Shown piece after piece: positions 1 to 36,692 of a DNA stretch of 36,692 nucleotides. Below the pieces are notes generated by a model that saw nothing but the letters and a program-made list of their open reading frames with translations, was not told the origin of the DNA and did not search any database. Made by a program: the position numbers and the translations under genes. Positions within the stretch are counted from its first letter, which is position 1; each line of letters starts with the position of its first letter. The stretch is from Frateuria sp. (lineage in GTDB: Bacteria > Pseudomonadota > Gammaproteobacteria > Xanthomonadales > Rhodanobacteraceae): NCBI RefSeq assembly GCF_013362045.1, contig NZ_JABFWW010000190.1, positions 1 through 36,692 of the forward strand. Direction: 5' to 3'.

Positions 1-1
1 C

Positions 2-676
2 GACGCGGTGGCGCGGCTCCATCGCGAGCATGGGTTGCCGGTGGCGCCGCACCTTTCCTGCATGGGCGGCACCCGCGCCGAGATCGCCGCGCTGCTGGAC
101 GGCTACCGCGCGGCCGGCTACCGGCGCATCGTGGCGTTGCGCGGCGACCTGCCCTCGGGCATGGCCTCGCCGGGCGACTTCCGCTACGCCGCCGAGCTGG
201 TGGCGTTCATCCGCGAATACACCGGCGACCATTTCCACATCGAGGTAGCGGCCTATCCGGAGATCCACCCGCAGGCCGAGGACGCCCTGCGCGACCTGGC
301 GCATTTCAAGGCCAAGGTCGATGCCGGCGCCGACGGTGCGATCACCCAGTACTTCTTCAACCCGGACGCCTATTTCCGCTTCGTCGACGACGTGCGCCGG
401 CTGGGCGTGGCGGTACCGATCGTGCCGGGCATCATGCCGATCACCAACTACAGCCAGTTGAAGCGCTTCTCCGATGCCTGCGGCGCGGAGATCCCGCGCT
501 GGATCGCCAAGCGCATGCAGGCGCACGGCGACGACGCCGACGCGATTCGCGCGCTCGGGGCGGAGGTCGTCGCGCAGTTGTGCCGGCGCCTGCTCGAGGG
601 CGGCGCGCCGGGGCTGCACTTCTACACGCTCAATCGCGCCAGGGCGACCCAGGCGGTGCTGGAGCAACTGCACTGA
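2..676 (+). CDS. metF: 5,10-methylenetetrahydrofolate reductase, 5'-truncated
   Basis: C-terminal part of MetF, the FAD enzyme that reduces 5,10-methylene-THF to 5-methyl-THF for methionine synthesis in the cytoplasm. About 224 residues are visible. The frame is open to the left edge, so roughly the first 55-70 residues of the usual 275-300 lie outside the window. The GTG at base 8 is internal and should not be taken as the start. Recognisable barrel blocks are PHLSCMGGTRAEI near the edge, the RGDLPSG segment, the AAYPEIHPQA segment, KVDAGADGAITQYFFN, and VPIVPGIMPITNY. The C-terminus GAPGLHFYTLNRA is typical of the family. It is followed after 31 bases by a secreted-protein gene on the same strand. 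Confidence 0.94.
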   Translation, partial: DAVARLHREHGLPVAPHLSCMGGTRAEIAALLDGYRAAGYRRIVALRGDLPSGMASPGDFRYAAELVAFIREYTGDHFHIEVAAYPEIHPQAEDALRDLAHFKAKVDAGADGAITQYFFNPDAYFRFVDDVRRLGVAVPIVPGIMPITNYSQLKRFSDACGAEIPRWIAKRMQAHGDDADAIRALGAEVVAQLCRRLLEGGAPGLHFYTLNRARATQAVLEQLH

Positions 677-685
677 AGCAGGTAT

Positions 686-705
686 GCCGAGCGGCTATGC
701 TCGGC
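686..705 (+). promoter_or_regulatory. Perfect 7-bp inverted repeat with embedded -10-like TATGCT
   Basis: GCCGAGC (686-692) and GCTCGGC (699-705) are perfect complements around a 6-base loop. The repeat sits between the metF stop and the ATG at 708. There is no T-run, so it is a poor intrinsic terminator. TATGCT at 696-701 matches 4 of 6 positions of a sigma-70 -10 box. If it is used, transcription would start about at the ATG of the next gene, giving a leaderless or near-leaderless mRNA. This is inference only. Confidence 0.3.
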
Positions 706-707
706 CG

Positions 708-1214
708 ATGGCTGTCCTGCGTGTTGCCCTGCTGATGCTGTTCGCGCTGGCCATGGCGCCGGTCCGGGCGCAGACGCCGATCCGCCATTGCGTCGGCGCC
801 GACGGCAGCCCGGTGTTCACCGACCAGCCCTGTGCCAGCGTGCAGGCGACGCCTGCGCCGGCGACATCGGTTGCCGCGCCGGCTTCGGCGGCCACCCAGC
901 CCGCGGTGACCTGCGCCGCCGACCTGGATGACCTGCACCAGGCGGTGGTCGATGCGTTTGCCAGCGGCGACGCCAACCGGCTCGCCGGACTCATGCTCTG
1001 GGCCGGCTACCGCCAACATGCCGCGGTCGCCGACATTCGCGCGTTGGCCGCGCTGATGCGGCGTCCCCTGCTCGGCATCGACGTACCGGCCGGGGACGAC
1101 GCGTCCCCGCAACTGGTCGTGCGCACGGTCGGCGGCGACGGCGACGGCGGCACCGACGAGACGCGCTTCCCCATCGCACGCCACGCCGGTTGCCTCTGGC
1201 TGCGCCAGCCCTAG
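708..1214 (+). CDS. Small exported protein with DUF4124-like N-terminus
   Basis: 168-residue protein of unknown function, probably periplasmic. It starts with a Sec signal peptide: MAVLR, then a Leu/Ala-rich core ending at APVRAQ near residue 22. Next comes a short two-cysteine module, RHCVGADGSPVFTDQPC, resembling DUF4124 domains common in Xanthomonadales envelope proteins. An Ala/Pro/Thr linker and a C-terminal domain of about 100 residues follow, with two further cysteines (TCAADLDD and GCLWLRQP) that could form a disulfide. The ATG at 708 was chosen because the signal peptide begins there. An in-frame ATG at 684 would add eight polar residues and cut through the hairpin. No strong Shine-Dalgarno sequence is visible. 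Function cannot be assigned. Confidence 0.7.
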   Translation: MAVLRVALLMLFALAMAPVRAQTPIRHCVGADGSPVFTDQPCASVQATPAPATSVAAPASAATQPAVTCAADLDDLHQAVVDAFASGDANRLAGLMLWAGYRQHAAVADIRALAALMRRPLLGIDVPAGDDASPQLVVRTVGGDGDGGTDETRFPIARHAGCLWLRQP

Positions 1215-1242
1215 GCACGCGCGAGGCAGGCCGGCGAGCGGT

Positions 1243-1268
1243 TATCATGGGCGGTCCCCTGCAAGGAG
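1243..1268 (+). promoter_or_regulatory. Candidate -10 box and Shine-Dalgarno for ilvE
   Basis: TATCAT at 1243-1248 matches the sigma-70 -10 consensus at five of six positions, but no good -35 is seen upstream. AAGGAG at 1263-1268 is an excellent ribosome binding site seven bases before the ilvE ATG and fixes that start. The implied 5' leader is only about 20 bases. Confidence 0.45.
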
Positions 1269-1275
1269 AACCTCC

Positions 1276-2193
1276 ATGGCGCAGCAATACCCCGAGTGGA
1301 TCTGGCAGAACGGCACGATCAAGCCGTGGCGCGAGGCCACCACCCACGTGATGTCGCATGCGTTGCATTACGGTTCGTCCGTGTTCGAAGGCATCCGCAG
1401 CTACGCCACGCCCGACGGCGCGGCGATCTTCCGCCTGACCGACCACCTGCACCGCCTGTACCAGTCGGCGAAGATCTACGACATGGTGCTGCCCTATTCG
1501 CAGGACGAGCTGGCCGCGGCCTGTCGCGAGGTGATCAAGAAGAACGGCCTGACCGCCGCCTACCTGCGCCCGGTGGCGTATCGCGGCCTGGGCGGTTTCG
1601 GCCTCTCCGCCGAGACGCCGATCGACGTGGCGGTGGCGACCTGGCCGATGGGCCCCTACCTCGGGCCGGAGGCGCTGGAACAGGGCATCACCGCCTGCGT
1701 GTCGAGCTGGCAGCGGTTTGCGCCCAACACGATTCCGGCGGGCGCGAAGGCGGGCGGCAATTACCTCTCCGGCCAGCTGATCGCGCGCGAGGCGCGCCGG
1801 CTGGGCTTCGGCGAGGGCATCGCGCTGGCCAACACCGGCCTGCTCAGCGAGGGCGCCGGCGAGAACCTGTTCCTGGTGTTCGACGGCGTGCTGCACACCA
1901 CGCCGGCCAGCGCCTCGATCCTCACCGGCATCACCCGCGACACGCTCAAGACGCTGGCGCGCGAGGACGGCATCGAGGTGGTCGAGCGCGACCTGCCGCG
2001 CGAGTACCTGTACCTGGCCGACGAGGTGCTGATGTGCGGCACCGCCGCCGAGGTCACGCCGATCCGCTCGATCGACGGCAAGCAGGTCGGCAACGGCACC
2101 GCCGGACGCGTGACGCGGCGCCTGCAGGAGCTGTACTTCGGCCTGTTCGACGGTCGCACCAACGACCAGTGGGGCTGGCTGGAGCCGGTGTGA
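1276..2193 (+). CDS. ilvE: Branched-chain amino acid aminotransferase
   Basis: 305-residue class IV PLP aminotransferase. It transfers amino groups between glutamate and the 2-oxo acids of valine, leucine and isoleucine in the cytoplasm. The sequence follows E. coli IlvE closely: HALHYGSSVFEGIRSY near residues 28-43, GAKAGGNYLSGQL with the PLP lysine at about K158, SEGAGENLF, the GITRDT segment, ADEVLMCGTAAEVTPIRS, and the C-terminal FGLFDGRT...WGWLEPV. Length is normal (E. coli 309). The start is set by AAGGAG seven bases upstream. The gene stands alone, with a small secreted-protein gene before it and a repeat plus a convergent two-component operon after it. Confidence 0.97.
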   Translation: MAQQYPEWIWQNGTIKPWREATTHVMSHALHYGSSVFEGIRSYATPDGAAIFRLTDHLHRLYQSAKIYDMVLPYSQDELAAACREVIKKNGLTAAYLRPVAYRGLGGFGLSAETPIDVAVATWPMGPYLGPEALEQGITACVSSWQRFAPNTIPAGAKAGGNYLSGQLIAREARRLGFGEGIALANTGLLSEGAGENLFLVFDGVLHTTPASASILTGITRDTLKTLAREDGIEVVERDLPREYLYLADEVLMCGTAAEVTPIRSIDGKQVGNGTAGRVTRRLQELYFGLFDGRTNDQWGWLEPV

Positions 2194-2215
2194 GCGAAAC
2201 CGCTGGTGGTGGCGC

Positions 2216-2280
2216 AGGGTGGGCTTCAACCCACCATTCACTTTCCGCGCGAGCGTACCCGGCGGGCTGAAGCCCACCCT
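2216..2280. repeat. Inverted pair of REP-like palindromes (REPIN-like)
   Basis: Two copies of a short GC-rich palindrome lie in opposite orientation between ilvE and the histidine kinase gene. Copy 1 (2216-2234) reads AGGGTGGGCTTCAACCCACC. Copy 2 (2261-2280) reads GGCGGGCTGAAGCCCACCCT and matches the reverse complement of copy 1 with few differences. A third, perfect copy is at 9934-9965. Paired inverted REP sequences are known as REPINs or BIMEs and are normally mobilised by RAYT transposases. No such gene is in this window. Confidence 0.7.
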
Positions 2281-2294
2281 AAGTATTGAGCCGC

Positions 2295-2323
2295 CTCCCT
2301 CTCCGGCGCAGCCGGCGAGGGAG
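2295..2323 (-). terminator. GC-rich hairpin after the histidine kinase gene
   Basis: CTCCCTC (2295-2301) pairs with GAGGGAG (2317-2323), and CCGGC (2303-2307) with GCCGG (2311-2315). There is one internal mismatch and a three-base loop. It lies 6 bases beyond the stop of the leftward kinase gene. No T-run follows on either strand, so it may instead stabilise the 3' end or belong to the neighbouring repeat. Confidence 0.4.
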
Positions 2324-2328
2324 CAACG

Positions 2329-3610
2329 TCAGGCGGGCTCGAATACCAGGCTGGCAATGGCGCCGTTGGCGTCGCTGCGCGGCCGCATCGACACCTGCCA
2401 GCCGTACAGGTCGCACAGCCGGCGCACGATCGCCAGGCCCAGCCCGGCGCCGCTGCCGCCCGCGCCTTCGCCGCGCACGCCGCGCTGGAACAGCCGCTCC
2501 GCATCCTCCGGCTTGATCCCCGGCCCGGTGTCGATGACATCCACGCGGCCGTTGCCGATTTCCACGCGCACCAGGCCTTCCAGCGTGTACTTGATGGCGT
2601 TGCCGATCAGGTTGGTGAGCGCCACCGACAGCACCGACGCCGGTGCGTTGACGCTCACCGCCTGGCCGACCACCAGTTCGATGCCCAGCGGCTTGTCGCG
2701 CATCTGCGGACGCTGGCTCTCGATCACGTCGGCGGCGACCTTGGCCACGTCGGTGGTCTCGCCGCGCGTGGGGCCGCGCCGCTCGGCACGCGAGAGCAAC
2801 AGCAGCGCCTCGATCAATTCGGTGGCCTGGCGCGAGGAACGCTCGATGCGCTTCAACCGTTCGCGCAGCTTGTCGGTGAGGTCGGGCGAACCCTGCAGCA
2901 ATTCGGTGGTGCTGGCGATCACCGCCAGCGGCGTGCGCAGCTCGTGGCTGACGTCGGAATTGAACTCACGGTCGCGCTCGACCATCGCGGTCAGGCGCGC
3001 GGCGTATTCGTCCAGCGCCTGCGCCAGCTCGCCGACCTCGTCGTCGGCAAAGTGCGGCGCCAGCGGCTCGGCCTTGCCGGCCTTGCGGAAATCGCGCAGG
3101 CGCGCGGCCAGCTCGCTGACCGGCTTGAGCACCTTGCGCGACAGCCACAGGCCGATCGCCAGCGACAGCAGGCCGAACAGGAACACCGCGCCGATCACGC
3201 TGATCAACAGCTGCTGCTTGCCCAGTTCTTCGCGCGAGACGTCGTAGCGCAGGAAGCTGATGATGCCGCCCTGGTTCCACACGGCGAGCTTGTAGTGATG
3301 GGTCTTGCCGTCGTCGGCCGGCTCGTAGATGTCGTGCACGCCGTTGGCGGTCGCCAGGCTCTGCCTCGACAGCGGCAGCTTGTAGTGCGTGCGCTCGCTC
3401 TTGGTGGTGCCGGTGAGCAGGCGCGATCCGGGGCCGGCCTCGCCCGGATGCTCGCGCGCCTGCTGGTTGGCCCACTTGGCGTCGTCCAGCAGGCTGGCGT
3501 TGACCAGCTGGTCCTCCACCCGCGTGCGGATGTTGAGCGCCGCGAACGCGAACAGCGCGCTGAGGCCGAAGCCGAACAGCGCGAAGGAGACGATCAGGCG
3601 GAACCGCAGC

Positions 3611-3627
<17 letters not shown>
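2329..3627 (-). CDS. Sensor histidine kinase, HAMP-HisKA-HATPase
   Basis: 432-residue inner-membrane sensor kinase that should phosphorylate the response regulator encoded just upstream. TM1 spans about residues 10-33, followed by a periplasmic loop of about 105 residues and TM2 about 140-163. A HAMP linker, a HisKA helix with the phospho-acceptor H228 (SDVSHELRTPL) and an HATPase domain follow, with N-box NLIGNAIKYT (339-348), G1 box DTGPGIKPEDAERLF and G2 box GSGAGLGLAI. All catalytic boxes are intact. Its start overlaps the end of the regulator gene by 17 bases, which suggests translational coupling. The overall set resembles PhoQ/ColS-type kinases, but the signal cannot be read from the sequence. 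Confidence 0.93.
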
Positions 3628-4297
<670 letters not shown>

Positions 4298-4331
4298 GCG
4301 CCACTCCAAAGGCCACTGGCCGCCAAGGTGA

Positions 4332-4350
4332 GCAAGCTTAACAAGCTTGC
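4332..4350. promoter_or_regulatory. Perfect 8-bp inverted repeat upstream of the regulator gene
   Basis: GCAAGCTT (4332-4339), spacer AAC, AAGCTTGC (4343-4350). It lies 35 bases before the regulator ATG. The compact, perfect symmetry suits a protein operator. As RNA it would form a tight hairpin in the 5' UTR. A third AAGCTT occurs at 4432-4437. A second hairpin, GTGGCC/GGCCAC (4358-4363 with 4374-4379), lies next to it. The binding protein is unknown; autoregulation is possible. Confidence 0.5.
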
Positions 4351-4383
4351 CGTAACGGTGGCCGGCTGCTGCTGGCCACGGCC

Positions 4384-4428
4384 AATAAAAAAGCCCAGAT
4401 GTCCGACTCGTCGCCGGCGCATCTGGGC
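4384..4428 (-). terminator. Strong intrinsic terminator
   Basis: On the minus strand GCCCAGATG is followed, after 18 bases, by its perfect complement CATCTGGGC and then directly by TTTTTTATT. On the plus strand the arms are 4393-4401 and 4420-4428, and the A-run is 4387-4392. The U-tract exists only in the leftward direction. It ends any transcript entering from the right about 90 bases before the response regulator start. It could terminate the exported-protein gene (4589-5071), a small RNA, or act as an attenuator of the regulator operon. Confidence 0.82.
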
Positions 4429-4502
4429 CCAAAGCTTACTGCCCCGATACCGAATCTGCCGGCTCCGGACCCTGCGGTTCGGCGCCAACACATTGCAGTA
4501 GC
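4384..4502 (-). ncRNA. Candidate structured small RNA or attenuator leader
   Basis: This leftward stretch of about 119 bases carries nested complementary segments: TACTGC with GCAGTA (4495-4500 with 4437-4442), and inside it CCGAA with TTCGG (4478-4482 with 4450-4454). It ends in the intrinsic terminator at 4384-4428. A -10-like TATAAC lies just upstream at 4512-4507. No coding frame with normal codon bias covers it. It does not carry the GGAA/GGTCCGGAAGGAAGC core of SRP RNA and matches no RNA class I know. Alternatives are the long 3' UTR of the gene at 4589-5071 or a cis leader of the regulator. Confidence 0.35.
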
Positions 4503-4506
4503 GACC

Positions 4507-4512
4507 GTTATA
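4507..4512 (-). promoter_or_regulatory. Candidate -10 box TATAAC
   Basis: TATAAC read leftward matches five of six -10 consensus bases. No convincing -35 is found at 16-18 bases; TTAACC lies about 21 bases upstream. It would drive the candidate RNA and/or the response regulator operon. Confidence 0.35.
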
Positions 4513-4588
4513 GGGTGCCTCGGGTTACACCGCGGTTAATGCCAGCTCACGAACGGGTTAACTGTCAGGTCCGCCCGCCCGTACATCG

Positions 4589-5071
4589 TCAGTTTCCGCC
4601 GCGGAGCTGGGCACGCCGCTGGGAGTCGTACAGGTACTTCTGCGTGTCCTGCTGGCGCATCTGGATTTCGCGATAGGTCGCGCAGGTCTTGCGCTGGATG
4701 TGTGAACCGACGGGCGCCACGTTTTCACACACCAGCTGTTGCCCGTCGCGGCGGGTCAGGATCGCGTTGACTTCTTCCTGATCGTTGAAGAGCCGGAGCT
4801 TTGCAGGCTGATCCATCTTGTCCACCGTATCGAACTTGTCGAACAGGGCGCTCATGTCGTTGAGCCTCGCATCGACGGTCGTGCGCTCGCTACCCTTGAC
4901 GAACTCGAAGCGACCGCCCGCCTGCATCTGCTGGCGCACCTGGGTCGCCAGCGCCGCGAAGTCGGCCTTGTTGTCGGCCTTGACGCTTGGCTTGTCCTTG
5001 GCAACGGCCATGAGGGGAAGCAGCGACAAGCCCAGTACCAAGCTCGCGATCCATTTCCTGCCGGTATCCAT
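4589..5071 (-). CDS. Small exported protein of unknown function
   Basis: 160-residue protein with a clear Sec signal peptide: MDTGRKW, a hydrophobic core LVLGLSLLPLM, and probable cleavage after AVA near residue 24. The mature part is polar and helix-rich, with two cysteines about 16 residues apart (LVCENVAP...KTCAT) that may form a disulfide. Spacing and the following YREIQMRQQDTQKYL segment resemble a family of short Xanthomonadales periplasmic proteins with a CE...GSHI...C motif. AGGGG seven bases before the ATG supports the start. It is a single gene 74 bases after rimK on the same strand and may be transcribed separately. No enzyme motif is seen. Confidence 0.75.
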   Translation of the reverse strand: MDTGRKWIASLVLGLSLLPLMAVAKDKPSVKADNKADFAALATQVRQQMQAGGRFEFVKGSERTTVDARLNDMSALFDKFDTVDKMDQPAKLRLFNDQEEVNAILTRRDGQQLVCENVAPVGSHIQRKTCATYREIQMRQQDTQKYLYDSQRRAQLRGGN

Positions 5072-5145
5072 CGTCAGCCCCTATTAGAGAAGCGCACGTT
5101 CCGCGCCTGTTTACCCTACGCGCCCCCTGGCAGCAAGACAACGGA

Positions 5146-6021
5146 TCACCTGGGCCGTCGTTCCAGCAATTGCACGATATGTCCGGCGACATCCACGCCC
5201 GTAGCCGCTTCGATACCCTCCAGGCCCGGCGAGGCGTTGACCTCCAGCAGCAGCGGGCCGCGCTTCGAACGCAAGAGGTCCACGCCGGCGATGCCCAGCC
5301 CCAGGGCCGCGGCAGCGCGCAGGGCGATGCGTTTCTCGTCGGCACTCAGGGTGGCCTTGGACGCGCTGCCGCCACGATGCAGGTTGGCGCGAAAGTCGCC
5401 CGGGCTCGCCTCGCGCTGCATCGCGGCGATCACCTTCTTGCCGACCACGAAGCAGCGCAGGTCGCTGCCCTTGGCCTCGCCGATGAATTCCTGCACCAGG
5501 AAATTGGCGTACAGGCCGCGGAAGGCCTCGATCACGCTCTGCGAGGCGCTGCGCTTCTCGGCCAGCACCACGCCGGTGCCCTGGCTGCCCTCGTTGAGCT
5601 TGATCACGTGCGGCGGCTCGCCGAGCATCGCCAGCACGTCGTTGGTGTCGTCGGGGTTGTCGCCGAACACCGTAACGGGCATGTCCAGCCCGTGCGAGGC
5701 GAGGATCTGCAGGGCACGCAGCTTGTCGCGCGCGCGCAACACGGCGTCGGAGGAGTTGGGCGTGTACACGCCCATCATCTCCAGCTGGCGCAGCACGGCC
5801 GTGCCGTAGAAGGTGGTAGTGGTGCCGATGCGCGGGATCACCGCGTCGATGTCGCGCAGAGCCATGCCCTTGTAGCGCAACGAGACGTCTATCGGCGCAA
5901 TGCTCACGTAGCAGCGCAGCGGGTCGAGCACGCGCACCACGTGGTTGCGTTCGCGCGCGGCCTCGACCAGCCGGCGGGTCGAGTACAGCCGCGTGTTGCG
6001 CGACAGGATCGCGATCTTCAT
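5146..6021 (-). CDS. rimK: RimK-type ATP-grasp alpha-L-glutamate ligase
   Basis: 291-residue cytoplasmic ligase. In E. coli, RimK adds glutamate residues to the C-terminus of ribosomal protein S6 and can make poly-glutamate. The match to E. coli RimK (300 aa) runs from MKIAILSR to the end: [46 protein letters not shown]-grasp residues in [45 protein letters not shown], and the metal/ATP site [15 protein letters not shown]. The start at 6021 gives the canonical N-terminus. It follows rimB after 28 bases on the same strand, so the two probably form an operon. Confidence 0.95.
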
Positions 6022-6049
6022 GGAAGGTGGCCGGTGAGGGTTCTTGGAC

Positions 6050-6514
6050 TCAGGACAGGCCCGGTTCCGCGAACGCGGGCCGGGGTCGTGGCTGGGTATA
6101 GGAAAGCGCCGGATCCACCGCAAAGCGCCCGAGCAGCGCGCTGCGGCCGAGCAGCATGGGAAAAAGCATATGCCGGCGGTCGGTGAGGCTGATGTCGATG
6201 GGAAAGCGCTCGCCGGCCAGCAGCACCTCGCTGCGCACGAACCAGCGCTCGGTGCTGTGCCCGCCGGTATCGGTGACCACGCGCCGCCCCAGCGCCGGTG
6301 CCTCGCACTGCACGACATGCCGTTTTTGGCGTGGCCCCAGGGTGAGCGAAAAACGCAGCCAGGCCGCACCGTCGCGCTGGAAGGCGTCCAGCGCATCGAC
6401 GTGCAGCGAGCTGGAACGGGCGCCGGTATCCAGCTTGGCCTTGAGCTGGCCGATGCCGAACTGCGGCAACGCCAGCCGCTCCCGCCAACCAAGGGTGATC
6501 ACGCCTGCATTCAT
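6050..6514 (-). CDS. rimB: RimB-like retropepsin/zinc-protease-fold protein
   Basis: 154-residue protein of the DUF785 (RimB/putative ATP-dependent zinc protease) family, with a retropepsin-like fold. The active-site motif [14 protein letters not shown] places the catalytic Asp at about D29. Further family blocks are [17 protein letters not shown] and [10 protein letters not shown]. In Pseudomonas the rimABK operon links such a protein to RimK and S6 glutamylation; there RimB modulates RimK. Here rimB directly precedes rimK, but no rimA is visible. The ATG at 6514 was chosen; a GTG at 6520 adds two residues. It lies just downstream of tRNA-Gly on the same strand and may share its promoter. 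Confidence 0.88.
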
Positions 6515-6577
6515 CCGCACACGCCGCAGTCCGGGGAAGGGCCCGACGGGGATCGGGCCGTCGTGTTGGAGCGAAGC

Positions 6578-6651
6578 TGGAGCGGGTGAAGGGAATCGAA
6601 CCCTCGTCAGTAGCTTGGGAAGCTACAGCTCTACCATTGAGCTACACCCGC
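6578..6651 (-). tRNA. tRNA-Gly (anticodon CCC)
   Basis: Full cloverleaf on the minus strand. Acceptor arm GCGGGTG (6651-6645) pairs with CACCCGC, followed by T and an encoded CCA (6580-6578). The D-arm is GCTCAATGGTAGAGC. The anticodon stem GTAGC/GCTAC encloses loop TTCCCAA, giving anticodon CCC, which reads GGG. The T-arm GAGGGTTCGATTCCCTTC has the invariant TTCGA. A 7-bp GC hairpin (6540-6559) follows without a T-run, so processing rather than termination may define the 3' end. Confidence 0.97.
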
Positions 6652-6782
6652 GTTCGCCGCGGATGGTAACCCGGGAAGCGACGGGCGGGAAATGCCCCTG
6701 TCGCACGGGGCGGACCGTGCCAGGCCCAATGCCATGTGAACCGGACATGGCGGCCGGCTGAACCGTCGGGCGCGCCGGCCCA

Positions 6783-6809
6783 TTGCGCGGCGAACGACCG
6801 CCCCATAAT
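6783..6809 (+). promoter_or_regulatory. Candidate sigma-70 promoter for the FecR/DUF6600 gene
   Basis: TTGCGC (6783-6788) and CATAAT (6804-6809) are separated by 15 bases, slightly short of the optimal 17. Start of transcription would fall near 6816, leaving a leader of about 55 bases that ends in the strong Shine-Dalgarno GGAGGAA (6858-6864) before the ATG at 6872. Confidence 0.4.
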
Positions 6810-6871
6810 CGGTCATCGCGCGGTGACGACAACCGTTCTTGTACGGGAACACGGCGCGGAGGAAACACATC

Positions 6872-9112
6872 ATGCGTGCACCTTCGAAGCTGCAGCTGAT
6901 CTGGCGCTCATGCGCCGCCACCCTGCTTTTGTGCGCCGCCGGCGTGCTGCATGCGCAAGCGGCCGATACCGCAGGCGATCCCCCCGACCGCGTCGCGCGG
7001 CTGTCCTATCTGCAGGGCGACGTCGGCCTGCTGCCTTCCGGCGGGCATGACTGGGGCGAGGCCGGCATCAACCGTCCGCTGACCGGCGGCGACCGGCTTT
7101 CCAGCGCCGCCGGAGCGCGCGCCGAGCTGGAGCTCAACGGCGCGGCGCTGCGCCTGGACGGGCAGACCGACGTGGGCCTGCTGCAGCTGGACGACCGCAT
7201 GGCCCAGCTCGAGCTGACCCAGGGCACGCTCGACCTCCACGTGCGACGGCTGGGCGATGGCCAGAGCTACGAGATCGACACGCCGACCGTGGCGCTGGCG
7301 GTCGACCGCCCTGGCAACGTCCGCGTCGACGTCGATCGCGACGGCAAGGCCACCCTCGTCACCGCGTTCGATGGCAGCGCCACGGTCTATGGCGAGAACA
7401 ATGCGCAGCGGCAGGTGGTCGCCGGACGCAGCTACCGTTTCGCCGATTCCTCGCTCGAAAACGTCGCGCTGGAGGAAATCGACGGCGGTGACGACTTCGA
7501 CGCCTGGTCCAGCGGGCGCGACCGCCGCTATGCCGACTCCGGGTCGCGCCGCTACGTCTCCGAGGACGTGATCGGCTACCAGGACCTGGACAGCTACGGC
7601 CAATGGCGCAGCGATCCGGACTACGGCACGGTGTGGTATCCGGCGGACGTCGGTGTCGGCTGGGCGCCCTACCGCGACGGCCACTGGGCCTGGGTCGCTC
7701 CCTGGGGCTGGACCTGGGTGGACGACGCGCCGTGGGGTTTCGCGCCCTACCACTACGGGCGCTGGGCCTGGCGCGACGGCTGGTGCTGGGTGCCCGGCCC
7801 GATCGGCTGGAACCCGGTGTACGCGCCGGCGCTGGTCGCCTTCGTCGGCGGCCGCAACTGGAGCCTTTCGATAGGCACCGCGCCGGTCGGCTGGTTCCCG
7901 CTGGGCCCGGGCGACGTCTACGACCCCTGGTACCACAGCAGCCGCAACTACTACACCCAGGTCAACGTGACCAACATCTACGTGCGCAACGTCAACCGCA
8001 CGGTGATCGTCAACCGCATCGACAACCGCTACCGCGACTGGAACCGCGGCATCGCCCCGCCGGTGCGGGCGATGGGCCGCGGCGGCAACGAGCCACGCGG
8101 CTTCACCGCGATGCCCGCGCGCAACTTCGCCGAGGCCGACCGCGTGCAGCGGCATCGGCTCAGGGTCGATGCCGGCGAGCTCGCGGGCGCGTCCGTGCTC
8201 ACCCGCGCCGCCACGCCGCGGCCCACGCCACGGAGTTTCGCACCGCAGCGGCCGCCACAGGCGGACCCGCTGCCTGCGCAGGGCTTCCGGCGCGAGGTGG
8301 TGGCGCGGCATGCGCCGCGCATGGACGTGGCGGGCAACGAGCGCCTGGTCAACGATCGCCTGGCCCGTACGCAACCGCGGTCGATGCCGGAAAACGTGCG
8401 CGTGCTGCAGACCCCCAACGCCACCCTGCCTACGGCCGCGCGCATCGCTCCGGCCGACCGCGCGTACCCGCCGCAGGCAGCGCCGCGCGAAACCGCACGC
8501 CTTGCGGGCGACCATGACGTCCGCCGCGCCGAGGCATCCGCCGTCGCACCGATCCCGCGCGGAGAGCCGCTGCGCCCGGGTGAACTGCGCTCGGCGCGCT
8601 TCGCCCGGCCGGACGGATACCGGCCTCGGGAAACGATGCAGGGTCGGGGCAGCGTGAGCTTCATTTCCAGCGGCGCATCCGATCGCGAGCGCGAGGTCCG
8701 CGCGGCGCCCACGCTGCCGCAGGTGCCGCGCTTCGAGCGCGCCGAGGCGCCGCCGGCCCGTCGCTTCGACGCCAGCCCGCGCTTCCAGCAGGCGCCAGAT
8801 GCCGATGCGCAGGCGCGCGAGGCCCGCATCGAGGGCGCACGCCGCATGCAGGCCATGCCGCGCGGCGAAGCGGCGGAGCCCGCGCACATGCGCGCACCGG
8901 ATTTCGATGCGCAGCTGCGCGATCGCGCGCCAGCGCAGCCGCAGCGTTTCGAGCGGGCGCCCGACTTCCGCGCGATGCGCCCGATGCCGCAGTCCGAACC
9001 GATCCAGCGCGCCGCGCCGCCGTCGTATGGCCATGCGCCCGCACCCCAGTCGCACCCGCCGGCGGAACATCCGCATCGCGAGTCGCCGCGCCGGTTCGAA
9101 CAGCAACAGTGA
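6872..9112 (+). CDS. Exported FecR-domain / DUF6600 protein
   Basis: 746-residue secreted or periplasmic protein. A Sec signal peptide covers about residues 1-30 (ending VLHAQA). A FecR-like beta domain covers about 42-185: [46 protein letters not shown] Trp/Tyr-rich DUF6600-type block covers about 240-335, with repeated WxxxPWGWxW and [10 protein letters not shown] elements. The last 400 residues are low-complexity, rich in Pro, Ala and Arg, and probably disordered. The start is fixed by GGAGGAA eight bases upstream; an upstream TTG frame lacks a ribosome site. Unlike FecR anti-sigma factors it has no transmembrane helix and no sigma-factor neighbour, so signalling is unlikely. A surface or envelope scaffold role is a guess. 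Confidence 0.85.
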
Positions 9113-9120
9113 CCGTTCCA

Positions 9121-9143
9121 GGCGGCGCCCTCGCGGCGCCGCC
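9121..9143 (+). terminator. Perfect 9-bp GC hairpin between the FecR/DUF6600 gene and trmB
   Basis: GGCGGCGCC (9121-9129), loop CTCGC, GGCGCCGCC (9135-9143), starting eight bases after the stop codon. No T-run follows, so it is a Rho-independent terminator only in shape. It is followed directly by TACAAT (9146-9151), a good -10 hexamer, with the trmB start downstream. Confidence 0.5.
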
Positions 9144-9209
9144 GCTACAATGCGCCGCCTCCGCGGCGTGACACGCAAGCGCCACGCCACCGCAACCCAG
9201 GCGCATGCC

Positions 9210-9917
9210 GTGACCGACCAGCCCGAGCTCCCCGAACCTTCCCCGCACCTGCGCCGCATACGCAGCTTCGTGCTGCGCGAAGGCCGCATGACGCCAGCCC
9301 AGCAGCGCGCCTTCGATGCACACTGGGCACGTTTCGGCATCGACTACACCGGTACCGTGCAGGATTTCGACGCGCGCTTCGATCGGCAGGCGCCGCGCGT
9401 GCTGGAAATCGGCTTCGGCAACGGCGAGGCGCTGGCCTGGGCTAGTGAGCACGACCCGGCACGCGACCATGTCGGCATCGAGGTCCACGGGCCCGGCGTG
9501 GGCCGGCTGATGAACGCGCTGGCCGCGCGCGACGCGCACAACGTGCGCATCTACAAGCATGATGCGGTCGAAGTGCTGGAGCACGAGATCGCACCCGGCA
9601 CGCTGGCCGAGGCGCGCATCTGGTTTCCCGATCCGTGGCACAAGAAGCGCCACAACAAGCGGCGCATCGTGCAGCCGCAGTTCGTCGCCCTGCTGGCCTC
9701 GCGCACGGCGCCGGGCGGCCTGCTGCACCTGGCCACCGACTGGCAGCCCTACGCCGAGCACATGCTGGAGGTGATGGAGGCGGCACCCGCGTGGCGCAAC
9801 GCCATCGCCCCCGGCCAGTACGCCCCCAAGCCGGCCTGGCGCATCGAAACACACTTCGAGCGGCGCGGGTTGAAGCTCGGCCACGGAGTGTGGGATCTGC
9901 TCTACCTCAAGGCGTAG
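9210..9917 (+). CDS. trmB: tRNA (guanine-N7-)-methyltransferase
   Basis: SAM-dependent enzyme that makes m7G46 in the variable loop of tRNAs. Motif I is [16 protein letters not shown]; the TrmB signature is [34 protein letters not shown] and the C-terminal ETHFERRG complete the family pattern. The leader [17 protein letters not shown] is also characteristic. The GTG at 9210 gives 235 residues, close to E. coli TrmB (239). An in-frame ATG at 9150 would give 255, but it overlaps the -10-like TACAAT and has no ribosome site. Neither start has a strong Shine-Dalgarno, so the start is uncertain while the identity is firm. Confidence 0.94.
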
Positions 9918-9933
9918 GGTCCCGCCGGCTTTC

Positions 9934-9965
9934 CCCGCAGGGTGGGCTGAAGCCCACCCTGCGGG
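9934..9965. repeat. Perfect REP-like palindrome after trmB
   Basis: CCCGCAGGGTGGGCT (9934-9948) and AGCCCACCCTGCGGG (9951-9965) are perfect complements separated by GA. The core GGGTGGGCTGAAGCCCACCC is the same as in the inverted pair at 2216-2280. Lying 16 bases after the trmB stop, it would also form a very stable hairpin in the mRNA, but no T-run follows. Confidence 0.75.
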
Positions 9966-10017
9966 AGCTACCTCTCCCCACAGGGAAAAGGTTCACCAGC
10001 CGCTGCAACGCCCCGCT

Positions 10018-10023
10018 TATACT
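10018..10023 (+). promoter_or_regulatory. Candidate -10 box TATACT for the SLC13 transporter
   Basis: TATACT matches five of six -10 consensus bases. The best -35-like hexamer, TTCACC (9992-9997), is 20 bases away, so the promoter is tentative. The leader would be about 85 bases. Confidence 0.35.
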
Positions 10024-10114
10024 GCCCGGCAAACAGGGACAGGCCCCACCGCGTGAGGCATCCGCCGCACAACTCCATCCGTTTCCACCACCAGCCCTTC
10101 CTGGACGCTCGCTA

Positions 10115-11956
10115 GTGGCCCTTGCGCTCACCCCCGAAATGATCCTCGTGCTCGGGCTGGTGTGCTTCACCATGCTGATGCTGGTGCTGGAGTGGATCCG
10201 CGCCGACATGGTGGCGTTGCTGGTGGTGGTGGTGATCGGCCTCATCGGGCTGATTCCCTCCGACCGCGTGTTCAATGGCTTCGCCGGCAACGCGGTGATC
10301 GCGATCATCGCGATCATGATCATGGGCGCGGGGCTGGACCGCGCCGGCGTGCTTTCGCTCACCGCGAGCTTCGTGATGCGCATGGCGCGCGGCAAGGAGT
10401 CGCGCCTGGGCGTCGTGATCAACTCGGTCACCAGCCTGTTCAGCGCGGTGATCCCCAGCCAGGCGCTGGCCGCGCTGATGATCCCGGTGACCAGCCGATT
10501 GTCCGCGCGCACCGGCGTGCCGATCTCGCGGCTGCTGCTGCCGATGGGCTTCTGCATCCTCACCGCGACCAACACCACGCTGATCGCCAATTCGCCGCTG
10601 ATCGTCCTCAACGACCTGATCGCCAGCGCCAACGCCAACCTGCCGCCCGGCGCGCACACCATCCCCAAGTTCGGCCTGTTCAGCGTGACGCCGGTGGGAC
10701 TGGTGCTGGCGCTGCTGGGCATCGGCTACTTCTGGCTGTTCACCCGCAGGCTGCTGCCCGAACGCGAGGACGAGCGGCTGAAGGTGACGCCGGGACGCAC
10801 CGAGAGCTACTTCGCCGAGACCTACGGCATCGGCGGCGAGACCGCGGAACTCACCGTCACCGCGGAAAGCCCGCTGGTGGGCATGAGCATCGGCGAGGTG
10901 GAACAGCTGCACGGCGCGCCGCTGATCCTGGCGATCAAGAGCGGCAACGACGCGCGCATGGCGCCGCCGGTGGACTACGTGATCTGGGTCGGTTCGGTGC
11001 TCGGCGTACTGGCCCCGCGCGACCAGATCGCACAGTTCGCCAACAACCAGCTGTGCAAGGTCTCCCCGCGCATGCGCCAGCTGGGCGAGCTGTTCAACCC
11101 GACCCGCGCCGGCATCTCCGAGGCGGTGCTGCCGCCGTCCTCGCGCTTCCTCAAGCAGAGCGTGGGCGACCTGCGCCTGCGCAAGCGCTACGGCATCTCG
11201 GTGCTGGCGGTTAACCGCGGCGACCAGGTGTTCCGCGACGACCTGCGCGGCGTCAGCCTGCGCGCCGGCGACACGCTGGTGCTGCACTCGAGCTGGCGCG
11301 ACCTGGCGCTGGCCTCGGAGGACAAGGACCTGGTCGTGGTCACCGACATCCCCAAGGAGGAACAGCGCCCCGGCAAGATCTGGCAGGCGGTGGGCTTCTT
11401 CCTGCTGGCCAAGTGCCTGGCCCTGTTCACCCACCTGGACCTGTCGGTGGCCATGATGACCGGCGCGATCGGCATGCTGCTCTCCGGCGTGCTGAACATG
11501 GACGAGGCCTACAAGGCGGTCAACTGGAAGACGATCTTCGTGACCGCGTGCCTGATCCCGCTGGGATGGTCGATGGATGCCACCGGCACCGCCGCCTGGG
11601 TGGCGCAGGAGGTGCTCAACCACCTGGGCAGCGCCTCGCCGTGGATCCTGCAGACGTGCCTGGCCGTGCTCACCCTGCTGTTCTCGCAGGTGATGTCCAA
11701 CGTGGGCGCCACGGTGATGATGGTGCCCATCGCCATCAGCGTGGCGGTTGCCACCGGTGGCAACCCCTCGGCCTATGCGCTGATCGTGGCGGTGTCCTCG
11801 TCCAACACCTTCCTGCTCAGTTCCGGCCACCCCGCGCTGATGATGGTGGCTGGCCCCGGCGGCTACCGCGGCAAGGACTTCCTGCGCGTGGGCGTGCCGC
11901 TCACCGTGATGGTGCTGGTGGCGACGTTGCTCGCCATCAACCTGATGTTCCACTGA
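10115..11956 (+). CDS. SLC13/DASS-type transporter with RCK-C (TrkA-C) domains
   Basis: 613-residue inner-membrane transporter of the divalent-anion:sodium symporter superfamily. An N-terminal hydrophobic block (about 8-215) includes LEWIRADMVALLVVVVIGL, the family-type turn SAVIPSQALAALMIP, and TATNTTLIANSPL. Two soluble RCK-C-like segments lie at about 225-400: ELTVTAESPLVGMSIGEVE and SVGDLRLRKRYGISVLAVNRGD...LRAGDTLVLHSS. A C-terminal membrane block (about 420-613) includes SNVGATVMMVPIAISVA and SSSNTFLLSSGHPA. Substrate is unknown; sulfate, dicarboxylates or other anions are possible. GTG 10115 is used as the start; ATG 10139 is the alternative. Sulfate uptake would fit the sulfation genes at 16-21 kb, but that is conjecture. 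Confidence 0.88.
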   Translation: MALALTPEMILVLGLVCFTMLMLVLEWIRADMVALLVVVVIGLIGLIPSDRVFNGFAGNAVIAIIAIMIMGAGLDRAGVLSLTASFVMRMARGKESRLGVVINSVTSLFSAVIPSQALAALMIPVTSRLSARTGVPISRLLLPMGFCILTATNTTLIANSPLIVLNDLIASANANLPPGAHTIPKFGLFSVTPVGLVLALLGIGYFWLFTRRLLPEREDERLKVTPGRTESYFAETYGIGGETAELTVTAESPLVGMSIGEVEQLHGAPLILAIKSGNDARMAPPVDYVIWVGSVLGVLAPRDQIAQFANNQLCKVSPRMRQLGELFNPTRAGISEAVLPPSSRFLKQSVGDLRLRKRYGISVLAVNRGDQVFRDDLRGVSLRAGDTLVLHSSWRDLALASEDKDLVVVTDIPKEEQRPGKIWQAVGFFLLAKCLALFTHLDLSVAMMTGAIGMLLSGVLNMDEAYKAVNWKTIFVTACLIPLGWSMDATGTAAWVAQEVLNHLGSASPWILQTCLAVLTLLFSQVMSNVGATVMMVPIAISVAVATGGNPSAYALIVAVSSSNTFLLSSGHPALMMVAGPGGYRGKDFLRVGVPLTVMVLVATLLAINLMFH

Positions 11957-11974
11957 ACCGGAAGCGGGCCGAAC

Positions 11975-11995
11975 AGGCGCCTGGGCGCCTTCTTT
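11975..11995 (+). terminator. Weak intrinsic terminator after the SLC13 gene
   Basis: AGGCGC (11975-11980), loop CTGG, GCGCCT (11985-11990), followed by TCTTT. It lies 19 bases past the stop codon. The stem is short and the T-run interrupted, so termination may be partial. Confidence 0.45.
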
Positions 11996-12020
11996 GCAGG
12001 CCACAGGCGCCTGCCTCCCA

Positions 12021-12190
12021 TTGACGAGAATTGCACTCGGGGCTGCCTACTCTTGCCCGAAGCCCTTTCATCGGGCCAGGGAACGGGGATATCCGGTTTT
12101 GCCTGCGCATGCAGGTGGTGCCGTGCACGGTCTGGCGGGAAAGAACCGTCTGCCGACATGGCCCATTCAGGACGATGGGACACAGCCACT
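12021..12190 (+). promoter_or_regulatory. Promoter and hairpin-containing leader of the wecA-like gene
   Basis: TTGACG (12021-12026) is a near-perfect -35; the best -10 candidate, TACTCT (12048-12053), lies 21 bases on, which is too far for a standard promoter. Downstream are a hairpin CCTGC-GCAT-GCAGG (12102-12115) and the palindrome CCGTGCACGG (12121-12130). No ops/JUMPstart element and no recognisable riboswitch core was found. The leader would run more than 100 bases to the ATG at 12191. Confidence 0.3.
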
Positions 12191-13369
12191 ATGCAGTACT
12201 CCCGGATACTTATTGCCTGCCTGACGGCCGCCTGCGTTTCGGCGGTGGCGATCGCCATCCTCTACCGCTTCGCGGAATCCTGGGGCCTGGTCGACCGGCC
12301 GGACGAGCGCAAGCACCACGTCGGCCACGTCCCCTTGATCGGAGGCCTGGCCGCGTTCATCGGCGTGCTCGCCGGCACCGTGATCGACGGGCAACCCCAT
12401 CTCTACACCGTCACCCTGCTGGCTACCGCCGCCGTGCTCGCAGCAGTGGGCGCGCTGGACGACCGCTTCGACCTGAGCGTGCGCACGCGGCTATTGGTGC
12501 AGACAGCCGCCGTGCTCACCATGGTCGCGGTAACCGGAGTTCAGATCCACACGCTCGGCCACCTGTTCGGCCAGGAATTCGAGCTGGGCGTGTTCGGTAT
12601 CCCGCTCACCGTCGTGGCGGTGATCGGCCTGCTCAACGCCTTCAACATGATGGACGGCATCGACGGCCTGGCCGGCACGCTGGCGCTGGTCAGCATCGGC
12701 GCCATCATCATGTACCAGGGGCAACCGCAATGGCCGGGCGTGATCGTGCTGGTGCTGCTGGCCGGCGCGCTGGTGCCCTACCTGGCGGTCAACCTGGGCC
12801 TGGTCGGCAAGAAGATCTTCCTGGGCGACGCCGGCAGCATGGTGATCGGCTACATGCTCGCCTGGTCGCTGATCCACCTGAGCCAGAGCGGCCCGACCCA
12901 TGAGCTGTCCACCATGGACGTGCTCTGGTGCGTGGCGCTGCCGGTGCTCGACACGCTGGCGGTGATGGTGCGGCGCATCCGCGAGGGCAAGAGCCCGTTC
13001 AAGCCCGACCGCGGCCACGTCCATCACATGATGATGCGCGCCGGCCTGGGCCCGCGTACCACGCTGGTGGCGCTGGTGACGCTGGCGATCCTGCTGGCGC
13101 TGACCGGCATGCTCACCCACTCGCTGGCGCCCGGCAGCAACCTGCTTGCCTTCGGCGCTATCACGGTGATCTACGTAACGCTGATGGGACGCGTCTGGCA
13201 GAAGCTGCAGTCCACCCCCGCGATTCCGACGCTGGCGCCGCCGCGGCCCACGCTGGAGACGACCGGCCGCCTGCCCAGCAACGTCGTGCGGCTGCAGTCC
13301 TCGGTGACGCTGCTGTCCTCCTACGGCAAGAAGGCCCAGGGACCCAAGCGGGGCTCTGCTGCCAAATAG
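12191..13369 (+). CDS. wecA: WecA-like undecaprenyl-phosphate sugar-1-phosphate transferase
   Basis: 392-residue polytopic membrane enzyme of the MraY/WecA family. It transfers a HexNAc-1-phosphate (GlcNAc in WecA) from its UDP-sugar to undecaprenyl phosphate and so primes polysaccharide repeat synthesis. Motifs are RPDERKHH (37-43) with GHVPLIGG, the metal-site aspartates ALDDRFD (D90, D91), NAFNMMDGIDGLAG (N152, D155, D158), FLGDAGS (210-216), and the basic cytoplasmic loop RGHVHHMMMRAG. The N-terminus and most of the interior are hydrophobic helices; the last 70 residues are a polar tail. The ATG at 12191 has only a weak Shine-Dalgarno; another ATG lies at 12158. It heads the rightward part of the locus. 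Confidence 0.92.
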   Translation: MQYSRILIACLTAACVSAVAIAILYRFAESWGLVDRPDERKHHVGHVPLIGGLAAFIGVLAGTVIDGQPHLYTVTLLATAAVLAAVGALDDRFDLSVRTRLLVQTAAVLTMVAVTGVQIHTLGHLFGQEFELGVFGIPLTVVAVIGLLNAFNMMDGIDGLAGTLALVSIGAIIMYQGQPQWPGVIVLVLLAGALVPYLAVNLGLVGKKIFLGDAGSMVIGYMLAWSLIHLSQSGPTHELSTMDVLWCVALPVLDTLAVMVRRIREGKSPFKPDRGHVHHMMMRAGLGPRTTLVALVTLAILLALTGMLTHSLAPGSNLLAFGAITVIYVTLMGRVWQKLQSTPAIPTLAPPRPTLETTGRLPSNVVRLQSSVTLLSSYGKKAQGPKRGSAAK

Positions 13370-13379
13370 GAACCCTCGC

Positions 13380-13404
13380 GGGGCGGCGCGTGCCGCGGCG
13401 CCCC
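13380..13404 (+). terminator. GC hairpin after wecA
   Basis: GGGGCGGCGCG (13380-13390) pairs with CGCGGCGCCCC (13394-13404) with one mismatch and a TGC loop, followed by GCCCTTTCCC. It lies ten bases after the stop. The T-run is short, so read-through into the next gene is likely to be possible. Confidence 0.45.
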
Positions 13405-13589
13405 GCCCTTTCCCGCGCCGCATCGCCGCAGCATGCGGCATGGGTTCGCGACGCCTCATTCCGCCGGCCCGGCCGGACCTCCCTTCCGCCTAACTGCCGA
13501 GGCAGCTATGCGCCGGCTTCATTGCACGAACCGTCCACCGGCCACCGCCGACAATTCCTGGCACCCGTTTTTGTGGAAACCGCCACGGC

Positions 13590-13661
13590 ATGAACCCGAC
13601 CGCCCCGATCAAGCCGACACGCCTGCGTCAGGTGCCGGCCATGCAACAGGCAACGCAATGA
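13590..13661 (+). CDS. Possible 23-codon leader peptide
   Basis: ATG at 13590 opens a short frame reading MNPTAPIKPTRLRQVPAMQQ plus three residues and a TGA whose first bases overlap the ATG of the next gene (ATGA at 13658-13661). A four-base overlap is typical of translational coupling, so this may be a small upstream ORF controlling the ATP-grasp gene. No Shine-Dalgarno is obvious and the overlap could be chance. Confidence 0.25.
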   Translation: MNPTAPIKPTRLRQVPAMQQATQ

Positions 13662-14629
13662 GGCAGAAGCTCAAGAACTTCAGGGACCAGGTGTCGCCGC
13701 TGCTCATGGTGCTGCCCGACTGCGCCTTCTACCAGTACAAGTACCTGCTGGCCCATGCCCGGATGTGCCGCTTCCAGAAGCCGCGGCGCTTCTCGGAGAA
13801 AATCTTCCATCGCATGCGCTATCCGTCGCCGCTGTTCTCGCGGCTGGCCGACAAGGTCGAGGTGCGCAGCTACATCGCCAATACCGTCGGCACGCAGTAC
13901 CTGGTGCCGGCCCACCTGATCACCGAACGGGTGGTCCCGGAAACCTTCGACGAGCTGCCCGAGAGCTTCGTGATGAAGGCCAACCACAGCTTCGGCCAGC
14001 TGCGCATCGTGCACGACAAGTACGACGAGGACCCGGTCGAACTGGCGCGCCTGGCCAATGCCTGGATGACGTCGGAATTTCCGATACGGATGCGCGAGAA
14101 GCATTACCGCTACATCCGCCCGCGCATCATCTTCGAGCATGCGCTGTTGACCGAGCGGCGCCCCCCCGACGACTTCAAGTTCAACGTGTTCAACCCCGGC
14201 CCGGGCCAGCAGCCGTACATCTTCATCCAGCACATGCAAGGCCGTTTCGAGCATTTGACCCAGGACCTCTACCTGGAGGACTGGTGCCCGGCGCCCTTCC
14301 AGCTGCTGCACCAGAAGACCAGCGGCCGCCTGGCGCCACGGCCCGACCAACTGGACGAAATGCTGCAGATCGCGCGCAGGCTGGCCGAACCGCTGGGCTA
14401 CATGCGTGTGGACCTGTACCTGCACCAGGGCCGTGTCTATGTGGGCGAGCTCACGCTCACCCCCGGTGCCGGCCGCTACGTCTTCGAACCGAAGGAATGG
14501 GACGAAACGCTTGGGACCAAGTTCGGCTGGCCCGAGCCTGCGCTGCACATGGACCTCCCCTCCAGCGGCAACGGCACCAGCAACGACGCCGCCGCGGTGA
14601 CCGCGCGCGTCGCCAGCACGCTGGAATGA
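13658..14629 (+). CDS. TupA-like ATP-grasp polysaccharide biosynthesis protein
   Basis: 323-residue cytoplasmic protein resembling the TupA-like ATPgrasp family (PF14305), often found in capsule, teichuronopeptide and exopolysaccharide loci. Typical blocks are the N-terminal KPRRFSEKIFHRM, ADKVEVRSYIANTVG, LPESFVMKANHSFG (ATP contact), YRYIRPRIIFEHAL, DFKFNVFN and MRVDLYLHQGRVYVGELTLTPGAG (acidic metal site). TupA attaches amino acids such as glutamate to polymer sugars, so a role in linking an amino acid to the repeat unit is plausible but unproven. The ATG at 13658 overlaps the stop of a 23-codon frame; its own stop overlaps an ATG at 14626. Confidence 0.85.
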   Translation: MRQKLKNFRDQVSPLLMVLPDCAFYQYKYLLAHARMCRFQKPRRFSEKIFHRMRYPSPLFSRLADKVEVRSYIANTVGTQYLVPAHLITERVVPETFDELPESFVMKANHSFGQLRIVHDKYDEDPVELARLANAWMTSEFPIRMREKHYRYIRPRIIFEHALLTERRPPDDFKFNVFNPGPGQQPYIFIQHMQGRFEHLTQDLYLEDWCPAPFQLLHQKTSGRLAPRPDQLDEMLQIARRLAEPLGYMRVDLYLHQGRVYVGELTLTPGAGRYVFEPKEWDETLGTKFGWPEPALHMDLPSSGNGTSNDAAAVTARVASTLE

Positions 14630-14796
14630 ACTATTCCACCTCCACCGGATATCCAGACAGAGACCATGACACAGGACGTCCGATGAACCTGCATAGCCTT
14701 CGCCCACGACTGGCCACCATGCACGAGGCAGGTGGCGATCCACGCGAACCCGCGCCCGAACGCGCCCGTGAGCCTGCAGCCAGCCGGAGCACATGC

Positions 14797-16047
14797 ATGC
14801 CGATGAACAACGACAAGAACCCCAAGAAAGACAAACGACCGACGGTGATCGTCTACAAGTCGCGCCTGCTGCCCTATTCGGAAACCTTCATCCGCGAACA
14901 GGTGCGCATGCTCTCTGGCTGGCGCGCGATCCTGGTGGGCGACGGCCTGGTCGGCAAGGGCCTGGCGCTCGATGGGCTGGACGTGCGGCTGCTGGGCTAC
15001 CGCCACCGCCTCGTGCAGCGCGTGGCCAACCGCAGCTCGCCCTACCTGATCTGGTCGTGGCCCAAGCTACGGGCGCTGCGGGCCGAACAGGCCGACCTGC
15101 TGCACATCCACTTCGCCACCGACGCATACCGGATCTGGCCGCTCGCCCGCCAGCTCAACCTGCCGACGCTGGTGACGCTGCACGGCTACGACATCAACAC
15201 CTATCGCAGCTGGTGGGAAGCGGGCAACGGCGGCCGCCGCATGCGCAACTTCCCTGCCGGCCTGCTGAGGCTGGCGCAGGACCGCAGGGTCCACTTCATC
15301 GCCGTGTCCAGGGCGATCCGGCAATCGGCGATCGAATTCGGCCTGCCCGAGAACAAGATCAGCGTGCGGCACATCGGCGTGGACACCGCGAGCTTCACGC
15401 CGGGTCCCAAGCCGCTCGCCGACAGGCGCGACATCCTGTACGTCGGTCGCCTGGTGGAAAAGAAGGGCTGCCGCTACCTGCTGCAGGCCTTCGAGCAGAT
15501 CCAGGAGGACTTTCCCGACTACCGCCTGGTCATCGTCGGCAACGGCCCGCTCGGCGACGAACTGAGGTCCTACGCGCAGGAGCGCGGCGTGCGCGCGGCC
15601 TTCCTCGGTGCGCTGCCGGCCGAGAAGGTGCGCGAATGCCTGGACGAGACGCGGGTGTTCTGCCTGCCCAGCATCACCGCCGACAACGGCGACGCGGAGG
15701 GCCTGGGCATCGTGATCCTGGAGGCCCAGGCGGCCGGCGTGCCGGCGATCACTTCCGCCCGTGGCGGTGCGCAGGAAGGCATCGTGCACGGCAAGACCGG
15801 CTTCGCCCATGCGGAGAAGGACGTCGCGGCGCTGCGGCGAGGCCTGGTCGCCCTGATGCAGAACGATGAGCTGGCCGAGCAGTTCGGTCGGCGCGGACGC
15901 GAGCACGTCATGGCGACCATGGATATCGCCGCCTGCAACCTGGAGCTGGAGGAGCTCTACGAGCAGCATGCCTTCGGCACTACCCATCGTGCAGGCGCGT
16001 CGGGCAACGTGAAGATGTTTCCTCGCGGGGAAAAGCAGTGCATCTGA
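14797..16047 (+). CDS. GT4-family glycosyltransferase (WcaL/AmsK-like)
   Basis: 416-residue GT-B fold transferase, probably adding one sugar to the lipid-linked repeat at the cytoplasmic face. The N-terminal KSRLLPYSETFIREQ is typical of colanic-acid WcaL-like enzymes. HIHFATDAY and TLHGYDIN follow, then the Rossmann hinge IGVDTASFTPG, ILYVGRLVEKKG, LVIVGNGPL, and the donor-binding E-x7-E site in EGLGIVILEAQAAGVP. The start at 14797 has GGAG seven bases upstream. The frame is open back to an ATG at 14626 that overlaps the previous stop (ATGA), which would add 57 residues of unlike composition. The gene converges on cysNC with a 41-base gap. Confidence 0.9.
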   Translation: MPMNNDKNPKKDKRPTVIVYKSRLLPYSETFIREQVRMLSGWRAILVGDGLVGKGLALDGLDVRLLGYRHRLVQRVANRSSPYLIWSWPKLRALRAEQADLLHIHFATDAYRIWPLARQLNLPTLVTLHGYDINTYRSWWEAGNGGRRMRNFPAGLLRLAQDRRVHFIAVSRAIRQSAIEFGLPENKISVRHIGVDTASFTPGPKPLADRRDILYVGRLVEKKGCRYLLQAFEQIQEDFPDYRLVIVGNGPLGDELRSYAQERGVRAAFLGALPAEKVRECLDETRVFCLPSITADNGDAEGLGIVILEAQAAGVPAITSARGGAQEGIVHGKTGFAHAEKDVAALRRGLVALMQNDELAEQFGRRGREHVMATMDIAACNLELEELYEQHAFGTTHRAGASGNVKMFPRGEKQCI

Positions 16048-16088
16048 GCCGCTGCCCGCCGCACGGCTGAGGGCGTGCTCCCGCGCGC

Positions 16089-17987
16089 CTACTCGCCGAA
16101 CAGCGTATCGATCACCCGCTGCGCCAGCTCATCCACCGACGCTCCCTGCGTCTGCAGGTGCAGTTCCGGCCGCTCCGGCGGCTCGTACGGCGAATCGATG
16201 CCGGTGAAGTTCCTGATGCGCCCGGCACGCGCCTTGGCGTACAGGCCCTTGGGGTCGCGCTGTGCGCACACCTCCAGCGGCGTATCCACGAACACCTCGC
16301 GGAATTCGCCTTCGCCGAACAGCCCACGGGCCATGCCGCGCTCGCTGCGGAACGGGCTGATGAAGGACACCATCACGATCAGGCCGGCGTCCGCCATCAG
16401 CCTGGCCACTTCGGCCACGCGGCGGATGTTCTCCACGCGGTCCTCCTCGGTGAAGCCGAGGTCGCGGTTGAGGCCATGGCGCACGTTGTCGCCGTCCAGC
16501 ATGTAGGTGTGATAGCCCATCGCGTGCAGCCGCTTTTCCACCAGGTTGGCGATGGTCGATTTGCCCGAGCCGGACAGGCCGGTGAACCACAGGCACGCCG
16601 GGTTCTGGCCCTTGATGCGGGCGCGCGCGACGCGGTCGACGTCGGTGTGCTGCCAGTGGATGTTGTCGGCGCGGCGCAGGGCGAAGTTGAGCGTGCCTGC
16701 GGCAACGGTGGCGTTGGTCTGGCGGTCGATCAGGATGAACCCGCCGAGCTCGTGGCAGTCGTCGTAGGCCTCGAATGCGATCGCGTGGTCCAGGCCGAGG
16801 TTGCAATAGCCCACCTCGTTGAGCTCCAGGCGCTTGGCCGCCCGCTTCTCCTGGGTATTCACGTCGACGCGGTGCTTGATGTCGGTGACCTGCGCGGTGA
16901 CCAGGCGCGCACCGATCTTCATCCAGTAAGGGCGTCCCGGCAGCAACGCGGAAGCGTCCATCCACAGCACGTGCGCGGCGAACTGGTCGGCCACCTGCGG
17001 CGGTTGCGAGATGCTGGCGATCACGTCGCCGCGGCTGATGTCGCGCTCGTCTTCCAGCTGGATCGCCACGGCGTCGCCGACGCCGGCGCGCGGCAGGTCG
17101 CCGTCGGCGGTGACGATGCGCGCCACGCGCGAGCGCACGCCGCTGGGCAGCGCCACCACCTCGTCGCCCGGCGCGATGGAGCCGGCCACGACCTGTCCTG
17201 CATAGCCGCGAAAGTTCTGGTTGGGCCGGCATACCCACTGCACCGGCATGCGGAAGCCGAGCTTGCTTGCCGCGCGGTCGACCTGCGCGGACTCCAGTTG
17301 TTCGAGCAGGCTCGGGCCCTTGTACCAGCCCATCGCGCTCGAGCGGCGCGAGACGTTCTCGCCATGCAGCGCGGACAGCGGCACCGCGGTGACGTGCCCG
17401 ATGCCCATCTGCGCGGCGACCACGCGGTAATCGCTCTCGATGCGTTTGAAGACGCCCTGCGCATAGCCGACCAGGTCCATCTTGTTGACCGCCAGCAGCA
17501 CGTGGCGGATGCCGAGCAGGCCGCAGATGTAGGTGTGGCGGCGCGTCTGCGTCAGCAGGCCTTTGCGCGCATCGACCAGCACGACGGCCAGGTCCGCGGT
17601 GGAGGCGCCGGTGGCCATGTTGCGGGTGTACTGCTCGTGCCCCGGGCAGTCGGCGACGATGAACTTGCGCCTGTCCGTGCTGAAGAAGCGGTACGCCACA
17701 TCGATGGTGATGCCCTGCTCCTGCTCGGCCGCCAGGCCGTCGACCAGCAGCGCGAAATCAAGCTGCCCGTTCTGCGTGCCGTGGCGCAGGCTGTCGCCCT
17801 CCAGCGCCGCCAGCTGGTCGTCGAACAGCAGCTTGGTGTCGTACAGCAGGCGCCCCAACAGGGTGCTCTTGCCGTCGTCCACGCTGCCGCAGGTGATGAA
17901 GCGCAGCAGGCTCTTGGTCTCGTGCCGCTGCAGGTAGTCGTCGATCGCGGTGACCGCGCCCGCCGCCGATTCCATGCGCTTGGCCAT
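16089..17987 (-). CDS. cysNC: Sulfate adenylyltransferase large subunit / APS kinase fusion
   Basis: 632-residue bifunctional enzyme. The CysN GTPase half (about 1-440) works with CysD to make adenosine 5'-phosphosulfate: P-loop GSVDDGKS (34-41), switch [17 protein letters not shown], and NKMDLV. The CysC half (about 455-632) phosphorylates APS to PAPS: P-loop GLSGSGKS (470-477), [17 protein letters not shown], and [17 protein letters not shown]. The same fusion is known from NodQ of rhizobia and from several gammaproteobacteria. Its ATG overlaps the cysD stop by one base (TGATG), so translation is coupled. With two sulfotransferase genes 0.1 kb beyond cysD, the likely main role here is PAPS supply for polysaccharide sulfation, though cysteine synthesis would also be served. 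Confidence 0.96.
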
Positions 17988-18973
17988 CAGAAATAGCCCT
18001 CCTGCTTCTTCTTCTCCATCGAGGCCGAGGCGTCGTGGTCGATGATGCGGCCCTGGCGCTCGGAGGTGCGCGCCACCAGCATTTCCTGGATCACCGCCGG
18101 CAGCGTGTCGGCCTGCGACTCGATCGCCGCGGTGAGCGGATAGCAGCCCAGCGTGCGGAAGCGCACCTTGCGCATCTGCGGCACCTCGCCCGGCGCGAGC
18201 GGCATGCGCTCGTCGTCGACCATGATCAGCTGGCCGTCGCGCTCGACCACCGGACGTTCCCTGGCCAGGTACAGCGAAGGCACCTGGATGTTCTCGCGGT
18301 AGATGTAGAGCCAGATGTCCAGCTCCGTCCAGTTCGACAGCGGGAACGCGCGCACGCTCTCGCCCTTGTGGACACGCGCGTTGTAGAGGTTCCAGAGCTC
18401 CGGCCGCTGGCTCTTGGGGTCCCAGCGCTGCTGCGCATTGCGGAAGGAGAACACGCGCTCCTTGGCGCGCGATTTCTCCTCGTCGCGGCGCGCACCGCCG
18501 ATCGCCGCATCGAACTTGTACTGGGTAAGCGCCTGCTTCAGCGCCTGCGTCTTCATGATGTCGGTGTGCACGGCGGCGCCGTGCGTGAACGGACCGACGC
18601 CCTGCGCCACGCCCTCCTGGTTGGTGTGCACGAGCAGCCGGCACCCGGTTTCCTTCGCCCGGCGGTCGCGGAAGGCGATCATCTCGCGGAATTTCCAGGT
18701 GGTGTCCACGTGCAGCAGCGGTATCGGCGGCGCCGCCGGATGGAACGCCTTCTGCATCAGGTGCAGGAGCACCGACGAGTCCTTGCCCACCGAATAGAGC
18801 ATCACCGGGTTGGCGAATTCCGCCGCCACCTCGCGCATGATGTAGATGCTCTCCGCCTCCAGGCGCTTGAGGTGGGAGGCAGCGGCCAGGGAGTGGACTT
18901 CCGCGGCGCCGCCGCCGGATGCGGCTTTGCCGTGCGCAAGCGCGTTGTCGTCCGGCATTGCGGCCAGTTTCAT
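17987..18973 (-). CDS. cysD: Sulfate adenylyltransferase small subunit
   Basis: 328-residue ATP sulfurylase subunit of the PAPS-reductase-type PP-loop family. It adenylates sulfate with energy from the CysN GTPase. The PP-loop is [64 protein letters not shown] and [14 protein letters not shown] follow, ending in the conserved KKKQEGYF. The N-terminus carries about 25 extra Ala/Gly-rich residues compared with E. coli (302 aa). AAAGGACGAG before the ATG at 18973 sets the start; the frame is open for 16 more codons upstream. First gene of the cysD-cysNC operon. Confidence 0.96.
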
Positions 18974-19050
18974 GGGCTCGTCCTTTCGGTCCAGCAGCAA
19001 GGGCAACGCATATCGTTGCATCCTAGGTATCGGGTCGTGAAAGAAATCGT
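18974..19050 (-). promoter_or_regulatory. Upstream region of cysD with inverted repeat
   Basis: Read leftward it contains TAGGAT (19025-19020), a weak -10 candidate, and a perfect inverted repeat GCAACG/CGTTGC with a five-base spacer (19003-19019). It ends in the cysD Shine-Dalgarno. The inverted repeat could be an operator or an mRNA hairpin. The regulator is unknown. Confidence 0.25.
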
Positions 19051-19104
19051 TAGCCGTCCGTCATGCCGCCAGGGAATATCCGAGGCCTGCATCGCGCGCC
19101 GGCC

Positions 19105-20205
19105 TCACATGCCCAGCCACAGGGCGAAGCGGTTGGCCGCGTAGGTTTTCGGGCGCTCCCACCGGACCCGCCGATAGGGATGGCGCGCCTCCCGCCAGCG
19201 GTAGCCGAACGTCTCGAACACCGGCTCGGCAATGTGGTTCGCGAGGGCTATCTCGTAGTCGCTGACCTGCTCCCTCCATTTCTCCAGCGGACGCCGGGAG
19301 ACCCCGCGGAACGCCTCGTTGCTCGTGCTGTTGCCGCTCCACAGCCGGCCCATCGCCGTCGGCTGGGTAAGCGTCGGGTGGTAGCCGATGCCGAGGAAGC
19401 CGGCGACCTTCCGCATGACCGCCTCGGTGTCGCACACCAGATCCTCGAAGCGCACGCACAGGTAATTGGGTACGGCAAGGCGATTGGTGAACAGGTGGTG
19501 GTAGGAGTTGTGCAGCGAGGCCGCCATCGGCCATAGATAGGGAAAACGCGCGCTCTTCTTCTGCAGCATCCGCCGCACGGCGACCAGCGTGGCGTACGGA
19601 TTGCGCACGATGTGGACGAAGCGCGCGCCGGGAAAATAGCTCGCCAGCACGTAGGCGAATTCGGCGTGTTCCACCGACTTCTCCACCAGCACGCGCCCGG
19701 GCGGGGGCGGCACGCCGAACGCTGCCTCGTGGGCGGCGCGCATGTAGCCGAGGAAGAACGCGGGCATGTCTTGCGGATCGAGCTTGCGCAGGCGCGATTC
19801 CAGCACCTCCATGCGGTAGTGGAAGCCCGGCGCGTCGGCATAGGGATTATCCCGGCCAGTGTCCTGGCGGATCTGCTGCAGCAACTGGTCGATGAACTGC
19901 TGACGGTCGAGCGGACGGGGGATGTTGCGCCGCCGCCGATAGTCCACCCAGTGGTTGGTGAACTGGAACAGGTGCGTTTCCTTGGGCAGCACCGCCAGCT
20001 CGGGATGACCGTCCAGGAGGCTGCGCAGGAGGCTGCTGCCGCTCTTGTGCGATCCGAGCAGGAACACCGGCGCGCTGCTGCCGGCGGCCTTGCGGCCGAC
20101 GGCGCCGCCGAGCGGAGTGGCGAAAGCATGCCCGGACGCGAGCCCGCGAGGCCGCGATGGACCTGGTTGTCCCGGCAGATGGTTGGTGAAGGCGGTCGGT
20201 TCCAT
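19105..20205 (-). CDS. PAPS-dependent sulfotransferase 1
   Basis: 366-residue cytoplasmic sulfotransferase. The 5'-phosphosulfate-binding loop is FLLGSHKSGSSLLRSLLDG (about 48-66) and is followed by LPKETHLF. The 3'-phosphate motif is VHIVRNPYATLVAVRR (197-212), preceded by VEKSVEH. These are the two defining PAPS-binding elements of the Sulfotransfer superfamily. The first 45 residues are Pro/Gly-rich and probably disordered. The ATG at 20205 has GGGAG upstream and lies one base after the stop of sulfotransferase 2, so the two are co-translated. The acceptor is probably a sugar of the lipid-linked repeat or the polymer, judged by the surrounding locus. Confidence 0.87.
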   Translation of the reverse strand: MEPTAFTNHLPGQPGPSRPRGLASGHAFATPLGGAVGRKAAGSSAPVFLLGSHKSGSSLLRSLLDGHPELAVLPKETHLFQFTNHWVDYRRRRNIPRPLDRQQFIDQLLQQIRQDTGRDNPYADAPGFHYRMEVLESRLRKLDPQDMPAFFLGYMRAAHEAAFGVPPPPGRVLVEKSVEHAEFAYVLASYFPGARFVHIVRNPYATLVAVRRMLQKKSARFPYLWPMAASLHNSYHHLFTNRLAVPNYLCVRFEDLVCDTEAVMRKVAGFLGIGYHPTLTQPTAMGRLWSGNSTSNEAFRGVSRRPLEKWREQVSDYEIALANHIAEPVFETFGYRWREARHPYRRVRWERPKTYAANRFALWLGM

Positions 20206-20206
20206 G

Positions 20207-21064
20207 TCAGGCTCCCGCGGCATACCCGAAGGCGGACATCGGCTTGGCGCAGGTAGCCTCGATGATGCGCAGGTTCTCCCGGCCAAAGAAGTTTTCCAGC
20301 ACCGCATTGCGGTCGCCGCGCGGCTGGAACTGCTTGTCCACTTCGCCGCTGATGTCGTTGACGACCGCCAGCCCGAGGTCGTCGGCCAGCTGCTCGATCA
20401 CGCCCACCTTGTCGGCCACGAAGTCCTCGTAGCGCACCAGATGGATGGACGACTTCGCATCGAAATACTGGCGGGTGCCCAGGCACCATCGCTGGGACAG
20501 GCGGGAGATGTAGTTGCCGCGGCTGATGGCCAGGCCACGCCCGTCGACGATCGCGCGCCAGCCCTTCTGGCTGGACGGTATGAAATTGTCCTCCGGCTCC
20601 AGCTCGCGCAGGTTGCCCGGGATCTTCAATCGGTTGAGGATGCTGCGGATGTTGTCGCGCGGGTCGCGCACGATGAACACCTGCTGCGATTGCGGAAACC
20701 GAGCTTTCAGTTGCGGGTAGAGGAAGGCGAAATCGGGATCCTTGATGATCCTCGCCTGGAAGTAGGCGCCGAACCGGTTTATGAACTCGTCGACGGTGAG
20801 CCGCCCTTCCAGGATGTCCGGCAGCAGGAAATCCTTGGCGTCGTGGTACAGCACGTGCCAGAACGGATCGTTGCTGAACTGGGCGCCGACCGCCTTGGCC
20901 AGCAGCGCCGCGATGACCGTGGTGCCCGACTTGGGGCTGCCGCCGATGATCACCGGCTGCGGATAGACCCGGGCGGCCCGGTGCTGACAGAAGCGGATGC
21001 ACGTGCGACCGAATCGGCTTGCCTGCCGGAGGGGATGGGGCAATTCCCTCAGAAAATCGCGCAT
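20207..21064 (-). CDS. PAPS-dependent sulfotransferase 2
   Basis: 285-residue sulfotransferase, clearly different from its neighbour outside the cofactor motifs. The 5'-PSB loop is VIIGGSPKSGTTVIAALL (about 38-55); the 3'-PB motif is VFIVRDPRDNIRSILNR (129-145). RYEDFVADK is the usual late conserved block of the superfamily. The ATG at 21064 was chosen because AAGGGA lies seven bases upstream; an ATG at 21079 adds five residues without a ribosome site. It is followed after one base by sulfotransferase 1 and preceded after 96 bases by the Wzx gene. The presence of two dissimilar enzymes suggests two sulfation positions. Confidence 0.88.
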   Translation of the reverse strand: MRDFLRELPHPLRQASRFGRTCIRFCQHRAARVYPQPVIIGGSPKSGTTVIAALLAKAVGAQFSNDPFWHVLYHDAKDFLLPDILEGRLTVDEFINRFGAYFQARIIKDPDFAFLYPQLKARFPQSQQVFIVRDPRDNIRSILNRLKIPGNLRELEPEDNFIPSSQKGWRAIVDGRGLAISRGNYISRLSQRWCLGTRQYFDAKSSIHLVRYEDFVADKVGVIEQLADDLGLAVVNDISGEVDKQFQPRGDRNAVLENFFGRENLRIIEATCAKPMSAFGYAAGA

Positions 21065-21160
21065 AAGAAATCCCTTCATGCCGGTCGCTACCGCAAGATC
21101 TTCCCAGCGGCCACATCAAGACGGCGTCCAGGCCGCTCCAGATCATCGGCATCCGCCCGC

Positions 21161-22669
21161 TCAGGACTTGCGGGCGCGCAATTCCTCCACGATCCGCAAC
21201 TGCTCGCGCAAGTTCGCACGGCCACCGGGCATGACGAACCACGCCGCCAGGTAGGCCACGCCGTAGAGCAGGGCGTCGAGCACCACCCAGTAGGCCGGCC
21301 AGGCGGCGCGGGTGGCATGCAGTACCCACAGCACCGCCCCGGCGGCGATCGATGCCGCCGCCGGCCGCGCCAGGGTGATCGCCGTCTGGCGCATGCGGAT
21401 CGGCGTGCCGCGGTAGCACCAGGCGAGGCTGGGCCAGGTGAGCAGGGCCCGCGTCACGCTGAAGGAGATCGCCACGCCCAGCGCGCCCCACGGCAGGCCG
21501 ACGAAGAATCCGAGCACGGTCAGCGGCGTGACGATCAACTGCTGGCGCAGCTGGCGCGCGGTTTCGCCCAGCGCGCTGTAGACCCACCCGCCGGCGACGT
21601 TGAAAGTGCCGAAAAAGGCCGCCACGCCCAGCGCCTGGAACATCGGCACCACCGGCAGCCAGCGGTGGCCGAGCGCGATCTCGATGACTGCGCGCGCATC
21701 GGCCAGCAGGAAGCACACCACCGGCATGCCCAGGAAGGTGATCGCGCCCAGCGCACGGTAGTAGAAGCGCGCGAAGCGCTCGGGCTGGTTCTGCAGGCGG
21801 CTCAGTCCCGGCAGCACCACCGCCGATATCGGCGCGTTGATCTGCCCCACCGGCAGCAGCAGCAGCCGGTAGGCCTGGGTGTAGAAGCCCAGCGCCACGT
21901 CGGAAACGAAGCGGCCGATCAGGATGTTGTCCATGTTGCGGTTGGCGAAATTGAGGATGTTGAAGCCGCTCTGGTTCGCCCCCAGCGCGATCATCGGGCG
22001 CACGCCGGCGCGGCGGCGCGGCAACCCCGGCAACCAGCGGCAGTTCCACACCATCAGCACCAGCATGGCCACGCTGGTGCCGTAGTACTGGATCACCAGC
22101 GACCAGTAGCCGGCGCCGAACCAGGCGCTGCAGAACGCCACCAGGAAGCCGGCGATGCGCGCAGCCACGGTGACCGTGCCGATGGTGCCGAAGCGCATCT
22201 GCCGCTGCATCAGCGCGGTGTGCTGGATGGCCAGGCTGTCGGTGACGATCGTGCCGGCCATCGCCACCACCAGCCACAGCACGCGCGGATCGCGGTAGAA
22301 CCACGCCATCGCCGGCCCGAGCGCAGCCAGGAGCGCGGCGGCGGCGAGGCCCAGCGCCAGGTTCAGCCAGAACAGCGTGCTCACCTGCGCGTGGTTGATC
22401 TCCGCGCGCTGCACGGTGGCCAGCGAAAGGCCGCCCGAGCGCAGCACGGTGACGAAGCCGATCATCGCGACGGTCTTGCCGAACACGCCGAAGTCGGCCG
22501 GCGCCAGCATGCGGGCGAGCACCGCCATGCCGGCCAGCTGCACGCAGAACAGCCCGGCCTGGCTGAGCATGGTGGCGAACGCGCCGCGCACGCTGTGGCG
22601 GCGCAGGTCGCGGTGGACGTGCTGCATGTCGAACATGCGGTGGACGCCGCGCGCGTGCGTGTCGGTCAT
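21161..22669 (-). CDS. wzx: Wzx-type polysaccharide flippase
   Basis: 502-residue polytopic inner-membrane protein of the MOP superfamily (PST/WzxC-like), expected to flip undecaprenyl-PP-linked repeats to the periplasm. Hydrophobic helices cover nearly the whole chain. Recognisable blocks are the N-terminal VRGAFATMLSQAGLFCVQL, LARMLAPADFGVFGK, ALMQRQMRFGTIG, and NFANRNMDNILIGRFV followed by YTQAYRLLLLPVGQI, all typical of WzxC-like exporters. The start at 22669 is the first ATG; ATG codons at 22636 and 22627 are alternatives. It follows GT2-A by 118 bases and precedes the sulfotransferases, so sulfation may take place on the cytoplasmic side before flipping. Confidence 0.9.
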   Translation of the reverse strand: MTDTHARGVHRMFDMQHVHRDLRRHSVRGAFATMLSQAGLFCVQLAGMAVLARMLAPADFGVFGKTVAMIGFVTVLRSGGLSLATVQRAEINHAQVSTLFWLNLALGLAAAALLAALGPAMAWFYRDPRVLWLVVAMAGTIVTDSLAIQHTALMQRQMRFGTIGTVTVAARIAGFLVAFCSAWFGAGYWSLVIQYYGTSVAMLVLMVWNCRWLPGLPRRRAGVRPMIALGANQSGFNILNFANRNMDNILIGRFVSDVALGFYTQAYRLLLLPVGQINAPISAVVLPGLSRLQNQPERFARFYYRALGAITFLGMPVVCFLLADARAVIEIALGHRWLPVVPMFQALGVAAFFGTFNVAGGWVYSALGETARQLRQQLIVTPLTVLGFFVGLPWGALGVAISFSVTRALLTWPSLAWCYRGTPIRMRQTAITLARPAAASIAAGAVLWVLHATRAAWPAYWVVLDALLYGVAYLAAWFVMPGGRANLREQLRIVEELRARKS

Positions 22670-22787
22670 GACGGATTCGGAACGGAGCACAGGCGGCCCG
22701 GGGCGTATGTATCGAGGTCGCGAACATTCGCCGCGTGCCCGTGAAACGGCCGTATAGCGGGGCTCGCCCGCGGCGCAGCGCCGGCGT

Positions 22788-23735
22788 TCAACGCTGCGCG
22801 ACGCGCCGGTACATGGCGCCCGTGCGCGCCTTGATGCGGGAGGAGATGCGGATGCCCAGGAACCTCGCCAGCAGCGCGCTGCGTGCGTTGTAACCCTTGC
22901 TGTCCAGGCCGAACGAGCGCGCCCTGGCGCTCCAGCGCGCGCCCAGCGCGTCTTCGCCGTTGGCGAAGGCGACCCAGGCGTTCTTGCAGCACACCCGGCC
23001 CAGCGCCAGCGCATAGGGGTTGCTGCCGTCGCGTCCGTCCTGCCCGCGCACCCAGCGCTCGAGCTGCTCGAACACGATGTCGGCGGCATACATCACGTCG
23101 CGGATCTGCGCCCGGGTGACCCGATGCGGCGAATCGTGCTGCCAGTAGACGCCGTTGCCCTGCGCGGACACCGCCACCTTCAGGCCGCCCGTCAGCGCGC
23201 GGATCATCAGCTCGCCGTCCTGGTCCTTGCGCAGTCGCTCGTCCCAGCCGCCGATCGCGCGCACGGCCTCGGTGCGCCAGGCGATGCAGCAGGGCGGGAA
23301 GAAAGCGTGGATGATCCAGTGGAAGATCCGCTCGCCGTTGTCCAGTTCCGGCGGCTGGCGCAGCACGCCCCGCTCGCGGCCTTCGCCGTGGTAGCGCCAG
23401 GGGCCGATCGCCACGTCGGCGGCATTTCGTTCCAGCGCGCCGACCAGACCGGCCAGCAGGCCGTTCTCCACGTAGTCGTCGGCGTCCAGGAACATCACGT
23501 AGCGGGTGTCCAGCTGCGCCAGGCCCAGGTTGCGCGCATGCGGCGCGCCGCCGTTCTGCGGCAGCGAGATCAACTGCGCGCCGGTCTCCCGGACCACCCG
23601 CGAGGTGGCGTCGAACACGCCGTCCTCGACCACGAGGACGTTGCGCGCGGGTACGCCCTCGGCCAGCACCGAGCGGATCGTCCGCGCCACCCAGTGCTCG
23701 GACCGGTACGCGGGGATCACCACGCCGAGGTTCAT
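22788..23735 (-). CDS. GT2-family glycosyltransferase A
   Basis: 315-residue GT-A fold inverting transferase. The N-terminal LGVVIPAYRSE nucleotide-binding strand, NGGAPHARNLG and the metal-binding FLDADDYVE (DADD 84-87) define the GT2 catalytic core. HWIIHAFFPPCCIAW and GGWDERLRKDQDGELMIRAL carry the acceptor side and the ED-like acid. The ATG at 23735 is set by GGGAGG seven to ten bases upstream. No membrane helix is seen, so it acts as a cytoplasmic or peripheral enzyme. It lies 58 bases after GT2-B on the same strand. Donor sugar unknown. Confidence 0.9.
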   Translation of the reverse strand: MNLGVVIPAYRSEHWVARTIRSVLAEGVPARNVLVVEDGVFDATSRVVRETGAQLISLPQNGGAPHARNLGLAQLDTRYVMFLDADDYVENGLLAGLVGALERNAADVAIGPWRYHGEGRERGVLRQPPELDNGERIFHWIIHAFFPPCCIAWRTEAVRAIGGWDERLRKDQDGELMIRALTGGLKVAVSAQGNGVYWQHDSPHRVTRAQIRDVMYAADIVFEQLERWVRGQDGRDGSNPYALALGRVCCKNAWVAFANGEDALGARWSARARSFGLDSKGYNARSALLARFLGIRISSRIKARTGAMYRRVAQR

Positions 23736-23793
23736 GCACGCCTCCCGCCCGAATCCGTCCCGGCCGCCGGCCGCATCGTCGGCCCCTGGCCTG

Positions 23794-24684
23794 CTACGCG
23801 TGGCCATGGGAGGAAACCCGCCCGCGCAGATGCCGCATGCGGCGCAGGAACTTCAGGCGCGCCTTGTTCACCACGCCGACGACGCTGGCATAGAGGTACT
23901 CGCGGTAGTTGAGCAGCCCTTCCTGCGTGAGCTTGCGGCGCAGAACGGCGCGGCCGTGGTGGACCGCGGCAAAGTCGTCGCTGAGCCCTACGTCACCGGC
24001 CTCGCGCCGGTTGGCGATGGCCAGGACCTGATCGATCTTGGCGCAGCGGTAGCCGGAAAAGACGATCCGCGACCACAGCAGGTAGTCCTCCGAACGGCGA
24101 AAGGCCTCGTCGAAGCGGAACGGCAGGTCGCGGCGCAGTACCACCGAAGAAGTCGGGAAGGGATTGCGCACCAGCAGCGTACGCCGGCCCACGATGCGCA
24201 CTTGCACGGGCAGCTGCGGCTCGGGGGCGGGGGTGCCGCGCGCGCGCACCGGCATCTGGTGGGCGATGAGCGCGATGGCAGGGTCCGCGTCCAGCGCCGC
24301 CATCTGCAGCTCCAGTTTGCGCGGCGCCCAGGTGTCGTCGGCGTCGAGGAGGGCGACGTACGGCTGTTGCGCCCGCTCCCAGCCGGTGTTGCGCGCGAGC
24401 GATGGACCGCCGTTGGCGGGCAGCACGATCACCTTGATCCAGTCGGCGTCGTAGGCGGCCGCAACGCGGTGCAGGGCCTCCACCGTTTCGCTGCCGCTGG
24501 CGTCGTCCACCAGCAGGACTTCGGCCGGCGGCAGTGTCTGTGCGGCAATCGAGGCGACCGCCTCGTCGATGGTCTTGGCGCAGCGGAAGCAAGGGATCAC
24601 CACGCTCACCGGCGCCCGCATCCGCGGGGCGTCTTTCCGGTCCGGGACATCCGCGTCCGCGGGGGCTTGCGTCACCGTGTTCAT
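23794..24684 (-). CDS. GT2-family glycosyltransferase B
   Basis: 296-residue GT-A transferase. PVSVVIPCFRCAKTID, VLLVDDASGSETVEALH, NGGPSLARNTGW and LLDADDTWAPRKL (DADD 114-117) form the core; FRRSEDYLLWSRIV is the C-terminal acceptor/base block. It is a close paralog of GT2-C at 34291-35211: the two share the PCxRC start, ASIAAQTL, PAEVLLVDD, LDADDTW and IALIAHxM segments. The ATG at 24684 has only a weak AGG upstream. It is the first gene of the leftward GT2-wzx-sulfotransferase run, because an intrinsic terminator at 24776-24803 separates it from the beta-helix gene upstream. Confidence 0.9.
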   Translation of the reverse strand: MNTVTQAPADADVPDRKDAPRMRAPVSVVIPCFRCAKTIDEAVASIAAQTLPPAEVLLVDDASGSETVEALHRVAAAYDADWIKVIVLPANGGPSLARNTGWERAQQPYVALLDADDTWAPRKLELQMAALDADPAIALIAHQMPVRARGTPAPEPQLPVQVRIVGRRTLLVRNPFPTSSVVLRRDLPFRFDEAFRRSEDYLLWSRIVFSGYRCAKIDQVLAIANRREAGDVGLSDDFAAVHHGRAVLRRKLTQEGLLNYREYLYASVVGVVNKARLKFLRRMRHLRGRVSSHGHA

Positions 24685-24775
24685 GCATCGGCCTGGCGAA
24701 GACGTATCGCCAGAGCATGGTTCGCGGGCGATCAAGGCGTCGTCAAAGCTCGCCGGCAGCCGGTACGCGTAGGGC

Positions 24776-24803
24776 AAAAAATGGGGCAGCCATAGGCTGC
24801 CCC
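24776..24803 (-). terminator. Strong intrinsic terminator of beta-helix gene 1
   Basis: GGGGCAGCC (24783-24791), loop ATA, GGCTGCCCC (24795-24803). On the minus strand it is followed by A and six T (24781-24776). The perfect 9-bp stem, tight loop and T-run make a textbook Rho-independent terminator 24 bases after the beta-helix stop. It makes that gene monocistronic. Confidence 0.9.
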
Positions 24804-24827
24804 CGGGGAATGCCAGCAGCGTGTTGC

Positions 24828-26003
24828 TTACTGGGTGAAGCCGTTGAGGTTGGGATTGGAGTAGTAGTTGCCGGACACGGAGATGTTGTAGGTGTTGGCG
24901 CCCAGCTGCAGATCGCGGTCCAGCGCGGTGCGCGTGTTGCCCGGCGAGACGTAGCGGGTGCTGTTGGACTTCAGCGTGTTGCCGGTGATCGACACGTCGT
25001 GCGTGGTGCCGCTCACGCCGATGCCGGCCAGGCCGTTGTTGTTGGCGTTGTTGCCGGTGAAGTTCAGGTACTCCGAGCTGATCGCCAGGGCGCCGAAGCC
25101 GCGGTTGCCGGTCAGGGTGTTGTTGACGAAGGTGATGTCCGAGATGTTGGCATGCAGTTCGATGCCGTTGCCGTTGTTGCCGGAGAACACGTTGTTCTCC
25201 ACGCGCACGGCAGTGACCGGGCCTTCGGTCTGCGGCTCGATGTCCATGCCCGCTTCCGGCAGCGTGCCGTTGCTGTTCTTGAAGGTGTTGCCGACGATGT
25301 AGACGTGCGAGGACGGGGCGATCGTGATGCCCTGGCGGCGGTTGTTGCTGGACACCACGCCGGTCACGGTCACGTAGTCGGAGAGCACCTGGCTGCGGCT
25401 GGTGGTGATGGCGCCGACCAGCAGGCCGTCGCCCCAGAAGTTGGACAGCTTGACCTGCTTGACCACCACGTTCTGCGAGCCGGAGATGTTGATGCCGTAG
25501 CCCCACTGGCCGGTGGTGCCCATGTGCTTGACGCGGTCGCCGACCAGGTTGCCGCCGACGATGCGCACGTTGTTGACGTTCCACACCTTGATCAGCCAGT
25601 AGCGGCTGGCGCTGTTGGGAATGACTTCCAGCGTGGCCGTGGAGGCCATCAGCAGGCGGGTGTGCGAGCGCATCTGGATCGGCTTGAGCGCGTTGATCAT
25701 GTAGTGGCCGGCGCCGACGTACACGGTGCCGCCGTCGGCGGGCAGCGCGTTGACGGCGGCCTGGAAGGCGGCGGTGTCGTCATGCACGCCATCGCCCAGC
25801 GCGCCCATGGTGCGGACGTTGATGGTGGTCCTGCCGGTGACCGTCGCAGGCATCGACGTCCACCAGTCGGCCGCGAACGAAGGCGCGGCGGCGAGGGAAA
25901 GGGCGACGGCGGTCAGCGCCAGCGCCAGCGGCTTCTTGAGGAAATTCTTCGCGGCAACGGAACGGGCAGACGCGGGCTTGTGGTTCTTGGCGAGGATGTT
26001 CAT
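24828..26003 (-). CDS. Secreted right-handed beta-helix protein 1 (pectate-lyase-3-like)
   Basis: 391-residue exported protein. A Sec signal peptide covers about 1-44 (KKPLALALTAVALSLAAAPSFA, cut before ADWW). The N-terminal cap of pectate_lyase_3-type beta-helices is INVRTMGALGDGVHDDTAAFQ, followed by GGTVYVGAGHYMI. The rest is a right-handed parallel beta-helix with many Asn-ladder positions: WGYGINISGS, LSNFWGDG, SSNNRRQG, EAGMDIEPQ. These blocks are shared with the two paralogs at 26442 and 28912. Such folds occur in polysaccharide lyases, hydrolases and epimerases; the reaction here cannot be read. It has its own strong terminator and a divergent promoter region shared with beta-helix 2. 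No clear Shine-Dalgarno. Confidence 0.87.
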   Translation of the reverse strand: MNILAKNHKPASARSVAAKNFLKKPLALALTAVALSLAAAPSFAADWWTSMPATVTGRTTINVRTMGALGDGVHDDTAAFQAAVNALPADGGTVYVGAGHYMINALKPIQMRSHTRLLMASTATLEVIPNSASRYWLIKVWNVNNVRIVGGNLVGDRVKHMGTTGQWGYGINISGSQNVVVKQVKLSNFWGDGLLVGAITTSRSQVLSDYVTVTGVVSSNNRRQGITIAPSSHVYIVGNTFKNSNGTLPEAGMDIEPQTEGPVTAVRVENNVFSGNNGNGIELHANISDITFVNNTLTGNRGFGALAISSEYLNFTGNNANNNGLAGIGVSGTTHDVSITGNTLKSNSTRYVSPGNTRTALDRDLQLGANTYNISVSGNYYSNPNLNGFTQ

Positions 26004-26087
26004 GGCAACCGAAGGTCTCGAGTGGTTGTCGGGTATGAGGCTTCGTTCACGCGAAGCTCACGCAAAAAATGCGCGATCGTCACGTAC

Positions 26088-26102
26088 CTAAGCAAGCTCG
26101 AC
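26088..26102 (-). promoter_or_regulatory. Conserved upstream element of beta-helix gene 1
   Basis: Read in the direction of the gene it is GTCGAGCTTGCTTAG, about 85 bases before the ATG. The same sequence minus one base occurs upstream of beta-helix gene 2 (26369-26382) in the same gene-relative orientation. Both are flanked by ACCTAAGC on the plus strand. Conservation between two diverged paralogs suggests a regulator site or a promoter part. Confidence 0.4.
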
Positions 26103-26235
26103 AGGGACACCCGAGTGGCGATTCCATGATCACGTTGGCAAAAGGTGGAGTGAACGCCAACCTCGCGTGAAGAAGCTGCGGCCAACTCCATCACGTTATG
26201 CGGCGCCGGGCACGCAGGCAGGCGCCTGCTCACGT

Positions 26236-26259
26236 CGCGCGATGCACGTACATCGCGCG
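26236..26259. promoter_or_regulatory. Near-perfect 24-base palindrome, operator candidate
   Basis: CGCGCGATG (26236-26244) and CATCGCGCG (26251-26259) are perfect complements around CACGTA; only the two bases flanking the central ACGT break full symmetry. It lies near the middle of the divergent intergenic region. The symmetry and central position suit a dimeric transcription factor acting on both genes. Confidence 0.5.
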
Positions 26260-26368
26260 CCAACGAGCGCAGGAAAACCCCTTGCGGCATGCACCCGCGC
26301 AGGCGCAGGGCAGCGTGCGCCGACGCAACCGCGGGGCCTGCCGCGATCTACATGAACCTAAGCTAATG

Positions 26369-26382
26369 GTCGAGCTTGTTAG
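26369..26382 (+). promoter_or_regulatory. Conserved upstream element of beta-helix gene 2
   Basis: GTCGAGCTTGTTAG, 59 bases before the ATG. It is the counterpart of the element at 26088-26102, differing by loss of one C. Its reverse complement shares TAACAAGCT with the inverted repeat before the response regulator gene (4332-4350). Confidence 0.4.
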
Positions 26383-26441
26383 CCCGGACGACGTCCTGCA
26401 TGGTCCGCGTCACTTTCACGTGACGAGAGAGTCAACCCCTG

Positions 26442-27599
26442 ATGATGAAACTACACGACACCCAGTCATCGGCTAAGCCGGCCACCGCCAAGCGCACGTT
26501 CTCCCCGAAGAAGTCCTTGATGATCGCTATCGCTTCGCTGGGACTGTCTGCCGTGGCGCTTCCCGCTGCCGCAACCACCTGGTGGAACGCCTCGCCGAGC
26601 ATCTCGATCGGTTCCGCCACCATCAACGTCAAGAACAAGGGCGCGCTCGGCAACGGCTCGCATGACGACACTGCCGCCATCCAGGCCGCCGTCAATGCGC
26701 TGCCCTCCACCGGCGGCACGATCTACGTCCCGCCCGGGCGCTACATGATCAACGCGCTCAAGCCGATCCGGATGCGCTCGCACACCCGCCTCAAGCTCGA
26801 TCCCTCGGCCGAGCTGGCCGTCATCCCGAACAGCGCCGGCCGCTACTGGGTGGTCAAGGTGTGGAACGTCAACAACGTCGTGATCACCGGCGGCAAGATG
26901 ACCGGCGACCGCTACAGCCACCGCGGCACCGGCGGCGAGTGGGGCTACGGCATCAACGTCTCCGGCTCGAAGCACGTGCTGGTCAAGGGAGTGAGCCTTT
27001 CGAACTTCTGGGGCGACGGCATGTTCATCGGCGCCATCACCACCAGCCGCAGCCAGGTCCTCTCCGACTACGTGACCGTGAACGGCGTGGTGTCCAGCAA
27101 CAACCGCCGCCAGGGCATGTCGATGGGCCCGGCAACGCATGTCTACGTGGTCAACAGCACCTTCAAGAACACCAAGGGCACGCTGCCCGAGGCCGGCATC
27201 GACATCGAGCCGCAGAAGGAAGGGCCGGTGCGCACCGTCCGCCTCGAGAAGAACACCTTCTCCGGCAACCACGGCAACGGCATCGAGCTGCACGACAACA
27301 TCTCCAACATCACCATCGTCGGCAACACCCTGAGCGGCAACCGCGGCTTCGGCGCGCTGGCGGTCAGCTCGCCCTACGTCTACATCACCAGCAACTACGC
27401 GACGCGCAACGGCCTGGCCGGCGTGGGCCTCAGCGGCACCACGCACAACTCGTCCGTGCGCTACAACAAGCTGCAATACAACAGCACGCGCTACATCTCG
27501 CCGACCCATGCCGGCGGCGATTCCAACCGCGACATCCAGGTCGGTTCCAAGACCTACTCCAACTCGGTTGGCAACAACACGCTGACGCCGCGCAGGTAA
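26442..27599 (+). CDS. Secreted right-handed beta-helix protein 2 (pectate-lyase-3-like)
   Basis: 385-residue exported paralog of beta-helix 1, transcribed in the opposite direction. A Sec signal peptide covers about 1-45 (SLMIAIASLGLSAVALPAAA, cut before TTWW). Cap motif INVKNKGALGNGSHDDTAAIQ and GGTIYVPPGRYMINALKPI follow. Beta-helix blocks are WGYGINVSGS, LSNFWGDGMF, SSNNRRQGM, EAGIDIEPQ and NNTL near the end. The similarity to beta-helix 1 is strong along the whole chain, so the two genes form a long imperfect inverted DNA repeat. The adjacent ATG at 26445 is an alternative start; the ribosome site is weak (GAGAGAG). It ends before a bidirectional-type terminator. Role proposed: extracellular processing or binding of the local polysaccharide. 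Confidence 0.87.
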   Translation: MMKLHDTQSSAKPATAKRTFSPKKSLMIAIASLGLSAVALPAAATTWWNASPSISIGSATINVKNKGALGNGSHDDTAAIQAAVNALPSTGGTIYVPPGRYMINALKPIRMRSHTRLKLDPSAELAVIPNSAGRYWVVKVWNVNNVVITGGKMTGDRYSHRGTGGEWGYGINVSGSKHVLVKGVSLSNFWGDGMFIGAITTSRSQVLSDYVTVNGVVSSNNRRQGMSMGPATHVYVVNSTFKNTKGTLPEAGIDIEPQKEGPVRTVRLEKNTFSGNHGNGIELHDNISNITIVGNTLSGNRGFGALAVSSPYVYITSNYATRNGLAGVGLSGTTHNSSVRYNKLQYNSTRYISPTHAGGDSNRDIQVGSKTYSNSVGNNTLTPRR

Positions 27600-27647
27600 G
27601 GCGATCCGTCGCAACACGGGTGGCACGGTCGATGGCCGCGCACACGC

Positions 27648-27680
27648 AAACGCCGGGGCAGAACACTGCCCCGGCGTTTT
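27648..27680 (+). terminator. Intrinsic terminator between convergent genes
   Basis: AAACGCCGGGGCAG (27648-27661), loop AACA, CTGCCCCGGCGTTT (27666-27679), then TCTTT. The 14-bp perfect stem with a T-rich tail ends beta-helix gene 2. Leftward, the same stem is followed only by GCGTG, so it serves the GT4 gene (stop at 27693) less well, though the stem remains usable. Confidence 0.88.
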
Positions 27681-27692
27681 CTTTGTCGTCGA

Positions 27693-28862
27693 TCAGGAAA
27701 CCGGACGGGCGAAGGAGACGCCGGGCGCGTCGGTGCCCAACAGACGCTCGTAGACGTCCAGCGTGCGCTGGATGACCATCCGCTCGTCGAACTCGCCCAG
27801 CGCCTTTTCGCGGGCCTTTGCGCCCAGGCGGGCGAGCAGTTCGCGATCGTCGTCCAGGCGGGCGACCAGCGCAGCCAGCGCATCGGCGTCGCGCGGCGGC
27901 ACCACCAGGCCGTCCACGCCATGCCGGGCGACCACCTCGCGGCAGCCCGGCTCGTCGGTGGTGATCAGCGCCAGGCCGGCGGCGGCGCCCTCGATCAGGC
28001 TCTTGGGCACGCCCTCGCGGTAGTAGCTCGGCAGCGCCATCACGTCGATGGTGGAAAGCAGCGCGGGCATGTCCTCGACGTGGCCCAGCCAGGTGATCAC
28101 GCCCTCCTCCGCCCAGCGCTGCACTTGCGCGGGCCTGACCGAGCGCGGATTGCCCGGGTCGGGGGCGCCGGCGAGCACGAACTCGACGTCGCGCCCCTGC
28201 GCCTTGAGCTGCCGCGCGGCCTCGACGTATTCGCCGATGCCCTTCTCCCACAACAGGCGTGCGGCGAGCAGCACGCGCAGCCGGCCGTCGCGGCCGGACA
28301 TGGAGCTGGGCCGGAAGCGCGAGGTGTCCACGCCGGAGCTGCGGATGACGTGGATGCGGTCCTCGGCCACCAGCCGCGCGCGGCGGAAGATCTCCGCGTC
28401 GTCCGGGTTCTGCAGCACCAGCAGCGAGCGCCGATGGTCGAGCGAGCCGCGCATCATCGCCTGCACCAGCGGGCGCAGGCAGCGCGCCTTGATGCTGTTG
28501 CTGGTGAACACGTAGCCCATGCCGGCCACGGCATTGACGGTCGCCGGCACCCCGGCCAGCCGCGCGGCAGCGCCGCCGTACACCGCGCACTTGACGGTGA
28601 AGTTGTGCAGCAGGTCCGGCTTCTCGCGGCGAAGCACGCGCACCAGGTGCCGCAGGGTCATCGCTTCGCGCAGCGGGTTGAGGCTGGCGCGGTCCATCGG
28701 CAGCGTGATCCAGCGGAAGCCGCGCGCGGCGAAGCGGCCGCCGAACGGACCCGGCGGCGAGAGCATCACCACGTCGTGCCCGTCCGCCTGCAGCCGTTGC
28801 GCGGTGGACAGGCGGAAGTTGTAAAGGTACCAGTCGGTGTTGGCGTAGAAGACGAATTTCAT
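27693..28862 (-). CDS. GT4-family glycosyltransferase (PglA-like)
   Basis: 389-residue GT-B transferase. The N-terminal KFVFYANTDWYLYNFRLS, LLHNFTVKCAVYGGAAARL and VNAVAGMGYVFTS are typical of PglA/WbpX-like HexNAc transferases. The hinge is SSGVDTSRFRPS. The donor side has LLAARLLWEKGIGEYVEAAR, FVLAGAPDPGNP, and the E-x7-E site in REGVPKSLIEGAAAGLALI. AAGGGA lies about ten bases before the ATG at 28862. It is the last gene of the leftward operon that starts at the pyruvyl transferase; 49 bases separate it from beta-helix 3. Donor sugar unknown; HexNAc is a reasonable guess. Confidence 0.9.
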   Translation of the reverse strand: MKFVFYANTDWYLYNFRLSTAQRLQADGHDVVMLSPPGPFGGRFAARGFRWITLPMDRASLNPLREAMTLRHLVRVLRREKPDLLHNFTVKCAVYGGAAARLAGVPATVNAVAGMGYVFTSNSIKARCLRPLVQAMMRGSLDHRRSLLVLQNPDDAEIFRRARLVAEDRIHVIRSSGVDTSRFRPSSMSGRDGRLRVLLAARLLWEKGIGEYVEAARQLKAQGRDVEFVLAGAPDPGNPRSVRPAQVQRWAEEGVITWLGHVEDMPALLSTIDVMALPSYYREGVPKSLIEGAAAGLALITTDEPGCREVVARHGVDGLVVPPRDADALAALVARLDDDRELLARLGAKAREKALGEFDERMVIQRTLDVYERLLGTDAPGVSFARPVS

Positions 28863-28911
28863 CGCTTGGGAGTCCCTTGCGTTGGTGCTCCAGCCCGCGC
28901 GGATCGACGCG

Positions 28912-30024
28912 CTAGGAATTGAAGGTGTTGCCGGAGACGTGCACGTTGGAGGTGGAGTCGTCGATGCGCAGGTCGAGCTTGTGCGAGCCGCCGCCTCCGC
29001 GCGGTCCGGAAACGAGCGACTTGAGCGCACGGTGCAGATAGCGCGTGCTGTTGGACGATAGGGTGTTGCCGGTGATCTTCACGTCACTGGTATGCCCGCC
29101 CAGGGTGATCCCGTTCATGCCGTTGCTGGCGATGGTGTTGCCGTCGACCCACAGGTTGTCCATGTCCACCGCCAGGATGCCGTAGCTGGAGTTGTCCTGG
29201 ATCGTGCACTGGCGGATCACCAGGCCCGACACGTTGCGGTGGATCTCCACCCCGCAGCCCTTGTTGCCGGTCATCGTGCAGCCCTGGATCAGCACGTCGC
29301 TGACCTGGCCCTGCCCCATCGGCTCCAGGTCGATGCCCGACTGCGGCTTGGTGCCCTGGGTATCGCTGAAGGTGCAGTTGAGGATGCGCACGCGCTGGCA
29401 CGGACCCAGCGACATGCCCTGGCGGCGGTTGTTGGTGCACACCACGTCCTGCAGCGTGATGTCCGAGGCCATCTCCATGTTCGCGCCTTTGCCCTTGGCG
29501 CTGATCAGCACGCCGTCGCCCCAGCAGCCGGAGATATGGGTGCCCGTGACCGTTACGTTGTGCGAGCCGGTGATGTTGATGCCGTAGCCCCACTCGCCCT
29601 GGACGTCCTGGTGCAGGTCGCGCTCGCCGACGATGCGGCCGCCGGTGATCTGCACGTTGTCCGCATCCCACACCTTGATGATGTGATAGCGCTTGAGCGC
29701 GTTGGGCAGCGCGGTCAGCCGGGCGTCCGGCGCCATGTCCAGGCGCACGTTGGAACGCAGGTTGATCGCATGCGAGGCGTCGACCATGTAGTTGCCGGCG
29801 GGCACGTGCACCGTGCCGCCGCTGCTTGGCAATGCATCGATCGCCGCCTGGATCGCCGAAGTATCGTCGTCGTTGCCGTTGCCGCGCGCGCCCTTAGTGC
29901 GCACGTCGATGACGACGTCTTTCGCGGCGACGCGGTATGACGCCGGCGCGAGCAGCGTGGCGGTGGCCAGCGCCAGGGCGCGACGCAGGAACGCCCGGCG
30001 GGCGGCTTCGTCATGCTGGCTCAT
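28912..30024 (-). CDS. Tat-exported right-handed beta-helix protein 3
   Basis: 370-residue paralog of beta-helix 1 and 2, but with a twin-arginine signal: ARRAFLRRALALATATLLA (RRxFL, residues 9-13), cut near AAK. Cap motif IDVRTKGARGNGNDDDTSAIQ and GGTVHVPAGNYMV. The helix blocks parallel the others: WGYGINITGS, SGCWGDGVLIS, NNRRQGMSLGP, GIDLEP; it also has extra Cys residues (GCWGDG, VVCTNN, NCTF, GCTM, GCGV) not found in the paralogs. GGGAGGAA precedes the ATG at 30024, which overlaps the stop of AsnB-like protein 1 by four bases. Tat use implies folding, and possibly modification or cofactor loading, before export. Confidence 0.87.
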   Translation of the reverse strand: MSQHDEAARRAFLRRALALATATLLAPASYRVAAKDVVIDVRTKGARGNGNDDDTSAIQAAIDALPSSGGTVHVPAGNYMVDASHAINLRSNVRLDMAPDARLTALPNALKRYHIIKVWDADNVQITGGRIVGERDLHQDVQGEWGYGINITGSHNVTVTGTHISGCWGDGVLISAKGKGANMEMASDITLQDVVCTNNRRQGMSLGPCQRVRILNCTFSDTQGTKPQSGIDLEPMGQGQVSDVLIQGCTMTGNKGCGVEIHRNVSGLVIRQCTIQDNSSYGILAVDMDNLWVDGNTIASNGMNGITLGGHTSDVKITGNTLSSNSTRYLHRALKSLVSGPRGGGGSHKLDLRIDDSTSNVHVSGNTFNS

Positions 30025-31484
30025 GCGTGTTCCTCCCACACCGGCGTGCCGGCATCCACGCGGCTGAGCAGCCACGGCAGGGCGATCGCCAGCAGGTAGA
30101 ATTTGGAAGCGAAGAACTTGTTGTCCATGCGGTCGCGGTGCGCCTCCAGCCAGCGCATCGCGCCGGGCATCAGTTCCCGTGCCTCGACCGCGAAGGCGTG
30201 CACCTGCTCGAAGCGCTCCGCGGCCAGGCCGCACAGGTCGAAGCGGAAGCTGCCCTTGGCCTTCACGTACGGCAGTTCGGCGAAGCGCCGGGCGATGTGC
30301 TTGCGTACCAGCGGCTTGTTGTGGCCGTCGCGGTCGATCAGCTGCGCGTCCGGCACCTCGCGGTAGACCCACTCCCGCAACTGCGCATCGCAGAAGGGGT
30401 AGGCCTGGCGCAAGCCCAGCGCGGTGGTCGTGTACTGCCCCTTGGGAAAGGCCGCCGCCGCCTCGGCGATGGCTGCCGAAACGCGCTTGCGCGCCTCGGC
30501 CGTGCGGGTGGCCGCCAGCTCGTCGCGGAACACCTGCAGGCGTTGCCGCGATTGCGCCGCTACCTGCCGGCCGAGCAGGCGGTCGACCTCCGCGTCGCTG
30601 AAGCGCGAGCCGGGGAAATAGCGCTCGAACGGGTCCATCCCCAGCGTCGCCAGCACGAAGCAGGCGGCGAAGCTGTGGCTGAAGGGCCGCGCATCGAACA
30701 GCCCGGCGGGAAGGGGCACGCTGCGCGCCAGCCGGGTGAGCAGCTTGCGCTTGAGGTCCACCGGCGTGCCGAAATAGACGTCCGAACCGAGCCCGTCGAT
30801 GACCCCGTCGCCGCCGCTCTGGGCTATCTCGGTGGTCAGGTCGACATACGACAGCAGCGCGAAGTCGGCCGACAGCAGCGGCATGCGCGGCACCATCGCC
30901 AGGTAGCGGTCGTATGCGCGCGACGGCTTGCAGACCAGCGCCTCGTGGCGCAGGCCGAGTTGGCGCGCGACCGAGCGGGCCGAGGTCACCTCGTCCTCCT
31001 CGCGGCCGCCGAGGTAGGTCAGGCAGCGCGTGTCCGGCCGCGCTTCGGACACCGCGATCGCCAGCGAAGTGGAATCCTTGCCGCCGCTCTGCAGCAGCCA
31101 GGGCGAATGCATGCCCGCGGTCGAACGGCTGACTGCCTCGCACAGCAGGCGGTGGTAGGTCTCGAGCAGTGTCCCCTCGTCGACCGCCTGCTCCGCCGGG
31201 CGCGTCGGCGCAGGCGAAGACCGGTAGGCGAAGGTGTACTGGGGCGAGGTATGCAGGTCGCGCTCCGGGTCGAAGCCGAGGCTGGCGACCTTCACGTCGC
31301 GGTAGATCGAATGGGGCGGGTAGACGAAGGCGTTGCGCAGCAGGTCGGCGATCGAGACCGGGTCCAGCGGACGGCCGCCGCCCAGCCCCGACAGCGGCGT
31401 GAAATCCACTTCCCCACGGTAGGGTGAGGTACTGAGCTTGATGAGGGGATCGGGCTGCTGCAGTGCGACTGCGGAGGAGGCCAT
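30021..31484 (-). CDS. Asparagine-synthetase-like protein 1 without glutaminase nucleophile
   Basis: 487-residue PP-loop enzyme of the Asn_synthase (PF00733) type. The ATP-pyrophosphatase loop is LLQSGGKDSTSLAI (SGGKDST 133-139). CLTYLGGREEDEVTSAR and VIDGLGSDVYFG correspond to the AMP/aspartyl-adenylate blocks of AsnB; NKPLVRKHIARRF and KGSFRFDL lie near the C-terminus. The N-terminal 120 residues keep only the tail of a class II amidotransferase domain (FVYPPHSIYRDVKV) and lack the N-terminal Cys nucleophile, so free ammonia, a partner glutaminase or an internal amine must be the nucleophile, as in beta-lactam synthetase. ATG 31484 is the likely start; the frame is open further upstream. 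It is a tandem paralog of the next gene and overlaps beta-helix 3. Confidence 0.85.
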   Translation of the reverse strand: MASSAVALQQPDPLIKLSTSPYRGEVDFTPLSGLGGGRPLDPVSIADLLRNAFVYPPHSIYRDVKVASLGFDPERDLHTSPQYTFAYRSSPAPTRPAEQAVDEGTLLETYHRLLCEAVSRSTAGMHSPWLLQSGGKDSTSLAIAVSEARPDTRCLTYLGGREEDEVTSARSVARQLGLRHEALVCKPSRAYDRYLAMVPRMPLLSADFALLSYVDLTTEIAQSGGDGVIDGLGSDVYFGTPVDLKRKLLTRLARSVPLPAGLFDARPFSHSFAACFVLATLGMDPFERYFPGSRFSDAEVDRLLGRQVAAQSRQRLQVFRDELAATRTAEARKRVSAAIAEAAAAFPKGQYTTTALGLRQAYPFCDAQLREWVYREVPDAQLIDRDGHNKPLVRKHIARRFAELPYVKAKGSFRFDLCGLAAERFEQVHAFAVEARELMPGAMRWLEAHRDRMDNKFFASKFYLLAIALPWLLSRVDAGTPVWEEHA

Positions 31485-31641
31485 GGCGTCGGTTTCGTTT
31501 GCTGTGGATCGGGGCAAGGAGCGCGTGCCGCGTCGTCGCGCGGCGTCATGCTCGATGCGTTCGAGATAACAGTGCGATTGCCATCGCCGGGTGAAAACGC
31601 GCCGCCGTCGCGCGCATCCTGTTTCCGGCTTTTGCACGCGT

Positions 31642-33123
31642 TCACATTTGCAGCGGTGCAGCTGGCGCGTCCGCGGGAACCTGCGCCGCCTTCATGCGAT
31701 CGAGCAGCCAGGGCAGCACGATCGCGAGCAGGTAGAACTTGGACGCGAAGTATTTGTTGTACAGCCGGTGGCGATGCGCCTCCAGCCAGCGCGGCGCGCC
31801 CGGCAACAGCGGCTGCGCCTGCATGGCGAAGTCATGCACCTGGTCGAAACGCAGGCGCGCCAGGCCGCACAGGTCGAAACGGAACGAGCCCTTGTGCTGG
31901 ACGTAGGGCAACTGCTCGAAATGCCGCGCGATGTGCCGGCGCACCAGCACCTTGTTGGTGCCGTCCGGCGCCATCAGGTAGTCGTCGGGCACCTGGTGGA
32001 ACACCCAGTCGCACAGCGGCGCCTCGCAATAGGGATAGGCCAGCCGCAGGCCGAGCGCGCTGGCGGCGTACATGCCCTTGCCGAAGATCGCCGCTTCCAC
32101 GATCGTGGCCGAGACGCGGCGGCGCGCCTCCTGCGTCTTGGCCGCGGCAATGTCCGAGCGGAACAATTCCAGCCGCTGGCGCGAACGGTCGGCGACGCGC
32201 TGGCCGAACAGCGCATCGACCTCGGCGTCGGTGAAGCGCGAGCCGGCATAGAAGCGCTCGAACGCGTCCATCTGCAGCGTGCCCAGCGCGTAGCAGAGCT
32301 TGAAGTTGCGCCCGACCAGACCGGACCGGAATATCCAGGCCGGCAGCCGCAACCCGCGCGCGAGCAGGCCGAGCATGCGCTGCTGCCAGGGCGCCGGCAC
32401 TCCGAAGTACGGATCCGAGCCGAGCGCATCGACGATGCCGTCGCCGCCGCGGGCGCCGATCTCGGTGGCCAGATCCGCATACGACAGCACGGCGAAATCG
32501 GCCGTGAGCAGCGGCATCCGCGGCACCATCGCCAGGTAGCGCCCATAGGCACGCGCCGGGTCGCACACCAGCGCTTCGTGGCGCAGCCCCAACCGCCGCG
32601 CCACCAGGCGCGCCGACGCCACCTCGTTCTCCTCCGAGCCGCCCAGGTAGGTTATGCAGGTGGTCTGCGGGCGCGCCTCGGCCATGGCGATGGCCATCGA
32701 GGTGGAGTCCTTGCCGCCGCTCTGCAGCAGCCAGGGCGTGCTCATCGCGGCGGTACTCTCCGCCACCGCCCTGCACAGCAGGCGATGGTAGGTATCCACC
32801 AGCGTGCGGGCGTCCACCGCGGCGGCGGCCGGCCGGGCCATCGCCGCGGCCGACTGGCGGGCGAAGTGGAAGCGCGGGCTGTCGTGCAGGTCCTGCGACG
32901 GATCGAAGCCGGTGGTGGCGACCTTGACGTCCTTGTAGATCGTGTGCGGCGGATAGACGAAGGAGTTGCGCAGCAGGTCGGCGACCGATACCAGGTCGAG
33001 CGCCGCGGCGCCGCCGGGATAGTCGGCCAGCGGCGCGAAGTCCGGCGCGCCCGCGTGCGGCGAAAGTCCGATCTGGATGCGGCGCCCCGTCGCCGCGGCT
33101 GGGACTGCGATGGTGACCGTCAT
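31642..33123 (-). CDS. Asparagine-synthetase-like protein 2 without glutaminase nucleophile
   Basis: 493-residue tandem paralog of protein 1, similar along the whole length. SGGKDST is at 135-141; CITYLGGSEENEVASAR, VDALGSDPYFGVP, NKVLVRRHIARHFEQLPY and KGSFRFDL correspond one by one. The N-terminus again lacks a Cys2 nucleophile and keeps the remnant FVYPPHTIYKDVKV. GAGGG upstream of ATG 33123 supports the start; the open frame extends 37 codons further. It lies between the Wzy gene and protein 1 (157-base gap). Known enzymes with this fold amidate carboxyls or close lactams; in O-antigen loci AsnB-like proteins amidate uronic acids. A sugar-amidation role is therefore possible, not shown. 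Confidence 0.85.
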   Translation of the reverse strand: MTVTIAVPAAATGRRIQIGLSPHAGAPDFAPLADYPGGAAALDLVSVADLLRNSFVYPPHTIYKDVKVATTGFDPSQDLHDSPRFHFARQSAAAMARPAAAAVDARTLVDTYHRLLCRAVAESTAAMSTPWLLQSGGKDSTSMAIAMAEARPQTTCITYLGGSEENEVASARLVARRLGLRHEALVCDPARAYGRYLAMVPRMPLLTADFAVLSYADLATEIGARGGDGIVDALGSDPYFGVPAPWQQRMLGLLARGLRLPAWIFRSGLVGRNFKLCYALGTLQMDAFERFYAGSRFTDAEVDALFGQRVADRSRQRLELFRSDIAAAKTQEARRRVSATIVEAAIFGKGMYAASALGLRLAYPYCEAPLCDWVFHQVPDDYLMAPDGTNKVLVRRHIARHFEQLPYVQHKGSFRFDLCGLARLRFDQVHDFAMQAQPLLPGAPRWLEAHRHRLYNKYFASKFYLLAIVLPWLLDRMKAAQVPADAPAAPLQM

Positions 33124-33212
33124 GAGTGCACCCTCGATGGACGCTGCGCGCTCTTGCGCGTCGCACGCAGCGTTTACGGCCGGCTCGCAACGCAACCGGC
33201 CATGCGGCCGCC

Positions 33213-33232
33213 GCCCGCCGCAAGCGGCGGGC
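33213..33232 (-). other. Perfect intra-operon hairpin between wzy and AsnB-like gene 2
   Basis: GCCCGCCGC (33213-33221) and GCGGCGGGC (33224-33232) are perfect complements with a two-base centre (CAAG-type tetraloop when the inner pair opens). It sits seven bases past the Wzy stop. No T-run follows. It may stabilise the upstream mRNA or lower expression of downstream genes. Confidence 0.4.
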
Positions 33233-33238
33233 AACGGG

Positions 33239-34285
33239 TCAGACCACGATTCCCCGCGTCACGTAGAAGTAGAAGACCCCGCAGGCGGCAACCAGCCCCA
33301 TGCGCAGCACGATCGGATTGCGCAGCGGCGAGAGCCGGTTGTCGCAGCAGATCGCCGCCAGCATCAGCGAGGCCGACAGCCACGCCGGCAGCAGGTAGCG
33401 GTTGGAGAAATTGCCCCAGCCGACGGCGAAGAACGGCAGCATCAATACCAGGTAGATGGCCGTGCTGCGGTTGATCCGGTCGCGCACCGGCTCGCGCACC
33501 AGCGGCGCGACGATGAAGGGCAGCAGGTACCAGAACAGCGAGAAGACCGCGAAATCCAGCCGCACGCCGGTGCGGTAGGTGGCGCTGCCGTCATAGGCCA
33601 TCACCAGCGCATAGACGCCGGGCACCAGCGCGCCCACCACCAGCATGGTCAGGCCGCTGCAGTAGGCGAGGAATGCGGCAATGCCCAGCGCGCGCTGCAG
33701 CTTCGGCTTGAGCAGCAGCACCGGCGCGAACAGCAGGTACAGGACCGCGGAGTAATGGAAGCCGGCCGCCAGCAACCCCCACAGCATGAAGGCCCGCCAC
33801 TGCCGCTGGTGGAACGCCAGCAGTGCGGTGAACACCAGCAGCGAGGCCAGCCCCTGGCGCACCACGTTGATCGAGGCGTTGGACATCACCGGCGAAACGA
33901 ACAGGAACAGCAGCGAGGCGACCAGGAAGGTCATGTAGCGCGTCTCGCTCTGCAGGTAGGCGTGGTAGCGGCGGGTGGCCACCACCACGGTGGCCATCAT
34001 CACCAGGAACAGCGCGCTCTGGTAGGTGGCCAGGCTCACGCCCAGGCCAGCGATGCCCGCGGTAAGGTAATAGAACACCGGCTCGAAGCGGCTCTGCACT
34101 AGGCCATGATGGGTCATCGCGTTGTACAGGCCGGCGTACACCGGCGTGTCGGTGCCGATGTCGAGGCCGCGGCTGCCCACCGCCATGTCGATGAACAGCA
34201 TCACCGCGCCCACCATCATCAGCGCCAGCATCACGCGGGCGTTGGTGTTGGATGGGGTGTCGTTCAATGCAAGGGTCTGGTCCAT
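33239..34285 (-). CDS. wzy: EpsG-like polysaccharide polymerase (Wzy)
   Basis: 348-residue polytopic inner-membrane protein resembling the EpsG family (PF14897), which acts as the Wzy polymerase joining flipped repeat units in the periplasm. About ten hydrophobic helices alternate with short loops. The NVVRQGLASLLVFTALL block with its Arg is the most typical EpsG element; YNAMTHHGLVQSRFEPVFY and FSNRYLLPAWLSASLM also fit. ATG 34285 follows the GT2-C stop by five bases, so the genes are coupled, although the ribosome site is weak. Wzy proteins diverge strongly, so the call rests on topology, the RQG block and context. Confidence 0.82.
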   Translation of the reverse strand: MDQTLALNDTPSNTNARVMLALMMVGAVMLFIDMAVGSRGLDIGTDTPVYAGLYNAMTHHGLVQSRFEPVFYYLTAGIAGLGVSLATYQSALFLVMMATVVVATRRYHAYLQSETRYMTFLVASLLFLFVSPVMSNASINVVRQGLASLLVFTALLAFHQRQWRAFMLWGLLAAGFHYSAVLYLLFAPVLLLKPKLQRALGIAAFLAYCSGLTMLVVGALVPGVYALVMAYDGSATYRTGVRLDFAVFSLFWYLLPFIVAPLVREPVRDRINRSTAIYLVLMLPFFAVGWGNFSNRYLLPAWLSASLMLAAICCDNRLSPLRNPIVLRMGLVAACGVFYFYVTRGIVV

Positions 34286-34290
34286 GGTCG

Positions 34291-35211
34291 TCAACTCGCC
34301 TGGTCGAGACGGGGGGCTTGCGGATCGGCGGCAAGCCGCCGTGCACGGGTGAGCACGATGCGCCGTCCGTAGCGGAGCAGGCTGAGCGCGTCGGCCGCGC
34401 GCATGCGCGGCCAGCTCAGCAGCCCCAGTGCGTGCAGGCTGCGGCGCACGTCGCGCGCGGCCGCGTACATCGCCGGCATGTCGCCGCTCAGTCCGCCGGC
34501 GCCGAAAGGCGGCTTGTGCCACGAGGCCAGCACCGGATCGATGCGCGCACAGCGATGGCCCGACAGGAGCACCTGCGCCCAGAGCATGAAGTCCTCGGCG
34601 CGCCGGCGGTTTTCGTCGAAGCGGAAGGGCAGGTCCCGCCGCAGCACGATCGAGGCGGTGGGAAACGGGCTGCCCAGCAGGGGAAGCTTCGCCGGCAGCA
34701 CGCGCACCGCGACCGGGTAGCGCACGACCGGCGGCGGCTGCGTGCGCGGCTGCACGTTCATAGCATGCGCGATCAGGGCGATCTGCGGATCATCGGCCAG
34801 CGCGTCCATCTGGATCGAGAGCTTCTCCGGGTGCCAGGTGTCGTCGGCGTCCAGGAAGGCCACGTAGGTCTGGCGCGCGTGCGCCCAGCCGAGGTTGCGC
34901 GCGGCGGACGGGCCGCCGTTGCGCGGCAGCGTCAGTACCCTGACCCAGCCCACCGGGTAGCTGCGCGCCACCTCGTGCAGTTGCTCGAGCGTGCCGTCGC
35001 CGCTGCAGTCGTCGACCAGCAGCACTTCCGCCGGGATCAACGTCTGGGCGGCGATCGAGGCCACTGCCGGCTCGATCGTGTCGACGCATCGGTAGCAGGG
35101 CACCACCACGCTCACCGGCGCGGTCGGTCGCGGGGCGGGAGCCGCGCCGGCGGGCGCCAGGCCGACGCTCTCGTCGCTGCGCAGCTTGCCCGCTTCATTG
35201 TTCGCTTGCAT
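34291..35211 (-). CDS. GT2-family glycosyltransferase C
   Basis: 306-residue GT-A transferase, paralog of GT2-B (23794-24684). PVSVVVPCYRCVDTIE, VLLVDDCSGDGTLEQLHE, NGGPSAARNLGW, FLDADDTWHPEKL (DADD 121-124) and RRRAEDFMLWAQVLL form the catalytic and acceptor blocks. The first 30 residues are a polar, Ala/Pro-rich extension. GGAG seven bases before ATG 35211 fixes the start; a further in-frame ATG at 35238 would overlap the previous gene. The gene starts 15 bases after the pyruvyl transferase stop and ends five bases before wzy. Donor unknown. Confidence 0.9.
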   Translation of the reverse strand: MQANNEAGKLRSDESVGLAPAGAAPAPRPTAPVSVVVPCYRCVDTIEPAVASIAAQTLIPAEVLLVDDCSGDGTLEQLHEVARSYPVGWVRVLTLPRNGGPSAARNLGWAHARQTYVAFLDADDTWHPEKLSIQMDALADDPQIALIAHAMNVQPRTQPPPVVRYPVAVRVLPAKLPLLGSPFPTASIVLRRDLPFRFDENRRRAEDFMLWAQVLLSGHRCARIDPVLASWHKPPFGAGGLSGDMPAMYAAARDVRRSLHALGLLSWPRMRAADALSLLRYGRRIVLTRARRLAADPQAPRLDQAS

Positions 35212-35225
35212 GGTCGCTCCGGTAT

Positions 35226-36443
35226 TCAGCAAAGGCATTCGGAAATGCGCGCGGTGGCGGCGCGCGCGGCCAGCTGCGATTCGACGAGGCGCAGTTCGAG
35301 CAGGTCGCGCATGGCATGCTCCCGTTGCACCAGCCGCTCCAGCGACTCGCGCAGCGTCCGCGCGGAGAGGTTGCGCGCCTGCAGCACCGTCTCCTGGTTG
35401 CCGAACATGTCGCGGTTGATGCCGCAGGCCTTGACGCTATAGGCGATCGAGACGGTGGGCACCCCGCTGGAGAGCGCCGCGATCACCGCATGCGCGCGCG
35501 CGCCGATGAAGAAGCGCAGGTAGCTGATGACGTACTTGGTCTGCGCCGCATTGAAGGTGTTGGGCATCGTCTTGACCGCATCGCCCAGGTCGGCCAGCCG
35601 CTCCAGCAGCGGCGCCATGTATTGCGCGTCGCCGCCATGCACGTCGTCGCGCAGGGGGTCGGCGTGGGGGATCAGCAGCACGCCCAGCCGGTAGTCCTTC
35701 ACGGCGCGGCGGATGAAGGTTTCCAGCTCCGCCTGTACGTTCTTGTCGTGCCGCTTGTGGCGCTCGACCAGGCGGCTGACGTTGAGGCCAAGCACGTGGC
35801 CCTCGCCGCGGGGCCAGAACGGCTTGAGGTCCACCGGCTCCTTGCCGAGCATGAACGAGGGCTCGGCCATGCGGATCACGTTGCGCAGGCCCAGCTTGTG
35901 GATCAGGTAGTCGTGGCTCATCGATTCGCCCGTGGCCACGAAATGCATGCGCGCCAGGTGGCGCGTCACCGGCTCGACGAACTCCGGCTCGCGCTCGAAC
36001 GGACCCACCGAGGCACCCCACAGCACTACCGGCTTGCCCATGTCCATCGCCCAGGCGTCCACGCTCATGATCGGCGTGGGGATGCGGTAGTCGAGCGAGT
36101 AGTTGTCCCCGCCCACGGCCAGCACGGCATCGACCGTTTCCAGCTGGCGGCGCAGCCAGTGGGGCATCGGGAACGGCCAGCCCGCGCGCTTGATCAGCGG
36201 CAACGGCAGGCTTTGCAGATGCACCCAGTAGCGCGTCGGCGGCGGCAAGTAGGCGCGCACGAAGCGCACGCCGTAGTCGGCGGCGTGCGCCCATTGCGCA
36301 CTGTCGCGCGCGATGTTGACCGAGGGCACCAGCACCTCCACCTCGCCGAACTGGTCCTTCAGCAGGGCGGCCGTACTGCGCACGATCGCCTCGCAACCGC
36401 GGTTGCGGAACGTGCGCTGTCCGGAGAGGTAGAAACGTTTCAC
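35226..36443 (-). CDS. Polysaccharide pyruvyl transferase
   Basis: 405-residue enzyme of the PS_pyruv_trans family (PF04230; CsaB, GumL and WcaK-like), expected to transfer pyruvate from PEP to form a ketal on a sugar of the repeat. The N-terminal KRFYLSGQRTFRNRGCEAI, AVLAVGGDNYSLDY, PVVLWGASVGPFE, HVLGLNVSRLV, LLIPHADP, and the late FIGARAHAVIAALSSGVPT are all family blocks. The start is a GTG at 36443 with AGGA seven bases upstream; no in-frame ATG is nearby. First gene of the leftward operon down to 27693. Pyruvylation adds negative charge, as sulfation does. Confidence 0.92.
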   Translation of the reverse strand: MKRFYLSGQRTFRNRGCEAIVRSTAALLKDQFGEVEVLVPSVNIARDSAQWAHAADYGVRFVRAYLPPPTRYWVHLQSLPLPLIKRAGWPFPMPHWLRRQLETVDAVLAVGGDNYSLDYRIPTPIMSVDAWAMDMGKPVVLWGASVGPFEREPEFVEPVTRHLARMHFVATGESMSHDYLIHKLGLRNVIRMAEPSFMLGKEPVDLKPFWPRGEGHVLGLNVSRLVERHKRHDKNVQAELETFIRRAVKDYRLGVLLIPHADPLRDDVHGGDAQYMAPLLERLADLGDAVKTMPNTFNAAQTKYVISYLRFFIGARAHAVIAALSSGVPTVSIAYSVKACGINRDMFGNQETVLQARNLSARTLRESLERLVQREHAMRDLLELRLVESQLAARAATARISECLC

Positions 36444-36585
36444 GGAGCGTCCTGGCTTAAGGAAGTGCGGGAGATGGCGTGCCGCGACGGTCTCGGCGGC
36501 TTGAGGCGGCAGCCGGCGGATGCAGCCTCGCCCGGCGGGCGGATCGACCGGCCGCGCCTCCGGGCAACCGGCGACGGGCACCTGC

Positions 36586-36692
36586 TCAGGCCGTTGCCGC
36601 AGGCCGCAGCGCGGCTGCCGACGGCACCGGGACCGAAGCGAGCGACCGCCCGCGCCCGATGCCGTAGTAGGCCAGCCCCGCCTCCTCCACCT
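36586..36692 (-). CDS. C-terminal fragment of an unknown leftward gene
   Basis: Open frame running off the right edge and ending with TGA at 36586-36588. The visible 34 residues begin VEEAGLAYYGIGRGR and end LRPAATA. Codon use matches neighbouring genes (G/C in third positions). It lies 142 bases before the pyruvyl transferase start on the same strand and may be an earlier gene of the same operon. Too short to assign a function. Confidence 0.4.
   Translation of the reverse strand, partial: VEEAGLAYYGIGRGRSLASVPVPSAAALRPAATA

Follow-up and report, generated by a model that had tools for sequence, protein, structure and literature searches.

Tandem glutaminase-less AsnB-type synthetases in a Wzy-type exopolysaccharide locus of Frateuria, with a possible role in uronic acid amidation

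Two adjacent genes of the window (the whole stretch of 36,692 nucleotides of Frateuria sp. analysed here), named asnA and asnB', probably encode active, paralogous AsnB-type amide synthetases of a subfamily which has no glutaminase. We give an even chance to the proposal that the pair works as an ATP-dependent amide synthetase using a free amine or ammonia, amidates a uronic acid of the polysaccharide repeat unit and is coupled to an exported beta-helix enzyme (BH1) acting on the polymer. The genes of this part of the operon are the following.

27693..28862, minus strand: GT4 glycosyltransferase, which closes the conserved block (PF00534, 96.0 bits)
28912..30024, minus strand: BH1, right-handed beta-helix protein of 370 aa (PF13229, 86.3 bits)
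30021..31484, minus strand: asnB', downstream copy, second glutaminase-less AsnB-type synthetase, 487 aa (PF00733, 44.2 bits; starts MAS)
31642..33123, minus strand: asnA, upstream copy, glutaminase-less AsnB-type synthetase, 493 aa (PF00733, 41.5 bits; starts MTV)
32704..32721, minus strand: PP-loop SGGKDS of asnA, residues 135-140, invariant in 47/47 family proteins
33239..34285, minus strand: wzy, EpsG-family polysaccharide polymerase (PF14897, 89.6 bits)
34291..35238, minus strand: GT2 glycosyltransferase, GT2a (PF00535, 102.3 bits)
35226..36443, minus strand: polysaccharide pyruvyl transferase, GTG start (PF04230, 100.8 bits)

A sequence-only reading of this DNA had described tandem AsnB-like enzymes which keep the synthetase motifs, lack a Met-Cys start and retain only the tail of the glutaminase domain, and all of this was borne out. 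In the profile search both proteins scored above the PF00733 cut-off of 21 bits, and the SGGKDST and ALGSD/GLGSD blocks were found, whereas no glutaminase family, PF13537 included, was matched in either protein at E<=1. The N-terminal Cys nucleophile is absent, as asnA opens with Met-Thr and asnB' with Met-Ala. PF13537 has three matches in the genome and none on the window contig; the host's own AsnB (contig C289) has both the synthetase and the glutaminase domains. When 47 asn-family proteins (asnA and asnB' included) were compared by hhalign with 16 full-length AsnB-type proteins (probability 98.7%, E 2.9e-16), the family alignment started at about its residue 30, corresponding to consensus position ~168 of 644 in the AsnB-type profile, so that of the glutaminase domain just the final stretch is covered. 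The gaps before the two genes are only 115 bp (wzy stop to asnA) and 157 bp (asnA to asnB'), which leaves no room for the missing front part; the asnB' reading frame is open as far as a GTG at 31637. The nearest kin of asnA are found in congeners G095/G096 (71% identity) and those of asnB' in congeners G093/G094/G097 (78-79%).

The AlphaFold model of asnA (pLDDT 87.3) matched AsnB-type synthetases with Z 16.4-21.6, and other PP-loop enzymes with Z 11.2 and lower. The first aligned residue in the 12 AsnB-type structures listed is chain residue 99-142. Sequence searches of the PDB were nearly empty, with no match for asnA alone at E<=10 (phmmer) and, for the 47-row family profile, only QueC, a short beta-lactam synthetase stretch and some further matches likely due to chance; the link to the AsnB family therefore rests on Pfam, hhalign and the fold comparison. 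The best fold match is TsnB9 (7ylz), a hydroxyamidotransferase by its entry title, with Z 21.6 over 385 residues at rmsd 3.9 and 17% identity, the alignment starting at TsnB9 residue 142. AsnB itself (TIGR01536) has the synthetase domain and PP-loop in common with the pair, but the pair scores only 32.5 and 33.7 bits against a cut-off of 267.1, and the glutaminase active site of AsnB as well as the Glu and the Tyr that follow its GSD block are all missing. In case of the XrtA/PEP-CTERM EPS amidotransferase (TIGR03108), the synthetase domain and PP-loop are alike and the name places it in an EPS system, but it is a full-length enzyme, whereas the pair is without the glutaminase active site and reaches only 21.8 and 28.6 bits against a cut-off of 816.9.

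Beta-lactam and carbapenam synthetases are without a working glutaminase; they keep a complete N-terminal domain in which the Cys is lost, carry a catalytic Tyr at the position of AsnB Glu348 and use an intramolecular amine as nucleophile. Their structures (1jgt, 1q15 and related) share the AsnB-type fold with asnA (Z 16.7-19.8). The sequence-only reading had likened the pair to these enzymes, and the analogy is partial. The common point, no working glutaminase, stands; the about 100-136 N-terminal residues that precede the aligned part in these enzymes (whose chains first align at residue 99-136) are not found in the pair, and at the position of their Tyr the asn family has Leu, Ile or Met in 46/47 proteins.

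The residues that bind ATP and Mg have all been kept, and that reading's check for their loss, made here on a profile alignment instead of a structural superposition, found none gone. S135, G136, G137, D139, S140, D237, K391 and K411 are invariant in 47/47 asn-family proteins and align with positions invariant in 16/16 AsnB-type proteins (hhalign), so that the AsnB hallmarks, PP-loop S-G-G-x-D-S, second Asp (D237) and conserved Lys (K411), occur throughout. E349, E353, Y358 and R401 (numbering of the own AsnB) are lost in the family; E353, Y358 and R401 are invariant in 16/16 AsnB-type proteins aligned and likely serve the acceptor side. E353 lies opposite family position 238, which is Glu in 7/47, and Y358 opposite a gap, the next residue Pro243 being invariant in 47/47; position 234, the equivalent of AsnB Glu348, is Leu in 40, Ile in 4, Met in 2 and Gln in 1. 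With these acceptor-side residues lost, the acceptor of the pair is not readable from the sequence. The alignment comprises 47 of the 48 family proteins, the 48th entering only the 62-row tree.

In the proposed mechanism a carboxylate would be activated at the expense of ATP and then joined to a free amine or to free ammonia, since the enzymes have no means of releasing ammonia from glutamine. The likely carboxylate would be the C6 acid of a uronic acid residue in the exopolysaccharide repeat unit, which would be modified in the cytoplasm ahead of export. The two copies may make two related decorations, and BH1 would be exported and act on the modified polymer in a lyase- or epimerase-like manner. 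Further features of the window are the following.

36619..36690, minus strand: UDP-glucose-type 6-dehydrogenase, C-terminal 24 residues, truncated where the contig ends (tblastn, congener G093 dehydrogenase)
13658..14629, plus strand: TupA-like ATP-grasp protein, second candidate amide ligase (PF14305, 105.7 bits)
16089..21079, minus strand: sulphate activation (CysNC with APS kinase, CysD) and two sulfotransferases

The G093 dehydrogenase is identical in 24/24 residues at the window edge, and its first residues are identical (37/37) at the end of contig C53, after wzc (tblastn). A UDP-glucose-type dehydrogenase was present in 6/28 fetched EPS loci and none was seen in the other 22, some of these stretches being cut by contig ends. 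The one such enzyme scanned (locus L069) scored 443.6 bits as a nucleotide-sugar dehydrogenase (cut-off 189.8); its best score, 469.1 for TuaD, is below the TuaD cut-off of 700. Matches to cysD, to cysNC and to one or more sulfotransferases were found in all 5 congener stretches examined.

The sequence-only reading had held that such a chemistry was not described for polysaccharide loci, which is too strong, given the named EPS amidotransferase of TIGR03108 and the uronate amides already known. A glycine amide of GulNAcA is described for Vibrio VPS (PMC3901696). This amide-bearing uronate polymer has a beta-helix lyase, RbmB, and resembles the proposed asn/BH1 system in both points. For the C. 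jejuni capsule, serinol and ethanolamine amides of GlcA made by a TupA-like ATP-grasp enzyme are described (PMC11800379); the amidoligase Cj1438 of this capsule serves as a model for the role of the asn pair, since the GlcA amide must be in place there for a GT2 to add the following sugar. Cj1438 is itself a TupA-like ATP-grasp, with a fold unrelated to the asn pair. The TupA-like protein of the window could be the uronate amide ligase instead of the pair. It is also present in the five congeners listed; beyond the genus TupA and asn do not occur together consistently, since no TupA match was obtained in 13/19 asn-bearing genomes of the host's taxonomic family, and asn is lacking in 3 genomes that carry TupA.

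The nucleophile might instead be free ammonia, turning the uronic acid into a simple amide with only the glutamine supply lost. Full-length AsnB-like amidotransferases are thought to make uronic acid amides for some O-antigens, and the synthetase core of the pair is the same as the AsnB type. Moreover, PesC, an AS-like enzyme, accepts ammonia in place of glutamine (PMC13060819). The domain has, however, been lost uniformly across the family, which suggests a nucleophile other than ammonia channelled from glutamine, and no glutaminase was found among the neighbour proteins scanned; we regard a simple uronamide as an unlikely product, though one to be taken seriously. Comparably improbable is an N-acylation, in which the enzyme would activate a small carboxylic acid (amino acid or hydroxy acid) and attach it to the amino group of a repeat-unit amino sugar. 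The replaced acceptor-side residues allow that the activated acid may differ from that of AsnB, and four asn members adjoin a lone GT2 related to GT2a, but the scan of the window's proteins and of 10 neighbours gave the UDP-glucose-type dehydrogenase as the sole sugar-activating enzyme.

Amidation of a polymer uronate is also consistent with the neighbourhood. That the two copies belong to a Wzy-type polysaccharide operon, with wzy and a beta-helix gene as neighbours, was read correctly from the start. Among the 62 asn members, 45 lie in Wzy-type loci (44 within five genes of wzy or wzc, 1 in a GT4-beta-helix locus). A beta-helix gene directly follows the asn gene or tandem in 30/30 EPS runs, mostly overlapping or within a few bases; in the window the asnB' stop and the BH1 start share 4 bases, and the same 4-base overlap was counted in 16/30 runs, although gene calls in relatives were made by a codon-usage script, so that starts and hence overlap counts are uncertain. 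Loci L109 and L110, around weak matches, yielded no gene calls and are not included. The flanking genes are steady among congeners (85-92% identical to those of the window), whereas GT2, wzy, asn and beta-helix genes vary. Between two allele classes in five congeners the identities are 69-72% for GT2, 63-65% for wzy, 58-60% for asn and 59-62% for BH1, against 86-90% for the pyruvyl transferase and 85-88% for GT4. Thus, asn co-varies with wzy and GT2.

The other 17 members are found away from EPS loci: 8 are solitary, 5 adjoin an FAD monooxygenase and 4 a lone GT2, the GT2 being in each case a GT2a relative. Asn chemistry is therefore not restricted to polymer assembly. The solitary copies and those beside the monooxygenase would suit an enzyme whose substrate is a small molecule without relation to the polymer and which is just carried along in EPS loci, but such a passenger would hardly be expected to keep the same downstream neighbour in every EPS run and to co-vary with wzy and GT2, and we consider it very improbable.

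The AF2 model of BH1 (pLDDT 88.1) has the right-handed beta-helix shape of the uronate-acting AlgE-type enzymes, and the N-terminus RRAFLRR appears Tat-like by eye. Among the best matches listed, the first is the alginate epimerase/lyase 8ja4 (Z 40.9, rmsd 1.3, 295 residues), with AlgE4 and AlgE6 at Z 39.4 and the fold-related Vibrio lyase RbmB at Z 34.8. Other beta-helix hydrolases and phage spikes reach Z 30-37, so the fold is not diagnostic. AlgE-type C5 epimerases/lyases have their catalytic site around a D-P-H motif. HMM and fold alignments place this motif on BH1 in different registers; in the HMM register the D and H of the motif lie opposite Glu260 and His262, both near-invariant, with which the fold register disagrees, and BH1 was not adopted as a true mannuronan epimerase for this reason.

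Purifying selection acts on the asn genes, with dN/dS (NG86) of 0.08-0.38 among orthologues and 0.49 for asnA against asnB', below 0.5 in all 8 pairs. The term 'decayed', applied earlier to the glutaminase domain, is not appropriate, as the shortened form is common to the family and strongly conserved. A catalytically inactive relic or scaffold would fit with an entire glutaminase active site being gone, together with the conserved Glu and Tyr that follow the GSD block in AsnB, but is scarcely credible against this selection, the invariant ATP and Mg residues and the tandem copies kept in two taxonomic families.

Full-length relatives were found in 19/233 genomes of the host's taxonomic family and, in an order sample of 299, in 10 genomes belonging to a second family; none was found outside the order in a class sample (369) or phylum sample (398), and plasmid records gave no match. 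The host-family search matched 52 genomes, of which 33 weak ones (best E 2.2e-8 or worse) were left out of the members; loci were fetched for 11 of the weak ones, and there the proteins were full-length, AsnB-type and started Met-Cys-Gly. A 46-residue fragment in G071 was also left out. A peptide-pattern scan of genome contigs gave two loci, both in the order, which coincide with the G078 and G175 loci (identical gene maps) and were dropped as duplicates. Among the matches listed from open-licence PMC papers, no paper on this glutaminase-less family was found, which is weak evidence of absence.

A wider proposal, put forward tentatively and with more doubt than the amidation itself, is that order-specific stand-alone asn synthetases write amide-linked groups on the uronic acids of Wzy-dependent EPS, the paralogues differing in the group they add. 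The asn gene would travel together with GT2, wzy and the gene of a beta-helix enzyme which reads or cuts the marked polymer, all as one allelic cassette, and two alleles would be stacked here. If true, this would be a glutamine-free route to amidated acidic polysaccharides, distinct from the TupA-like ATP-grasp ligases. The amide groups would remove negative charge and could alter gel strength, metal binding and recognition by phages or enzymes. The asn gene offers a tractable handle on this chemistry: it is short, occurs in a named Dyella strain and is linked both to a polymerase and to an enzyme that likely acts on the polymer.

Both genes of the tandem pair, asnA and asnB' (upstream and downstream AsnB-type synthetases of 493 and 487 aa), are found inside a compact minus-strand gene run reaching from a pyruvyl transferase through a GT4 gene. 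The window is one complete contig (C60) of an assembly of 3.14 Mb in 317 contigs.

Genes of the minus-strand run
35226-36443, minus strand, pyruvyl transferase
34291-35238, minus strand, GT2
33239-34285, minus strand, wzy (EpsG family)
31642-33123, minus strand, asnA (PF00733)
30021-31484, minus strand, asnB' (PF00733)
28912-30024, minus strand, BH1, a right-handed beta-helix protein
27693-28862, minus strand, GT4

The stop of asnB' and the start of BH1 overlap by 4 bases. Two more beta-helix paralogues lie at 24828-26003 and 26442-27599, on opposite strands to each other, and the congener stretches L045 and L046 have four such paralogues past the GT4 gene.

Both asn proteins matched PF00733 above its cut-off and neither matched a glutaminase family in the Pfam-type domain scan; an ordinary AsnB with both domains is encoded elsewhere in the genome. 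When the profile of 47 family members was aligned with that of 16 full-length AsnB-type proteins, the match started at about consensus position 168 of 644. The sequence-only reading was right about a tandem AsnB-like pair devoid of a working glutaminase domain. The predicted asnA model (pLDDT 87.3, pTM 0.89) matched the folds of TsnB9 (Z 21.6), carbapenam synthetase (19.8), human asparagine synthetase (19.2), beta-lactam synthetase (18.4) and E. coli AsnB (16.4), followed by other PP-loop enzymes at Z 11.2 and lower. The proposed link to beta-lactam synthetase is loose. Since 12 AsnB-type structure entries first align with the model at chain residues 99-142, about 100-140 residues including the glutaminase active site are, by this model, gone and the tail alone is left.

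The term "decayed" does not suit these proteins, which are intact. S135, G136, G137, K138, D139, S140, D237, K391 and K411 (PP-loop, Asp and Lys residues) are invariant in the 47 aligned proteins, and all except K138 align in hhalign with positions invariant in the 16 AsnB-type proteins. NG86 dN/dS, a crude estimate at 68% G+C, ranged from 0.08 to 0.49: comparison with congeners gave 0.23-0.29 for asnB' (three congeners) and 0.27-0.38 for asnA (two congeners), the L071/L072 pair gave 0.08, the L045/L046 pair 0.17, and asnA against asnB' 0.49. Going by the alignment, the change is on the acceptor side, as E349, E353, Y358 and R401 of the organism's own AsnB align with Leu234, variable position 238, a gap and Ala362. 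In PesC, a peptide nitrile synthetase, PMC13060819 describes a Glu-Tyr pair with the five-residue spacing of E353/Y358, in which Tyr to Phe gave no activity and Glu to Ala lowered it; we infer that this is the same pair. A different acceptor is probably bound by the asn family.

Profile searches covered samples of the family, order, class and phylum. Of the 233 family genomes, 19 carry full-length members (48 proteins); the sample of the order (299 genomes) added 14, from 10 genomes of a second family. Outside the order, the class (369) and phylum (398) samples gave no full-length member, the matches being partial and weak (best E 4.6e-11). The closest named matches to the window asn protein were from Dyella nitratireducens (63% identity; Rhodanobacteraceae, Lysobacterales) and a Lysobacterales MAG. 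The family is conserved, and loss of the glutaminase is fixed in it.

For 44 of the 62 members, wzy or wzc is no more than five genes away; of the others, one is in a GT4-beta-helix locus, five are beside a FAD monooxygenase, four beside a lone GT2 and eight are solitary. The monooxygenase gene adjoins asn in L051, L054, L057, L060 and L064, away from any exopolysaccharide (EPS) locus; the one scanned of five (L051) was nearest to VioC (176.7 bits, below the model cut-off). In EPS loci, asn occurs singly or in tandem (1-3 copies) and is followed by a same-strand beta-helix gene in 30/30 runs, the gap by called starts being -4 bases in 16/30 and -50 to +14 in 26/30. No beta-helix gene followed the 16 non-EPS runs with a visible next gene; one more run (L054) stops at a contig edge. 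EPS loci further contain Wzc, Wzb, Wzx and pyruvyl transferase clusters (one protein of each scanned). In three congeners (L070, L071, L072), a gene for a tyrosinase-domain protein has beta-helix genes on either side, and a nitroreductase-family gene directly precedes the pyruvyl transferase in L044, L048 and L069 (one of three scanned in each case).

Six of the 28 EPS loci fetched have a UDP-glucose-type dehydrogenase cluster; the protein scanned was above the nucleotide-sugar dehydrogenase cut-off, its best-scoring model being UDP-glucose 6-dehydrogenase TuaD (469.1 bits, below the cut-off of 700). In the source genome this gene is split over contig ends (window 36619-36692; contigs C53, C78 and C235). 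Window 36619-36690 encodes its 24 C-terminal residues and the first 37, after wzc, end C53, so that the gene's place was probably immediately ahead of the pyruvyl transferase, where congeners have it. Its start on both C53 and C78 suggests that two near-identical copies broke the assembly.

The BH1 model (pLDDT 88.1) was best fitted by AlgE-type epimerase/lyase structures (Z 39-41, rmsd 1.3-1.4), followed by phage spikes, polygalacturonases and the VPS lyase RbmB (Z 30-37); no confident match of catalytic residues to the AlgE-type site was obtained. Among PDB sequences, the phage tail fibre 7qoj gp22 comes closest to the BH1 family (E 1.5e-43), with W-G-x-G, WGDG, NRRQG and DIEP in common, and the shared motifs may mark a site common to the bacterial protein and the phage tail domain. 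A Tat-like RRAFLRR was read by eye at the BH1 N-terminus.

No export signal was seen by eye in the asn proteins, which would therefore be cytoplasmic. There they would adenylate a repeat-unit uronate and transfer it to ammonia or an amine, and BH1 would act on the polymer once it is exported. Amidated uronates are described in Vibrio VPS (PMC3901696) and in the C. jejuni capsule, where a GT2 works only once amidation is done (PMC11800379), a parallel to the GT2-asn link of the present loci. A TupA-like ATP-grasp in the polysaccharide region of the window, also found in all five congeners, either signals amide decoration or competes with asn as the candidate enzyme; its match is absent from 13 of the 19 asn-bearing genomes of the family, and asn is absent from 3 of 9 TupA genomes. 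The same region (16089-21079) has CysNC with APS kinase, CysD and two sulfotransferases, and cysD and cysNC (85-91% identical) with at least one sulfotransferase were matched there in 5/5 congeners examined; sulphation of the polymer is therefore possible.

Two classes can be told apart among the five congeners, asnA-like (G095, G096) and asnB'-like (G093, G094, G097), and the window has one of each; in the 62-row tree asnA groups with the former (100/97) and asnB' with the latter (100/100). Identity to the window is 85-89% for pyruvyl transferase and 86-92% for GT4, and 67-76% for GT2 (some calls short), 69-75% for wzy, 71-79% for the matching asn and 59-69% for BH1. Between classes it is 58-60% for asn, 63-65% for wzy and 85-90% for the flanks. 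Repeat-unit-specific genes tend to show such variation between steady flanks. It is therefore probable that the structure of the repeat unit determines which asn enzymes and BH1 are needed.
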